DNA of 63,226 nucleotides from Gilliamella sp. App4-10 (lineage in GTDB: Bacteria; Pseudomonadota; Gammaproteobacteria; Enterobacterales; Orbaceae). Where the stretch lies: NCBI RefSeq assembly GCF_001690495.1, contig NZ_LZGS01000026.1, forward strand, positions 1 to 63,226, written 5' to 3'. The notes beneath the pieces were generated by a model. That model was not told where the DNA came from. It saw only the letters and a program-made list of their open reading frames with translations, and searched no databases. Made by a program: the position numbers and the translations under genes. Shown here in pieces: positions 1 through 63,226 of the stretch (positions within the stretch are counted from its first letter, which is position 1; every line of letters starts with the position of its first letter).

Positions 1-917
<917 letters not shown>

Positions 918-966
918 TTTAACTTGCTATCATAAAGCGCAGCTATTGATACGCTTTATCATCAGT

Positions 967-995
967 AAAAAAGGTGCACTTTGTGCACCTTTTTT
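967..995 (+). terminator. Rho-independent terminator of tuf
   Basis: A perfect hairpin, AAAAAAGGTGCAC / GTGCACCTTTTTT with a TTT loop, ends in a T-run 50 bases after the tuf stop codon. The A-run on the 5' side means it could also work on the other strand. Confidence 0.92.
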
Positions 996-1385
996 ATTTT
1001 CTAATCAATGATTTCATATATATTTAAATCAAATTAGCCAAATCACTCAGTCATATTGGCTTCTTCAAGTATTAAAACATTCACTATTAAAATATTACCG
1101 TTAACACAATACCATTTTAGATTATTACATTAAATATCAATCCATATTTTGCTGGTTTATCTAATATCAATTTTTGCGATTTGGTTGATAATCAAAAGTA
1201 ATTTAACTCATTACTATAGTACTTAAACCTATTATTAGTGAATTTAATTCATGATACTATCAACCAATACCTTATTTATCTCAATAAATATAGCGTTTAA
1301 AATAATTTAATCAATGTGTGTTATTAGCTGGTTATTAGAAGAATAATATTTATTCATACTCATTTATTATAATAAGGAGGATTTT
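996..1385. other. Intergenic stretch, 390 bases
   Basis: Very AT-rich sequence between the tuf terminator and the aldo/keto reductase. I see no gene-like open frame. Only the AAGGAGG ribosome binding site at 1374-1380, ahead of the next gene, stands out. Confidence 0.6.
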
Positions 1386-2348
1386 ATGGAATATTTACAT
1401 CTTGGCAATTCTGATATTCAAGTATCTCGCTTTTGTTTAGGATGCATGAGTTTTGGTGACCCAGCCAGTAAAATGCATGCATGGACTCTTAATCCCGACG
1501 AAAGTGAAGCAATTATCAAACATGCGCTAGATTTAGGCATTAATTTTATTGATACTGCCAATACATATTCAGCAGGCACAAGCGAAGAATATGTAGGGCG
1601 AGCGATAAAAAAAAATATAGCACGCGAAAAAGTTATTCTTGCAACTAAAGTCTATTTTAATGAGGGACATCTTTCGAAAACCGCTATTGATAAAGAAATT
1701 AATGGATCTCTTAAACGTCTTGGCACAGACTATATAGATTTATATATCATTCATCGCTTTGACTATACAACACCAATCGAAGAGACAATGGAAGCATTAC
1801 ATAATCTTGTCAAAGCAGGAAAAGTCAGAGCATTAGGGGCTTCAGCCATGTATGGATACCAATTTTATAACTTACAACTTGCGGCTAAGCAAAATGGTTG
1901 GACGCCTTTTGTTTCGATGCAAAATCACTATAACTTACTGTATCGTGAAGATGAGCGTGAATTAATTCCTATCTGCCAACAATTCAATGTGTCACTGACC
2001 CCATATAGCCCTTTGGCTGCTGGTAGACTGGCTCGTGTAGAATGGCAAACCCATACATTACGCAGTAAAACAGATAAGGTCGCTATTGCCAAATATGATA
2101 GTACACAAAAACTGGATGCTAATATTGTACAAAGAGTCAACGAGCTTGCCGGAAAATATGGTGTGACAATGACTCAAGTAGCATTAGCTTGGCAATTTGC
2201 TAAAGGGATCACCGCACCAATTATTGGCGCAACTAAAACCAAGTATTTAGATGATGCTGTTGGCGCACTGAAGATCTCATTATCGAAAGAGGATATCATA
2301 TATTTAGAAGAGCAATACATGCCACATCGTATTGTTGGTGCGCTTTAG
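1386..2348 (+). CDS. yajO: Aldo/keto reductase, YajO-like
   Basis: A 320-residue NADPH-dependent aldo/keto reductase, the length expected for the E. coli YajO family. The catalytic tetrad can be read: Asp and Tyr in FIDTANTY (about residues 55-62), Lys in ATKV, and His in IIHRFDY. The C-terminal half carries the NADP-binding segment with QVALAW and PIIGATKT. The line-by-line match to YajO is strong, including HAWTL near the start, RREDER-like YREDERE, and the SPLA-GRL segment. The start is fixed by a canonical AAGGAGG five bases upstream. YajO has been linked to 1-deoxyxylulose 5-phosphate and thiamine metabolism in E. coli, but the substrate here is not shown by the sequence. It appears monocistronic. 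Confidence 0.9.
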   Translation: MEYLHLGNSDIQVSRFCLGCMSFGDPASKMHAWTLNPDESEAIIKHALDLGINFIDTANTYSAGTSEEYVGRAIKKNIAREKVILATKVYFNEGHLSKTAIDKEINGSLKRLGTDYIDLYIIHRFDYTTPIEETMEALHNLVKAGKVRALGASAMYGYQFYNLQLAAKQNGWTPFVSMQNHYNLLYREDERELIPICQQFNVSLTPYSPLAAGRLARVEWQTHTLRSKTDKVAIAKYDSTQKLDANIVQRVNELAGKYGVTMTQVALAWQFAKGITAPIIGATKTKYLDDAVGALKISLSKEDIIYLEEQYMPHRIVGAL

Positions 2349-2551
2349 CTATTATTCTAACCTAATCGGGTAACATCAGTATTGCTTGATTTAAAACTGT
2401 ATCTATAAAGCCATGTTGTTACCCTTAATAGTAAAGGATATGCAAAGCAAAACATAGCTTAATAGAAACTAAGCTGTGAACGCAATGACTTAATAGCGTT
2501 TTTTTGCTATAGTAAGCGCCATTTTTATTTAATTTGGAAGAATTATAAACT

Positions 2552-2887
2552 ATGGAATCTATCCCTAATTGCCCAGTTTGCCAATCTGAACATACTTATC
2601 ATGATGGTTCGTTTTATGTTTGCCCTGAATGTGCCCATGAATGGGATCCAAACGAAGTTGTATCTACTGATGCGGGATTACAAGTAAAAGACAGTAATGG
2701 GAATTTGCTTGCCGATGGCGACGATATTATTTTGATTAAAGATCTGAAATTAAAAGGATCTTCAACAGTATTAAAAAAAGGAGCTAAAGCCAAAGGTATT
2801 CGTTTAGTCGAAGGCGATCACGAAATCGATTGCAAAATTGACGGTATGAAAATTATGCTTAAAGCCTGCTTTGTTAAAAAGGCTTAA
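2552..2887 (+). CDS. yjdM: YjdM (PhnA) zinc-ribbon protein
   Basis: 111 residues, the same length as E. coli YjdM/PhnA. The N-terminus has a four-cysteine zinc ribbon (CPVC near residue 8, CPEC near residue 25). The conserved PhnA C-terminal domain follows, with [26 protein letters not shown] and a terminal FVKK. Despite the historic name it is not a phosphonoacetate hydrolase in enteric bacteria, and its true role is unclear. It is a single gene with its own leader, and no partner genes lie nearby. Confidence 0.93.
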
Positions 2888-3657
2888 TTAAAAAGCCCCG
2901 TTAAATACTCTATTAAAACTGATAAGATCCGCATTAATAGAGTATTTAGTTTTAGATATGGCTTAATATGCTTTATTACACAATAAAAAACAGTCAGGTA
3001 GCACATTGATTTTACTTAAGTTTTTATTTAGCTGTTTTTGTGTATTTATAACTAAATCAATATGTTATAACATAAACCTCTCTCAATAGCCACAAAAAGC
3101 AAGTACAAATTACATCGGTACTTGGCAAACATTTTCTGTGGTTTGCGAGCAAATATAACAATATTGTTCGATTTGATTATTGATGACGTTGAAGAAAGAG
3201 TGCTTTGTGAGACCGACCTAATAGCAATCTTTCATATTCATTATTAGCCTATTTTATTATGCGGTCTCATTGCTCCTCGGCATCATTAAGCCGAAAAATA
3301 AGTGTTAATAAGCCTTCTGACTTTATTATGAAGCAAATAAAGTTGAGCCTTTGAAAATCATGCTTTTTCAAAGGCTATATAGAAAAATGCAATAACCCGT
3401 GACCTCATTTCAAAATCAGTTTCATCGTTAAGTAAAGCGAGTCTTTCTGCCTACTTTATTAATTCTTGTTCTTTGCTTATAGTCAATTTCTTATCTATCA
3501 TAATTCAGAAAGCCAATCATTAGGATAATAAATAAGACTTGCTGTCGGTTGCTTAGTTTATCATTGATCATTTTCTAAATAAATTAACGTTCAACGAAGA
3601 ATAGTTAGTATTAAACATCTAATAATAATAATTTAAGGATTTTTTTGATCGCAAGTA
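2888..3657. other. Long gene-free stretch with inverted repeats
   Basis: About 770 bases with no credible coding frame on either strand, between yjdM and the 3' end of the fliR operon. It holds three inverted repeats. One is a perfect 15-bp pair at 2902-2916/2934-2948. Another is an 8-bp pair TGAGACCG/CGGTCTCA at 3208-3215/3262-3269. The third is a perfect 12-bp pair AGCCTTTGAAAA/TTTTCAAAGGCT at 3346-3357/3365-3376. No Rfam-class RNA is recognised. Confidence 0.55.
2902..2948. repeat. Perfect 15-bp inverted repeat after yjdM
   Basis: Left arm TAAATACTCTATTAA and right arm TTAATAGAGTATTTA are perfectly complementary with a 17-base loop, starting 15 bases past the yjdM stop. It may act as a transcript end or mRNA-stabilising hairpin for yjdM. 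It lacks a clean T-run, so I do not call it a terminator outright. Confidence 0.6.
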
Positions 3658-4452
3658 TCAATGAGTTAAATACCACAACATGTTAGCAATGCGCTCAAAT
3701 ATTTGTTCAAAAATAAATTCTGAAAATGTCGGTAGCGTTGTAATTAAGTAAGTTAGCATAAGCAAGCCTAATAATAGTGTCACCGGATAGCCAACGACAA
3801 ATATCGATAGCTGTGGTGTCATTCTATTAAGTAGCCCCAATGATATGTTGATGGTTAATAGTAAAGTCATTAAGGGGAGTGCTAACATAATACCATTGAT
3901 AAATAATAGCTTACTGGCATCAATGAGTGCTAAATATCCGTTTGCGGGTAATGGCATCACGACAATTGGAATGATGTCAAAACTATTTGATATACCATAT
4001 AAAAGCCATAAATGACCGTCCACACTCAAAAATATTAATAGAGCAATGATGTTAATTAAGCGTGACAATACTGATGTGGATGGGCCGCCAATAGGGTCAA
4101 AAAAAGTCGCCATGCCCAGCCCCATTTGCATGCCAATTAATTCACCCGAAAATCGCACTGTCATAAATGCCAACTGCATGGTAAAACCAATTAGCGCGCC
4201 AATCATTATTTGCTGCGCAATAATCCATATTCCTATAAGAGAGTATATTTTGATATTGTCATCGAGATGAGGAAGTGGCAGTACAATCGCAATCAGCAGT
4301 GCCAAGCCAATTTTAACGCGATTGGGGATTTCTTTTTCGCCAAAAATAGGCGCTACCATGATCAACGCTAAAATACGAACAAAAGGAAAAAAGCAGTCCC
4401 TAACCCAAGAAAAGAAATCAATATTAAAGAAACTGTTGATATCAAATTCCAT
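3658..4452 (-). CDS. fliR: Flagellar export apparatus protein FliR
   Basis: A 264-residue inner-membrane protein, usual FliR size, with about six hydrophobic segments. FliR joins FliP and FliQ in the export-gate core of the flagellar type III secretion apparatus. Recognisable family features are the early PIFGEKEIPNRVKIGLA segment, GMQMGLGMATFFDP in the middle and the hydrophobic VGYPVTLLLGLL stretch. It is the last gene of the long minus-strand fli transcript, five bases after fliQ. No clear terminator follows; about 770 bases of gene-free DNA separate it from yjdM. Confidence 0.95.
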   Translation of the reverse strand: MEFDINSFFNIDFFSWVRDCFFPFVRILALIMVAPIFGEKEIPNRVKIGLALLIAIVLPLPHLDDNIKIYSLIGIWIIAQQIMIGALIGFTMQLAFMTVRFSGELIGMQMGLGMATFFDPIGGPSTSVLSRLINIIALLIFLSVDGHLWLLYGISNSFDIIPIVVMPLPANGYLALIDASKLLFINGIMLALPLMTLLLTINISLGLLNRMTPQLSIFVVGYPVTLLLGLLMLTYLITTLPTFSEFIFEQIFERIANMLWYLTH

Positions 4453-4457
4453 TACTT

Positions 4458-4727
4458 TTAACTAGTTAAGTTAGGAATGTCAGTGATAACGGTTTGGATA
4501 TAGTCGATCATGGTTGATAGCATGGATGGACCCCATATTATCAAAACCACAATAACCACTATGATCTTGGGAATAAATGATAATGTCATTTCGTTAATTT
4601 GCGTTGCTGCTTGTAATAAGCTAATGATTAACCCTGTTACTAATGCCGCTAACAGTAATGGTCCTGCTAGTGATACAGTGACTTTTATTGCTTGTATTGC
4701 TAAGGTGCTAATATATTCAGGTGACAT
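4458..4727 (-). CDS. fliQ: Flagellar export apparatus protein FliQ
   Basis: 89 residues from the ATG at 4727, exactly the E. coli FliQ length. A longer frame could start at a TTG at 4739, but the ATG gives the family N-terminus MSPEYI. Two long hydrophobic helices flank the near-invariant SLLQAATQINEMTLSFIPK segment. FliQ is one of the small export-gate subunits that pack around FliP/FliR. It lies 8 bases after the fliP stop, consistent with translational coupling. Confidence 0.95.
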   Translation of the reverse strand: MSPEYISTLAIQAIKVTVSLAGPLLLAALVTGLIISLLQAATQINEMTLSFIPKIIVVIVVLIIWGPSMLSTMIDYIQTVITDIPNLTS

Positions 4728-4735
4728 AGTACGAC

Positions 4736-5473
4736 TCAACTAAAAAAGCTTTGCGCTAGCGAGCCAAGTAATAAGTGCCAACCATCTGCCAATACAAATA
4801 ACATTAATTTAAATGGCAGTGATACTGTTGCCGGTGGCACCATCATCATACCTAATGCCATAAGCGTACTGGCTACCACGAGGTCAATGACTAAGAAAGG
4901 AATAAAAATGGTAAAACCGATTTGAAACGCTGTTTTTAATTCACTCACCACAAAAGCGGGAACGAGCACTCTTAAAGGAATATCTTCACGTGTTTGAATA
5001 TCATTTTGATGAGACATATTAACAAATAACGCTAGGTCGTTTTCGCGCGTTTGGGTAAGCATAAATTCTTTCAATGGCTTTGTTGCTTTGGTTAAACCTT
5101 CTTGCATAGTGATTTGATTTTGCGAATAAGGCACATAAGCGTCTTGATAAATGTTATCAATTACCGGCGACATAATAAAAAAGGTCATAAACAGTGCAAT
5201 ACCCAAAATAACCTGATTGGGTGGTGCTGATTGTGTACCAAGGGCATTACGTAACAGACCTAACACAATGATGATACGCGTAAAGCTGGTCATCAAGAGT
5301 AATATGGCCGGTATAAAGGTCAGTAAGGTCAAAAAGACTAATGTCTCAACCGGTAAAGACCAACTTTGCCCACCGCTCAGGGGCTGGTTCATGACGGATA
5401 ATACGGGAATTTCAGCATTAACCGATAGGCTACACAACAATAAGCTTAGCAAAATAGTTAAATTTAACCGCAT
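4736..5473 (-). CDS. fliP: Flagellar export apparatus protein FliP
   Basis: 245 residues, identical in length to E. coli FliP. An N-terminal cleavable signal peptide (about residues 1-20, ending VNA) is typical of FliP. The family signatures [36 protein letters not shown] and, near the end, [11 protein letters not shown] with [14 protein letters not shown] are all present. FliP forms the pentameric core of the export gate in the MS ring. It sits between fliO and fliQ in the standard fliOPQR order. Confidence 0.97.
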
Positions 5474-5479
5474 TTGTTG

Positions 5480-5917
5480 TTACTCCTTTTTCAGTTTTAA
5501 AACGGATTGTAATATCTGCTGAAATGCATGACTTTTCGTTAGATTTTTATCTGTCGCATTTTGCGCAAGTAACATTTTGCTACGTTGTTCATTGATGGTA
5601 TGTAACAGTGTCATTTGTTGAGGAGTAATACCCACCACTAATAGTTGGTTATCGACATGAACCAGTATAATACGTTCTTTAGGCGTAATACTGTATGTGG
5701 CTTTGACATCAATCCATTGATCGGATGTTTTTTTCCAACCCATTCGTTTGGCAAACCACCCTAACAATAGAATAAAACCGAGGACCACAACAAGCATCAA
5801 TCCCATTGATGATCCAACTTTGGTGTAAATATTTAAATCAGTAGGCGACGCCGATAAGGTATTCGTGTTGATTGCACCAACCGTAGGTTGAGCCAAATTA
5901 GTTTGCTTTATTGTCAT
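5480..5917 (-). CDS. fliO: Flagellar biosynthesis protein FliO
   Basis: 145 residues with one membrane segment (about 36-55, GLMLVVVLGFILLLGWFAKR) and a small cytoplasmic domain containing the family pattern KERIILVHVDNQLLVVGITPQQMTLLH (seen at about residues 75-105). FliO helps assemble and stabilise the FliP ring. The ATG overlaps the fliN stop by one base (TAATG), a sign of translational coupling. FliO sequences vary widely, but position and domain pattern make the call secure. Confidence 0.9.
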   Translation of the reverse strand: MTIKQTNLAQPTVGAINTNTLSASPTDLNIYTKVGSSMGLMLVVVLGFILLLGWFAKRMGWKKTSDQWIDVKATYSITPKERIILVHVDNQLLVVGITPQQMTLLHTINEQRSKMLLAQNATDKNLTKSHAFQQILQSVLKLKKE

Positions 5918-6297
5918 TAACGACTCAATCTTCTTACACGCTCCGATGGGGTAATAATATCGGTGATGCGCACACCATAGTTATCACCAACCACCACAAT
6001 TTCGCCTTGGGCGATTAAATAACCGTTAATTAATATATCCAATGGCTCACCCGCAAGTCCATCTAATGCAATTACCGACCCTTGGGTTAGATTTAACAGA
6101 TCTTTAATGGCTATTTTGGTTCGACCAAGCTCGACACTTAATTCAACTGGAATGTCTAATATAAGATTAATATCTTGCTTTTTATCTTCATTTTGTTGTG
6201 GAGATAATGTCTCAAAAATAGCTTCTTTAGTGATAAGCTCATCACTCGCTACTTTTGTTTCTTGGTTTTCATCGTTATTTGGTTTGATGTCAGTCAT
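5917..6297 (-). CDS. fliN: Flagellar motor switch protein FliN
   Basis: 126 residues from the ATG at 6297. That start is chosen over an in-frame ATG at 6312 because GGGAG lies just upstream of it and the resulting N-terminus (MTDIKPNN) is FliN-like. The acidic linker (residues about 1-50) precedes the SpoA/FliN domain, with IPVELSVELGRTKI, LLNLTQGSVIALD and PLDILINGYLIAQGEIVVVGDNYGVRI-type sequence. FliN builds the lower C-ring with FliM. The start overlaps the fliM end by 8 bases. Confidence 0.95.
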   Translation of the reverse strand: MTDIKPNNDENQETKVASDELITKEAIFETLSPQQNEDKKQDINLILDIPVELSVELGRTKIAIKDLLNLTQGSVIALDGLAGEPLDILINGYLIAQGEIVVVGDNYGVRITDIITPSERVRRLSR

Positions 6298-7348
6298 TGA
6301 ACACTCCCTCATTCAATTGTTCTATCACAGGATTAATGACCTGTTCTACTTGAATTGCATATTGTTTATTTACTTTACCGTAATGACCTTTTAATACCGG
6401 TACGCCACCGACTGTTACATCTAAATTTGTTGGTTTATCGATCACTAAAATATCATCAACTTTTAAGGCTAACAGTTTAGCAACGGTTGTGTGAATATGG
6501 GTAAAGTTGGCAACTAATTCGACCGTTGATTGTTTGATCCCACTAGTTAATGAACTCATCCAAACCTTATCATCTTGATAAGTCTGCTGCTCGACAGGTG
6601 GTTTGATTAATAACTCTTTGATTGGCTCGACCATAGAATAAGGGATACAAACGCAAAATGTTGCTTTGCTATGACCCACTTCAACTTTAAAATTGGTTGT
6701 TAACACGACATCGTCAGGTGAACTAGTAATGTTGGTAAATTTACTTTGCATTTCAGAACGAATATATTCGGTTTCAATTGCATAAATATCAGCCCATGCA
6801 TTTTGATAAATAACTAATGCTAACTCCAATACTCGTTTAATGATTTGTTGTTCAGTGTGGGTAAATTCACGCCCTTGAGTTTCAATGTTAGATGTATGTC
6901 CATCCCCCCCAAATAATGAATCTACGATAATAAAAACTAATTCAGGTGAAAACGAAAATAAGCTCGAACCTCTTAATGGGTTAAGGTGCACTAGATTTAA
7001 ATGGTTTGCCGATGAAATATCAGAAAACTCTTTGAATGTTTGTGGTTCAATGGGTGATGCAACTACATCCGTATTACGACGTAATCGGTTGAATAAACCA
7101 ATTCGAAACTGACGAGCAAAACGTTCATTAATAATTTCTAACGCAGTTAAACGCTCAGGAATAAAGCGATGTTTGACCGATAGATCATAGGGTTTAACGT
7201 CGGCTTTTTTCCCGGAAGGTAACGAGACAACGGAAGCATCGATATTGTCATCATCTTCAGCTATCAAAAAACTTTCAGATTTTTGTGCTACGTCATCCTT
7301 TTCATTTATATCTGTTGTGGCTTCGATCTTATCGGGCATAATAATCAC
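6290..7348 (-). CDS. fliM: Flagellar motor switch protein FliM, atypical N-terminus
   Basis: 352 residues. The start ATG overlaps the fliL stop (ATGA). The middle domain (about 60-250) is typical: LTALEIINERFARQFRIGLF, then HLNPLRGSSLFSF, then FGGDG. The C-terminal SpoA domain (about 260-340) follows, with GVPVLKGHYG. FliM links FliG to FliN in the C-ring and normally binds CheY-P through an N-terminal LSQxEIDALL peptide. That peptide is not visible in the first 60 residues, which are instead an acidic, unrelated stretch (MPDKIEATTD...). This suggests that switching by CheY-P is lost or altered. Confidence 0.95.
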   Translation of the reverse strand: MIIMPDKIEATTDINEKDDVAQKSESFLIAEDDDNIDASVVSLPSGKKADVKPYDLSVKHRFIPERLTALEIINERFARQFRIGLFNRLRRNTDVVASPIEPQTFKEFSDISSANHLNLVHLNPLRGSSLFSFSPELVFIIVDSLFGGDGHTSNIETQGREFTHTEQQIIKRVLELALVIYQNAWADIYAIETEYIRSEMQSKFTNITSSPDDVVLTTNFKVEVGHSKATFCVCIPYSMVEPIKELLIKPPVEQQTYQDDKVWMSSLTSGIKQSTVELVANFTHIHTTVAKLLALKVDDILVIDKPTNLDVTVGGVPVLKGHYGKVNKQYAIQVEQVINPVIEQLNEGVFND

Positions 7349-7812
7349 CGTATAATAAAATCAGTAAATAGAACTTCATCAACTTTTACCCAATTTTTTG
7401 CATCATATTGTCGTGATAACTTATTTTTTATCTGTTCTTGTAAATCGGTTTTCCCTGCTTCTAGTTTTAGCTTGTTGACATACTGCTTTGAAGTTAAAAG
7501 CAGCATATCATTTCTTACTTCCGGTAAATAATCTAATAACACTGTTTTTTGATCTTCATTAGCCACACGTAAAACGATGCCCATATAAATAATTTTGTTG
7601 ATATCGTTATTTTCTTCTGAAACAGGTAATGAAATTGTAAATGGTTTTAATGTTAAAAATACGGGGGATAAAATTTGGGGTTCTTCTTGCTCTTTATGGG
7701 TGTTTGGTGAATGGTTTTGAAACCACAAATAAGCCGCAAAGCTTATCGCTGATAGCGTCATCAGAATAAGAATTAAATTTAAATTACTGACTTTTTTTGA
7801 GGCTGTAGGCAT
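7345..7812 (-). CDS. fliL: Flagellar basal body protein FliL
   Basis: 155 residues with an N-terminal membrane helix (about 10-30) and a periplasmic FliL domain. Family features include FLTLKPFTISLP, YMGIVLRVAN, LPEVRNDMLLLTSK and a C-terminal VDEVLFTDFIIR. FliL associates with the stator units around the basal body and supports torque. The stop overlaps the fliM start by four bases (ATGA). A 170-base gap with a hairpin separates it from fliK upstream, so fliLMNOPQR may have a partly separate transcript. Confidence 0.92.
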   Translation of the reverse strand: MPTASKKVSNLNLILILMTLSAISFAAYLWFQNHSPNTHKEQEEPQILSPVFLTLKPFTISLPVSEENNDINKIIYMGIVLRVANEDQKTVLLDYLPEVRNDMLLLTSKQYVNKLKLEAGKTDLQEQIKNKLSRQYDAKNWVKVDEVLFTDFIIR

Positions 7813-7910
7813 ATTTATTCTTGTCTCTATAAAATTTAAAAAGATCTCTAATCCATTAACTGGACATGGTTACAAGAATAATAAAGCATATTTTTAAAAT
7901 CGATTTGAAG

Positions 7911-7935
7911 AATAGGCAATAAAACATTACCTATT
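7911..7935 (-). other. Hairpin in the fliK-fliL gap
   Basis: AATAGGCAAT / ATTACCTATT (one mismatch, 5-base loop) between fliK and fliL. It is possibly an attenuator or mRNA end dividing the long fli transcript. There is no strong T-run. Confidence 0.4.
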
Positions 7936-7983
7936 TATGCGCTTCAACTTATTTAAATCAAAAATTAAAAATAATGTTAATCG

Positions 7984-9135
7984 TTAAGCAAATATGCTAA
8001 GACCAGAATTGTGCGCACTATTTTCAACGATGATTTGCTCAACACCCACATCGGACGCATCAAGCGTTTGCACGGTCGGTATCGGGTTATTTTGTGCTTG
8101 TTGATGCATAGCGGATTGCTGTGAATCGTTCATCATCGAAAAGTCACCAATATTGGCTTGCTCTAGCATGATGCCTTGATCTTCCAATGATGTTTTTAAA
8201 AAGGGTAATGCCGATTCTAACATACCTTTAACAACACTATGCGCAGCCATCATATGAAGATTCATCTTATCGTTATTCATGGCAAGTTTAATATGCAATG
8301 ATCCTAATGCCTGTGGATGTAATTTTATTTCGGCAGTTTGAATTCCTTGACGATTAAACATAATAATTTGTTCACTTAATGAAGTTTGCCATTGCATAAT
8401 AGGTTGTGTTGGTAAATTTAACGTAGCTGAGGTCGCGCTAACATTGGTTGGCGATAGTAACAGGCTTTGTCCATTTGCATGAGTCAACAAAGAATGTTCT
8501 TGATTGCTATGTACTATCCCATCTTTATTGTGATTATTTGTTATAAATGGAGTTTGATGAGCCGCTAGTTTTCGCATAATATCACTGGCATTTTTCGCAT
8601 TATTTTCTTGGTTAACATGAAGATTATTAACTTTACCTTTAATGCTTGCGACTTTTTTATGAGCAAGATCACCTTTTTTCGCCTTTTTATCGTTTGATAA
8701 TGACATTACTTCAGTTTGTGAGGTGACTTTATTAATTACATCTTCACTGTCATAAATAGAAGTAAGTAACTGTGTTGCCTGCTCATTCATTAATGTTTCT
8801 GACGATAAATTATCGAGAGAATTAGCATTTAATATTTCAGGAATATCACTCCTTTTTTGTGAACTTGCTAAAGCTTGTTTTTCTTGTTCATAATTCTGTA
8901 CATTAAAGGGATAAATGGTCGTCATAAACATATCAACATCATGGTCATTATCTTCGTGCGCATCATCGGTAACAGTTAACTTGCCATTAATTGTTTTTTT
9001 ACCTTGATCTGATTGGTTTTCATTTAGTCGCAATAATTGTTGAAAGCAATCATTATTAGTTGTTAAATCTGTTCCAACTCGCACTGATTGATGAGTAGTG
9101 GTAAGGTTCAAATCATTCATAAGATTAATATTCAT
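7984..9135 (-). CDS. fliK: Flagellar hook-length control protein FliK
   Basis: 383 residues. The N-terminal two-thirds is low-complexity and polar (Asn, Asp, Ser, His rich), as usual for the secreted ruler portion. The C-terminal Flg_hook domain (about 245-340) is recognisable from QIIMFNRQGIQTAEIKLHPQALGSLHIKL and the following LKTSLEDQGIMLEQANI. FliK measures hook length and switches export specificity through FlhB (not in the window). The start overlaps the fliJ end by 11 bases. The poorly conserved N-terminal part rests on position alone. Confidence 0.9.
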   Translation of the reverse strand: MNINLMNDLNLTTTHQSVRVGTDLTTNNDCFQQLLRLNENQSDQGKKTINGKLTVTDDAHEDNDHDVDMFMTTIYPFNVQNYEQEKQALASSQKRSDIPEILNANSLDNLSSETLMNEQATQLLTSIYDSEDVINKVTSQTEVMSLSNDKKAKKGDLAHKKVASIKGKVNNLHVNQENNAKNASDIMRKLAAHQTPFITNNHNKDGIVHSNQEHSLLTHANGQSLLLSPTNVSATSATLNLPTQPIMQWQTSLSEQIIMFNRQGIQTAEIKLHPQALGSLHIKLAMNNDKMNLHMMAAHSVVKGMLESALPFLKTSLEDQGIMLEQANIGDFSMMNDSQQSAMHQQAQNNPIPTVQTLDASDVGVEQIIVENSAHNSGLSIFA

Positions 9136-9589
9136 TTAATGCTCTCCTTGCGAGTTGTAACTGTGCAAATTCATCTGTCAGTTTTTGTTGTAAACGATTT
9201 TGTTGTTGTTGCTGTTTTTTATATTGCTTGTCTAATAGTGTTGTATAGGTATTTAAGCTTTTTTGCGATTGATTAAGTTGATTGGTGATTTGCTTTTGCT
9301 TAATATCCAACGTTAACAATACTTTTTGCTGTTGCGCAATGCCTTGCTCAATAGTTGAAATAAAAGCATTAAAATTATTCAACTCACCACCTTTAATACC
9401 ACGAGATAAAGCGTTATTTAATTTTTGTTGATACTCGGCATAATAGTCATTTAATACATGCAGTTGCGATTGTGCATGACGGTGATTTTCATGCGCTTTT
9501 TTTAACTTAATTAACGTCTCATCGACCGATTTTTTTGCTAGTTTTTTTAATGTTAAAAACGCAAATTGCCCAGAATTTTTATTTGCCAT
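9125..9589 (-). CDS. fliJ: Flagellar export chaperone FliJ
   Basis: 154 residues, almost entirely predicted coiled coil, rich in Gln and Lys, as in FliJ. FliJ is the stalk-like subunit of the FliI ATPase complex and escorts export chaperones. The N-terminal FAFLTLKKLAKKSVDETLIKL pattern (from about residue 9) and the YYAEYQQKLNNALSRGI segment match the family. It lies 9 bases after fliI and overlaps fliK. Confidence 0.88.
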   Translation of the reverse strand: MANKNSGQFAFLTLKKLAKKSVDETLIKLKKAHENHRHAQSQLHVLNDYYAEYQQKLNNALSRGIKGGELNNFNAFISTIEQGIAQQQKVLLTLDIKQKQITNQLNQSQKSLNTYTTLLDKQYKKQQQQQNRLQQKLTDEFAQLQLARRALNEY

Positions 9590-9598
9590 TACGCTTTC

Positions 9599-10984
9599 CT
9601 AACTCGTTAATGTTGGTTCGACAATACTCACTAATTGTTGATAAGCATCTTGATAGCTACAATGTGCATTAATACTTTGCTGTAAAAATTTTTGCATGGC
9701 AGGAAACAATACTATCGCCCTATCCAATAAAGGATCAGTCCCCGTTACATAAGCCCCCACATTGATCAAATCGCGGTTTCGTTGAAAGCTTGAAAACAAT
9801 TGTTTAAATAATCGGGATTTTTTTTCATCTTCAGGCGCAGTAAGATCGGTCATCACCCGACTGATTGAAGCTTCAATATCAATGGCTGGGTAATGCCCAG
9901 ACTCAGCAAGCGAGCGAGATAAAACAATATGCCCATCTAAAATCGCTCGGGCCGAATCGGCAATCGGATCTTGTTGATCATCACCTTCTGTCAATACCGT
10001 ATAAAATGCCGTAATGGAACCTTTTCCATTTTCATCATTACCCGCTCTTTCAACTAATGCGGGTAATTTGGCAAAGACCGACGGAGGATAGCCTTTCGTT
10101 GCTGGGGGTTCCCCTATCGCTAAAGCAATTTCGCGTTGTGCCATTGCATAACGCGTTAAAGAGTCCATAATAAGTAAAACGTTAAACCCTTTATCGCGAA
10201 AGTTTTCGGCAATTTTTGTTGCATACGCAGCACCTTGTAAGCGCAATAATGGCGACACATCGGCGGGAGCTGCCACCACAACCGCTCGAGCCAATCCTGC
10301 TTCGCCTAAAATATTTTCAATAAAATCTTTAACTTCTCGCCCACGTTCACCAATCAGACCGACAACAATAATATCCGCTTGTGTGTAGCGTGCCATCATG
10401 CCAAGCAAGACACTTTTGCCAACCCCTGATCCTGCAAATAAGCCCATTCTTTGCCCTTTACCAACCGTTAGCAAAGCATTTATGGCTCTGACGCCAACAT
10501 CAAGTACCTGATGAACAGGGGTACGTTTTAAGGGATTAATCGCTTTATGAGATAATCCTTCAAACTCAACCTGCTCAGATAGCGGTTTACCATCTAACGG
10601 TTTCCCCATAGCATCAACCACTCGACCTAATAGGCTCATTCCCATGGGTAAGACTTTATGACTAAAGTGCGTTAGATCATATTGCTTAGTATAGACGCGT
10701 GCGCCTAATAAAATACCGTCCGTTGATTCAAACGGCATTAAATAAAGTGTTTTATCATTAAAGCCAACCACTTCGCACTCAACTGCCTCCGTTTGACCAT
10801 TAGTTTGTCGTTCAACCAAGCAGTTAGATCCCAAAGGTAATTTTAATCCAACAGCTTCAAGCACCAATCCGGATGCTTTAACTAAGCGTCCGTATTGGCG
10901 AATTAATGATAGTGATTCAAGTTGTTGTGTAGCTTGGTCAATTTTACTTAGCCATTGTGAAGAATATTTCACGTTAATAATCAT
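9599..10984 (-). CDS. fliI: Flagellum-specific ATPase FliI
   Basis: 461 residues, typical FliI length. The Walker A motif [13 protein letters not shown], Walker B region [11 protein letters not shown], the [12 protein letters not shown] segment and the [15 protein letters not shown] signature are all intact. FliI forms a hexamer under the export gate and energises unfolding and chaperone release. It overlaps the fliH end by 11 bases. A complete catalytic core implies a working export ATPase. Confidence 0.98.
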
Positions 10985-11747
10985 CCTTTTTTAGGCTATC
11001 AGATATTATTTGCCAGTGGTCATTGATATTGGCATCAATTTCATTAGTATCGGTTATAATTTTGCAACCGCCTATTTCAATGTTAGGATCGGCAATGAAT
11101 TGCCATTGTTCTTGCTGATTTTCTTCATTCAATAGGGGTTCTAACCATTGCAAATCAGTAGGATTAAGATGTAACGATATCGGTTCTGATAAAATTGGGC
11201 ACTGCTCAACTAATGTTTGTATGGTATGGCTTAACTGTTTTTGTTTTACTTTAGCCATGCTGCCTACTGTTTTTTGTGCCGCAATTAACGCCAAATCAAA
11301 CAATTTAGGTACAATTAACTCATCAATATCATTAATTGATTGCTGAAAATTACTGACTAAATCCGTTATAGCATGAACGGCTTTATGTTTTTCATCATTA
11401 AGCTGCCGTTCAATCTGTTCACGTCCCTCCTGTTGTCCCAGGCGATATCCTTGTTCATAGCCAGCTTGTTTACCTTCTTCAAAGCCTTCAGATCGACCTA
11501 AATTAAACCCTTCTTGGTAGGCTTTAGCTTCAATCTCCTGCTTTAACTGCTCCAGTGTTTGTTCGATCTCGTTAGGTTCAATGGGTTCATACTCAAAATT
11601 AGGAGCAGACGTTGATTCACTAACCTCTGGTTGCTCAATCTCATTGCTTTGGCTTAATTCTGATAGCTTAGATGGTGTTAAATCCCGGAAACTGAGTGGC
11701 TCCCAATCTAATCTATCGGGCTGATTATACATATTCATCATCACCAC
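10974..11747 (-). CDS. fliH: Flagellar export ATPase regulator FliH
   Basis: 257 residues. The middle (about 75-115) has the GxxxG-type repeat pattern characteristic of FliH ([20 protein letters not shown] and on to [12 protein letters not shown]). The C-terminal domain contains [13 protein letters not shown], which binds FliI in relatives. FliH restrains FliI and docks it at the C-ring. The frame begins inside the fliG end (23-base overlap). Met residues at 1, 3, 4 and 6 leave the exact start uncertain by a few codons. Confidence 0.93.
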
Positions 11748-12723
11748 TAGTTAGAATCATTTCACCGCTTTCAGCTAATCGACGAGCAATAGCCAGAATT
11801 TTCTTCTGTTCAGTTTCTACTTGAGATAAACGTACAGGCGGCCTATTTTCTAAATCTTCACGTAAAATAGATGCTGCTCGCTGTGACATATTACTCAATA
11901 GTTTGTCACGTAATTCAACTGATGCTCCTTTCAATGCGATAATCAATATTTCATTATCGACTTCTTTAAGTAAGCGTTGAATACTTCTGTCATCCACGTC
12001 AACCAGATTTTCAAACAAGAACATTTCATCAATAATTTTTTGCGTTAACTCTCCATCATAATCACGCAATGCATTAATAACCTGCTCTTCTTGTTGTGTT
12101 TTCATTAAGTTAATAATTTCTGCCGCAGTACGTATTCCACCAAGATTATTCAGTTTGATATTTTGACCATGTAATAATGTCGATAATGAAGATGAGAGTA
12201 ATTGCAGAGCAGAAGGCTCAACCCCACCAAAAGTTGCAATACGTAGCATGACATCGTTACGCAATTCATCATCAAACAGATTTAAAATTTCTGCTGCTAA
12301 ATCACGATTTAAATGAACTAAAATAGTCGCAATGATTTGTGGATGTTCTTTTTTGACCAGATCAACGGCTCTTGTTGCATCAACATAGTTGAGCATTTCA
12401 AGACCATCGGTTGCTTCTTCTTGATCAGTAGATAATAGTTCATCAAGTAAACGTTCAGCTTTTTCACTACCCAGTGATCGACCTAATATTGAACGTAAAT
12501 AGCCATTTGGATCGGTATTTAAAACCGCACATTCTTCAAGAGCAACTTGGCACTCGTTAAGTATACCTTTCAATTGTTCTTGAGAAAACTGAGGTAATGA
12601 CATCATTGCACTACTGATTTGTTGCACCTCTTTTTGATTAAGATGTTGCATGACTTGTGCCGCAAGCCCTTCACCTAATACCATTAAAATCGCCGCCGCT
12701 TTTTGAGATTCATTTAAAATCAT
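11725..12723 (-). CDS. fliG: Flagellar motor switch protein FliG
   Basis: 332 residues, matching the 331 of E. coli. The EHPQ motif is present (KKEHPQIIATIL, about residues 124-135). The C-terminal torque domain is strongly conserved, with VDDRSIQRLLKEVD, RDKLLSNMSQRAASILREDL and PVRLSQVETEQKKIL. The charged residues that face the stator in enteric FliG appear kept. FliG joins the MS ring (FliF) to FliM and interacts with MotA. It overlaps the fliF end by four bases. Confidence 0.98.
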   Translation of the reverse strand: MILNESQKAAAILMVLGEGLAAQVMQHLNQKEVQQISSAMMSLPQFSQEQLKGILNECQVALEECAVLNTDPNGYLRSILGRSLGSEKAERLLDELLSTDQEEATDGLEMLNYVDATRAVDLVKKEHPQIIATILVHLNRDLAAEILNLFDDELRNDVMLRIATFGGVEPSALQLLSSSLSTLLHGQNIKLNNLGGIRTAAEIINLMKTQQEEQVINALRDYDGELTQKIIDEMFLFENLVDVDDRSIQRLLKEVDNEILIIALKGASVELRDKLLSNMSQRAASILREDLENRPPVRLSQVETEQKKILAIARRLAESGEMILTSGDDEYV

Positions 12724-14450
12724 TGTTTAGTGTCCTCCTTATTTATCCAATTACGAATAATTAATGCCATGACACGCGGTTCTTTCTCAACAATTTTCCG
12801 TATGTGCTGTTGTTGTTGCATATTATCTTCAAATATTTTGTGCTGTTGTTTACTGTACGCTCTGTAATCTAGCTTCTCATCTACCGTTGATTGAGCATCT
12901 AACAATTCCCCTTTTTCGATAAGGAATTTACGTTGCAATTTCATCCATACTGAACGTAATACCTTACGCCACATAAACCAGAAAATGAGGATATAAATGA
13001 GATATTTAATCCCTGTTTTGGCAGTATCATAAAATTCATTGGTTTTCCAAAATGCGATATCGTCATTGTCATCAAGTGCTTGATCGGTAAATTTCAAATT
13101 CGCAACAGTTAATGTATCGCCACGTAAATCAGAAAAGCCCATTGCTTGACGCGCGAGTGCTTCAATATTTTGAAGTTCATCATTATCTAACTTTACCCAT
13201 TGTTCTGTTATGGAAGATGACGGGTTGTCATTGTCATCATCTTCAGATTTAGCATTGTCTGACTCAGTTGTGACAAATTTATAATTCACCAAAACAGCAA
13301 CCGATAAACGTTTAATCCGACCTTCAGGTATTTGACTGCGTATCACTTGTCTATTGACTTCAAAATTGACGGTATGATTTGATTGTAAGCTGTAATGTCC
13401 TTGTTTATCATTTTGTTCAGTCGCTTCTTTTTTTTCATCTTGTTCATCAATCGGTGCACTAGAAATTGGTACAGGTTGATTAGACAATGCACCCGGTACC
13501 CCACCTATACCATAACTTTTAGCGGATTGGCGATTTTCGACTTGTTGCTTACTGCGAATAGTTTGATTAGCAATATCGCTATTCGGGTCATAAGTTTCTG
13601 ATGTTGCTTCTTGCCGACTAAAATCAATATCAGCATTCACTTGTACCTTAACATTATTTTTACCCAAGATAGGAATGATGATTTTTTCTACTCGTTCACG
13701 AACACTATTTTCAATTCGCTCACTAAATTCGAGTTGTGCGATATTGGTATTTCGATCACGATAGCCTTCGCCTGTTAACAGGCGACCATGCTGATCAATA
13801 ATGGTTACTTTATCTGCTTGTAATTCTGGCACACTACTAGAGATTAAATGGATAATGGCATCAATTTGACCTTGTGATAATGAGCGACCTGGGAATAACG
13901 TTAATGCTACCGATGCTGAAGGGGATTTTCTTTCCCTGACAAATAAAGATGGCTTAGGCATTGCTAAATGCACTCTAGCATCATCAATACTACTGATAAT
14001 GGATATGGTTCGAGATAATTCCCCTTCTAAAGCCCGCTGATAATTGATTTGTTCATTGAATTGGCTCATACCAAAACTTTCTTTATCGAGCAATTCAAAA
14101 CCAACGGATCCACCTTTAGGCAAACCTTGTTGTGCAATACGTAATCGGGTATCGTAAACTTTATCTTGTGGAATTAAAATAGTGGAGCCAGAAGATGAAA
14201 ATTGATAAGGAATATTCATCTTATCAAGCTGGCTAATAATTTCGCCACCATCTTTATCATTTAAATTACTAAACAAAACACTATAAGACTCATCTTTAGC
14301 CCATAAATAAATAAAACTGATAATCGCTATCGTAACCACACCGGCAATTAACAATGCCATTTTGGTGTTTTGTTTTAGTTGATTGACAAAAGGTAACTTA
14401 TTTAAGATTGATTCACCTTTATTATTGACTGTCTGACTAGCCATAGGCAC
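12720..14450 (-). CDS. fliF: Flagellar MS-ring protein FliF
   Basis: 576 residues, typical for FliF. Two membrane helices flank the periplasmic ring-building domains: one at about 30-52, and a second near 475-495 (TGIKYLIYILIFWFMW). The first ring-building domain has the YSVLFSNLNDKDGGEIISQL pattern, and the family stretches LPKGGSVGFELLDKESFGMSQ and RVHLAMPKPSLFVRE follow. The last about 80 residues are the FliG-binding tail. It is the first gene of the minus-strand fli operon, divergent from fliE. Confidence 0.97.
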   Translation of the reverse strand: MPMASQTVNNKGESILNKLPFVNQLKQNTKMALLIAGVVTIAIISFIYLWAKDESYSVLFSNLNDKDGGEIISQLDKMNIPYQFSSSGSTILIPQDKVYDTRLRIAQQGLPKGGSVGFELLDKESFGMSQFNEQINYQRALEGELSRTISIISSIDDARVHLAMPKPSLFVRERKSPSASVALTLFPGRSLSQGQIDAIIHLISSSVPELQADKVTIIDQHGRLLTGEGYRDRNTNIAQLEFSERIENSVRERVEKIIIPILGKNNVKVQVNADIDFSRQEATSETYDPNSDIANQTIRSKQQVENRQSAKSYGIGGVPGALSNQPVPISSAPIDEQDEKKEATEQNDKQGHYSLQSNHTVNFEVNRQVIRSQIPEGRIKRLSVAVLVNYKFVTTESDNAKSEDDDNDNPSSSITEQWVKLDNDELQNIEALARQAMGFSDLRGDTLTVANLKFTDQALDDNDDIAFWKTNEFYDTAKTGIKYLIYILIFWFMWRKVLRSVWMKLQRKFLIEKGELLDAQSTVDEKLDYRAYSKQQHKIFEDNMQQQQHIRKIVEKEPRVMALIIRNWINKEDTKQ

Positions 14451-14619
14451 CCTGACTCTAAACTATTTAGATTAACTCTGCGCTTTATTATCCATGTATT
14501 TGACAAATTCAATGGCGAGAAAAGCGTGCAGTTTTTCCCTTACTTAAACCCTTTGCTTTTTTATTTTTATGTTAAATTTAGCGATACAGGAACAAAAGAG
14601 CTAAAAAGCAGATATCAAA

Positions 14620-14928
14620 ATGAATACAATCAACGCATTCAATCCAATTGAACTCACTAATTTAAATGAATCAACGTCAATAACCCCAAAAACGCAGTTT
14701 GCAGATAAAAACTTTGTTTTAGAATTAAAAACCGCTTTAGATAACATCAGTCAACGACAAATACAGGCAAATAATGAAGCCAAAGCTTTTGAAATGGGAG
14801 AGGCGAATATTTCTTTGAATGAGGTCATGGTTAATATGCAAAAATCATCGGTTTCATTGCAATTTGGTATTCAAGTGCGCAATAAACTGGTTGCAGCTTA
14901 TCAAGAAATTATGAATATGAATGTCTGA
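14620..14928 (+). CDS. fliE: Flagellar hook-basal body protein FliE
   Basis: 102 residues with the FliE C-terminal signature: [20 protein letters not shown], then [24 protein letters not shown]. FliE connects the MS ring and export gate to the rod. It is transcribed divergently from fliF across a 169-base region, the same arrangement as in enteric bacteria. A short AAAAGAG stretch about 20 bases upstream may serve in translation. It is monocistronic, with 370 gene-free bases after it. Confidence 0.95.
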
Positions 14929-15301
14929 TATAAATAGCCTATCCTAAATTTTGGTTCTTTTGCATTTACAGATAACCTTGAATTCTGGTACTCAAGGCGA
15001 TAATTAATCAATTCACCGAACATTCGAAAAAACCGAAAAAATCTATTGACCGATATGATGAGAGCGATTTATTGAATTCAGAAACCAATCAAGATCTTGG
15101 CATAAATATTTGTTATCCGGTGTACAAAACCTTTTTTCAACAAATAGTAAACAATGATAAAAATTTAATCACTAAAAATTTTTAAATTACCCATAAAAGA
15201 ATTCATTATTTAAAATAGAAGTGTTTGTTAAAGCTATTTAATAGCAATATTGACTTGAACCTTAACTAATGAATAAAGCTCAAGCAGATCAATTCACAAA
15301 T
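14929..15301. other. Gene-free stretch between fliE and fliT
   Basis: About 370 AT-rich bases between convergent genes. A small inverted repeat CCTTGA/TCAAGG lies at 14976-14981/14992-14997. I see no gene and no clean T-tailed terminator. Confidence 0.5.
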
Positions 15302-15649
15302 TTACATTAAACTGGCAATTTGTTGATAACTATCTATTTTGGTCTGATAATTGACATGTTCACCAATCCATTTTCTGAGCTGGGTATGATACGCCTTCAT
15401 TAATTGAGTTAATTGCTGTTGATAACTCAGTATGTTTTTAATATACATTCGAACAATGTCTTGATGTTGTAAGGACATATTTTCAATTACCGAAAAATCA
15501 TCAACCAACATAATACTTTTTGATAATTGATGGTATTTCGCCTGCCAACTCAACAATAACTCCCAGTTTTCATTCTGTGCATTAATCAACATTTGTTCAA
15601 CAATATAATTAAATTGTTTGTATTGTTCTAATAAGTTAATTCCTTGCAT
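15302..15649 (-). CDS. fliT: FliT-like flagellar chaperone
   Basis: 115 residues of mostly helical sequence with LLEQYKQFNYIVEQML at the start, the third gene of a fliD-fliS-fliT operon. FliT in enteric bacteria is the export chaperone of the cap protein FliD and an inhibitor of FlhDC. The assignment relies mainly on position (11 bases after fliS), length and helical character, because FliT proteins diverge quickly. A WELLLSWQAKYHQL segment resembles the FliT helix that carries a conserved Trp/Leu pattern. Confidence 0.72.
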   Translation of the reverse strand: MQGINLLEQYKQFNYIVEQMLINAQNENWELLLSWQAKYHQLSKSIMLVDDFSVIENMSLQHQDIVRMYIKNILSYQQQLTQLMKAYHTQLRKWIGEHVNYQTKIDSYQQIASLM

Positions 15650-15660
15650 AATCGTCCTTT

Positions 15661-16044
15661 TTATTTTGCAATTTCACGCCAAGATTCAGCAATATTATTT
15701 AACAAATCAAAACAAGTTTGCAGTTTTTCTTGATCATTATGTAAATTGGCTAAAACTAATTGCTGTCTAATATACTGGTATAGGCGATCTAAATTTTCAG
15801 CGATTTCACCCCCTTTTTCTAAATCTAAGCAACTTTTAAGCCCATTATCAACAATATTAATCGCTTTAGAAATAGCATTACCTTTACCTACAATATTGCC
15901 TTTTTGAATATACAAGTTAGCCAATTTAATTGCATTTAGTGCTCCATCAAATAATAAAACGATTAATTGATGGGGGGATGCTTGATTAACTTGCGTTTCT
16001 AAATTCACTTGCTCATAGGCTTGAGAACCTAATTTATACATCAC
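15661..16044 (-). CDS. fliS: Flagellin chaperone FliS
   Basis: 127 residues, normal FliS size. The N-terminal AYEQVNLETQVNQASPHQLI and LLFDGALNAI are the FliS hallmarks. FliS binds the C-terminal D0 helix of flagellin and keeps it monomeric before export. It is 6 bases after fliD and 11 before fliT, so it should be translated from the same sigma-28 transcript. Confidence 0.95.
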   Translation of the reverse strand: MMYKLGSQAYEQVNLETQVNQASPHQLIVLLFDGALNAIKLANLYIQKGNIVGKGNAISKAINIVDNGLKSCLDLEKGGEIAENLDRLYQYIRQQLVLANLHNDQEKLQTCFDLLNNIAESWREIAK

Positions 16045-16050
16045 TTCCCT

Positions 16051-17484
16051 CTATTTTTTTAAGTTTGCCATCATATCAAATTGGGTAGTTAAATAATTAC
16101 TCATGCTATTTAACGAGTTAATTAAAATATCCAATTGGGTAAATTGAACGCGGTAACGTTCAATGGTTTGTTCAATAGAATTGCTCACTTGTTCATGGCG
16201 TTTATCTAATGATTTTAATGTGGTATTTAATCCATTAGTTGCCGAATCAATCATACCATCACTATCAATAAATCCACTGACTTTGGCAAAAACCTCATTG
16301 GCGATCCCTGTGTTTTTGCCATCACCGGTAAACAGTGTTGCCACTGCATCACTATTTTCATTCAATGCTTTTTTTAGCTCATTTTCATTAATCGTTAACG
16401 TGCCATTCTTATCCATATTAATACCAATTTGAGCCAATACCGAATATTCACCCGATTGTCCTTTGGCAAAGATAGAACGGATACTTTGGTCAATATTGCG
16501 TAATGTCGCATCACCCACAAGTGGACCATTACTATTATTTAATTCCTTTGAATTTTTATCTTCTGTGGTGAATTTAGTTAACGTTGATATTGTTGACTGT
16601 AATTGATTAAATGCTTCGACCCATTCTTTAATGGCTTCTTCTGTTTTTTCGTTATCGGCACTTATAGTAAGATTTTGGCTGGTTGTCGTCACCTCTTTTA
16701 ACGTAATATCAACGCCATCCATTACATCTTTAACGGTATTTGAGGCGCTGGTTATCGCAATACCATTAAACGAAAACTTGGCATCTTGCGCTTTTGCAAC
16801 TTCAGCCATGGGGCTATTGCTCGCCTGATTAATGTCAAATCCAATAATATGGTTTAACTTATCATCATCGGATGAAATAGAGGTAATGGCTTGTTGTTCC
16901 CCCGTTTCTTTCGACGTAATCACTAATTGATAGCCATCGGTCCCCGAACGCACAATCGTCGCATTCATTGTTGAAGAACTCTCTGCTCCATCATCATTAA
17001 TCACTTTAGCATTATTAATGGCGTTCGCTATTGATTCTAATGACGTCTCATCTTTCGATAAAGTCACATTCAGTTTATGACCATTAGCTTGTTCAATGGT
17101 AATGGTTCGTGTTGCATTATCATTCCCCAATTGAGTATTTTTATCCTTGATTGCCGATGTCGCAACACTATGAGATGTTGCTAATTGATCAACAGTAACA
17201 GCATAATTACCTAATGCAGCTTTGCTATTTACTTTTACCGAAAAATAATTATCATTACTTACTGCAGATCGACTTTGATATAACTCTTTTTTTTGGAGTT
17301 TTGCCGTTGCTGTATTAAACGTTGTTAATGCACTTTTTAATTTGCCAAAACCACTAATTTTGGCATTAATCGCTTTTTGCTGCATTGTAATGGGTGTTAG
17401 GCGTGTCTTTTCAGCCGCTTCTAATTGATTCAAAATTTCACCAAGATCGATTCCCGAACCTATCCCTAATGCACTCATCGCCAT
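16051..17484 (-). CDS. fliD: Flagellar filament cap protein FliD
   Basis: 477 residues, close to the E. coli length. The N-terminus ALGIGSGIDLGEILNQLEAA and KTRLTPIT, and the C-terminal heptad region ending YLTTQFDMMANLKK, are diagnostic. FliD caps the filament tip and folds incoming flagellin. An in-frame ATG at 17478 is an alternative start. A near-perfect sigma-28 promoter lies 38 bases upstream (17522-17548), so fliDST is a late (class 3) operon. Confidence 0.97.
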   Translation of the reverse strand: MAMSALGIGSGIDLGEILNQLEAAEKTRLTPITMQQKAINAKISGFGKLKSALTTFNTATAKLQKKELYQSRSAVSNDNYFSVKVNSKAALGNYAVTVDQLATSHSVATSAIKDKNTQLGNDNATRTITIEQANGHKLNVTLSKDETSLESIANAINNAKVINDDGAESSSTMNATIVRSGTDGYQLVITSKETGEQQAITSISSDDDKLNHIIGFDINQASNSPMAEVAKAQDAKFSFNGIAITSASNTVKDVMDGVDITLKEVTTTSQNLTISADNEKTEEAIKEWVEAFNQLQSTISTLTKFTTEDKNSKELNNSNGPLVGDATLRNIDQSIRSIFAKGQSGEYSVLAQIGINMDKNGTLTINENELKKALNENSDAVATLFTGDGKNTGIANEVFAKVSGFIDSDGMIDSATNGLNTTLKSLDKRHEQVSNSIEQTIERYRVQFTQLDILINSLNSMSNYLTTQFDMMANLKK

Positions 17485-17521
17485 GATTTAGCCTACCTAT
17501 AACAATTATTCACTGTTATTT

Positions 17522-17548
17522 ATATCGGCTGGCACTTAAAAAAATTTA
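17522..17548 (-). promoter_or_regulatory. Sigma-28 promoter of fliDST
   Basis: On the minus strand, TAAA is followed by exactly 15 bases and then GCCGATAT. This differs from the enteric FliA consensus TAAA-N15-GCCGATAA at one base only. It is placed correctly for fliD. Confidence 0.88.
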
Positions 17549-17715
17549 GTCATCATTTAACTATTTATTTAATAGGTTAAAAGAACTTTGTTTTGAATAA
17601 AAAATTATCATTAAAAAAATTCCTAATAAAAATATAATATATTGATTTACCTTGTTATTTTTATTATATTTACGACTACATATGTCTATTTTAAAAAAAT
17701 AATCATTAAAAATAT

Positions 17716-17742
17716 TAAAGTTCCCTATTTTGTTACCGATAA
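17716..17742 (+). promoter_or_regulatory. Sigma-28 promoter of fliC
   Basis: TAAA-N15-ACCGATAA, one base from the FliA consensus, 77 bases before the flagellin ATG. It lies inside an upstream extension of the open frame, which argues that the frame before 17819 is not translated. Confidence 0.85.
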
Positions 17743-17818
17743 GTTATTTATCAGCAAAAATATTGAATTAAATTTAAATATCTTGTTGATTTTAATATTT
17801 ATATTATCGGAGATAAAA

Positions 17819-18631
17819 ATGGCACAAGTAATTAATACTAATACTATGTCTTTAATGGCAAGAAACAATCTTAACAATTCTCAAAGCGTTCTTAGCACAT
17901 CTATCGAGCGCCTTTCATCAGGCATGCGTATTAATAGCGCAAAAGACGACGCAGCAGGCCAAGCTATTGCTAACCGTTTCTCTTCAAACATCAAAGGTTT
18001 AACTCAAGCTGCTCGTAATGCAAATGATGGTATTTCACTTGCGCAAACCACTGAAGGTGCACTAAATGAAATCAACAATAACGTACAACGTATTCGTGAA
18101 TTAACGGTTCAAGCAGCAAATGGCACTAACTCTGAAAGCGATCTCGTATCAATTCAAAACGAAATCGATCAACGTTTAGATGAGATTGATCGTGTTTCTA
18201 AACAAACTGATTTCAATGGTTCTAAAGTATTATCTGAAGATAAAACACTTAAAATTCAAGTGGGTGCAAACGACGGCGAAACCATTGAAATCAATTTGAA
18301 AAAAATCGATAGCACGGAACTTGGTTTAAATGCATTTAACGTATCTGATACACCAACAGAAGATCCATTAAAAACCATTGATGCCGCGTTATCAAAAATT
18401 GATGCATTACGAGGACAACTTGGTGCAGTACAAAACCGTTTCGAATCAACTGTTACTAATATCAACAATACTGTAAATAACTTAAGTTCTGCGCGTAGCC
18501 GAATTGAAGATGCGGATTATGCAACAGAAGTATCAAACATGACTCGTGGTCAAATCTTACAACAAGCAGGTACTTCAGTATTAGCACAAGCTAACCAAGT
18601 ACCACAATCTGTACTTTCTTTATTGCAGTAA
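17819..18631 (+). CDS. fliC: Flagellin, short form
   Basis: 270 residues from the ATG at 17819, which has GGAG eight bases upstream. The open frame extends back to 17642, but that part contains the sigma-28 promoter. The N-terminal D0/D1 domain (AQVINTNTMSLMARNNLN, SSGMRINSAKDDAAGQAIANR) and the C-terminal D1/D0 domain (RSRIEDADYATEVSNMTRG, ending VPQSVLSLLQ) are textbook. The middle is only about 50-60 residues. The outer D2/D3 domains found in E. coli flagellin (498 residues) are therefore absent. The D1 stretch with the QRIRELTVQAANGTNS-type pattern, recognised by TLR5 in hosts, is present. Confidence 0.97.
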   Translation: MAQVINTNTMSLMARNNLNNSQSVLSTSIERLSSGMRINSAKDDAAGQAIANRFSSNIKGLTQAARNANDGISLAQTTEGALNEINNNVQRIRELTVQAANGTNSESDLVSIQNEIDQRLDEIDRVSKQTDFNGSKVLSEDKTLKIQVGANDGETIEINLKKIDSTELGLNAFNVSDTPTEDPLKTIDAALSKIDALRGQLGAVQNRFESTVTNINNTVNNLSSARSRIEDADYATEVSNMTRGQILQQAGTSVLAQANQVPQSVLSLLQ

Positions 18632-18674
18632 TTCTATTTACCTATTTTTGTTCATCCTAAATTTGTCACATCCT

Positions 18675-18703
18675 CATAACGGCATTTATATAATGTCGTT
18701 ATG
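18675..18703 (+). terminator. Hairpin after fliC, likely terminator
   Basis: CATAACGGCATT / AATGTCGTTATG (one mismatch, 5-base spacer) lies 43 bases after fliC. A second short inverted repeat and a T-run (CTATTTTTT) follow within 30 bases. Confidence 0.55.
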
Positions 18704-18807
18704 ACTAATCATTATAATTAGCTATTTTTTATCCCTTTATTCTGCCCATTAAATTCATCAACTATCGTCATAATACTATTAAGCATTTTTTTAACATTGG
18801 TGCAAAA

Positions 18808-19524
18808 ATGGATGGCAGTTTATATAACTCACACGGTGTAATAAATCAAATCGATTGGAAACAATATATTCATTTGGTTCGTAATGAAGCTTTGAAATTA
18901 GCAGTTCGTTTACCTGCAACGGTTGAACTTGATGATTTGTTACAAGTTGGCTATATCGGTTTATTAGACACAATAAAGCGCTATGACACCTCTCAAGGCA
19001 ATACTTTTGCGACATTTGCTATACCAAGAATTAAAGGCGCAATGCTTGATGAACTACGTAGTCGTGATTGGCTACCAAGGCAAACTCGTAAAAAAATTAA
19101 AGATGTCACAACAGCAATTAATAAACTAGAACAAAAGCTAGGTACAGCGCCTAATGATTATCAAATTGCCCAATATTTAGAATTGCCGATCAGTGAATAC
19201 CGTAAAATTTTATTAGATTCAAATAGTAGTCAAATATGTTCTTATGATGAAATTCATAAAAAATTGGGAGATAACATTGATGCCATTATTGAATATGAAG
19301 AAGATAATAACCCTTTTTCAGCAATCATAGATGAGGAAATTCGCAATACCGTTATTCAACAAATTGAAAACTTACCAGAAAAAGAAAAACTTGTTTTATC
19401 ACTTTATTACCAAGAGGATCTCAATTTAAAAGAGATTGGTAAAATTATGGATATTAGCGAATCAAGAGTAAGCCAATTACATAGTCAAGCAATAAAAAGA
19501 ATACAAAGTAAAGTTGTTTTTTAG
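18808..19524 (+). CDS. fliA: Flagellar sigma factor sigma-28 (FliA)
   Basis: 238 residues, E. coli FliA length. Region 2 (about 25-95) has ELDDLLQVGYIGLLDTIKRYD and FATFAIPRIKGAMLDELRSRDW. Region 4 at the C-terminus carries the helix-turn-helix LNLKEIGKIMDISESRVSQL. FliA directs RNA polymerase to late flagellar promoters, three of which are visible nearby (fliD, fliC, flgK). fliA follows fliC directly and lies upstream of flhDC, an order unlike E. coli. No fliZ and no flgM (anti-sigma) lie in the window. Confidence 0.97.
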   Translation: MDGSLYNSHGVINQIDWKQYIHLVRNEALKLAVRLPATVELDDLLQVGYIGLLDTIKRYDTSQGNTFATFAIPRIKGAMLDELRSRDWLPRQTRKKIKDVTTAINKLEQKLGTAPNDYQIAQYLELPISEYRKILLDSNSSQICSYDEIHKKLGDNIDAIIEYEEDNNPFSAIIDEEIRNTVIQQIENLPEKEKLVLSLYYQEDLNLKEIGKIMDISESRVSQLHSQAIKRIQSKVVF

Positions 19525-19589
19525 AAAAAATAAAAAAATAATTTAAATAAAACGAAATTAATCGAAAATAAATTGAAATGATTTTTTTA

Positions 19590-19618
19590 TTGACCTTTTC
19601 CTTTTAAAAATGTAATTT
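19590..19618 (+). promoter_or_regulatory. Possible sigma-70 promoter of flhDC
   Basis: TTGACC, 17 bases, then TAATTT, about 80 bases before flhD. The region is extremely AT-rich, so chance matches are common, but the -35 element and spacing are good. Confidence 0.5.
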
Positions 19619-19697
19619 TAAGCACAAAAAAAATATTAATGTTTTAATTTTACTTGTTGTTCGTTTTTTTATGCGAATAAAAAATAAATAGAGATTG

Positions 19698-20036
19698 GTG
19701 ATTAAATTGGTAAATATACTCGATGACGATATTCTTAAATGCATACATCATTTGAATCTGTCAACACTACTGTTAAGCCAGAAAATGATTGAAAAAGATA
19801 AAGTTATGGCAATGTATCGATTAGGTATAGATGAAAAAACGGCTGATATACTTAGTAGTTTAAGTACCTCGCAAATGTTGGTTTTATCAGAAACCAATCA
19901 ATTGACATTTCAGCTACGATTTGAAAACGCAGAAATGATGGAAAAACTTACAGAAGAATCCCGCGTTAGTGATATAAAGCAAATGCATACAGGTATTTTG
20001 TTATCAAGTTTGCTATTAGATTCAATGAATAAGTAG
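19698..20036 (+). CDS. flhD: Flagellar master regulator FlhD, non-ATG start
   Basis: About 112 residues. FlhD pairs with FlhC as the FlhD4C2 activator of flagellar class 2 genes. Conserved features are LNLSTLLLSQKMIEKDKVMAMYRLGI, SSLSTSQMLVLSETNQLTFQLRF and a late RVSDIKQMHTGILLSSLLL, all aligning with E. coli FlhD. No ATG precedes the conserved region. The candidates are TTG 19695, GTG 19698 and TTG 19707; I chose GTG, with weak GAG sequence ahead of it. A rare start codon could keep the level of this regulator low. It forms an operon with flhC. Confidence 0.92.
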   Translation: MIKLVNILDDDILKCIHHLNLSTLLLSQKMIEKDKVMAMYRLGIDEKTADILSSLSTSQMLVLSETNQLTFQLRFENAEMMEKLTEESRVSDIKQMHTGILLSSLLLDSMNK

Positions 20037-20050
20037 GTAAGGATCCGAAT

Positions 20051-20656
20051 ATGTCAGATAAAAGTATTATCCAAAAATATAAGGAAACCGAACTGGCTAT
20101 CAAATTAATTTCCCTTGGTGGAAGAATTCAAATGCTGGAAAGTGAAACAAATTTAAGCCGAAATAAACTGATAAAACTTTATAAAGAAATTCAAGGTTGT
20201 CCACCACCTAAAGGTTTATTGCCGTTTTCAACCTCATGGTTTATGACATGGGAACCCAATATCCATGCTAGTATTTTTTATAATGCTTACGCTTTTTTAG
20301 TTAAAAATGGTCAGAATTCAAGCATTCAAACTATATTAAATGCCTATCAGCTTTATTTAGAACAATGCCAAGTTTCACATAAAGACGAGCCTGTTTTAGG
20401 GCTAACCAGAGCCTGGATTTTAGTCAAATTTGTTGAAAGAAATGTCATGCAACAATCATGTTGCACCGCATGCCGTGGACTTTTTATTACACACGCTTAT
20501 CACCCTCAAAACACGTTTACCTGCAGTTTATGTCAACCACCGTCAAGGGCAGATAAAAATAATAAAACACAAAAAGAAAATGACGAAAAATGCCTGAAGG
20601 TTTTATCAAAAGCAAATTATTTAAATTCATCAGTTGTAAAACAGATATTCGCTTGA
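20051..20656 (+). CDS. flhC: Flagellar master regulator FlhC
   Basis: 201 residues (E. coli 192). The early helix pattern ELAIKLISLGGRIQMLESET and LSRNKLIKLYKEIQGCPPPKGLLPFS are diagnostic. Four cysteines in a CxxC...CxxC arrangement (CTAC near 140, CSLC near 160) form the zinc site. FlhC provides much of the DNA contact in FlhD4C2. It starts 14 bases after flhD, with an AAGGAT-type ribosome site. Confidence 0.96.
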   Translation: MSDKSIIQKYKETELAIKLISLGGRIQMLESETNLSRNKLIKLYKEIQGCPPPKGLLPFSTSWFMTWEPNIHASIFYNAYAFLVKNGQNSSIQTILNAYQLYLEQCQVSHKDEPVLGLTRAWILVKFVERNVMQQSCCTACRGLFITHAYHPQNTFTCSLCQPPSRADKNNKTQKENDEKCLKVLSKANYLNSSVVKQIFA

Positions 20657-20716
20657 ATAAAGATTAGAGATATTAAAGTTATTTAACTGATATTTTTTGG
20701 AGAAAAAAGAAAGCCT

Positions 20717-21604
20717 ATGCTAATAATTATAGGATATATCGTTGTGATCGCGTCGGCACTAGTTGGTTATGTGCTAAGTGGTGGCTATTTAGCCGTACTA
20801 TTTCAACCACTTGAACTGTTGATTATTGGTGGCGCTGCAATTGGCGCTTTTATTGTCAGTAATGAACAAAAAACAATAAAAGCAACACTCAAATCTTTAG
20901 GGCAATTATTTAAAACATCTAAATATAATAAAAACCTATATCTAACACAAATTAATTTGATGTATACCATTTTAACGAAGATTCGCCAAAATGGGGGGCT
21001 ATCTATTGAATCCGATATTGATAATCCACATGAAAGTGAATTATTTAAGCAGTACCCGCTTATATTAGCTAATCCTAGAATCTGCGATTTTATCACTGAT
21101 TACTTACGACTGATGATTAGTGGCAATATGGATGTATTTGAAATAGAAACACTAATGAGCGAAGAAATTGAAACATTTGTCCACGAGCTTGAAAAACCTG
21201 TTGATGCCATCTCAGGTATTGGTGATGGTTTACCGGCATTTGGCATTGTTGCAGCAGTAATGGGGGTAATTAATACACTTGCACAAGCTGATAGGCCTGC
21301 AAGTGAACTCGGTGAACTTATTGCCCATGCTATGGTAGGGACTTTTTTAGGGATCTTACTTGCTTATGGTTTTGTTTCACCACTAGCCGCCTTATTGAAA
21401 CAAAGAAACGCCGATATGGTAAAAATGTTAGAGTGCACAAAAGTCATACTTATTGCCAGTATGCATGATTATGCTCCACAAATTTGTATTGAATTTGGAC
21501 GAAAAACGCTATTTTCTCATGAAAGACCATCATTCTTTGAATTAGAAAAATATATCCAAGAAGTTAAAGATAAAAATCTCAAAAAAAATGAAAATAACGA
21601 ATAA
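20717..21604 (+). CDS. motA: Flagellar stator protein MotA
   Basis: 295 residues, same as E. coli. Four membrane helices are visible. The proton-channel prolines are kept (DGLPAFGIVAAVMGVINTL). The cytoplasmic loop has NPHESELFKQYPLIL and the charged pattern that contacts FliG. MotA/MotB form the proton-driven stator. It follows flhC by 60 bases without an obvious sigma-28 promoter, so it may be cotranscribed with flhDC. Its stop and the motB start overlap by one base. Confidence 0.98.
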   Translation: MLIIIGYIVVIASALVGYVLSGGYLAVLFQPLELLIIGGAAIGAFIVSNEQKTIKATLKSLGQLFKTSKYNKNLYLTQINLMYTILTKIRQNGGLSIESDIDNPHESELFKQYPLILANPRICDFITDYLRLMISGNMDVFEIETLMSEEIETFVHELEKPVDAISGIGDGLPAFGIVAAVMGVINTLAQADRPASELGELIAHAMVGTFLGILLAYGFVSPLAALLKQRNADMVKMLECTKVILIASMHDYAPQICIEFGRKTLFSHERPSFFELEKYIQEVKDKNLKKNENNE

Positions 21605-22497
21605 TGAACGATAAATCTGTAAGAATAATTATTAAGAAAAAATCAGGGCATGGCGGTGGTCATCATGGTGGCTCTTGGAAAATTGCTTATGCCGACTTTA
21701 TGACGGCAATGATGGCTCTATTTTTAGTCATGTGGTTAATTGCAAAGTCGACTCCTCAAGAATTACAAGGAATCGCAGAATATTTTAGAACACCATTAAT
21801 ACTTGGTCTAAATGGTGGAAACAATATTAGCGATAGTGAAAGCCCAATACCAGGCGGTGGAGATGATGTAAGTAAACAAATTGGTGAAGAAAAAAATCAT
21901 ATTCTAAATCCATTACAGAATGAATTTGAAAAACAACAACTTGAAAAAATACAGATGATTGAAGCTGCGCGCAAGATTTATGAAATTTTCGAAATCGATG
22001 AACGCCTTAAAAAATTAGCGCCGAATCTTATTGTTGAATTAACTGAAATGGGGTTACGCATTCAAATTTTGGCTTCAGATGATAAACCCATGTTTAATGT
22101 GGGTAGCGCAATGATTGATCCCAATATGAAAGAAATTTTACATGCATTAGCGCCGATCATCAATTCTTTACCGAATAAAATCACTTTATCAGGCCATACG
22201 GATGAACGCCAATATACAACGGGCGATCGTGGTTATAGCAACTGGGAATTATCCGCCGATAGAGCCAATTCATCAAGGAGAGAGCTCATTGCTGGCGGAT
22301 TAGACTCCAGTAAGATTATGCGCATTGTTGCATTAGCTGACACCGTTAGTCTAAATAATCCTAACTATAGTAAAGATGCGAATCGACGTATTAGCATCTT
22401 AATTTTGAATAAAACAGCACAACAGTATATTGAAAAAGAAAATAACATGACCGGCATCGATTTTTTAAAACAATCACAACAAATTAAATCAGAATAA
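21604..22497 (+). CDS. motB: Flagellar stator protein MotB
   Basis: 297 residues. One membrane helix (about 30-50) carries the proton-binding Asp (Asp31 in AYADFMTAMMALFLVMWL). The OmpA-like peptidoglycan-binding domain follows at about 150-280, with LSGHTDE, NWELSADRANSSRREL and DANRRISI. MotB anchors the stator to the cell wall. No cheA or cheW follows. The next gene, 117 bases on, is flgK. Confidence 0.97.
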   Translation: MNDKSVRIIIKKKSGHGGGHHGGSWKIAYADFMTAMMALFLVMWLIAKSTPQELQGIAEYFRTPLILGLNGGNNISDSESPIPGGGDDVSKQIGEEKNHILNPLQNEFEKQQLEKIQMIEAARKIYEIFEIDERLKKLAPNLIVELTEMGLRIQILASDDKPMFNVGSAMIDPNMKEILHALAPIINSLPNKITLSGHTDERQYTTGDRGYSNWELSADRANSSRRELIAGGLDSSKIMRIVALADTVSLNNPNYSKDANRRISILILNKTAQQYIEKENNMTGIDFLKQSQQIKSE

Positions 22498-22529
22498 ATA
22501 CAATTTAAAAAAACGATTGTAAAAATTAT

Positions 22530-22556
22530 TAAAGTTTTGAAAAGTTAAGCCGATAT
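22530..22556 (+). promoter_or_regulatory. Sigma-28 promoter of flgKL
   Basis: TAAA-N15-GCCGATAT, one base off the FliA consensus, 58 bases upstream of flgK. Confidence 0.88.
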
Positions 22557-22613
22557 AAAAGATAACTTATTTTTAATGGATATTATTAACTAAAACTATA
22601 TTGAGGAGTTTTT

Positions 22614-24257
22614 ATGGCAAATTCATTAATGAATACCGGTATTAGTGGATTAAATGCAGCACAAAATATGCTTAATGTAATTAGCAATAATATCAGTAAT
22701 GCACATACAACAGGTTATAATCGCCAACAACAAATTTTACGTCAAGCAAATGGTACTCAACATCGTTTCGGATTTGTAGGTAATGGCGTTGCAATATCAT
22801 CGGTTAATCGTGCTTTTAACAACTTTGTGGTCGGACAACTACGCCAATCACAATCACAAAATGGTTCTATTAAATCCTATTATGGAGAGTTATCCAAAGT
22901 CGATAATTTATTAGCAGAAAATGATAATAGTATTTCATCACAACTTAACAATCTTTTTGCCAGTTTAAATAAACTCACATCAAATGCGGGTGATGCATCA
23001 ACGAAACAAACGGTGATTAGTGATCTGACTTCTTTAACGAGTCAATTTAATAAAACAGAAACAAATTTAAAAAATCAAATCGCCAATATTAATACTGAAT
23101 TAAGCAATAATGTTGATAAAGTCAACTCCTATACTCAACAAATTGCCGAGCTTAATCAAAAAATCTCACAACTACAGTCAGTTGGGGGTGGAAACGAACC
23201 CAATGCATTACTTGACCAACGCGATCAGCTAGTCAATGAATTAAGCGAAATCATTGGTATCACTGTTACTGAACAAAATGGGCAATATAATCTTTCGCTC
23301 ACTAATGGTTTAAATTTAGTTCAAGGTTCTTCGATTAACTTATTATCGGTACAACCTTCAGCAGACGATCCTTCTTTAAATACCATTATTTATACTCATC
23401 ATTCAGGTGCCAAGCAAGAACTGACTAGTCAAAACATTACATCTGGCACATTAAATGGTTTATTAACCTTTCGTGAAGGACCACTAACCGAAGCTCGTAA
23501 TCAATTAGGTTTAATTGCGCTCAATTTAGCTGAACGCTTTAATGAAGTACATATGTCCGGTGTTGATATTAATGGTAATCAGGGTGAAAAGTTATTCGAT
23601 TACAATCATCCTAGTTGTATCACAAATACGAAAAACCAAGGGAACGCCTCGGCTAAAATCGAGTTTAACGCTGTGACAGAAGTAAAAGCTTCTGATTATA
23701 AAATCGAATTTGATGGCAACAATTGGATTGTCACACGATTATCAGATCGTCAGCAAATCACTCCACAAATTGAAGACGGTAAATTGGTTTTTGATGGGCT
23801 AGCTATCGAGATAAACGGAAATGCCGTTAGTGGAGACTCTTTTATCATAAAACCTGTTGCCGATATTGCCTCATCATTACAACTGCTAGTGAAAGATGTG
23901 AATAAATTAGCAACGGGAATTAATGATGAAGAAAATGGTGCAGGTGATAATCGTAATGTCACTAAATTATTAGAAATCCAACATGAAAAACTCATTAATG
24001 GTACCACAACATTAAAAAGCGCTTATACGACCTTAGTCAGCTATATTGGTAGTGAGACCCAAACAGCGAAAATTTCGGCTCAATCAAGTCAAAATATTAC
24101 CCAACAAATTTATGAACAAAATCAATCAATATCTGGGGTTAATATTGAAGAAGAATATATCTCTATGCAGGTCTATATGCAGTATTATCAAGCTAATGCA
24201 AAAGTGATTGATGCCGCAACCACACTATTTGATACCATTTTAGGTTTAACTAAATGA
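22614..24257 (+). CDS. flgK: Flagellar hook-associated protein 1 FlgK
   Basis: 547 residues, the E. coli length. The N-terminal rod motif GLNAAQNMLNVISNNISNAH with TTGYNRQQ, and the C-terminal coiled segment NIEEEYISMQVYMQYYQANAKVIDAA, are clear. FlgK is the first hook-filament junction protein. GAGGAG lies seven bases ahead of the ATG. It is transcribed from the sigma-28 promoter upstream, with flgL. Confidence 0.97.
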   Translation: MANSLMNTGISGLNAAQNMLNVISNNISNAHTTGYNRQQQILRQANGTQHRFGFVGNGVAISSVNRAFNNFVVGQLRQSQSQNGSIKSYYGELSKVDNLLAENDNSISSQLNNLFASLNKLTSNAGDASTKQTVISDLTSLTSQFNKTETNLKNQIANINTELSNNVDKVNSYTQQIAELNQKISQLQSVGGGNEPNALLDQRDQLVNELSEIIGITVTEQNGQYNLSLTNGLNLVQGSSINLLSVQPSADDPSLNTIIYTHHSGAKQELTSQNITSGTLNGLLTFREGPLTEARNQLGLIALNLAERFNEVHMSGVDINGNQGEKLFDYNHPSCITNTKNQGNASAKIEFNAVTEVKASDYKIEFDGNNWIVTRLSDRQQITPQIEDGKLVFDGLAIEINGNAVSGDSFIIKPVADIASSLQLLVKDVNKLATGINDEENGAGDNRNVTKLLEIQHEKLINGTTTLKSAYTTLVSYIGSETQTAKISAQSSQNITQQIYEQNQSISGVNIEEEYISMQVYMQYYQANAKVIDAATTLFDTILGLTK

Positions 24258-24271
24258 TAAAAGGATAAAAA

Positions 24272-25228
24272 ATGCGCCTTAGCACAAACTCACTCTATCA
24301 AAAAAACTTGCAAAGTATTTTAAATACCAATAGCAAATGGCAAAAATCGGGGTTACATTTAGCGACTGGCAAAAAGATTTTATCGCCTTCTGATGACCCA
24401 ATGGGCGCATCACAATCATTAATAATAAAACAAGCGCAAGCACAAAATGAACAATTTCAAGCAACACGCGAAAGTGCCGATAAATTACTAAGTCGCCAAG
24501 ATACTATCTTAGCGGAAGCCAATACTGTTATCCAATCCATTCAAGAAACATTGGTCTATGCCTCAAACGAAACCTTAAATGAAGAAAACAGACGCGATCT
24601 TGCCAACAAATTACAAGGTTTAAAAGATCAACTTTTGTCATTAGCTAATGCAAAAGACACTAATGGCAACTACCTTTTTGCGGGTAAGAAAAACGATACT
24701 CCCCCTTTTGTTATGAACGAAGCTGGCGAAGTGAGTTACGTTGGCAGCACAACATCGGTAAATGTTTTGATTGATGACTCGCGCGAAGTATCGCTGAGTT
24801 TTACCGGCATTCAAGTATTTATGACAGGTTCAAATGTTAAAGAAACTGATGGTTCACCGGCAGAAAGTAACATATTTGCCAGTATTGATTATGCAATTGA
24901 AGCGTTAAAAATAGATCTAGATTATGATAATGAAGATACCGTTGAACAATTTAGAGCTGGATTATCAAAAGCGCGTCACGGCATAGACAATTCATTTAAT
25001 AATATTTCAACACTGAGAGCAGAAGGTGGCTCGATATTGGCCGAAATTGATAGATTAACCGCACTAGGTAAAACATTAGATATTGAATTTCAAACACAAA
25101 TCAGCCAACTTGAAGATGTTGATTGGTACGAAGCCATTTCAGAATATGTGATGTTACAAGCTAATTTACAAGCAGCACAATATACCTTTATGACGATGCA
25201 AAATATGTCACTGTTTCAAATGAAATAG
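24272..25228 (+). CDS. flgL: Flagellar hook-associated protein 3 FlgL
   Basis: 318 residues, usual size. The N-terminus (MRLSTNSLYQKN, LATGKKILSPSDDP) and the flagellin-like C-terminal helix (ISEYVMLQANLQAAQYTFMT) identify FlgL, the second hook-filament junction protein. It starts 14 bases after flgK and ends the plus-strand flagellar block. A good terminator hairpin follows at about 25310. Confidence 0.96.
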   Translation: MRLSTNSLYQKNLQSILNTNSKWQKSGLHLATGKKILSPSDDPMGASQSLIIKQAQAQNEQFQATRESADKLLSRQDTILAEANTVIQSIQETLVYASNETLNEENRRDLANKLQGLKDQLLSLANAKDTNGNYLFAGKKNDTPPFVMNEAGEVSYVGSTTSVNVLIDDSREVSLSFTGIQVFMTGSNVKETDGSPAESNIFASIDYAIEALKIDLDYDNEDTVEQFRAGLSKARHGIDNSFNNISTLRAEGGSILAEIDRLTALGKTLDIEFQTQISQLEDVDWYEAISEYVMLQANLQAAQYTFMTMQNMSLFQMK

Positions 25229-25557
25229 CACGAAATTATTGTTACATAACAATATTAATGCTGTTACCTTAATTAATCCTATTTATTCAACAATATTCAT
25301 CCAATAAAAAAGAGGCTTATTGCCTCTTATATTATGAACAAACCACAATATAATTTTGGGTTTATTTTTTATTTAGTAAACAAATCAGCTTCTTAAGTTG
25401 CACGCCATAGACAAACTAAAAACAACCTAAAACACGATAATAAAAATAGCTTTATCGCTATTCAAATAGTTGATTTTAAATCAATACAATACTTGCTTCC
25501 AAGGTAAGTTTGCGAAACAATGTTAGCAATTTTAGTTAATATGTATAGGAACTTGTT
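25229..25557. other. Intergenic stretch between flgL and cysE
   Basis: About 330 bases without a gene. It contains the flgL terminator (25310-25328) and the cysE leader with AGGAA six bases before its GTG start. Confidence 0.6.
25310..25328 (+). terminator. Terminator after flgKL
   Basis: AAGAGGC / GCCTCTT with a five-base loop and an A-run on the 5' side. It is about 80 bases past flgL. Confidence 0.7.
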
Positions 25558-26352
25558 GTGAACGATGCAAAAATAGTTGTTAACCCCCAGATATTATGGC
25601 AAACCATTCGACAAGAAGCCTCAGCATTAGTTGAAAGTGAACCGATGCTAGCCAGTTATTTCCATGCAACTTTGCTTAATCATGAAAACCTAGATAGTGC
25701 CTTAAGCTATATTTTGGCTAACAAGCTTGTTTCTCAGGTTATGCCAGCTATTGAAATTCGAGAAATTGCTCGGCAGGCTTATCAAGCTGACGAAACTATT
25801 ATTCAATCAGCAATAAGCGATATTATGGCTGTCTATATTCGCGATCCAGCGACTAATTATTACTCAACGCCACTGCTTTATTATAAAGGCTTTTTATCGT
25901 TACAAGCTTATCGCATTGCTCATTGGCTTTGGCAGCAAAATCGTAAATCATTGGCCATTTTTTTACAAAGCCAGATTGCAATAGTGTTTGGCGTTGATAT
26001 TCACCCCGCGGCAAAAATTGGCTGTGGAGTCATGTTTGATCACGCAACGGGGATTGTGATTGGTGAAACGGTTGTGATCGAAAACGATGTTTCTATCTTG
26101 CAATCAGTCACCTTAGGTGGCACAGGAAAACAAAATGGTGATCGTCATCCTAAAATACGCGAAGGAGTGATGATCGGTGCGCATTCAACGATTTTAGGTA
26201 ATATTGAAATAGGTAAAGGGGCTAAAATTGGTGCAGGTTCCGTCGTGTTAGATCCTGTGCCACCGCATACAACTGTTGTGGGTGTACCTGCAAAAGTGGT
26301 GGGTTGCCCTGATTGTGAAAAACCTGCTTTAAATATGGATCAAGATATTTAA
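25558..26352 (+). CDS. cysE: Serine O-acetyltransferase CysE
   Basis: 264 residues (E. coli 273), starting at a GTG with AGGAA six bases upstream. CysE makes O-acetylserine from serine and acetyl-CoA, the first step of cysteine synthesis. The N-terminal helical domain (EPMLASYFHATLLNHENLDSALSYILANKL) is followed by the left-handed hexapeptide-repeat domain, with DIHPAAKIG, DHATGIVIGET, SVTLGGTGK and DRHPKIREGVMIG. The acceptor-site His and Asp residues are kept. The tail is a little shorter than in E. coli but still ends near MDQD, the region that binds CysK. Confidence 0.96.
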   Translation: MNDAKIVVNPQILWQTIRQEASALVESEPMLASYFHATLLNHENLDSALSYILANKLVSQVMPAIEIREIARQAYQADETIIQSAISDIMAVYIRDPATNYYSTPLLYYKGFLSLQAYRIAHWLWQQNRKSLAIFLQSQIAIVFGVDIHPAAKIGCGVMFDHATGIVIGETVVIENDVSILQSVTLGGTGKQNGDRHPKIREGVMIGAHSTILGNIEIGKGAKIGAGSVVLDPVPPHTTVVGVPAKVVGCPDCEKPALNMDQDI

Positions 26353-26371
26353 TCGCTATTAAAGAATAAAC

Positions 26372-26405
26372 AAACTCCGTCACTGGGCATCGACGGAGTT
26401 TTTAA
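26372..26405 (+). terminator. Terminator between convergent cysE and mscS
   Basis: A perfect 10-bp stem AAACTCCGTC / GACGGAGTTT with a 10-base loop and a T-run. The A-run before it suggests it can serve both converging genes. Confidence 0.9.
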
Positions 26406-26409
26406 TAAA

Positions 26410-27246
26410 TTACGACTTAGTGTTAACATTTACATCCATGGTTGGATAAGGAATATTGATATGATTTTCAGTTAATCCATTTTTGATATTTTCAAGTAGC
26501 TCCCCTTTTACGGTGCCATAATTTTCATTTAATGTCCAAACTAATACATTAAAATTCATTGAAGAAGCATCTAAGACATCTAATCGAATAGTCGTTTCTT
26601 TAGATGTTAATATATTACTAGTTTTACCAACCGCTTGTTTTAGCACTTGATAAACATTTTGAATATCTGAATTATAACCCACATTAATCACTAAATCTAA
26701 ACGCCTTTCAGGTAAACGAGTATAGTTAATAATATTGGCGCTCACGACCTGACTATTCGGGATCACGACTAATTCATTAGTTGGTGTAACAATAGAGGTT
26801 GAAAAAATTTGTATAGAATCAATAATACCTTGCAGACTATTAATGACGACTGTTTCACCCACTTTAAATGGGCGAAAAATAATTAAAATAACTCCAGCTG
26901 CAAAATTAGACAGCGAGCCTTGTAATGCCAAACCAATAGCTAATCCCGCTGCACCAATAACAGCAACAATGGAAGCTGTTTGCACCCCTAATTGACCCAA
27001 AACAGCAACCAATGTCATAACAATGATGATATAGTACGACAGCGCACTAACAAATTTAACAACAGTCGGATCAACGTGACGGTTAAATAATATGCGCTTT
27101 AATTGGTTGCTAAGCAAACTTGCGACGGTTCTACCAATAGCAAAAATAATAATGGCAAAGAAGAAATGAGCAATATAGCTAAATACAACCCCATCATATT
27201 TTTTGATAAATGAAAGGGCATAATTTAAAAAATCTTCAACATTCAT
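26410..27246 (-). CDS. mscS: Small-conductance mechanosensitive channel MscS
   Basis: 278 residues (E. coli 286). Three N-terminal membrane helices end in the pore-lining TM3 pattern AGLAIGLALQGSLSNFAAGVILIIFRPF. The cytoplasmic vestibule domains follow, with VVIPNSQVVSANIINYTR and a C-terminal INIPYPTMDVN. It opens under membrane tension to release solutes during osmotic downshock. It is convergent with cysE and probably a single gene. Confidence 0.96.
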   Translation of the reverse strand: MNVEDFLNYALSFIKKYDGVVFSYIAHFFFAIIIFAIGRTVASLLSNQLKRILFNRHVDPTVVKFVSALSYYIIIVMTLVAVLGQLGVQTASIVAVIGAAGLAIGLALQGSLSNFAAGVILIIFRPFKVGETVVINSLQGIIDSIQIFSTSIVTPTNELVVIPNSQVVSANIINYTRLPERRLDLVINVGYNSDIQNVYQVLKQAVGKTSNILTSKETTIRLDVLDASSMNFNVLVWTLNENYGTVKGELLENIKNGLTENHINIPYPTMDVNVNTKS

Positions 27247-27307
27247 ATTATTATCCTCAGTAATAGGTAAAAGAAATTTTTGTCAAAGGGAATTTGTACA
27301 AAATTAA

Positions 27308-27901
27308 TTAAACTAACTGCTTGGCTAATAAAGTCCAACGTGTATCAAAATTAGTTGTTGGTAGATATTTAAATCCTGAACGAGAATAACGTGCCATCAT
27401 ACCTTCACAAAAAGCTAATAACTGACTGGATAAAATGCGTTCATCAGTGATGAAAGCGACACCTTCACGAATTTTTCGTTCACGTAAAACTTGTTTGATT
27501 TGGGTTTCAATACGTTCAAATAGTTGGCTAATACGTTCTTGTAACTGTTCTTGTTCAAACATTAACGCATGACCCGTCATAATTCTAGTTAATCCGGGAT
27601 TTTTTTCAGAAAAGCCCAATATTAACGCTAAAATCAGTTGCAAGCGAGTAAAAGTATTAGGCTCATCTTGTATAATCACATTAATGCGAGACAATAAGAT
27701 ATCTTCAATATAGACAATTAAGCTTTCAAACATTTTTGTTTTGCTTGAAAAGTGTCGATATAGCGCTGCTTCAGAAACACCGACTGTTGCAGCTAATTTA
27801 GCTGTCGTAATTCTTTGCGTGCCTTCATTGGATTCAAGCATCTTTGCCAATGCTTGTAAGATATCTTCTTTACGATTTTTATTTTTGCTGCTCACAATCA
27901 T
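27308..27901 (-). CDS. slmA: Nucleoid occlusion factor SlmA
   Basis: 197 residues, TetR family, the same length as E. coli SlmA. The N-terminal helix-turn-helix ([29 protein letters not shown]) and the C-terminal [19 protein letters not shown] are diagnostic. SlmA bound to its DNA sites blocks FtsZ assembly over the nucleoid. It overlaps the dut end by four bases, the conserved coaBC-dut-slmA operon order. Confidence 0.96.
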
Positions 27902-28356
27902 TTTTTACCCGAATGTCCAAATCCACCCTCACCGCGTGCTGACTCAATAAACTCATCAACGATGTTAAATTCTGCTTGTACAACCGGAACAATGATTAAT
28001 TGAGCAATGCGATCGCCTGCCTCAATAACAAAAGGTGTTTGACTACGATTCCAAACGGGAACAAATAGTTGACCTTGATAATCAGAATCGATTAAACCAA
28101 CCAAATTACCAAGCACGATACCATTTTTTGAGCCAAGGCCTGAACGCGGTAATACTAAAGCGGCCAGATTAGGATCGGCAATATGCATTGATAACCCCGT
28201 CGGCGTTAAGATAGTTTCACCAGGTTTGATTTCAGTGGTTTTATCAAACATCGCGCGTAAATCAATACCAGCGGATCCTTCTGTTGCATAAGTAGGTAGT
28301 GGAAATTCATGACCTAAACGTTGGTCTAATACTTTTATATCAATTTTTCTCTTCAT
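27898..28356 (-). CDS. dut: dUTP diphosphatase Dut
   Basis: 152 residues. All five dUTPase motifs are seen: [34 protein letters not shown] and the C-terminal [10 protein letters not shown]. The enzyme splits dUTP to dUMP and pyrophosphate, keeping uracil out of DNA and supplying dTMP synthesis. It overlaps coaBC by 17 bases and slmA by four, so translation of all three is likely coupled. Confidence 0.98.
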
Positions 28357-29572
28357 CGTGACTCGCTTTATATCGTGTTATAACTGCTTGAAGTAACTGT
28401 GTTGCTAATTGTTGTTTACTACTTAATGGCAATGTTTGCTCACCGTTTTGCCAATATAGCGTTAATGCATTTTTGTCGGAATTAAAGCCGATGGTTTTGT
28501 CTGAAACATCATTAGCGCAAATTAAATCTAGGTTTTTTGTGGTTAATTTTTTTAGTGCATAAGCTTTGACATCGTGAGTTTCAGCAGCAAATCCTACTAC
28601 AAAAGGACGATGCGTTTTTAATGCTGCGACACTTGCTACAATATCGGGGTTTTTCACTAATTCAATAATAAGTTCATTGTTATCGCTAGTTTTTTTGATT
28701 TTTTGCGTCGCAATTGTTTTAGCATGATAGTCAGCAACCGCCGCACACGAAATAAAAATAGTTGATTTTTGCGCGTGATTTAATGCTTCATCGTACATCT
28801 GTTTAGCGCTTTTAACGTCAATTCGGTTGACATCATTTGGCGTATCTAAATGGACAGGCCCACTAATTAATGTGACTGTAGCACCCATTTGAGCGGCTGC
28901 ATTTGCTATTGCAAAGCCCATTTTTCCTGAACTGTAATTACTAATGTAACGAACCGGATCGATTTCTTCGATTGTTGGGCCTGCTGTAATGGTAATAGAT
29001 ATATCTGAAAGTGCAGAAGTGGCTTTAAAATAGTGTGCAATTTGTTCAACAATAGCATGTGGCTCAAGCATACGCCCAGGTCCAATATCTCCACAGGCTT
29101 GGAACCCGTTATCTGGTCCTAAAATTAAAGTATTTCTTGAGGCTAATACTGATAAATTATGTTGCGTTGCTGCAGCTTTATACATTTGTTGATTCATTGC
29201 AGGCGCAATGGCAATCGGTGCAGATGTGGCTAAGCAAATCGTTGATAACAGGTCATCAGCAATACCGTTGGCCATTTTGGCTATAATATTGGCGGTTGCC
29301 GGTGCAATTAAGACTAAATCTGCCCATTTGGCAAGTTCAATATGACTCATAGAAAGCTCGGCAGATGGATCGAAGAGATCACAAGATACCTGATTGCCAG
29401 AAACGGCTTGTAGCGTCATTTTAGCCACAAAATGACTAGCAGAATTTGTCAGCACGACATGCACTTGTGCGCCTGCTTTTTTTAAATGGCGAACCAGATC
29501 AGGGCATTTATAAGCAGCAATGCCACCAGTAATGCCTAACAAAATACGTTTACCCGATAGACTCATGATCAA
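28340..29572 (-). CDS. coaBC: Bifunctional CoA synthesis protein CoaBC (Dfp)
   Basis: 410 residues (E. coli 406). The N-terminal CoaC flavin decarboxylase domain (1-190) shows [10 protein letters not shown], the active-site His segment ([16 protein letters not shown]) and PAMNQQMY. The C-terminal CoaB synthetase domain (190-410) shows [24 protein letters not shown] and the substrate lysine region near KIKK. Together they turn phosphopantothenate and cysteine into phosphopantetheine. It is first in the coaBC-dut-slmA operon. Confidence 0.97.
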
Positions 29573-29618
29573 GCTTCCTTCACACCTAAGATGAAAGCGC
29601 TATATTACCACAATTCAG

Positions 29619-31280
29619 TTAGATAATAAGTAGCTCTTTCGCATTAGCTAATGTTGCCTCTGTAATTTTATCGCCACCTAATAATCTGGCTAACTCATTT
29701 AACCGTCCATTTTTATCTAATTTTTGCATGTCGGTTGAAGTTTGTTTGCTATTTGTTTGTTTATTAACAAAGTAATGTTGATTTGCTTGCCCTGCCACTT
29801 GTGGTAAATGGGTAACGGTAATCACTTGGGTTGATTGCCCAAGTTGCCTTAATAGTTGCCCTACTTTTGCGGCAGTTGGACCACTGATACCGACATCAAT
29901 TTCATCAAAGATTAAAGCTGGCGTATCCATTTTTTGCGCCGTTAAAACTTGAATGGCTAAGGCGATACGTGATAATTCACCGCCAGATGCTACTTTAGCG
30001 AGCGGTTGTGGGCTTTGACCGGCATTGGTACTGACTAAAAAAGTGACTTGATCGGCGCCATCTTCATTTAATCGATTCCCGTCAAAAGCGATATCGATAC
30101 TAAATTGCCCATTAGGCATGGATAATTCATGCATAATGGTCGTTACTTTTTTAGCTAATGTTTTGCTTATCGTTAACCTTTTTTGATGTAATTTAGCGGC
30201 AATGTCAACGGCGATTTGATGGTATTTGCTAATATCGGTTTTAAGTTGTTCATTTTGTTCATCTTGCTGATTTAGCTGTTTAAATTCAGCCAACAAGGTT
30301 TGATGCAAATCAGGTAATGCTTCGGGGGCAACATGATGTTTACGCGCTAAAGCAATTTGTTTAGATAATCGCTGTTCAAGTTGCATGATGCGTGCCGGAT
30401 CGAGCTCTAAACGTTCATTATAATGCCGAAGTTCATCGCTTGCTTCTTTAATCTCAATGGAAGCCTCTTCAAGCATGTTATAAACATTATTTAAAGTGGG
30501 ATCGAGCTCTGCCAGCTCTTGAACACTATTTTTAACATTTCTGAGTAAATTACTGACGTTATATTCATCGGCTTCATCTAACAACAACACAGATTGTTGG
30601 CTCAGATGGATCAATTGTTCACTGTTGGATAATCGTTTGTATTCTTCATCAATTTGCTGATATTCACCAGAAATTGGTGAAAATTCGTTTAACTCTTTTA
30701 ACTGATATTGCAAAAGCTGCATATGCGCCTCACGCTCTTGTCGTGAGGTTTGGTATTGCTGGTAGGCTCGTGTTGCTTCTTTCCACTGTTTATAGGCTTG
30801 CTGCATTTGGGCAAGCAAGGTGGATTCATTCATATAATGATTTAGTAACAGCTGTTGATAATCACTGCGTAACAGCCGTTGATGTTCATGTTGCCCATGA
30901 ATTTGAATCAACATTTGCCCCAAATCTTTTAATTGCGAAATAGGTACCGCACGACCATTAATAAATGCTTTAGAACGCCCATCTTGATTAATCACTCGGC
31001 GTAAAATGCATTCATTGCCCTCATCAAGCTGATTTTCGCTCAACCACGCAAATGCAGCCGGCGTATCATCCAGCACAAAACAAGCCGAAATATCAACACG
31101 ATCAGCACCATGCCGAATAGATGAGGCATCAGAACGATTACCCAAGCATAATCCCAATGCATCAATAGCAATAGATTTCCCCGCGCCCGTTTCACCCGTA
31201 ATAGCAGTCATACCCGAAGTAAAATCGACAAGAAGCTGATCCACAATAGCAAAATTATTAATAGTTAGTTGAGTTATCAT
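29619..31280 (-). CDS. recN: DNA repair protein RecN
   Basis: 553 residues, the E. coli length. An SMC-like ATPase with N-terminal Walker A ([14 protein letters not shown]), a central coiled coil (about 150-370) and C-terminal ABC signature and Walker B ([26 protein letters not shown]). It acts in double-strand break repair. A perfect LexA box lies 55 bases upstream, so SOS control is expected. It is monocistronic, 46 bases from coaBC. Confidence 0.97.
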
Positions 31281-31334
31281 AATAAATTAATACATAAGGC
31301 TAGTTATAATATTGGCAGTATAACAGCAAAAACA

Positions 31335-31350
31335 CTGTAAATAAATACAG
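31335..31350 (-). promoter_or_regulatory. LexA (SOS) box of recN
   Basis: CTGT-N8-ACAG with an all-A/T spacer, a perfect core match to the enteric LexA site. It lies upstream of recN next to a possible TATACT -10 element. Confidence 0.88.
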
Positions 31351-31510
31351 GTGATTGTTTTTATTTCTTGAGATGTTTTGGGAGGGAAGCTTGTGTTCAA
31401 GTATAGGGAGATTGAGCATCAATTACGGTAAGCAGAGTGTAAAGGGATAATTGATTCTAAGTTAGATTGACTGATTATTCTTCGATAAAAGTTAAATAAA
31501 GAGAAATAAA

Positions 31511-32070
31511 ATGGGATTACCAAAAGAATTTAGGACTGAACAAATATTAGCATTGGGAAATGAATTAAAAAATTTTGAAGTTGAGTTATTAGAAAATTTA
31601 ACTAATGAAGACTTTAGAATATTAGGTATGTATATACAAACTGACAATTTTATTGATTTAAACATTAGGCGTTGTTTTAATATATTAAAAGAAAAAGGGA
31701 TTTTAATTACAAGTCAAAAAAAATTACATATTATTCCTAATTTAGTTAATAAAATTATATCTTGTCTTTCAGAATTAAACCTAAGCCATGAACAAAAAAA
31801 GAAGCAGAAGAGAAACTTGAAGAAATCATAGAAATATTTTTGCTCATTTTGCGGCAAAAAGAATTCCTAATCAAGATGCAATTTTTTATGCTATATATGA
31901 TATTGCTGATATAAGAGGATTAGTTAAACACGTATTATCGTATGAGAATTGGTTAGCTCAATTTACTTCAATGATTATTAAAATATAAGACTCTACTTAT
32001 AGGGCCAATTCTACTTTGCTCCCTCCATCACCTTAACTGTGTACTCTCTAAACTCTTGATAATATTCTAA
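31511..32070 (+). pseudogene. Frameshifted gene of unknown function
   Basis: I do not recognise this family. The first frame runs 31511-31831 (106 codons), charged and helical. At an A7 run (31794-31800) protein-like sequence continues in a second frame (EAEEKLEEII). About 35 bases later it shifts again into a third (NIFAHFAAKRIPNQDAIFYA, then DIADIRGLVKHV), which stays open to a stop at 32068. One extra A at each place would restore a single reading frame. This could be a decaying gene, a sequencing error in homopolymers, or a gene rescued by slippage. The start has AGAGAAA a few bases upstream. It sits alone between recN and yagU. Confidence 0.6.
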
Positions 32071-32481
32071 ACTGCCAACTTAATACCAACCCTATCACAT
32101 TGTAAGATCAAACGAAAAATAATGTAGCATATGTCACTCTAAGCAGTTATTAATCAAATCATTCTACCCGTTCACTTTTTAAGTTATATTTTTTGTAAAA
32201 AATATCCAGAATTCTATACCGTTTTAATAATAAATCATCATACACAATGATCTAGTTAAGTTAGTTTTACATGATTACCGTGCTCAATTATTTATCAACA
32301 AAACAAATTGCTCTAAAAATTACTTTTTCCTCAAAGCAATACAAAACGTTTTATAAATAAATTATCCTCCATTATTCCAATCACTTTTACAATCAACCAA
32401 TCCTATTTATTCTTCTTTTATCTCAAACTACTGTGCAGTATAATCCAAACACCTATTTATTATAACTATGGAAAACCGAGT
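32071..32481. other. Intergenic stretch before yagU
   Basis: About 410 AT-rich bases. I see no gene or strong hairpin in it. Confidence 0.5.
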
Positions 32482-33033
32482 ATGTTTGGAAATAAAACAA
32501 ATCGCCAAGTAATTATTTGGACTACTATCATTGGTGGTTTTATGAGTGCTTTAGTTAAGTGGGGGTCTGAAGTTAATATGCCCCCTCGTGTTCCAGGGGA
32601 AATTTCGCCGCCTGCAGCCCACATTGATGCTTGGCTTGGTTGGTTAGATATTGATTCTCATTCGCTTGATTATATTTATCAAATAAATACTGTCTCTGGT
32701 GCAGTGACACTTTATCATTGGCTATTTAGTTTTGCCTTTGCTTTTGTATATGTTTATGTTGCCTATTTTTGGAATAATATTCGATTATGGTATGGGGCAT
32801 TTTTTGGCATTCTTGTTACTGTCGCTATGCATGGTTTTTTAATTCCATTACTAGGTTTTCGTCACCCTATTTATGATGTGGAAGGCACTGTTGGTTGGTT
32901 ATGGAATTTAAATGGTTATGAGCTATGGAGTGAATTTTTAGGTCATATCTATTGGGGCGTATCGATTGAAATTTGTATGATTGCTGTACTTGCTCATTTT
33001 TCAAGACCAATTCATGGCAAGTGGCGTCAATAG
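32482..33033 (+). CDS. yagU: YagU-family inner membrane protein
   Basis: 183 residues of the DUF1440/YagU family, about 20 shorter than E. coli YagU. Three or four hydrophobic helices are visible. Shared marks are SALVKWGSEVNMPPR near the start, the middle segment with YHWLFSFAFAFVYVYVAYFW, and FLGHIYWGVSIEICMI near the end. YagU contributes to acid tolerance in E. coli; the molecular function is unknown. It is a single gene with a good terminator. Confidence 0.9.
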   Translation: MFGNKTNRQVIIWTTIIGGFMSALVKWGSEVNMPPRVPGEISPPAAHIDAWLGWLDIDSHSLDYIYQINTVSGAVTLYHWLFSFAFAFVYVYVAYFWNNIRLWYGAFFGILVTVAMHGFLIPLLGFRHPIYDVEGTVGWLWNLNGYELWSEFLGHIYWGVSIEICMIAVLAHFSRPIHGKWRQ

Positions 33034-33061
33034 CTGGCTTAGCTTTTATTAATTAATTTTG

Positions 33062-33096
33062 AATCCTACTATTTAACCATAGTGGGATTTTTTATT
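33062..33096 (+). terminator. Terminator after yagU
   Basis: AATCCTACTA / TAGTGGGATT (10-bp stem with one G-T pair, 8-base loop) followed by TTTTTATTTT, 28 bases past the stop. Confidence 0.88.
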
Positions 33097-33210
33097 TTAT
33101 TAGATATAGTTAAAAACTATAACAACTAATAAAAAACTATAATTATTCAATACCTGTTTTTTTTGTTATCTTCTTTATCACTGAAGAAAATGGATAAAAA
33201 GGGAACAAAA

Positions 33211-35484
33211 ATGAATACTGCTGTTATTGGATATCCTCGTGTTGGTAAGCTTCGCGAACTCAAATTTGCAACAGAAGCTTATTTTAAAGGTAATAAAACC
33301 CAAGCTGAATTATTAAACGAAGCCAAAGCGTTACGTGCTGAGCACTTAAAACAACAAGCGGCACAAAAAATTGCTTTTATTTCATCGAATGATTTTTCAT
33401 TTTATGATGCCGTACTTGATACCGCATGCTTATTGAATGTGATCCCAAAACGTTATCAAGATTTAGGTTTACCTGAACTTGACCGCTATTTTGCGATGGC
33501 GCGTGGTTATCAGGGCGAAAAAGGCGATGTGCGTGCGCTGGCTATGAAAAAATGGTTTAATACCAATTACCACTATTTAGTGCCTGAAATTGAAGATTCA
33601 GTACAGATTAAGTTAACAGGTACAAAACCTTTTGATGAATATCAAGAAGCCAAAGCACTAGGCGTGCAAACCAAACCTGTTGTGATTGGCGCATTAACCT
33701 TTTTTAAATTAGCACAATACTTAGGCAACAAACAACTGGTCGATTTTAAAGCAGATATTATTAAAGCTTATCAAGAGATCATCCAAAAATTCACAACGCT
33801 TGGCGCTGAGTGGATTCAAATTGATGAGCCAATTTTAGTGACCGATCTAAATAAAGACGATATCGCCTTATTTACCGAACTTTATCAAGCAATATTATCA
33901 GTTAAAGGTAACACCAAAATTGTTCTACAAACCTATTTTGGTGATGTGCGTGATTGTTATAAAGAACTTGTCGCTTTACCTTTTGATGGGATTGGGCTTG
34001 ATTTTGTTGAAGGTAAACAGTCATTAGCTTTACTTGAAAATAATGGCTTCCCAGCTGATAAAGTATTATTTGCTGGTGTGGTTAATGGTAAAAATATCTG
34101 GAAAAATAATTATCAAAAAACCTTAGCTTTACTTGGTCAAATAAAACAAAAAGCCACAAATATTGTGATAAATACATCTTGTTCATTACTGCATGTTCCT
34201 TATACCTTACAAAATGAGACCAAATTAACTATTCAACAACGTGCTTATTTTGCTTTTGCTCAAGAAAAGCTACAAGAATTGGCTGAACTTGGTCAGTTAT
34301 TTAATGATGCAAATCCTGATAACCATGCAGCTTATAAAACCAATCAAACACTATTTACCCGTGAACGTGAAGGTGCAAACCAAGCGGTTCGCCAAAAAGT
34401 GGCGGCATTAAGCGCGTCTGATTTTACCCGTTTACCTGAGTTTTCAGTGCGTGAAGCAGCGCAGAAAAAGGCCTTTAATTTACCATTATTACCAACCACA
34501 ACCATTGGATCATTCCCGCAAACGCCTGATGTGCGTTTAAATCGTGCTAAATTCAAAAAAGGCGAAATTTGCTTAAACCAATACACTGAATTTAACCAAC
34601 AAAAAATTGCTGAGTGTATTAAATTACAAGAAGAAATTGGCATTGACGTGTTAGTGCATGGTGAATTTGAACGTAATGACATGGTCGAATATTTTGGTGA
34701 AAGCTTAAATGGCTTTGTGTTTACCGAAAAAGCTTGGGTGCAATCTTACGGTACACGTTGCGTTAAGCCACCGATTGTTTGGGGGGATATTTCACGCTCT
34801 AAACCGATTACGGTTGAATATTCAAAATATGCACAAAGCCTGACTGACAAACCAGTTAAAGGCATGTTAACAGGGCCTGTCACCATTTTAAATTGGTCAT
34901 TCCCACGTGAAGATATTTCCCAAAAAGAATCGGTATTCCAAATTGGATTGGCCATTGGTGATGAAGTGTTAGATCTCGAAGCAGCTGGCATTAAAATTAT
35001 TCAAATTGACGAAGCCGCGTTAAAAGAAAAATTACCACTCCGTAAAGCGGATTGGAACAGCGAATATCTTGATTGGGCGATTCCGGCATTTAGGTTAGTA
35101 CACAGCAAAGTCCAAGCTGATACCCAAATTCACACACATATGTGTTATAGCGAATTTGCTGACATCATTAAAGATATTGATGCAATGGATGCCGATGTGA
35201 TTTCGTTCGAAGCCTCTCGCTCTAATCTGCAATTAATTGATGTGCTCAATGCCAATAATTTTAAAACCGAAGTTGGGCCAGGTGTTTACGATATCCATTC
35301 GCCACGCGTTCCGCCTGTTGCTGAAATTAAAGCGACGATTGAAAAATTACTGGCGAAGATTGATAAGCAAAAATTATGGATTAATCCAGATTGCGGTTTA
35401 AAAACACGTGGCGAAAAAGAAGTCGTTGAAAGCTTACAGCATCTTGTTGAGGCTACATTAGCAGTAAGAAAAACACTGAATTAG
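33211..35484 (+). CDS. metE: Cobalamin-independent methionine synthase MetE
   Basis: 757 residues from the ATG at 33211. The open frame reaches back to 33163, but AAAAGGGA and the family N-terminus ([17 protein letters not shown]) fix this start. The two barrel domains are complete. Zinc ligands are visible in THMCYSEF and NPDCGLKTR, and the active-site strings [20 protein letters not shown] and [12 protein letters not shown] are intact. MetE transfers the methyl group of methyltetrahydrofolate-triglutamate to homocysteine. metF, which makes that folate, is next on the same strand. Confidence 0.98.
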
Positions 35485-35547
35485 GCACTATTTTACAAAA
35501 TCGTTAAGCTTATTTACTAAAACATCATAATTTGTTAATCCTGACAC

Positions 35548-35573
35548 TTCCGTCACCTATTTGGGTGGCGGAA
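35548..35573 (+). other. Hairpin between metE and metF
   Basis: TTCCGTCACC / GGTGGCGGAA with one G-T pair and a 6-base loop, about 60 bases after metE. It lacks a T-run. It may be a weak terminator or part of the metF leader. No clear MetJ box (AGACGTCT repeats) was seen. Confidence 0.5.
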
Positions 35574-35617
35574 ATATTAATAAGGAAAATAAGTGATATA
35601 ACGAATGGATAATACAA

Positions 35618-36493
35618 ATGAAAACAAATCTATTATTTAATCAAAAAACGGTGTTCTCTTTTGAAGTTTTTCCCCCTAAAAAAACCTCACCTTTAGCAAC
35701 CATTTATAGCACGCTGCGTGAACTGGGTTATTTTAAGCCCGATTTTATTAGCGTCACTTATGGCGCAGGAGGTAGCTTAAATGGTCAAACCACCATTGAT
35801 ATTGCGCATTCGGTTAAACATACTTATGGCATCGAAAGTGTTGCGCACTTACCGGGGATCAATTTTGATAAAGCCGAAATGCAAAAAATCCTACATGATC
35901 TTAAATGTGCAGGGATTGATAATGTGCTTGCTTTGCGTGGCGACATCAGCCCGAATGTACCGCCCAAAGATGATTTTCGTTTTGCCAGCGAACTGGTGAC
36001 CTTTATTAAAGAAAACGGTGATTTTAACGTGATTGGCGCATGTTATCCAGAAGGTCATCTTGAAGCATCAACACTAAAACAAGATCTGATCCACTTAAAA
36101 GAAAAGGTCAATGCCGGTACTGATCAACTTATTTCACAGCTATTTTTTGATAACGACTATTTTTATGCATTTTTAGATAAAGCACACGATATGGGCATTA
36201 ATGTGCCGATCGAAGCCGGCATTATGCCAGTGACTAATAAAAACCAAATTGAGCGCATGGTATCGATGTGTGGAGTGAATTTACCGAAAAAATTCAAACA
36301 AATGATGGAAAAATATGAACATCATCCTGATGCATTTCGTGATGCCGGTATTGCTTATGCAATCGATCAGATTGTTGATTTAGTTTCACAAAATGTGGAT
36401 GGCATTCATTTATACACTATGAACAATAGCTACATAGCCAGACGCATTAGCGAAGCTGTCGCGACGTTATTAGCTGTACCAAAATCAAAATAG
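35618..36493 (+). CDS. metF: Methylenetetrahydrofolate reductase MetF
   Basis: 291 residues (E. coli 296). The family pattern is complete: FSFEVFPPK near the start with the catalytic Glu, SVTYGAGGS, NVLALRGD, VIGACYPEGH and DQLISQLFFDNDYFY. The flavoenzyme reduces methylene- to methyltetrahydrofolate, the MetE methyl donor. The metE-metF neighbourhood joins supply and use of the methyl group. A G-rich ribosome site (AAGGAAAA) lies further upstream. Confidence 0.97.
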   Translation: MKTNLLFNQKTVFSFEVFPPKKTSPLATIYSTLRELGYFKPDFISVTYGAGGSLNGQTTIDIAHSVKHTYGIESVAHLPGINFDKAEMQKILHDLKCAGIDNVLALRGDISPNVPPKDDFRFASELVTFIKENGDFNVIGACYPEGHLEASTLKQDLIHLKEKVNAGTDQLISQLFFDNDYFYAFLDKAHDMGINVPIEAGIMPVTNKNQIERMVSMCGVNLPKKFKQMMEKYEHHPDAFRDAGIAYAIDQIVDLVSQNVDGIHLYTMNNSYIARRISEAVATLLAVPKSK

Positions 36494-36531
36494 TGATGAT
36501 GAAAAAAGATATATCAAGGATTGATAGGAAT

Positions 36532-36608
<77 letters not shown>

Positions 36609-37248
36609 TCAAAGAGATGGCTATATTATAGTAATAAAATAATAAAGCAATACCTTTTTAAATCAAATGCCACATTTTTAAACATTATTGAGTAAATATG
36701 GCGTATTTTTTTACATAAACACACCTGCCTAAACGTTTTGACCCGTATTTTTATTTTCGTTAAAACCGAATATGCCAGAAACCTAACTACACTAAAATAG
36801 CAATCACCCTATAACTATTTGACTTTACTTAAAAACTTGAAATAAAACTTCAATAAAATCAATGCGCTACCTGAGCTGTTTTTATCAGAATTCACAAGCT
36901 TTATATAAAAGAGTAAGGTAATTATTGCGACTCTATGCTAAAAATAGCCTAGTTTTATTAGCATAAGCGAGAGAATATTGCGGGAATAACTTAATGATTT
37001 TTTTTTATTATATTCAAGATTATTATCATCATCTAAAAAATATTCACATTTGAATTCTTTATTGTCTTTTAAATATTGAAAATAACTGACATAGGCAAAA
37101 CTATCTATTAACATGAGAACTGATTACTCATAACCGATTTTTTATATTAGCAATCATGCGATAAAACCAATACAATCTTTGTCACTTTGATCAATAGTTA
37201 GGTTTTATTGATAAGTTTATTTTTCTGTAACAGGAGCGATTTCAATCG
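36609..37248. other. Gene-free stretch upstream of NADAR gene
   Basis: About 640 AT-rich bases holding the tRNA-fMet promoter region at the left end. A short inverted repeat (TATGCTAA...TTAGCATA) lies near 36935-36965. No coding sequence recognised. Confidence 0.5.
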
Positions 37249-37736
37249 ATGAAACACGTCGGAAAGAAGAAAATGATTTTCTTTTTTAGCCCTGATCATT
37301 ATTTGTCTCAGTGGTATCCTTGCCATTTTGTTATTGATAATATTCAATTTTCTAATGCAGAACAGTGGATGATGTATTCTAAAGTGTTGTTATTTAAAGA
37401 TATCGATAGTGCCAACGCCATTTTAGCTATCCCGTTATCTAAAATGCAAAAAAACTAGGGCAAGCAGTACGTCATTTTGATGAAAATATCTGGAATCAGC
37501 ATAAAAAAGAGAGTGTTTTTGCCGGTAATTATGCCAAGTTTTCGCAAAATGGTGAGCTTAAACAATATCTATTATCCACCAAAGATAAAGTGTTAGCCGA
37601 AGCTAGTCCATATGACAAGATTTGGGGAATTAGTTTAAGCATTGATGACGAAATGAGATTTAATATAACGAAATGGCGCGGCAAAAACCTACTTGGTAAA
37701 GTTTTGATGCAAGTGAGAGAGGTTCTAAAAGCGTAA
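37249..37736 (+). pseudogene. NADAR (YbiA-like) N-glycosidase family gene, frameshifted at A7
   Basis: Two frames together give a complete NADAR (DUF1768) protein of about 162 residues. The first (37249-37458) has FFFSPDHYLSQWYPCHF and NAEQWMMYSKVLLF. It stops right after an A7 run at 37448-37454. The second resumes at once with KKLGQAVRHFDENIWNQHK and ends at 37734 with WGISLSIDDEM, KWRGKNLLGKVLMQVRE. One added A restores a single frame. NADAR proteins such as YbiA act on early riboflavin pathway intermediates, and others on ADP-ribose. The gene may be newly dead, misread in sequencing, or expressed by slippage on the A-tract. Confidence 0.85.
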
Positions 37737-38070
37737 TCTAAATTTAGTCATTAAAAGAGATGATGAATATTTGCTTTTTTAGGTCTATTTTTTGCCTAAA
37801 CAACTATTTTTTATACTTAAATGCATAGTTACCTGAAACTTATTGACAAAACTTTTGACTTTGCCTACTCCCCACTTCTGGTTAATACGTTGCCGTTAAA
37901 TTCATTTTTTCATTAAAATTCAAAAATATCCCAAGTCAGATCCAACTCGTTTCTAAAAATAATAAACCTGGAAACGTGTTGGAAAATATGTCGGGATATT
38001 GTATTTGTTATTATGGAAAATCGGTGCTTATTTCTGTATAAGAAAGCTTATTTGCAGTATTTTAGCAATA
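37737..38070. other. Intergenic stretch, convergent genes
   Basis: About 330 bases between the NADAR gene and the oxidoreductase. I see no gene and no strong terminator. Confidence 0.5.
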
Positions 38071-38706
38071 TTACTCACTAGCAACGGTAAAACGTTGCTT
38101 AATATGCTTGGCTTTTTCTGCCTCATCAATCATGGCAATGGCATAATCGGCATAGCTGATTTGGCTTTTTCCTTGGCTGTTAAATAACACCTCTTCACCG
38201 CCCAAGATATAATGCCCAGTTCTTTCCCCGTCAGCGTTAAACTCAATGGCTGGGCTTAAATAAGTCCATTGCACATCATCGCACGTTCTAAGCGCATCAA
38301 GTGCTTTGGCCATATTGGTGGCTAATGGTTTAAATGTATCAGGAAAATCAGGTGAATCAACCAAACGTAGTGAATGCTGTGGATTAACATATAAACTGCC
38401 AGCTCCCCCCACCACTAATAGGCGATTTGTTTTACCGCTTAATATATCCGTTAAATGTTTTAAACTGGTTTGATGCAACGGCAGTGATTCCAGTGACCAA
38501 GTACCAAATGCATCGATAATCACATCAAAGGGTTTTAAATCAGTATAGGTTAATTCAAACAGATCTTTAATTAGCACATTTGCTTTTGGATCGAGATGTT
38601 GACTCGTTTTACGCACTATTGCAGTAACGTCATGTCCTCGTGAAATCGCCTCTTTTACCAAGAGTTGCCCTGTTTTACCACTCGCACCAATAACTGCAAT
38701 TTTCAT
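38071..38706 (-). CDS. NAD(P)-binding oxidoreductase, NmrA/YwnB-like
   Basis: 211 residues with an N-terminal Rossmann motif IGASGKTGQLL (GxxGxxG, about residues 6-17). A DAFGTWSLESLPLHQT segment follows, and near residue 95 LLVVGGAGSLYV. The length and pattern fit the atypical short-chain dehydrogenase group (NAD(P)H-binding, NADH-flavin reductase-like), which lacks the classical Tyr-Lys pair of SDR enzymes. The substrate is unknown. It has GGAGCAAAG ahead of its ATG. A regulator gene is not seen beside it. Confidence 0.82.
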   Translation of the reverse strand: MKIAVIGASGKTGQLLVKEAISRGHDVTAIVRKTSQHLDPKANVLIKDLFELTYTDLKPFDVIIDAFGTWSLESLPLHQTSLKHLTDILSGKTNRLLVVGGAGSLYVNPQHSLRLVDSPDFPDTFKPLATNMAKALDALRTCDDVQWTYLSPAIEFNADGERTGHYILGGEEVLFNSQGKSQISYADYAIAMIDEAEKAKHIKQRFTVASE

Positions 38707-39070
38707 ACTTTGCTCCTTTCAAGCGTTTAATGAGTGACATGATATTACATCTTATGTCCGCTTTGTGATCGACAATTTATTATGATGAATAATTTTATAG
38801 CCTAATTTAACCCATTTTATTTGCCGAATAATAAGATCATTTTACACAAAAATTCAATCAGCTATGCATGCACAACATTTTTAAGGCATTAATGGCGTTA
38901 TTAAAAACCATCTATTTTTTACAATTTTACTATTTGATTATGTATTGTAAAAACATAAATAACTTGATAACAATAGTCAGCAAAAAATTATCAACATTCT
39001 ATTTTTGGTTAACAATAAATTATTTTAGAATATACATAAAAATAAATAACATAATCAGAAAGGAAAGCAA
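38707..39070. other. Intergenic stretch upstream of mcrB
   Basis: About 360 bases between divergent genes, strongly AT-rich. It should contain both promoters. A 71-codon frame here looks like chance, rich in Ile, Asn and Tyr. AGGAAAG lies just before the mcrB TTG start. Confidence 0.5.
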
Positions 39071-41218
39071 TTGGACGAGATAAAAACATATTGGTTTTTA
39101 GGTGCAAAATTTAAAGGTAATAAGGACCAAACAGAGAATTTTATTAGTTCAGGTATCTGGCAAAATGGTTATGATAATAAACTTTTGGATAACGTAAAAT
39201 CTATTTCTGTTGGCGATAAAGTTGCCATCAAATCAACCTATAATCAAAAAATTAATTTACCCTTTGATAATAAAGGTCTGTTTGTTTCTGTTATGGAAAT
39301 TAAAGCGATTGGTATCGTAACGAAAAATCATGGTGATGGAAAATTGTTAGAAGTCGATTGGCAACAAACTAATCTGAATAAGAAATGGTACTTTTATACC
39401 TATATAAACACTATCTGGAGTGTTAAAAATGATAATTGGCTGAATAAACAATTAATTAATTTTGCATTTTATGATCAGCCACAAGATATTGATGCTTTTC
39501 GCAATGCTCCATATTGGAAATCTCGTTATGGTGACAACAACGATAATAATAAACCACTCTTAGAATGGATACCTTTTTATGAGGAAATTGCTGATAAGTT
39601 GTTAAGTTACCAAGATAAAAATAAAAGACTTAAACTGATGACTTTTATTAATCAGCTAGCTTTAGAGTTTAAACTATCCTATTTAATAGATAAAAATTTG
39701 CACGATATTTGTCCTTTTACTGTGCTGGGAACATTTAATAGAGGAAATGCCGAAGAAATCAGGAAAAACATTGCTCAAAAATGGGCTGAATTTTTTGATG
39801 TTAAGGAACCAGTACCGAATTCTTGGGAAGGAATACCATTATTAAATAATCAAATCTCTTGGTTTTTCACCAATTCAGAAAATCAGCAGCAAGAAATAGA
39901 TAATCTTTGGGATCTTTATTCTGTCGCTTTAAATTTTTCTAATATTGATGACAATTATCAAGAGGATTTTAAGCAAAAATTTGATTTGGCTATGGCGCAA
40001 CCTTATTGCTCTTGGCAACTAACCAATGGTTTATTTTGGATTCGTCCTAATGCTTATTTAGTGTTAGATAAAGTAACAAAAAGTTACTTAAGTCAGTATG
40101 TAGAAATTTTCAAAAATAAAAACTTAAGAAAAAGCGATTTCAGCGGTAATGATTATCTGAAATTGCTTGATGATTTAACTGTGAGGTTTGCTGATGAAAA
40201 TTTTCCTGTTCACTCTTATCCTGAACTTTATTTAACTGCATTGCGTAACAATGAAAATGCGATCTTAGATACTGATTATGAAGCTAAAGAGCGTTTAAAT
40301 AACCAAGATACTACTGAACCTTTAATCATAAAACAACCTTATACCCTAGATGACCTAATCAATGAGGGTTGTTTTGTTGATGAACAACAGTTGCAAGCCA
40401 TATTAAAGAGCTTAAAGTTGAAAAAAAATATTATTTTACAAGGCCCGCCAGGGACAGGTAAAACTTGGTTAGCTAAACGTTTAGCGAATATTATTGTTGG
40501 TTATAAAGATTCAAAGAATATCAAAGCCATTCAGTTTCATCCTAATATGTCTTACGAGGATTTTATCCGCGGCTATCGACCAACCAGTGATGGAAAATTA
40601 TCGCTGACTGATGGACCTTTTTTAGAGATAATTAATCAAGCAAGGAATGATGCTCAATCAAATTATGTTATTGTGATTGAAGAAATTAATCGTGGCAATC
40701 CAGCACAAATTTTTGGTGAAATGTTAACGCTACTTGAAGCTGATAAACGAAATCCAAATGAGGCATTAGAATTAACATACCAACACCAAAATGAAAAAGG
40801 CGTATTTATTCCAGCCAATCTTTATGTTATCGGCACTATGAATATTGCCGATCGTTCGTTAGCGATGCTCGATTTTGCTTTACGTCGTCGTTTTGCCTTT
40901 TACCATTTAAGTCCTCATTTTGGCGAAAATTGGCTCAACTATATGCAAGAAAAACACGCCTTTTCACCGCAACAATTACAAGATATAAAGCGCCGTATAG
41001 AGGCATTAAATCAATATATCAGTAATGATAGTTCACTCGGCAAGGCATTTACCATTGGGCATAGCTATTTTACCTGTTCTAACCAAAAAATGACTGCGCA
41101 AGATTGGTTTAAGCATATTGTTCGTTCAGAAATCGAGCCCCTATTAGAAGAGTATTGGTTTGGCGAGCCTGAAAAATTTAGCGATGCGATGAATATATTA
41201 TTAGGTAATGGACAATAA
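39071..41218 (+). CDS. mcrB: McrB-like restriction GTPase with EVE-like N-terminal domain
   Basis: 715 residues from a TTG start with AGGAA six bases upstream. The N-terminal 1-120 (TYWFLGAKF, FISSGIWQNGYD, VGDKVAIKS) resembles the EVE/PUA-like domain that reads modified bases in some McrB homologues. The AAA+ GTPase domain (about 440-640) has Walker A QGPPGTGKTWLA, Walker B YVIVIEEINRGNP, and the McrB signature NIADRSLAMLDFALRRRF. McrB translocates on DNA with McrC and cuts modified DNA. The base recognised is not shown. It overlaps mcrC by one base (TAATG). Confidence 0.93.
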   Translation: MDEIKTYWFLGAKFKGNKDQTENFISSGIWQNGYDNKLLDNVKSISVGDKVAIKSTYNQKINLPFDNKGLFVSVMEIKAIGIVTKNHGDGKLLEVDWQQTNLNKKWYFYTYINTIWSVKNDNWLNKQLINFAFYDQPQDIDAFRNAPYWKSRYGDNNDNNKPLLEWIPFYEEIADKLLSYQDKNKRLKLMTFINQLALEFKLSYLIDKNLHDICPFTVLGTFNRGNAEEIRKNIAQKWAEFFDVKEPVPNSWEGIPLLNNQISWFFTNSENQQQEIDNLWDLYSVALNFSNIDDNYQEDFKQKFDLAMAQPYCSWQLTNGLFWIRPNAYLVLDKVTKSYLSQYVEIFKNKNLRKSDFSGNDYLKLLDDLTVRFADENFPVHSYPELYLTALRNNENAILDTDYEAKERLNNQDTTEPLIIKQPYTLDDLINEGCFVDEQQLQAILKSLKLKKNIILQGPPGTGKTWLAKRLANIIVGYKDSKNIKAIQFHPNMSYEDFIRGYRPTSDGKLSLTDGPFLEIINQARNDAQSNYVIVIEEINRGNPAQIFGEMLTLLEADKRNPNEALELTYQHQNEKGVFIPANLYVIGTMNIADRSLAMLDFALRRRFAFYHLSPHFGENWLNYMQEKHAFSPQQLQDIKRRIEALNQYISNDSSLGKAFTIGHSYFTCSNQKMTAQDWFKHIVRSEIEPLLEEYWFGEPEKFSDAMNILLGNGQ

Positions 41219-42321
41219 TGACCACGATAAATAATCATCCGCTATTAACCAATACGACCGTTGCCAAAATACCAATTAGAAACATATGGCTACTTTTGCT
41301 CTATGCTTCTGATTATTATAAAACTGTAGGGCAAAAACAGAGAATAGAGCTAGAAAATAACCCTGAGGAATTAATGACGCTCGCTGCCAAACTATATTGT
41401 CAGGCAGCAAATAAATGGTTAATACATCACCTTGCTACAAATTATCAGCTCACAACAAAAGCACTTAATCGTGTCAGAGGAAAAATAGAGGTTTTAACTA
41501 CTCAGCGAAAGCAATTATTGGCAAAAGGTAAAATTCAATGTCGATATGATGATTTAACGATTGATACCCCTAAAAATCGCTATATTCATGCTGCGGCTCA
41601 TTTATTAGTAAAAAAATTAAACGATGCGAGCTTAATTGAACAATGTAGAAAAATCATTCATCAATTTACTGCGTTGAAGATTGGTCAAACAACGCATTAT
41701 TGCTATGAAAAGGAGCGTTTTAACCATGCAAATCTTAAAGATAATACTTTAATCTCTTTAGCAAAACTGATTTTTAGCTTGTCCATTCCCACTCAATTCC
41801 AAGGATTACATACCATTGAACAACTAAAAAAAACCGATCATTGGTTACGTGAATTATTTGAAAAAGCGATAGTTGGCTTTTATCGTGTAAATTTAGATCC
41901 TCGGCAATGGACTATTTATGCGGGTAAAAAATTAAATTGGCAATATAGCAATGTGACCGATAATATCACCGCCTATTTGCCAACTATGAAAACCGATTTA
42001 ATACTTGAAAATCGCAGTCATATGCAACGTTTAATTATTGATACTAAATGTACCTCAATTTTAAAAAAATCACGATTTAGACCTAACTCGTTTAGTAGTC
42101 ACCACCTTTATCAATTGTATGCTTATTTAAGAAGTCAGGAAAAAGATAGCGATCCTTTATCCGTTTGCGCCTCTGGCATGTTGCTATACCCGACTGTCGG
42201 TGTGACGGTTAATGAAAATATAACTATCCAAGGACATAAATTATCCTTTTGTACTATTGATTTAATGCAAGATAATAACACGATTAAAGATAGTTTACTG
42301 GCGTTATTACATGGTTTTTGA
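41218..42321 (+). CDS. mcrC: McrC nuclease subunit
   Basis: 367 residues, the McrC length. The N-terminal part has IPIRNIWLLLLYASDYYK and the RVRGKIEV segment. The C-terminal PD-(D/E)xK nuclease core has KTDLILEN followed by LIIDTKCTSI, then HLYQLYAYLRSQ. McrC stimulates McrB GTPase and carries the cleavage site. Together they form a type IV (modification-dependent) restriction system with no methyltransferase needed. It may target phage or foreign DNA carrying methylated or hydroxymethylated cytosine, as inferred from the family. Confidence 0.93.
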   Translation: MTTINNHPLLTNTTVAKIPIRNIWLLLLYASDYYKTVGQKQRIELENNPEELMTLAAKLYCQAANKWLIHHLATNYQLTTKALNRVRGKIEVLTTQRKQLLAKGKIQCRYDDLTIDTPKNRYIHAAAHLLVKKLNDASLIEQCRKIIHQFTALKIGQTTHYCYEKERFNHANLKDNTLISLAKLIFSLSIPTQFQGLHTIEQLKKTDHWLRELFEKAIVGFYRVNLDPRQWTIYAGKKLNWQYSNVTDNITAYLPTMKTDLILENRSHMQRLIIDTKCTSILKKSRFRPNSFSSHHLYQLYAYLRSQEKDSDPLSVCASGMLLYPTVGVTVNENITIQGHKLSFCTIDLMQDNNTIKDSLLALLHGF

Positions 42322-42476
42322 CTCGTGCTAATTCAGATTTTATCATTTTTACCTGATTTTAATTCTAACTATTGTTTAGCAAAAATCCAATTTACCAAGC
42401 CCAAATAAACAATCTGAAATCGCTATTTTTTCTAAAATAGCTTAGTATAATTTTATTGATTTTTGTTGGCTAATTT

Positions 42477-43442
42477 ATGATGAACAGATCCTCAAATCAT
42501 TTAACCATTAAAGATATTGCCAAGCTTTGTGGGGTGAGTAAATCGACGGTTTCACGGGTGATTAATCATGATCCAATGGTGAAAGCAAGTACCCGCGCCA
42601 ATGTGATGGCAATCATTGAACAGCATCAATTTACGCCGTCGAAATCGGCTAGGGCGATGCGTGGCTATGGGAATAAAGTGATTGGGATTATTGTCACTCG
42701 GCTTGATTCACTGTCTGAAAATCAAGCGGTGCAAAGCATGTTGCCTATTTTTTACCAGCAGGGTTATGATCCGATCATTATGGAAAGTCAATTTAGTACC
42801 GCCAAAGTTAACGAACATTTATCCATGCTCAAAGACAAGCAAGCTGATGGCGTTGTTATCTTTGCCTTTACAGAGCTTGAGCAGTCATTATTATCCGTCT
42901 GGCAGGATAAAAGTGTGGTGATTGCACGAAAATTCCCAGCACATACTTGTATTTGTTATGATGATGTGGGCGCAGTTAAAATGTTATTGGCTCATTTATA
43001 TCAATCGCAACAACATCAAAAGATTGGTTATATTGGGGTTGAGCAACAAGATCAAACCACTGGCGCACGGCGTTATCAAGCCTATGTGGATTTTTGCCAG
43101 CAATATCAACTTAACCCAAATGCGGTTTTAGGGCCATTAAGTTACCGTTCAGGCTATGAGCTTGCCGAGTTTGTGTTAGTACAAAATCCATCGGCTATTG
43201 TTTGCGCAACCGATGCCATTGCGTTGGGGTTAAATAAATACTTACACGAAAAACAGCTTAAACATATTACCGTTGCCAGTATTGGCAATAGTGAGCTACT
43301 GAGTTTTCTTTTTCCTAAAACATGTGCGGTTGAACTGGGCTTTGATCAAGCCGGTCGCTATGCGGCGCAAGCGTTACTTAATATGTTACAAAATCATCTT
43401 GAGTTTAAAAGTATTACCGTTCCTTGCCGATTAATAAGTTAA
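42477..43442 (+). CDS. treR: Trehalose operon repressor TreR
   Basis: 321 residues, LacI family. The N-terminal helix-turn-helix with LTIKDIAKLCGVSKSTVSRVIN is followed by the hinge and a periplasmic-binding-like domain. Many segments match E. coli TreR, for example FTPSKSARAMRG, NKVIGIIVTRLDS and FPKTCAVELGF. TreR represses treBC and is released by trehalose 6-phosphate. It sits just before treB, with a palindromic operator between. Confidence 0.95.
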   Translation: MMNRSSNHLTIKDIAKLCGVSKSTVSRVINHDPMVKASTRANVMAIIEQHQFTPSKSARAMRGYGNKVIGIIVTRLDSLSENQAVQSMLPIFYQQGYDPIIMESQFSTAKVNEHLSMLKDKQADGVVIFAFTELEQSLLSVWQDKSVVIARKFPAHTCICYDDVGAVKMLLAHLYQSQQHQKIGYIGVEQQDQTTGARRYQAYVDFCQQYQLNPNAVLGPLSYRSGYELAEFVLVQNPSAIVCATDAIALGLNKYLHEKQLKHITVASIGNSELLSFLFPKTCAVELGFDQAGRYAAQALLNMLQNHLEFKSITVPCRLIS

Positions 43443-43484
43443 TTTCAACCATGGTTATTTAATTTGTGCTTATTTCATCCTAAT

Positions 43485-43502
43485 TTGTGATATAAATCAC
43501 AA
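43485..43502 (+). promoter_or_regulatory. CRP-cAMP site upstream of treB
   Basis: TTGTGATATAAATCACAA has perfect TGTGA and TCACA half-sites with a six-base spacer. It is placed before treB, as expected of a catabolite-controlled PTS operon. Confidence 0.85.
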
Positions 43503-43506
43503 AAAA

Positions 43507-43518
43507 GGGAACGTTCCC
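43507..43518 (+). promoter_or_regulatory. TreR-type operator
   Basis: GGGAACGTTCCC is a perfect 12-bp palindrome with central CG, the form used by LacI-family regulators. It follows the CRP site by four bases and lies between treR and treB. Confidence 0.82.
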
Positions 43519-43633
43519 ATTTATTAATTTAGCAATTCAATCTATGCTTAATTTCAATCAAAAAAACAGCCAGATTATTGATAAAAATAAAATGATGTCG
43601 GCTGCGTTTTTACCGATAAAAGGGGATGTTATT

Positions 43634-45061
43634 ATGGCTACAGATTTAAAAATAACCACAGAATCAATCGAGCAACTAATCGTTTTTGTTGGTGGCAGTA
43701 AAAATATTGCGAGTGTCACCCACTGTCTGACAAGGTTAAGGTTTGCGCTAGTTGATCCCAAGGCGGCTAAAATTGATGCCATCGAGGCATTACCCTTTGT
43801 CAAAGGGTGTTTTATTAATGCTGGGCAGTTTCAGGTGATTATTGGTACTAATGTCGATCGTTATTACAAAGTACTTATTCAACAATTAAATCTAAATGAG
43901 ACAAGCAAAGAGCAGACCAAAACCGCAGCCAAACAAAATATGTCGGTTTTTGAAAGGTTGATTTCTAATTTAGCCGAAATCTTTATCCCCCTATTACCAG
44001 CTTTAATCGCGGGTGGATTATTACTGGGGCTGCGTAATGTCATTGGCGATATGCCATTTATTGATAACAAGCCTCTTACCGAAAGTTATCCCTGGTTAGC
44101 GCCGATCTATAGCCTGCTTTGGCTACCTTGCGAGGCGATTTTCCACTTTTTACCGGTTGCCATTTGTTGGTCAACCACAAAAAAAATGGGGGGCTCGCCG
44201 GTGCTTGGTATTGTGCTTGGCATTACGTTAGTTTCACCCCAGTTAATGAATGCTTATGATCTTGGAAGCAAAATTCCCGAAGTATGGGATTTTGGTTGGT
44301 TTACGATTGCTAAAGTCGGTTATCAAGCGCAGGTGATTCCATCGATTTTTGCAGGGCTGGCACTTGGCTGGATCGAAACTCATTTACGCAAAATCGTTCC
44401 TGACTATTTAAATTTGGTGATTGTACCTATTATTGCGTTAATTACTTCGGTCTTTTTAGCCCATTTTATTTTAGGTCCAGTGGGGCGAATGTTAGGCAAT
44501 GGCATGGCCGATATTGTTAAATATTTAATGACGGGACATTATGCCTTCATTGGCGCAGCCATTTTTGGTTTTATCTATTCACCACTGGTGATTACCGGTA
44601 TTCATCATACAACGCTCGCAATTGATTTGCAGATGACCAATAGCATGGGCGGAACACCAATCTGGCCCATTATCGCTCTATCCAATATTGCGCAAGCCTC
44701 GGCAGTTGTGGGTATTATCTTGGTCAGCAGAAAACAAAAAGAACGTGAAGTGTCAGTGCCAGCGGCGATATCGGCCTATTTAGGGGTAACCGAACCCGCC
44801 ATGTATGGCATCAATTTACACTATAAGTTCCCGATGTTATGCGCGATGATTGGCTCGGCGTTAGCGGGATTAATCTGTGGTTTAGCCGGAGTGTTGTCTA
44901 ATGGGATTGGCGTTGGGGGATTACCGGGAATATTAACCATTAAGCCGATATATTGGACGATTTATGCCTTTGCTATGTTAGTGGCAATTGTGGTGCCAAT
45001 TGCTTTAACCTCAGTAGTTTACAAGATAAAACTGAAAAAAGGCACGTTAAATATTCGCTAA
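43634..45061 (+). CDS. treB: PTS trehalose-specific EIIBC component TreB
   Basis: 475 residues from the ATG at 43634, with AGGGG ahead. The open frame reaches back to 43544 without an equivalent ribosome site. The EIIB domain (1-85) contains the phosphocysteine (SVTHCLTRLRF). The EIIC domain (about 115-465) has about ten membrane helices, with the family strings LPALIAGGLLLG, MGGTPIWPIIALSNIAQ and GVTEPAMYGINL. It takes up trehalose as trehalose 6-phosphate. A separate EIIA (Crr-type) must come from elsewhere. Confidence 0.97.
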   Translation: MATDLKITTESIEQLIVFVGGSKNIASVTHCLTRLRFALVDPKAAKIDAIEALPFVKGCFINAGQFQVIIGTNVDRYYKVLIQQLNLNETSKEQTKTAAKQNMSVFERLISNLAEIFIPLLPALIAGGLLLGLRNVIGDMPFIDNKPLTESYPWLAPIYSLLWLPCEAIFHFLPVAICWSTTKKMGGSPVLGIVLGITLVSPQLMNAYDLGSKIPEVWDFGWFTIAKVGYQAQVIPSIFAGLALGWIETHLRKIVPDYLNLVIVPIIALITSVFLAHFILGPVGRMLGNGMADIVKYLMTGHYAFIGAAIFGFIYSPLVITGIHHTTLAIDLQMTNSMGGTPIWPIIALSNIAQASAVVGIILVSRKQKEREVSVPAAISAYLGVTEPAMYGINLHYKFPMLCAMIGSALAGLICGLAGVLSNGIGVGGLPGILTIKPIYWTIYAFAMLVAIVVPIALTSVVYKIKLKKGTLNIR

Positions 45062-45152
45062 GTAATACTAAGCAATACACAATACATAGTAACAATTCGC
45101 CATTGTATAAACAAAACGGTGGGCGATTAACTGATTAACAAAAGAGAATACA

Positions 45153-46826
45153 ATGAACAAAATCAATATTCCTTGGTGGCAAAATGGTACTGTTTATCAA
45201 ATTTATGTCAAAAGCTTTCAAGCCAGCGGCACAAGCCCAACGGGTGATCTACAAGGTATTATTCGGCGCTTAGATTATTTACAAACGCTGGGGATCAGTG
45301 CGATTTGGTTAACCCCAATATACCCTTCCCCACAAATTGATAACGGTTATGATGTATCAGATTATTATGCTATCGACCCAAGCTATGGCTCAATGGCTGA
45401 TTTCGAGTTACTGGTTAAACAAGCGCACCAGCGTGGGATCCGAATTATGATGGATATGGTGTTTAATCATACGTCAACCGAGCATCCTTGGTTCAAAGCC
45501 GCTTTAGATAAAAGCAGCCCTTATCGCTCCTTTTATATTTGGAAAGATGCTAAAGCTGATGGCTCAGAGCCTAACAATTGGCGCTCAAAATTTGGCGGTA
45601 AAGCATGGCAATGGCATGAACCATCAAGGCAGTACTATTTGCACTTATTTGCGAAAGAGCAAGCTGATCTCAACTGGGAAAACCCAATTGTTCGCAACGA
45701 AATCAAAAAAGTGTGTCAATTTTGGGCCGATAAAGGGGTAGATGCCCTCAGACTGGATGTGATTAATTTAGTCTCGAAACAGCAAGATTTCCCTGATGAT
45801 GATAACGGCGATGGACGACGATTTTATACCGATGGACCTCGAATTCATGAGTTTTTACAAGAGATCAGCCGTGAAGTATTTCAACCCAAGCAACTTAAAA
45901 CTGTGGGCGAAATGTCATCCACCACATTAGTAAACTGCCAAAAATATGCCAATTTAGATGGTAAAGAGTTGACCATGACCTTTAATTTTCATCATCTCAA
46001 AGTCGATTACCCCAATGGGAATAAGTGGTGTTTAGCCAAACCAGATTTAATTGAACTTAAAAACATTATCGGTTACTGGCAAATGGGCATGCAAGGTAAG
46101 GCGTGGAATGCGATTTTTTGGTGTAATCATGATCAACCACGCATCGTCTCACGCCTTGGCAATGAAAGCCAATATCACACACAATCCGCTAAAATGTTGG
46201 CGATGCTACTGTATGGTTTACAAGGCACACCTTATCTTTATCAAGGTGAAGAAATTGGGATGACAAATCCTCATTTTACCGATATTTCACAATATAAAGA
46301 TGTTGAAAGTCTTAACATCTATCAAGAAAAAATAGCAGATGGTATGTCTAAAGCAGAAATTTTAGCTATTCTAGCCAGCAAATCCAGAGACAATAGCCGA
46401 ACGCCCATGCAATGGGATAGTTCCGCCAACGCTGGCTTTACGCAAGGTGAGCCATGGATTGAGGTTGCTAACAATTATCCACAAATTAATGTTAAAGCGG
46501 CACAAGATGATCCTGATTCGGTGTTTTATTGCTATCAAACCTTAATTAAATTACGCAAAGAATATCCGATCTTTATTTTTGGCGATTATCAAGACCTCAC
46601 CCCCAATATTGCCGATTATTGGGCTTATGTGCGTCGTTCGGAGCAGCAACAACTACTCGTGATAACCAATCTGACCGATAAAACGTTAACATGGTCATTA
46701 CCAAAATCGTTACAACACTTAAACTGGCAACGGTTATTGGGTAATTACCAAGATAGTCCTCTGTTAGGTGTTGAAATAAGGTTAAGACCTTATGAAGCCA
46801 TGTATTGGTTACACCAAGCGGATTAA
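45153..46826 (+). CDS. treC: Trehalose-6-phosphate hydrolase TreC
   Basis: 557 residues (E. coli 551), GH13 family. The catalytic nucleophile lies in VDALRLDVINLVSK and the acid in KTVGEMSST. Conserved His/Asp are in WCNHDQPRIVSR and MDMVFNHTSTEHPWF. TreC splits trehalose 6-phosphate into glucose and glucose 6-phosphate. It is 91 bases after treB and ends with a terminator hairpin, closing the operon. Confidence 0.97.
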   Translation: MNKINIPWWQNGTVYQIYVKSFQASGTSPTGDLQGIIRRLDYLQTLGISAIWLTPIYPSPQIDNGYDVSDYYAIDPSYGSMADFELLVKQAHQRGIRIMMDMVFNHTSTEHPWFKAALDKSSPYRSFYIWKDAKADGSEPNNWRSKFGGKAWQWHEPSRQYYLHLFAKEQADLNWENPIVRNEIKKVCQFWADKGVDALRLDVINLVSKQQDFPDDDNGDGRRFYTDGPRIHEFLQEISREVFQPKQLKTVGEMSSTTLVNCQKYANLDGKELTMTFNFHHLKVDYPNGNKWCLAKPDLIELKNIIGYWQMGMQGKAWNAIFWCNHDQPRIVSRLGNESQYHTQSAKMLAMLLYGLQGTPYLYQGEEIGMTNPHFTDISQYKDVESLNIYQEKIADGMSKAEILAILASKSRDNSRTPMQWDSSANAGFTQGEPWIEVANNYPQINVKAAQDDPDSVFYCYQTLIKLRKEYPIFIFGDYQDLTPNIADYWAYVRRSEQQQLLVITNLTDKTLTWSLPKSLQHLNWQRLLGNYQDSPLLGVEIRLRPYEAMYWLHQAD

Positions 46827-46835
46827 GCAGGCAAT

Positions 46836-46866
46836 ATGGGCTATCAATAAAAGCTGGCCCATTTTT
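46836..46866 (+). terminator. Terminator after treC
   Basis: ATGGGC / GCCCAT stem with a 15-base loop followed by TTTTTA, 10 bases past the treC stop. Confidence 0.75.
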
Positions 46867-47200
46867 ATGTATGATAATTGCCGATTTTTAATGACAATAT
46901 GTTGATTTATTTAATTAAAATTCCATTTAAAAATTAGACTAAAAAGTTATAATATTATGTTTAAAAAATGGATAAATCTAAAAAAATAAAGAGGAATGAT
47001 GATGGAAGATAAAATAGCGTTGTAAAATATCCACGCTATTGAAAATAGTTTAGCAATGAAGTTTCTTGAAGAATATGTCGCTCATTTACTTGCTGAAGAT
47101 CGTGATGCTATTCCCCATACAGGTATTTATATTGAAGTAAAAGAAGAGATATGACGTCGTCCACAAGCAATGGATGTAGGTCTTTTTTGGACATTTTTAA
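46867..47200. other. Gene-free stretch before the IS remnant
   Basis: About 330 bases. A fragment of protein-like frame (EDKIAL, then FLEEYVAHLLAEDRDAIPHT) with stops suggests more decayed DNA, but I cannot assign it. IS ends were not found. Confidence 0.4.
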
Positions 47201-48041
47201 TATCCTGCTTATGGTCAACATCGGGTCGCCAATCAACTCCATCAAAAAGGCATATTGGTGTCAGGGAGTAGTGTACGTTCAATTTGGCTACGTCACGATT
47301 TAGAAAGTTTTAAAAAACGCCTAATCACCCCTAGAAATCAAAGTGGTGCAAGATAGATGTGTGCTCACATAAAATCAATTACAAGCCCTCGAAAAAGCCA
47401 AAGCATCACGAGAAGCGCATGGCGAAATTGAGACCCATCATCCAGGTTATTTATGTGCACAAGATACCTATTATGTGGGACATATTAAAGGGATGGGGAA
47501 AATATACCAACAAACAGTCATTGATACCTATTCCAGACATGCTTTTGCTAAAGTCTATACCGAGAAAAACAGTCTCATCGCTGCCGATATGCTCAATGAT
47601 AAAGTGCTGTCTTTTTTTGATAGTGAACAAATACCGCTTTTACGCATTCTTACAGACCGAGGAACGGAATATAATGGTCATAAGTAGAGCCATGCTTATG
47701 AACTGTATCTTAATCTAGAAGATATTGAACACACCAAGACCAAAGCCTATAGCCCTCAAACTAACGGTATTTGTGAGCGATTTCATAAGACGATGAAAAC
47801 AGAATGTTATGATGTTTTATTTCGACGTAAGATTTACACGCAATTGAGTGAAATACAAACCGACATTGACCAATAGCTTGAATTTTACAACCGAGAAAGG
47901 ATACATTCTGAAAAATATTGTTATGGAAAAACACCATGGCAAACGTGGAACGGGGCAAAAGGGTTGGTTAAGAAAAAGCAATTGGAGAACTTATTTTGTG
48001 CATCGGACACTCATTTTGTTAAAATGAATGCCGGTGAGTAA
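47201..48041 (+). pseudogene. Decayed IS481-family transposase
   Basis: Pieces of a DDE transposase run in two frames. First is PAYGQHRVANQLHQKG to ESFKKRL (about 47201-47360). The second frame, from about 47373, has ETHHPGYLCAQDTYYVG, DTYSRHAFAKVY, ILTDRGTEYNG, SPQTNGICERFHKT and YGKTPWQTW. The catalytic Asp, Asp and Glu can all be seen. In-frame TAG codons at 47685 and 47874 and the frameshift near 47360 kill it. No terminal inverted repeats or target duplication were found. It marks the boundary between the trehalose operon and the T6SS locus. Confidence 0.88.
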
Positions 48042-48115
48042 TATGTGTCTGTCAGATTAAATTTGAGCTACTACGGCGAGATATGGCCATTTTCTATCCA
48101 GAAAAAACACACTCA

Positions 48116-48544
48116 CTATGTGTAACGTGGAGCTTTACGTATATATTTAAGGCGCGCTTTGCCGTCAGACATAAAATAGGTCCCATATTTGACCAGCGCC
48201 CCCTCTTTGAAATGACAAACTAGTTCATAAGCTAATACCATGGTGTCAGTATTTTGTTCATCAATATTAATTTTAATCGATGCCAATCTTGGTTCATATT
48301 TTAATAACGTTTGTTCAATTGCCCTCATCAAAATATAGGCAGATGAGGGCAAAGCCTGAAAGATTGTTGACATATCAGGTAAACCATAGTCTGGCAGGTG
48401 TTTTATAGCGCCAGCTCGGCTATTTAAAATACGCTCAATATTATCCATCACGCTGATAATGGTCTGTTCATTCTCAGGCACATCATCAACCGCTATGCCT
48501 GACTCAAAATAACCGTAAAGCTGCTCGTAAAGTGAAGCGCTCAT
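48116..48544 (-). CDS. tssE: T6SS baseplate protein TssE
   Basis: 142 residues of the gp25/gpW (lysozyme-like fold) family. The N-terminal half has VMDNIERILNSRAGAI and PDYGLPDM, the usual TssE marks, and the C-terminal half has FKEGALVKYGTYFMSDGKARL. TssE is a baseplate wedge piece that touches the sheath. It is the last gene of the minus-strand tss block, overlapping tssJ by four bases. Confidence 0.93.
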   Translation of the reverse strand: MSASLYEQLYGYFESGIAVDDVPENEQTIISVMDNIERILNSRAGAIKHLPDYGLPDMSTIFQALPSSAYILMRAIEQTLLKYEPRLASIKINIDEQNTDTMVLAYELVCHFKEGALVKYGTYFMSDGKARLKYIRKAPRYT

Positions 48545-49059
48545 TTATTTTCTTCCACCAATCTAATTGTATATTGACTTGCGATTATTTCGCGAGGTTT
48601 AGTGATATTTAAATCGCCTCGTTTTAACACTATCCGCCAGTTATTCTCTTTTATGTTCGGCTCTTTATAAAGTGCAGCGATCCCTACCGCTTTAGCCTGC
48701 TTATGAAATGGAGCATCAATAGAAATAGCCGTATTGGGTTTTAGTACTATTTCTTTACTTTCAAGCAATGATTCTTTTAATATATCACTATCTTGATCAA
48801 CTAACTCTTGATAAGAAACAGAGTTAAATGCGTCAGCTTTTTTTAATTGATAAATACGGATAACAACAGGCGAGGAGTGTCCATCATCATCCATATTTAA
48901 TTCAGATCTTGCCATAATATCTAAATGCAATGCTCTTACATCCCATGTAAAAATAGAGTTGCTTAAATCGACCGCCCTTTCCGAGGCGCTTTGTGCAATA
49001 CCACATCCCGTTAGCCACAGAGATAATAAGATAGCAGTAAATACAGTAATTATTCTCAT
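48541..49059 (-). CDS. tssJ: T6SS outer membrane lipoprotein TssJ
   Basis: 172 residues with a lipoprotein signal peptide ending in lipobox LTGC (Cys19). The body has VVIRIYQLKKADAFNSVSYQELVDQD-type sequence (about 50-75), VLKPNTAISIDAP and AVGIAALYKEP, matching TssJ/SciN. It anchors the TssL-TssM complex to the outer membrane. It sits between tssG and tssE. Confidence 0.92.
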   Translation of the reverse strand: MRIITVFTAILLSLWLTGCGIAQSASERAVDLSNSIFTWDVRALHLDIMARSELNMDDDGHSSPVVIRIYQLKKADAFNSVSYQELVDQDSDILKESLLESKEIVLKPNTAISIDAPFHKQAKAVGIAALYKEPNIKENNWRIVLKRGDLNITKPREIIASQYTIRLVEENK

Positions 49060-49078
49060 ATTTATTTCCTTTTAAGTG

Positions 49079-50122
49079 TTATGCGGCATAATTCATTCCA
49101 CAATAGCATCCTAAATTTACAGCAATTTCATCTTGTATAGATTCACCATTTACTGTTTTAGTCAATGCAGCTGTTTGTCCTAGTCGACTATTTCTCGATT
49201 TAAGTTGACTACGAGGTAAAAATTGACGTTGGATATACAGTGTCATTTTGGCATCCACTTGATAACCTAAGTAAGCCCGCAATAAAGCTAACAAATCATC
49301 ATATAATTGCCCACCTGGTAGCAAATCTTTAATCTGGCTTTCGTGTTGTGGTGTAATTGCAATATGGACGGTTTGGTTGCACTCTCTGAAGCGAGATCCT
49401 AATATAGTACCGCCATCTAAAGTGGCGCGTTGTTGCCCTTTACCTCCCAACTGCACAGGATTATCCATTGTTTGCCAAACTGGATAAAATTCACTTACGA
49501 CGACTTTTGCATCATCTACTAATACTCGAATTAATCCGACTATCCCTTCGGATGTACGTGTTTTTTGTGTGATTAAACCTAATAATGCTAAAAATCGTGA
49601 TAATGGTGAACCAATTTGTTTACTCGTTCCTTCTATGCCAAATCCCGTTAATCCAAGTAAACATAGTGATATCGGATCTTTACCACCGTTTAAAAAGCTT
49701 GATGGATAATGATATTTGAGCCAAATCCGATAAAATTGGGTTATTACTCGATGATTAAAGATATCTAAAAAATCTGTCATAACTTGATAGTTTTCTTCAC
49801 GACGAATAATATTATCAAGCAAACCCAATGGTAATACAGAATCAACACCATATAATCCTAAAAATCGAGTTCTAACTGTGGTTGGGCGATTAATATAAGG
49901 CGCCCGCTCAATGCATTTTAGCTCACTTGCAGGAAATGACATATCAATTGATGGAGCAAAACGCAGAGGGTCAGCGAGAGGTGTTTCGTGCTTACCTAAT
50001 ACGGGTTCATCTGCATACATTTGTTCAATTAACTGACAAAAACGATAAAAATTTATTTTTGGCAGCTTTTTTTCAAGTGCCTGCATTAAAGGGCTGTTTT
50101 CGATGCTTTGCTGTGATTCCAT
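49079..50122 (-). CDS. tssG: T6SS baseplate protein TssG
   Basis: 347 residues. The N-terminal KINFYRFCQLIEQMY, LRFAPSIDMSFPASE and TRFLGLYGVDSVLPL are typical TssG (ImpH) features, as is GSRFRECNQTVHIAI later on. TssG joins TssF to form the wedge core of the baseplate. The start overlaps the tssF end by 37 bases, so the two are probably translated together. Confidence 0.95.
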   Translation of the reverse strand: MESQQSIENSPLMQALEKKLPKINFYRFCQLIEQMYADEPVLGKHETPLADPLRFAPSIDMSFPASELKCIERAPYINRPTTVRTRFLGLYGVDSVLPLGLLDNIIRREENYQVMTDFLDIFNHRVITQFYRIWLKYHYPSSFLNGGKDPISLCLLGLTGFGIEGTSKQIGSPLSRFLALLGLITQKTRTSEGIVGLIRVLVDDAKVVVSEFYPVWQTMDNPVQLGGKGQQRATLDGGTILGSRFRECNQTVHIAITPQHESQIKDLLPGGQLYDDLLALLRAYLGYQVDAKMTLYIQRQFLPRSQLKSRNSRLGQTAALTKTVNGESIQDEIAVNLGCYCGMNYAA

Positions 50123-51849
50123 ACAATTTTATTTCCTGTTGGTAAAATAACAATCACTAATTGAGTAAATAAGTTAACATCGGCATATAATGCAAAAAAT
50201 TGATGTAACAACTCACCAAAAAGCATCACATCGCCTTCACCTGTAAATTGATAACTGTTAATTGTCACCTCAATCTCTATACCACGTTGTAACATCCCTT
50301 TTTCGGTACGTTTAATCATTCGATGAGAGACATCGACTATACCTTCTAATCGGCGACGATTTAATTCGTTATCTGTCCAATCATATAAAGCAAGAGTTCC
50401 CCGTAAGACTTCCGCATTCATTAATGACAAATAGTTAGGTGCTAAATGAGATAATACTCGCCAATAAAAGCGATCTTCTGTTGGTGGATAGCAAGGTAAT
50501 GTTGGAGAACATAAATTTTGCACTTTAGCAATACTATTTTGGGCGCTACATAGCTCATTAATTCGAGCATTACGTAATGTTTTACGTGGTAACATACCAT
50601 TAGTACCCGTTATGCGTAATGATAAAGTCTCGGGCTCAAACACCTCGTGTCTATCCCAAATCTTACCTCCCAAAATTAACCAGGTATCATGTAGCCCTGA
50701 AGCACCTTTACGAACTCGGGTATGATAGTACCTTTCTGGGGCATCATGTCGTAACATGCCACCGCGATGTTTAAAACTTGTAAAAGGTACATAGTGATAA
50801 CGCCCATGACGGGTGATTGCTTCCACATGCTCAACTGAATAAACCTCAACATGCCCATCTTGACGGAGTAATGGGCGAAGTAAATATTCACTCTCTAACT
50901 GATTTACAACTATTGGATCAGCTTCCATATCGAATAAATTAATGGCAGGTACACAATGTAAACGAATATTATTATGATCAAATGGCATATCACTTGGCCA
51001 GCTTTGGTTAAGCAATAGTTCAATATCAATGTAATCACATTGTTCTGGAACATCACGGATATTTAATCCATGTAAATCAACAAACATAAATTTTTCGCGA
51101 AAGGCAAAATATTCTAATAAAAGTTGATATCCTGCAAAAGCATTATCGGGTTTTAACCATAACCGTTCATCTTCAGCAAAACCAACTGGGGTTATTTTAC
51201 CTTGTAAATTTATACGTTCTTCGGGTTGAGTTGCATAACGTAAGTGCATTGATTCAACCTGTTGCGTTAACATATAATGTAACGTCGAGGCAATCGGTCC
51301 GTCGGCATTCAAATATAATCGTAGTTTAGACAAGTCAAGTTGTTCAAAATCAGCTAACTCCCCAAAACTGAGACGAAGCGTAATCATGCTTCGCCCATCA
51401 TGATGTAAACTCAGTTTTGCTTGACTGATTCTAATCGGTTGTAATGTTACCGTCTGTGTTGTGCGATATGGACATCGAGTGCCTATCTGACCTAGTGGTT
51501 CTGTCTGCACTTGTAATCCATGAGGAATTACTTCTGGGCGAGATAACATTCCATAATTTGGTGTTAACTCGATAATAGACAATGACGGAATTAATCGCAA
51601 ATAGTGCGGCCAAAGTAAACTCACTAAGCTTTCGGTAAGTTCAGGTAAGTCATCATCAATTTTTTGGCGTAATCGTCCAGTTAAAAAGGCAAAACCTTCA
51701 AATAAACGCTCTACATAAGGATCACGATCACCAACGCGATCTAAGTTAAGTTGACTTGCTCTATCAGGATGAATTTTGGCAAATTCTTTTCCAGCTTCCC
51801 GCAAATAACGCATTTCGGATTCGTAATAACGTAAAATTAAATCATCCAT
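50086..51849 (-). CDS. tssF: T6SS baseplate protein TssF
   Basis: 587 residues, usual TssF (ImpG/VasA) size. The N-terminus YYESEMRYLREAGKEFAKIHP, DPYVERLFEGFAFLTGRLRQKIDDD and LVSLLWPHYLRLIPS is near-diagnostic. It binds TssG and TssK in the baseplate. Gene order tssA-tssF-tssG is standard. It is 54 bases after tssA. Confidence 0.97.
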   Translation of the reverse strand: MDDLILRYYESEMRYLREAGKEFAKIHPDRASQLNLDRVGDRDPYVERLFEGFAFLTGRLRQKIDDDLPELTESLVSLLWPHYLRLIPSLSIIELTPNYGMLSRPEVIPHGLQVQTEPLGQIGTRCPYRTTQTVTLQPIRISQAKLSLHHDGRSMITLRLSFGELADFEQLDLSKLRLYLNADGPIASTLHYMLTQQVESMHLRYATQPEERINLQGKITPVGFAEDERLWLKPDNAFAGYQLLLEYFAFREKFMFVDLHGLNIRDVPEQCDYIDIELLLNQSWPSDMPFDHNNIRLHCVPAINLFDMEADPIVVNQLESEYLLRPLLRQDGHVEVYSVEHVEAITRHGRYHYVPFTSFKHRGGMLRHDAPERYYHTRVRKGASGLHDTWLILGGKIWDRHEVFEPETLSLRITGTNGMLPRKTLRNARINELCSAQNSIAKVQNLCSPTLPCYPPTEDRFYWRVLSHLAPNYLSLMNAEVLRGTLALYDWTDNELNRRRLEGIVDVSHRMIKRTEKGMLQRGIEIEVTINSYQFTGEGDVMLFGELLHQFFALYADVNLFTQLVIVILPTGNKIVWNHSKASKTAL

Positions 51850-51903
51850 TGTTTATCTCTTTATTGTTTATATTAGTTTGATTATTTTTTATCGTTGATA
51901 AAA

Positions 51904-53529
51904 TTACATCACACTTAATGCCCTAGCAGGATCTAGCTGGATTAGCTCTTGCTGTAATAACTCAGCTAACTCCAACATATGTGGTTTTATCATCTCTTTA
52001 GATTTGTTTTTTTGTTTGATTAATCGCAATAAGCATCGCTTAACATCAAATAATAATTCTTGTTCCCACTGAATTAAAGTTAAAGATTGCTGTTGTTTAT
52101 TTAGTCCAATTAATAGGTTTAATGCGATATCTTGCTTGCCAGATTGTTCAGCAACTCTTGCTTGGGTATATTGCAACAAATATCGTTGCTTAGGCGAGCG
52201 CAGCAAGGGTAAATTTTGTAACCATTGAAACGCCGTTTCTAAATTTTCATTATGAACAAGCTCTAATGCTTGCTTCTCAATTTCATTCCAATCATTCTCA
52301 CCGTGTACGGTAATAGGTCCCATACTATCGCCCTCATCTAGATGATGAATACGTGCATTATTGGCAATCCAACTTAATGTTTCATCATCTGCAAATGGCA
52401 TACCATTTTCAAAACAGAGGCGTTCAACACCATTTAGTCGTTCAAGCATTAAACCGATATCTGTTAAATAAATATCAGCCCAAGATTGATAAGGCTCTCC
52501 CATTTTTTGGAGCGACATCACTGTGGCTCTTTGTAAATCTAACCAAAAATGATTAGCACTTTCCATAAAAGCAGTTTCAACACGTTCAAAAAGTTCTGAC
52601 CATTGTTGTTGAAGAATTAAACGGCTAATATGCTGTTTAAGTTCATTTCTTGGTGCTGGTAGCCGTGTTCTCCCTCGATGATCTGCTGGGGGCAAATCAA
52701 TAATCATGTCCCACCTAAGTACTCGCAAAAATCGCCCTGCGGCAAGATATCCCTCTGGTTTTTCACGTAAAAATGCTGCCATTTTACGCGCTTGATCAAA
52801 CAAATCACGTTGAGAGCGAAACTTCATTTCTGTTATATTTGTATGGGATTGTAATTGCGAAGAAGCTGGCGATGCTATCGACGTAGTCTCATCAACATTA
52901 GTTGTTTTAACAGAAAGATTTTTATCATTATTCTTTATACTATTATTAAAGAAGTGAACTAGCGCTGACAAATCAGGAGCAGAAATAGGTTGATTAGGAT
53001 CATTGCTTACAAACAACTTTTGGCAACAACTATCAATCTGGTTCAATGCAATAATAATGCGTGTCAAGCAAGGTTCAGGTAGAGGTTGCAATTGAGTGAG
53101 AGGTTCAACAAATCTTGTATTAGCAAGCCACTCTACAGCGTTTTTACGAATATTATGCCGTGAAGGGAAAATTGATGATCCAAATTTGTCCAATAATCCA
53201 GCTAAGAGTTCAACACCATCAGCAAATCCCTCTGCACCATCGATATGTAATCGTGCCAAACAATAATAGGTTGCGACTCGAATATCTTTACTATGTTGTT
53301 TTAATATGGTTTCACTTTCAGTAACAATCAGCGAATAATCAATTCCCGATAATTTTGTGATCTCTTCCTTAATTTCCTGAAAGGTATCGTGATAGGTTAA
53401 ATCATCACCCGCGGGTTTATCAGCTGTAACTGGTTGTAACCAATCAAGCCAACGTTGATTTAACTCAGCAGTTACTAATTCATTAGGGCGTTGTTGCCCC
53501 AAAAAACGGCTTAATAATTGGCTAAACAT
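51904..53529 (-). CDS. tssA: T6SS cap/assembly protein TssA
   Basis: 541 residues. An ImpA N-terminal domain lies at about 30-160, with PAGDDLTYHDTFQEIKEEI and YYCLARLHIDGAEGFADGVELLAGLL. A long C-terminal part (about 250-540) has REKPEGYLAAGRFLRVLRWD, LPPADHRGRTRLPAPR and a final PARALSVM, the long (VasJ-like) TssA subtype. TssA starts sheath building and caps the distal end. It is between tssM and tssF. Confidence 0.9.
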   Translation of the reverse strand: MFSQLLSRFLGQQRPNELVTAELNQRWLDWLQPVTADKPAGDDLTYHDTFQEIKEEITKLSGIDYSLIVTESETILKQHSKDIRVATYYCLARLHIDGAEGFADGVELLAGLLDKFGSSIFPSRHNIRKNAVEWLANTRFVEPLTQLQPLPEPCLTRIIIALNQIDSCCQKLFVSNDPNQPISAPDLSALVHFFNNSIKNNDKNLSVKTTNVDETTSIASPASSQLQSHTNITEMKFRSQRDLFDQARKMAAFLREKPEGYLAAGRFLRVLRWDMIIDLPPADHRGRTRLPAPRNELKQHISRLILQQQWSELFERVETAFMESANHFWLDLQRATVMSLQKMGEPYQSWADIYLTDIGLMLERLNGVERLCFENGMPFADDETLSWIANNARIHHLDEGDSMGPITVHGENDWNEIEKQALELVHNENLETAFQWLQNLPLLRSPKQRYLLQYTQARVAEQSGKQDIALNLLIGLNKQQQSLTLIQWEQELLFDVKRCLLRLIKQKNKSKEMIKPHMLELAELLQQELIQLDPARALSVM

Positions 53530-53557
53530 GATAATAATCCATTATTTTAATTAATTG

Positions 53558-56500
53558 TTATTCAAATACCTTTTTAGGTAAAGTAAAGTTACGTAATTTC
53601 AATAATGTTAATGGTCCTTTCCCTAGCTGAGTACGTAAAATAAATCTTAACTTACGTTCATCTGGTGCTTGCCAAATTAGTTCATAACGGCTTGAATCTA
53701 ACGGCTTGACAGATGCAGATTCAAGCAAACGGATCCACGCCCAATCGCCACTATAATATTGATAGAGTCGTAATCCTGACGTATCACTACTCCAACTTAA
53801 TTGAGAATAAGGCGAGTATCCATCCCCCGGCCAATTGAAACGTTGCCAGGTAGGAGATTGGTTAAAATATTCCATCTTTTGTTTATTAATCAACAATTCC
53901 ATTCGCACAATTTTACTACCACTACGAGGCATAAGATCAAACGCCACAGAGACATCACCGGTTGCAAGTAACTCTGTCGATAATTCATTAAATAAATTTA
54001 ATGCATTAAGAAATTTAGATGAAAAATTAAGACCTTGAGCATTGACAGAGTTAATAACCCAAATTCCCCCTTTCTTTTCCAATACACCACTTAGCTCACT
54101 GGTGATAAAACTATCAATAATTCCTGTGTCAGCACGTAAAAAGCGTGCAAGCTCAGCTAACGATGCCTCATTATCACTATTTTTAAAAGGGTAACGACCT
54201 GCAAAAGATTTTTCCCATTGATTGACAATATAATTTTGCCAAACATCGTTAAAACTATTGGCAGCTGGTGCTAATACTACTTGCCATGATTGTTCTAGCG
54301 GTTGTTTAAATAAGCTATAACCGAACCCTGACCACTCTTCACCTAAATTAGCAGCAATTAAGTTACCATAATCTCGTGTTTCGGTTAAATCAACAGATGT
54401 ACCTTTAAAAACACTTTTTGCAAGCCCTTGCATCATCGCTTGGGGATCAGCACTATTGGCTATATTTTGTAATTTTAAGCGAACTTGTGTAATACGCGAT
54501 AGATAGGTTTGTAAAGAAAGCCCATTCTTATTGTCATTATTAAGCAAACTAGTGACAGGTAAAAAAGTTGTAGTTAAAGGTCCCGTTACTTCATTGCTTT
54601 CTGGCAAAGCAATTTTTGATTTATTATCAACAATTTTTTTTGCAGAGCGAATTAAATTATCTGAAAAACCATCACCTTTGTGAGCAACTTCGGATTGATA
54701 TTTAACCACATTAATTAAAGCGATCAAAGGAGACTGACGAGTATCAGCCAATAGTGTAAGCTGCTCAATAATATCTGAAACATTATTATATGATTGCCAC
54801 TGAATCGTATTTAAAAAGTATAGCCATGCAGCACTATACTCACTAAAATAACGGTCGGTAAGTTGTTTTTTTAATGCGTCAGGAGAAATTGAAGCAGTCA
54901 GATCACTTTCTCCATCACTTAAAACCCAGTCAATTTGTTCTTTCCGATATTTTGCTGCTTCAGCAATTTCATCCTCGATAGAATCTTCCCAAGCTTTACG
55001 CGTATAAACGCCTGGTATTTCAGCATTAGAAAAAAATAACATTTTGCTATCTAAACCTTCGAGCAACTGATTCAAGTTTTGATTTGCATAATGTTGGCTC
55101 GCTCGTTGAATCATTTCTTGATAAAGAGTATTAACGGCATTTTGTACACCAATTTTATTAATTAATATTTGCCTAATATTTTTTATTAAATGTACATCAT
55201 TATTTTGTGCCCAATTAGGGTGTAGTTTGAGCAATTGTCCCCAAAAACGCACTAAATCTGGCATTAACATTTGCCACTCACCATCGCTCACGCCTTCGGG
55301 TGTTCGCCATTGTTTTGAAGCAAATTGACTCAAATAAACCCCATCACTTCTCTCTGGATGCCCCATCATTAGATAGACTTTTAGCACATCATATGCTGAA
55401 TCAACCATTTTTATTCGTTTTGGATCATCGGGTGGCAATTCAGTTAACAAGGTCAAATAGTCAGTCATAATATTATAAAATGGCGTAGCAATATTACGCG
55501 AATTTGTTGCTCGGTAAGTAAGCCACATTCTTTTGAGGACCTCATCATTATGATTTAAGCCAAACCGATAAAGTAAAGGTGCGCCTTGTTGCTGACGATA
55601 AAGTAACTGTTCTAAATGCTGTTGTAACTGATGTTGTATGTGTAACCGTGAAGTATAATCTTGTTTAACGGAATTATCAGCCTGTTTCACCAATTCAATA
55701 CTATCATCAATGAGTGATACATTTCGAAAATACGAAGTCCCCAAAGCCAAACACATTGTTCCCATAAGTGAAAGTAACGCATAACAAGACCAAGTTCCCC
55801 ATTGAATTCCCATGCGACGTCCCAATTGTGAATGGGCATCATCACGAATTGATTGCCATGTAGGAGTCATTGCCAGAGAATGATCAAAAATGGTCATATT
55901 TTCATTATTTGGCTTTGATTGATGAGGTGTAAAAAATAGCCCTCTGACATAAGGAGAATAAGGGAAAGCAACGAGTGATGTTAAATAACGTTTAATATTT
56001 GTGATATTACGCTTAGCTAAATCCTGACTTAGTTTAAGTAAAAACGAATAATGCAAATTATCTTTAATTTGTCTTACACCACGCTGACAACATGTTTTTG
56101 CTAATTGATTAAGAGATACAACAACAGACTCCATATCCTCTTTTTTTAATTCAGTAAATAAGACTCCAACACTTTGTTCTATGCGTTCTGTTTGTAACCG
56201 CTCACACTGCTGCCCTGCAACTAAATAAAGTGGTGCTGACCATTTTAAAACTTTATTACGTGTTTGTAACTTTAATACTGCATTTTCGATCCTTGATTGC
56301 TGTTGCCGGTTATCATCAAGATAATGCTTAGATGAAACCCAAATAACAGCATCAAGCGGTTTACTAAAAAATGGGAAAATACGTGAGAAATGTCTTTTTA
56401 ATGCTTGTAACCACAACGTATTTGGGTCATCTTGAATATCACCACCGTATACCATTAGCATATTATCAGATAATTGCCATTGATCTTTTGGCAAATTAGG

Positions 56501-56887
56501 TAACAAAAGCTCAACGTCAGAGAGATTCCCCAAAACTAAACATTTACAAACTTTATAACGCCAAAAAAGTCCTAGACGATATCTACACTGTTTTTTAATA
56601 TCCAGAAATTCTGTAAATAGCAGAGATTCTTTTGGTTTTTCATTTTGAATGGGATTGAGTAACTCACGTTTAGTTTTATCTTGTGCCCACAACCTATAAC
56701 TGTTGGTAATAAGAATTGGGGTCAATAATAAACCAAATAACAGTAACATTCCTTGTAACCATATTTGTACTTTTTGCCCTGTTGCTGTATAGCCAAGCGA
56801 ATCACCCCCAAAAAATAGTCCTAATGCTAATAATATTGCACCTAATAATATAATAAAAATTAATCCAGTCCATTTCCATTTATTCAT
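53558..56887 (-). CDS. tssM: T6SS inner membrane protein TssM (IcmF)
   Basis: 1109 residues. Two N-terminal membrane helices (about 7-27, 37-58) and a third near 370-390 bracket the cytoplasmic domain. A large periplasmic part follows and ends in a beta domain. IcmF-type sequence includes LDAVIWVSSKHYL and PLYLVAGQQCERL. No Walker A (GxxxxGKS/T) is seen in the cytoplasmic domain, so nucleotide binding is doubtful. TssM forms the trans-envelope channel with TssJ and TssL. TssJ is encoded downstream; tssL is not in the window. Confidence 0.93.
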   Translation of the reverse strand: MNKWKWTGLIFIILLGAILLALGLFFGGDSLGYTATGQKVQIWLQGMLLLFGLLLTPILITNSYRLWAQDKTKRELLNPIQNEKPKESLLFTEFLDIKKQCRYRLGLFWRYKVCKCLVLGNLSDVELLLPNLPKDQWQLSDNMLMVYGGDIQDDPNTLWLQALKRHFSRIFPFFSKPLDAVIWVSSKHYLDDNRQQQSRIENAVLKLQTRNKVLKWSAPLYLVAGQQCERLQTERIEQSVGVLFTELKKEDMESVVVSLNQLAKTCCQRGVRQIKDNLHYSFLLKLSQDLAKRNITNIKRYLTSLVAFPYSPYVRGLFFTPHQSKPNNENMTIFDHSLAMTPTWQSIRDDAHSQLGRRMGIQWGTWSCYALLSLMGTMCLALGTSYFRNVSLIDDSIELVKQADNSVKQDYTSRLHIQHQLQQHLEQLLYRQQQGAPLLYRFGLNHNDEVLKRMWLTYRATNSRNIATPFYNIMTDYLTLLTELPPDDPKRIKMVDSAYDVLKVYLMMGHPERSDGVYLSQFASKQWRTPEGVSDGEWQMLMPDLVRFWGQLLKLHPNWAQNNDVHLIKNIRQILINKIGVQNAVNTLYQEMIQRASQHYANQNLNQLLEGLDSKMLFFSNAEIPGVYTRKAWEDSIEDEIAEAAKYRKEQIDWVLSDGESDLTASISPDALKKQLTDRYFSEYSAAWLYFLNTIQWQSYNNVSDIIEQLTLLADTRQSPLIALINVVKYQSEVAHKGDGFSDNLIRSAKKIVDNKSKIALPESNEVTGPLTTTFLPVTSLLNNDNKNGLSLQTYLSRITQVRLKLQNIANSADPQAMMQGLAKSVFKGTSVDLTETRDYGNLIAANLGEEWSGFGYSLFKQPLEQSWQVVLAPAANSFNDVWQNYIVNQWEKSFAGRYPFKNSDNEASLAELARFLRADTGIIDSFITSELSGVLEKKGGIWVINSVNAQGLNFSSKFLNALNLFNELSTELLATGDVSVAFDLMPRSGSKIVRMELLINKQKMEYFNQSPTWQRFNWPGDGYSPYSQLSWSSDTSGLRLYQYYSGDWAWIRLLESASVKPLDSSRYELIWQAPDERKLRFILRTQLGKGPLTLLKLRNFTLPKKVFE

Positions 56888-56902
56888 TTACGACTCCCTA
56901 CT

Positions 56903-58021
56903 TCATTTTGCCACAACTGAAAATAACCATTGATTTTGAGTCATTGTAGCAATTAAATTATTTTGTTTTTTTTGCGTTACCATTTCGCATGTTAATGCTA
57001 GTGAAAGCCAGAAAGATAATTCAGTTTGATTACCCACTATACTTTCTAATTGATGCATCTGTTCGGGGGAGATATCCCATTGCGCCAACTGTTTAGTAAC
57101 ATCTACTTGTTGTTTGTTATCAAGATTTGAAAACCAAAGTTGTTTTGCATGATGAATGGCATGTTGGATTTCGACCATCTGCTGAATGCCTAAAGACATA
57201 TCCGAGGTGATCATAGGTCGTAAAATTTCACTTTTTGCTACGTCAATAGTTAAATCTTGATAAGATGTTTTATCAGTCAATAAAAAACCACATAAGAAAG
57301 CAGATCCTAAGGAGCTAGTATTATCAATAATAATTAACTGTAAGGCTGATTGAGGACTATCAATCAATTCCATTAATTTATCAATATCAACATGATTCAT
57401 GATATGGAAGGACACCGTATAAGGTTGTGCAATTTTTGCATTTTTATAGGCATCATTAATATTGTTTCCAATAAGACCATATGACTCAGGTGACGAGTAA
57501 ACAATAATATTGATAGGTTCTTTAACCGGCAATTGAGATAACATATCTCGCATTGATATAAATAGACACTCAATATGTTCATTTAAATCAAATTTTTCAT
57601 CAAATGCTAATGATTTATTAATTTTAGAACTCACATTTGGATTATTTGTCAAAAGGTCGTCTAGGTTGAGTTTATTAGGTAAAACATAGAAACTATCAAG
57701 AACAACTAATGATTGCATTGCCCAATCTTGCCAATTTTGCTCAATATTTTTTTGTTCATGTTGCCATATTTCATACTCTTCTTGCGCAAGACCGTAAAAA
57801 TAAAGCCGGACACTAATAGCAATACTTTCTATCACTGTTGAAATAAACACAATGCTTAACCAAAATTGCCATTGTAAAAAAGAGTTGTTATCAGGCCACA
57901 TTAAAGCAAGCACGATACTTGTAATTAAAAACAATATGATAAAAAAGCATAGCCATCTTCCACGATGTAATGCCTTAGGCGCTTTTAATATATCAATAAT
58001 GATAGGTTTAGACCAAGACAT
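56903..58021 (-). CDS. T6SS-locus membrane protein of unknown function
   Basis: 372 residues. Two hydrophobic helices lie near the N-terminus (about 21-42 and 52-75). A cytoplasmic or periplasmic body without recognisable motifs follows. It is not TssL: no DotU pattern and no C-terminal anchor are seen. A stretch at about 165-180 (PINIIVYSSPESYG) and one near 235 (LQLIIIDNTSSLGSAFL) look like beta-alpha units. It lies between the PAAR gene and tssM, with only short gaps, so it is likely a locus-specific T6SS part. Similar small-family genes next to tssM are found in other enteric-type T6SS loci, but I cannot name this one. Confidence 0.75.
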   Translation of the reverse strand: MSWSKPIIIDILKAPKALHRGRWLCFFIILFLITSIVLALMWPDNNSFLQWQFWLSIVFISTVIESIAISVRLYFYGLAQEEYEIWQHEQKNIEQNWQDWAMQSLVVLDSFYVLPNKLNLDDLLTNNPNVSSKINKSLAFDEKFDLNEHIECLFISMRDMLSQLPVKEPINIIVYSSPESYGLIGNNINDAYKNAKIAQPYTVSFHIMNHVDIDKLMELIDSPQSALQLIIIDNTSSLGSAFLCGFLLTDKTSYQDLTIDVAKSEILRPMITSDMSLGIQQMVEIQHAIHHAKQLWFSNLDNKQQVDVTKQLAQWDISPEQMHQLESIVGNQTELSFWLSLALTCEMVTQKKQNNLIATMTQNQWLFSVVAK

Positions 58022-58025
58022 AATA

Positions 58026-58292
58026 TTATTCCATTATCGATGAGCTAATTGTTGCAACTACTTTACAGCCACATTCACATAAACACTGATCAAGGACCAC
58101 AGCCTTACCATCAGAAAAACTCGTTTTAGCCCCTTCAATAATTTTATTTATGCCATGACCTTTTTTAGGACAGCTAACAAGATCACCAATCAAAGCGACA
58201 GTTTTGCCTTCAATTATTGTCGTTGAGGATGCCGATATTACAGAACCTCCATGTGTTGTTGGATCGCCTAATCGAACCACACTTTTTCCCAT
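58026..58292 (-). CDS. PAAR-domain T6SS spike tip protein
   Basis: 88 residues, one PAAR domain. It begins with VRLGDPTTHGG and holds the GDLVSCPKKGHG and CECGC stretches, whose Cys and His residues bind the tip zinc in PAAR proteins. It caps the VgrG spike and can connect effectors to it. There is no C-terminal effector extension, so cargo would be separate. It lies four bases upstream of the two-TM gene and downstream of the repeated gene array. Confidence 0.95.
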   Translation of the reverse strand: MGKSVVRLGDPTTHGGSVISASSTTIIEGKTVALIGDLVSCPKKGHGINKIIEGAKTSFSDGKAVVLDQCLCECGCKVVATISSSIME

Positions 58293-58588
58293 TGTTTTAT
58301 TCCTTAATTTTTTATATTTATTATTAATATGATTATTGACTCATGCCTAAAATCTTTATATTTTAATCAAATTTAATTTTGTATAAAAATGCCTTTACTA
58401 CTCATCCTGATAAACACATCACCTAAACTTGGTAAAATCAGAGGGTTGGTTGAAGTCCATCATTACCTATCCACTATCGTATCTTGCCTTGATATCTTAA
58501 TTTTTTGACCTTTTATGAGTAAATCGCCTTAAATCAATCCATGATATTTTGTAGGAAAACGCAGGATTGTATAAACGCTTAACAAGCT
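58293..58588. other. Gene-free stretch upstream of PAAR
   Basis: About 300 AT-rich bases. It likely holds the promoter of the PAAR-tss operon. I see no gene. Confidence 0.5.
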
Positions 58589-59386
58589 TTATTTTTGCAA
58601 ATATGATACAACCGAAGCGGTAAATTGTATCTTACCTACCATGATCAATTGTTTATCTTTTTTGATAAATACACTATCAATAGCTAACGCTAATGCCAAC
58701 CAATATGAACAATCTCCAGCATAACCAATTGAAGTATCGATATTAAAATTATTTTTTGCTTCAAACTGTATTTGATTAAAAAGTAGTTTATCATTTCATT
58801 TTTAAATTTGACGAAATACCGCTATACCAAACTCCACCATAATGGTTATCATCATCATTGCCCCCACAATAAGGCGTTATCAATAGTCTGTTTTAGTTTT
58901 ACTACGATAAATTTTTATTAATGGTGAATGAAAAGTAAGAAAAAATGGCGCTCTAATTACCTTTTCTCCTAACAAAAATAGCATTGAAGCAAACTCATCA
59001 TCATGATCTCTATCATCTAACCATGTTTCTATAAATATAAATGAATGGCTTGGCTCTTCAATTGCAAAACTAACAGGATGATAAATTATTTTTCCCAATG
59101 TTTCCATCCATAATGCCTTTATTTTATCGTTTGAAATTTCAGCATCAATAAATAACCTGACATGCAAACTAATTGCATTGATTGGGTGCGACCATAACAA
59201 GCAGATATTGCTTGTCTGCCCCTTGCTCTATTTTGACCTTAGCCAACTGCTCTTCACAATCAGTTAGATAGACCACACAGGTTTAACGGCTTTGCGCGCT
59301 AAAATGGGGAAGTTTAAGATGTACGTGCAAACCACCTGTATAATCTAATATATCAAGATCATTTTGGCTACATATAAAATAATTCT
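58589..59386 (-). pseudogene. Decayed gene of unknown function, T6SS locus
   Basis: Protein-like pieces follow one another in different frames, broken by stops. In order they are DLDILDYTGGLHVHLKLPHF, then VVYLTDCEEQLAKVKIEQ. A 106-codon open piece follows (58880-59200, HVRLFIDAEISNDKIKALWM to FIFIETWLDDRDHDDEF), then TPYCGGNDDDNHYGGVWYSG. Last is FNIDTSIGYAGDCSYWLALA ending at 58589. I do not recognise the protein. Its place between the repeated array and PAAR suggests a lost effector or immunity gene. The junction to the broken repeat copy lies at an 11-base AAAAAGTAGTT shared with the repeat units. Confidence 0.6.
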
Positions 59387-59972
59387 CAAAAAGTAGTTCA
59401 TTAATAGCACGCAAATAACATAAAAGATAAAATAAGGTATATAAAAGTGCTTAAAGGCCTGCTTTCTTCCCCCTAGACATGGCGGAATGAGCGAGATAAT
59501 TTGTTCACTGGGTTTGGCATGGCGTACACTTCGTAATGGTCAGCGTGCTTTTCGGCGACCACCTCGACCTGATCGCCATCATTAAATTTATAAAAACCGA
59601 GCCAACCTTTTAACGTGATGGTGCCGTTTAATTTGGCGGTGATATTTGTGCGGAGAACAAATTACTACGGTCATTACCATTAGCATGCCCTAAACCGGCT
59701 AATGCGGCAATGCTATTACCATTTAAAGTAGCAAGTAGTGCGCCCTTTCTAAGTTGGTTGTTGTGTTTTTGTTTTTGCTCGTCACTTAAATAAGCCCCAT
59801 CACCAAGTGGTGCATAGCAAAATAGACCTTTAAATTCGGATAGAGTGCCGGTTAGTTTAACCAAATTTTTGGGCGGTACGATTGGATCGGTAATACTAAT
59901 ACCGGTTTTTTTTAATAGCTGCTCTTTGTCGTTATAGATAGGGTCGTTACCATCATATTTTGCGTAAGGCAT
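59387..59972 (-). pseudogene. Broken last copy of the repeated membrane-protein gene (copy E)
   Basis: The frame starts at the ATG at 59972 like the other copies and is intact for 114 codons. It then meets a one-base deletion near 59645 and stops at 59628. The homologous DNA goes on in a second frame (LKGWLGFYKFNDGDQVEVVA), with another single-base deletion near 59518 (GGTTTGGCAT against GGTTTGAGCAT in the intact copies). It fades out at about 59387 inside the first membrane segment. The 3' part was replaced by the unknown decayed gene downstream. Confidence 0.85.
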
Positions 59973-59991
59973 AATAATATTCTCTAACGTA

Positions 59992-60945
59992 TTATTTTCT
60001 TTTTTTTCTGTTTTTATTTTTAACGCGTAAAGTAGGCCTGCCTTTTTTGCATAATACCTCTGGATCGTAGTAAAAAAAACCCCAACCTTCGCCAGGTTTT
60101 GGGGGTCTAATATATTGATCGGTAATATCATATTTAGTTGAATATTTACCTTGTTCAATTAATCTAACTATATATTGTTTACTTATTTTTACTAAATTGA
60201 TATTGGTGACATTTTGCCAATCCAATACTGTAAAAATGCGCTCGGCAAGGGTAATGTATGTCACGATTGAATTTTTATAAACCATAAAAAAAGCTGCCCC
60301 TAATATTACCCCTAATGTACTAAAACCAATGGTCATATTTTCCAACGAAAAATCAAGAAAAAAGTAGTTCATAAGTAGAGTGCAAACAATATAAAATATA
60401 AAAAAAGGTATATAAAAGTGCTTAAAGGCTTGTTTTCTTCCCCCTAGACAGGGTGGAATGAGCGAGATAATTTGTTCACTGGGTTTGAGCATGGCGTACA
60501 CTTCGTAATGGTCAGCGTGCTTTTCGGCGACCACCTCGACTTGATCGCCATCGTTAAATTTATAAAAACCGATCCAACCTTTTAACGCGATGGTGTCATT
60601 TAATTTGGCCGTAATATACTGAGCATCTACCTCATTACTACGATCATTACCATTGGCGTGCCCTAAGCCGGCCAGCGCAGCAATGCTATTACCGTTTAAG
60701 GTGGCAAGTAGTGCGCCCTTTCTAAGTTGATTGTTGTGTTTTTGCTTTTGCTCGTCACTTAAATAAGCGCCATCAGCAAGTGGCGCATAGCAAAATAGAC
60801 CTTTAAATTCGGATAAGGTGCCGGTTAGTTTAACCAAATTTTTGGGCGGTAGGATTGGATCGGTAATACTAATACCGTTTTTTTTTAATAGCTGCTCTTT
60901 GTCTTTATAGATAGGGTCTTTGCCATCATATTTTGCGTAAGGCAT
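59992..60945 (-). CDS. Repeated T6SS-locus membrane protein, copy D
   Basis: 317 residues from the ATG at 60945. The open frame goes back to 61056, but only through the end of copy C in another frame. Residues 1-165 form a soluble domain almost identical in all copies (MPYAKYDGKDPIYKDKEQLL, GLFCYAPLADGAYLS, ALAGLGHANGNDRSN). A variable tripeptide (EVD) comes just after NDRSN. Two membrane helices at about 180-222 and a basic tail ending KNKNRKKRK follow. I cannot give a function. Its place upstream of PAAR and its copy number suggest a T6SS effector or immunity role. The IIPPCLGGRKQAFKHFYIP segment differs from B and C. Confidence 0.8.
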   Translation of the reverse strand: MPYAKYDGKDPIYKDKEQLLKKNGISITDPILPPKNLVKLTGTLSEFKGLFCYAPLADGAYLSDEQKQKHNNQLRKGALLATLNGNSIAALAGLGHANGNDRSNEVDAQYITAKLNDTIALKGWIGFYKFNDGDQVEVVAEKHADHYEVYAMLKPSEQIISLIPPCLGGRKQAFKHFYIPFFIFYIVCTLLMNYFFLDFSLENMTIGFSTLGVILGAAFFMVYKNSIVTYITLAERIFTVLDWQNVTNINLVKISKQYIVRLIEQGKYSTKYDITDQYIRPPKPGEGWGFFYYDPEVLCKKGRPTLRVKNKNRKKRK

Positions 60946-60964
60946 AATCGAATTCCTTATGAAA

Positions 60965-61912
60965 TTATTTTCTTTTTTTATTTTTAACCCATAATGGTGG
61001 CTTGCCTTTTTTGCATAATACCTCAGGATCGTAATAAAAAAAGAACCAGCCATCACCTGATTTTGGCGGTCTAATATATTGATCAGTTTTATTATTATAC
61101 TTTTCTACATATTTTTCTTGGATAATTAATTTAGCAACATATTGCTTACTTATTTTGGCTAAATTAATGTTAGTAACATCTTTCCAGCCTAACACAGTAA
61201 AAATGCGCTCGGCAAGCGTGACATGCGAGGCAAGCGAATTTTTATAAACCATGAAATTAGCTGCACCAAATATTACCCCTAATGAACCAAAACCAATGAC
61301 CAAATTTTCTAAACTAAAATCGAGAAAAAAGTAGTTCATTAATAGCACGCAAGTAACATAAAAGAGAAACATAGGCAAACGATAAATTTTGAATGCTTGA
61401 TTACGCCCGGCAAAACACAAAGGGACAAGTGATATAATTTGTTCACTGGGTTTGAGCATGGCGTACACTTCGTAATGGTCAGCGTGTTTTTCGGCGACCA
61501 CCTCGACTTGATCGCCATCATTAAATTTATAAAAACCGATCCAACCTTTTAACGTGATGGTGTCATTCAACTTGGCAGTGATATATTGTGCCGCAAATAG
61601 ATTACTACGGTCATTACCATTGGCATGGCCTAAGCCAGCCAGCGCAGCAATGCTATTACCATTTAAAGTGGCAAGTAGTGCGCCCTTTCTAAGCTGATTT
61701 TGCTGTTTTTGTTTTTGTTCATCACTTAAATAAGCGCCATCAGCAAGTGGCGCATAACAAAATAGACCTTTAAATTCGGATAGGGTACCGGTTAATTTAA
61801 CCAAATATTTGGGCGGTAGGATTGGATCGGTAATACTAATACCGGTTTTTTTTAATAGCTGCTCTTTGTCGTTATAGATAGGGTCGTTACCATCATATTT
61901 TGCGTAAGGCAT
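60965..61912 (-). CDS. Repeated T6SS-locus membrane protein, copy C
   Basis: 315 residues from the ATG at 61912. A second ATG at 61915 lies directly ahead, with AAGGA five to eight bases upstream. It has the same layout as its neighbours: conserved N-terminal domain (LPPKYLVKLTGTLSEFKGLF, one Asn-to-Tyr change), tripeptide LFA after NDRSN, helices at about 179-198 and 203-223, tail KKGKPPLWVKNKKRK. It is spaced 19 bases from copy B. Function unknown; see the array entry. Confidence 0.8.
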   Translation of the reverse strand: MPYAKYDGNDPIYNDKEQLLKKTGISITDPILPPKYLVKLTGTLSEFKGLFCYAPLADGAYLSDEQKQKQQNQLRKGALLATLNGNSIAALAGLGHANGNDRSNLFAAQYITAKLNDTITLKGWIGFYKFNDGDQVEVVAEKHADHYEVYAMLKPSEQIISLVPLCFAGRNQAFKIYRLPMFLFYVTCVLLMNYFFLDFSLENLVIGFGSLGVIFGAANFMVYKNSLASHVTLAERIFTVLGWKDVTNINLAKISKQYVAKLIIQEKYVEKYNNKTDQYIRPPKSGDGWFFFYYDPEVLCKKGKPPLWVKNKKRK

Positions 61913-61931
61913 CATTGAATTCCTTATGAAC

Positions 61932-62879
61932 TTATTTTCTTTTTTTATTTTTACCCCGTAAGGGAGGCTTGCCTTTTTTGCATAATACCTCAGGGTCGTA
62001 GTAAAAAAAATACCAGCCACCACCTGATTTAGGCGGTCTAATATGTGGATCTGTTTTATTATTATATTTTGTTGCATATTTCCCTTGGGCAATTAATTTA
62101 GCAACATATTGTCTACTTATTTTAACTAAATTAATATTGGTGACATCTTGCCAGCCCAACACAGTAAAAATGCGCTCAGCCAGCGTGATATGAGTCGCAA
62201 TTGAATTTTTATATACATTGAAAATAGCTAGCCCGAAGATTACCCCTAATGAGCCAAAACCAATGGTCAGATTTTCCAATGAAAAATCAAGAAAAAAGTA
62301 GTTCATTAATAGCACACAAATAACATAAAAAATAAACATGGGGAAATGATTGTATTTTAATGCCTGATTACGGCCGGCAAAACATAAAGGGACAAGTGAG
62401 ATAATCTGTTCACTGGGTTTGAGCATGGCGTACACTTCGTAATGGTCAGCGTGTTTTTCGGCGACCACCTCGACTTGATCGCCATCATTAAATTTATAAA
62501 AACCGATCCAACCTTTTAACGTGATGGTGTCATTTAATTTGGCGCTAATATATTGTGCTTGCACATAATTACTACGGTCATTACCATTGGCATGCCCTAA
62601 GCCAGCCAGCGCAGCAATGCTATTACCATTTAAAGTAGCAAGTAGTGCGCCCTTTCTAAGCTGGTTGTTGTGTTTTTGTTTTTGCTCGTCACTTAAATAA
62701 GCGCCATCAGCAAGTGGTGCATAGCAAAACAGACCTTTAAACTCGGATAGGGTGCCGGTTAATTTCACCAAATTTTTGGGCGGTAGGATTGGCTCGGTAA
62801 TACTAATACCGGTTTTTTTTAATAGCTGCTCTTTGTCTTTATAGATAGGGTCGTTACCATCATATTTTGCGTAAGGCAT
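61932..62879 (-). CDS. Repeated T6SS-locus membrane protein, copy B
   Basis: 315 residues from the ATG at 62879. An upstream in-frame extension to 63065 only reads through copy A in the wrong frame. The N-terminal domain includes KLTGTLSEFKGLFCYAPLAD and KGWIGFYKFNDGDQVEVVAE, which together look like a small beta-barrel fold. The variable tripeptide is YVQ. The helices are FPMFIFYVICVLLMNYFFL and about 203-222. The basic tail is KPPLRGKNKKRK. No catalytic motif or signal peptide is seen, so the N-terminus should face the cytoplasm. Confidence 0.8.
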   Translation of the reverse strand: MPYAKYDGNDPIYKDKEQLLKKTGISITEPILPPKNLVKLTGTLSEFKGLFCYAPLADGAYLSDEQKQKHNNQLRKGALLATLNGNSIAALAGLGHANGNDRSNYVQAQYISAKLNDTITLKGWIGFYKFNDGDQVEVVAEKHADHYEVYAMLKPSEQIISLVPLCFAGRNQALKYNHFPMFIFYVICVLLMNYFFLDFSLENLTIGFGSLGVIFGLAIFNVYKNSIATHITLAERIFTVLGWQDVTNINLVKISRQYVAKLIAQGKYATKYNNKTDPHIRPPKSGGGWYFFYYDPEVLCKKGKPPLRGKNKKRK

Positions 62880-62898
62880 AATAATATTCTCTAACGTA

Positions 62899-63226
62899 TT
62901 ATTTTCTTTTTTTTCTGTTTTTATTTTTAACGCGTAAAGGAGGCCTGCCTTTTTTGCATAATACCTCTGGATCGTAGTAAAAAAAACCCCACCCTTCGCC
63001 AGGTTTTGGGGGTCTAATATATTGATCGGTAATATCATATTTAGTTGAATATTTACCTTGTTCAATTAATCTAACTATATATTGTTTACTTATTTTTACT
63101 AAATTGATATTGGTGACATTTTGCCAATCCAATACTGTAAAAATGCGCTCGGCAAGGGTAATGTATGTCACGATTGAATTTTTATAAACCATAAAAAAAG
63201 CTGCCCCTAATATTACCCCTAATGTA
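62899..63226 (-). CDS. Repeated T6SS-locus membrane protein, copy A (5' part outside window)
   Basis: Only the last 108 codons are in the window: end of helix 2, then LAERIFTVLDWQNVTNINLV, FFYYDPEVLCKKGRPPLRV and the KKRK end. This stretch is almost identical to copy D, base for base from 60158 on. The start should lie near 63846-63852 if the spacing holds. Confidence 0.8.
   Translation of the reverse strand, partial: TLGVILGAAFFMVYKNSIVTYITLAERIFTVLDWQNVTNINLVKISKQYIVRLIEQGKYSTKYDITDQYIRPPKPGEGWGFFYYDPEVLCKKGRPPLRVKNKNRKKRK

Follow-up and report, generated by a model that had tools for sequence, protein, structure and literature searches.

What role might a row of homologous genes for two-helix membrane proteins play beside the genes of a type VI secretion system (T6SS)? 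The question is raised by the window analyzed here, a single contig of 63,226 nucleotides from Gilliamella sp. App4-10, a bee-gut bacterium. The initial annotation judged immunity proteins and membrane-acting toxins to be equally compatible with the array. Effector context and class matching, described below, support the immunity option and disfavor the toxin option. We give a probability of about 0.86 to a model where the array is a poly-immunity cluster whose products sit in the inner membrane and confer immunity to the BTH_I2691/VasX_N family of pore-forming T6SS effectors, wherein the first gene protects the producer and the further copies are recombination-collected variants directed against the variant effectors of rivals.

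The units of the array (Table 1) lie head-to-tail on the minus strand, which is also the strand of the PAAR and tss genes, with start-to-start distances of about 967-973 bases. This agrees with the earlier description of at least five gene units of about 970 bases on one strand, except that just three of the five units are intact (315-317 codons). The others are one gene cut by the contig end and one broken copy with two frame breaks. Only 19 bases separate the stop codon of copy 1 from copy 2. A search of the same genome yields 23 family matches over five contigs, 12 of them at full query length. Contig C19 consists of copies only, and its end has an exact 106-base overlap with the window end. 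Because this 106-base sequence recurs inside another copy in the window, adjacency of the two contigs is compatible with the overlap but not proved by it. The place upstream of the array is cut off by the contig end, and the head effector lies off the contig. Two other contigs of the genome, C10 and C20, both carry effector heads that accompany copies of the family. Downstream of the array, the TssM/IcmF gene scores 260.6 bits with TIGR03348, below the model cut-off of 388, and the remaining genes of the block are presumably tss genes.

Table 1. Features of the array and of the adjoining T6SS genes in the window.
Feature	Coordinates	Strand	Basis
Putative immunity-type gene, 3' part only (residues ~211-315), cut by contig end	62911..63226	-	Own-genome search match, query residues 211-315
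Intact copy 1, 315 codons, NF041560 family	61932..62879	-	ORF, family and own-genome matches; GAGA-type ribosome-site-like stretch precedes start
Intact copy 2, 315 codons, NF041560 family	60965..61912	-	ORF, family and own-genome matches; AAGGA precedes start
Predicted transmembrane hairpin, copy 2 (helices at 170-195 and 201-226); lies in the more variable part	61235..61405	-	AlphaFold2 helices, hydropathy, dN/dS by region
Intact copy 3, 317 codons, NF041560 family	59992..60945	-	ORF, family and own-genome matches
Broken copy, without 3' third	59384..59972	-	Separate pieces matching residues 1-111, 110-159 and 153-197
PAAR gene, 88 aa	58026..58292	-	Pfam PAAR_motif, E 3.3e-22
TssM/IcmF gene of T6SS	53558..56887	-	TIGR03348 match 53573-55813, E 8.9e-78
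tss block, 3' of array and PAAR	48116..58021	-	ORFs; TssM the one gene checked by profile

A profile search assigns all three intact copies to NCBIfam NF041560 (T6SS_Burk_ExIF) at 115-121 bits, where the curated cut-off is 90. Our literature search retrieved no paper joining the term 'ExIF' with type VI secretion. Hydropathy places two hydrophobic helices at residues ~179-197 and 204-222, and an AlphaFold2 model places them at 170-195 and 201-226; like the Lys/Arg-rich tail, which is also present, they agree with the initial annotation. The confidence of the model is modest (pLDDT 67.9), and the prediction of an OB-like barrel for the conserved N-terminal domain is tentative. The description of a nearly invariant domain roughly holds for the first 165 residues, but in the membrane part the DNA identity to the reference copy is as low as 74 and 80% for two further copies.

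In related loci, the partner of such arrays is not the PAAR gene but a vgrG-adaptor-BTH_I2691 effector module that lies directly upstream. Among clusters of four or more copies, at least 11 of 12 have a BTH_I2691-family effector directly upstream, on the same strand and less than 400 bases away; the twelfth fills its whole contig. The corresponding counts are at least 7 of 17 for clusters of two or three copies and at least 2 of 41 for singletons. All 150 listed family matches were typed, and because this was done for 56 of about 150 listed effector matches, the adjacency counts are lower bounds. The proposed link to T6SS is supported, and a location mostly away from T6SS loci is characteristic of single copies only: among the matches listed, the 6 kb upstream contain no typed effector match for 35 of 41. 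One scan of loci covered at least 16, and matches to VasX_N and NF041559 were present in all six BTH-type proteins scanned. In another Gilliamella species, a single stretch carries vgrG (cut by the contig start), the adaptor, the effector, four copies, PAAR and TssM, and as many as eight family copies follow one effector in relatives. A hand count in Burkholderiales gave seven copies that follow a full-length effector match at a distance of 45-112 bases and three that follow an effector C-terminal stump only. Several homologous genes behind one effector form the arrangement of a putative poly-immunity cluster.

Copy number was also compared with the presence of TssM across genomes. Of 32 TssM-positive genomes, 14 contain at least four family matches, vs none of 12 TssM-negative genomes, two of which have weak TssM matches that were counted as negative (G010, E 2.8e-4; G011, E 6.8e-4). 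However, a rank test of copy number against TssM gave no significant difference (p = 0.07). One to three copies are held by nine of the 12 TssM-negative genomes, and six genomes with neither an accepted TssM nor an effector match still hold this number. In the neighborhoods read from four genomes with one to three copies and no accepted TssM (L126-L129), ordinary genes surround the copies and an effector is absent.

The sequence of the family goes with that of the effector at the level of effector class. For 19 pairs of effector and first copy, picked by hand with both genes complete, the Mantel correlation is 0.757, and none of 2000 permutations reached this value. The best partner of each first copy belongs to the same effector class in all 19 loci, and in eight of eight genomes the first copies at two loci of one genome are unlike each other (16-28% identical). 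Subsets of these pairs gave a poor match for VgrG (rho 0.255, p = 0.08, 11 loci) and one for the adaptor that is as good as that of the effector (rho 0.793, 18 loci). Since the adaptor tracks the first copy equally well, class matching could stem from transfer of the whole module. Within the effector class of the window, no allele-level match was found among 10 pairs from five loci (rho -0.26 to 0.24); adding a sixth, more distant locus gave rho values of 0.57 to 0.75. One pair of effectors is 89% identical, yet the first copies are just 65% identical.

Variation among the copies bears on how the arrays arose. The soluble domain has a dN/dS of 0.11-0.12 and the hairpin one of 0.33-0.40, revealing purifying selection, and the hairpin and the tail are where arrays vary most. 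If one immunity gene had been duplicated in place to yield more of the same protein, head-to-tail units with a single period and a single spacer length would be the expected product. However, copies of one array differ by a mean DNA distance of 0.1315, vs 0.1306 when shuffled, and genome labels change 22 times on a tree of the copies vs 20.0 times for shuffled labels (a C10 copy cut by a contig end was left out). Moreover, no pair within one array is less than 6% apart, and, by protein identity, 18 of 20 copies in four other genomes are closest to a copy outside their own array. Such amplification for dosage is therefore very unlikely, and the data lend no support to near-identical duplicates. 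Array neighbors are no nearer each other than they are to copies from other species, and the arrays seem to be mixed collections of alleles common to several species rather than sets of fresh duplicates.

In the database, NF041560 is labeled 'putative type VI secretion system effector', and its genes are associated with vgrG loci, as would be expected if they encoded small membrane-acting effectors. We consider this very unlikely, since the genes come after a large effector already equipped with a VasX_N domain and an adaptor of its own, and family diversity tracks effector class. Furthermore, the family proteins searched yielded no Pfam delivery domain, and copies are retained in the six genomes described above. 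It is less easy to set aside the proposal that one effector after another was replaced and left its immunity genes behind, with no present use. The broken copy at the array end and the effector stumps that adjoin copies in Burkholderiales are in keeping with it, as is the C20 locus, where a different effector class is followed first by a 33%-identical copy that belongs to it and next by a window-type copy. Even so, the low dN/dS of the soluble domain, the retention of orphans in genomes without accepted TssM, and the predominance, in the arrays read, of open frames that have a ribosome-site-like stretch make passive leftovers improbable. The two readings overlap, in that effector replacement may be a route by which copies arrive in an immunity array.

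If the array confers immunity, the gene directly behind the effector would guard the producer, and later copies, gathered by recombination between strains and species, would guard against rivals. The N-terminal domain and the Lys/Arg-rich tail would be cytoplasmic, and the two helices, as a hairpin within the inner membrane, might block the membrane-inserting part of the effector, as the immunity proteins of pore-forming colicins do. A more tentative extension, which we regard as somewhat less than even odds, is that the arrays are libraries of exchangeable alleles. The conserved 5' half might then serve as a recombination handle and the 3' half (hairpin and tail) as a swappable specificity part, with bee-gut species trading and stockpiling protection from the forms of one pore-forming effector that other species carry.

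Known systems offer partial precedents. The vgrG3 cluster of Stenotrophomonas rhizophila resembles the Orbaceae loci in having vgrG, an adaptor, a BTH_I2691-family effector (tse3) and a row of homologous immunity genes (tsi3a and 12 homologues), whereas Tsi3a is annotated as DUF6708, for which the window family has no match (PMC13340143). In Pseudomonas putida, Tki5 neutralizes the BTH_I2691 toxin Tke5; the pore-forming effector, DUF4123 adaptor, adjacent immunity gene and PAAR gene behind match the present arrangement, but there is a single immunity gene (PMC12909789). Vibrio cholerae immunity arrays, attributed to effector displacement, likewise place several downstream immunity genes, thought to derive from different strains, behind one effector; in the account given there they can mix unrelated immunity types, (PMC5361080), whereas the window array consists of a single family, has spacers of 19 bases and is more conserved in the 5' halves of its genes than in the 3' halves. 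DUF6708 arrays also follow BTH_I2691/VasX_N effectors in the same Orbaceae genomes, with 11 copies in a row at one locus. Membership of the window family in DUF6708 was rejected, as a Pfam search with 20 members did not recover PF20455 at E 0.5 and hhalign detects no sequence kinship (probability 5% and 0.4%).

If our model is correct, the database name of NF041560, which has members in Orbaceae and Burkholderiales in this analysis, would be corrected from effector to immunity protein. BTH_I2691 pore-forming effectors would then have a second immunity family, unrelated to DUF6708 by profile, and its arrays would provide a natural set of common variants, in a simple gut community, for testing the specificity and trading of T6SS immunity.

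The array lies on C26, one of 53 contigs in a genome assembly of 2.43 Mb; this contig is the whole window. The initial annotation had counted at least five units of about 970 bases beside a PAAR gene and the tss block. The unit number and period stand (see table), but just three units are intact genes (315-317 codons each); of the other two, one runs off the end of the contig and the second is a broken copy. All four stop-to-next-start spacers measure 19 bases, and a ribosome-site-like stretch precedes each start. PAAR and then a tss block with a TssM match lie downstream of the array. The gap from the broken copy to PAAR is about 1.1 kb, whereas the corresponding gap in locus stretch L068 is about 0.4 kb. 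The gap in the window holds a 106-codon open frame that has no match in NCBIfam or Pfam.

The profile search proposed in that annotation was informative in one database. The intact copies match the NCBIfam family NF041560 with 115-121 bits (cut-off 90), but Pfam, like PHROGs and PADLOC, returned nothing meaningful for the family. The database describes NF041560 as a "putative type VI secretion system effector". The genome carries 23 family matches on contigs C10, C19, C20, C26 and C48, 12 of which span the full query at 82-100% identity. Among 44 Orbaceae genomes, 35 have a match and 27 have one above the cut-off. Matches in a sample of 369 Gammaproteobacteria genomes come from the window's own genome and three others, those three being weak. 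A scan of named genomes found at least 16 loci, with eight in Gilliamella and eight in Burkholderiales among those listed; the copies from Gilliamella, a genus of the family Orbaceae, are the closest of the listed matches (up to 98% identical).

We read 20 neighborhoods, four from the same genome and 16 from twelve others, and 16 of them show family genes behind a large gene that is read in the same direction. Most often, vgrG comes first, then an adaptor-like gene, the large gene (about 980-1230 codons) and one to eight family genes. The exceptions are C19, which holds nothing but copies; C48, where the contig ends upstream; L059, with an effector of a different kind; and L070, with the remnant of an effector. 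All six large proteins scanned, four from these stretches and two from a second set, have matches to VasX_N in Pfam and to NF041559, which is the NCBIfam entry for BTH_I2691 effectors, and the one adaptor scanned weakly matches DUF4123 and Tla1. The suggested survey of relatives did find vgrG and a BTH_I2691 effector ahead of the family genes. In L068 the usual order runs on into PAAR, one further gene and TssM, so this stretch is an unbroken counterpart of the window locus, except that its contig start cuts vgrG.

Effector adjacency was also tallied for 70 clusters formed from the 150 family matches listed, with all counts being lower bounds. An effector match lies no more than 400 bases upstream of at least 11 of the 12 clusters with four or more copies (the twelfth is C19), and within 1 kb for at least 7 of 17 clusters with two or three. 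For the 41 singletons, the numbers are at least two within 1 kb and at least six within 6 kb. In L141, the effector and family gene form a single open frame, which is either a fusion or a sequencing matter. L065 carries a TsiV-type gene next to an effector of this type, and another gene there has the same start sequence.

Coordinates of the array and of individual features in the window and in other locus stretches
Feature	Stretch	Positions	Strand	Details
NF041560-family array	window	59384-63226	minus	five units, period about 967-973 bases
Open frame of 106 codons	window	58880-59200		between broken copy and PAAR
Identical 1732-base stretch	window	61106-62837
Same stretch in C10	L060	10139-11870
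Phospholipase D-type locus	L059 (genome G027)	8281-15029		phospholipase D-type protein, two other genes, two family genes
TsiV-type gene	L065	3167-4426		Type VI immunity for VRR-NUC (PF11876); immediately upstream of BTH_I2691-type effector
Gene following TsiV-type gene	L065	from 4472
DUF6708-type row	L122 (another Gilliamella-genus genome)	7234-16865		11 genes behind 1318-aa VasX_N/BTH_I2691 effector
Effector and family gene in one frame	L141 (Robbsia andropogonis)	219-3776		1185 codons

TssM was accepted in 32 of the 44 Orbaceae genomes. In the suggested check of copy number against T6SS presence, 14 of these 32 genomes have at least four family matches, as does none of the 12 without an accepted TssM, but a rank test of copy number against TssM across all 44 fell short of significance (p = 0.07). 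The number of effector matches does go with TssM (p = 1.6e-4), and it correlates with the family count (rho 0.44, p = 0.003). Nine of the 12 TssM-negative genomes carry one to three family matches, and a BTH_I2691 match is also absent from six of these nine, one of the six being just 67% complete. Family genes that persist as a shield with neither TssM nor effector are consistent with immunity, whereas effectors kept by cells that have no secretion system fit this distribution poorly. In the neighborhoods read from four TssM-negative genomes (L126-L129), the genes sit amid ordinary genes, singly except for two adjoining in L129, and L126 and L127, which come from two species, share one chromosomal position.

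For 19 loci where the effector and the family gene directly behind it (the first copy) are both complete, their identities agree closely (Mantel rho 0.757, with 0 of 2000 permutations as high). When effectors at least 40% identical are taken as one class, the nearest first copy goes with a same-class effector at all 19 loci. Eight genomes have two such loci, and there the first copies are 16-28% and the effectors 16-19% identical. VgrG is 67-94% identical between paired loci in the four of these genomes compared, and it agrees poorly with the first copy (rho 0.255, p = 0.08, 11 loci). The adaptor does agree with the first copy (rho 0.793, 18 loci), so the adaptor moves as a unit with the effector and the putative immunity gene, and transfer of the whole module could by itself explain the class matching. 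Among five window-class loci (10 pairs), variation in the effector and in the first copy is uncorrelated (rho -0.26 to 0.24). Adding a sixth, distant locus (15 pairs) raises rho to 0.57 to 0.75 because of overall divergence.

Other loci look like immunity genes that outlasted their effectors. In a hand tally of 22 family rows from eight Burkholderiales genomes, seven matches follow a full-length effector match at a distance of 45-112 bases, and three others follow, at 47-66 bases, a match that covers the final part of the effector alone; the other rows are later cluster members, fragments or without effector. The partial matches resemble remnants of effectors that were lost while the putative immunity gene was retained. 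On C20, an effector of another class precedes its own first copy (33% identical) and then a window-type copy, and the L059 locus is arranged as if its original effector had been replaced. Both layouts resemble the effector replacement that left immunity genes behind in Vibrio cholerae (PMC5361080).

Variation is unevenly spread along the proteins. Among the 12 copies from the window's genome, dN/dS is 0.11 at residues 36-165 versus 0.33 in the hairpin (179-228), and dS is 0.07 at residues 1-35 versus about 1.1 at 166-178. The low silent divergence at the 5' end of the gene fits recombination there. Over 33 window-type copies, DNA distance averages 0.09 at residues 1-165 versus 0.18 at 166-300. 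The five window-class effectors vary most at 961-1080, beside the strongest hydrophobic segment, where mean pairwise difference is 21-33% in the three 40-residue bins versus 1-10% at 841-960; it reaches 22% at 201-240 as well. That both partners vary at membrane parts suggests that they may make contact there, although the two kinds of variation did not correlate among the five window-class loci.

A tree of 33 window-type copies from six genomes requires 22 changes of genome label (minimum 5, shuffled mean 20.0), and mean distance inside arrays is near the shuffled level (0.1315 versus 0.1306, P = 0.41). Copies from one array always differ by at least 6%, and 18 of 20 copies from four other genomes have their nearest relative by protein identity outside their own array. 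The first copy of C10 is 98.7% identical in protein to the second copy of a G. bombi array, and window copy 2 is 98.1% identical to copy seven in Gilliamella sp. App6-5. Therefore, the copies are variants common to the species in varying order rather than fresh duplicates. Near-identical units are also common to different arrays of the window's genome, and the 1732-base identity with C10 reflects either recent transfer between arrays or an assembly effect.

Related systems are known. In Pseudomonas putida, Tki5 guards against the BTH_I2691 pore former Tke5, whose toxicity resides in its helical region (PMC12909789), and a smaller gene behind such an effector in S. maltophilia is called the probable immunity gene (PMC13055248). 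Behind the BTH_I2691 effector of S. rhizophila come tsi3a, which carries a DUF6708 annotation, and 12 homologues, an arrangement termed "poly-immunity clusters"; in the literature searched, this was the one paper to pair DUF6708 with type VI secretion (PMC13340143). DUF6708 matches occur in 28 of the 44 Orbaceae genomes, with arrays behind such effectors (e.g., L122). The two families share this array habit but are unrelated by profile: neither a Pfam search nor a profile comparison places the window family in DUF6708. A bee-gut T6SS survey covers Rhs and VgrG, and its main text has no word beginning VasX, DUF4123 or pore (PMC8125069). The literature searched, with most subscription journals outside its scope, yielded no report of NF041560 proteins as immunity factors.

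Immunity genes stocked as an array behind a T6SS effector are thus an already known principle. This family, an effector by name, would follow it, with protection being its predicted role, and the sharing of its variants between species is a clear pattern.
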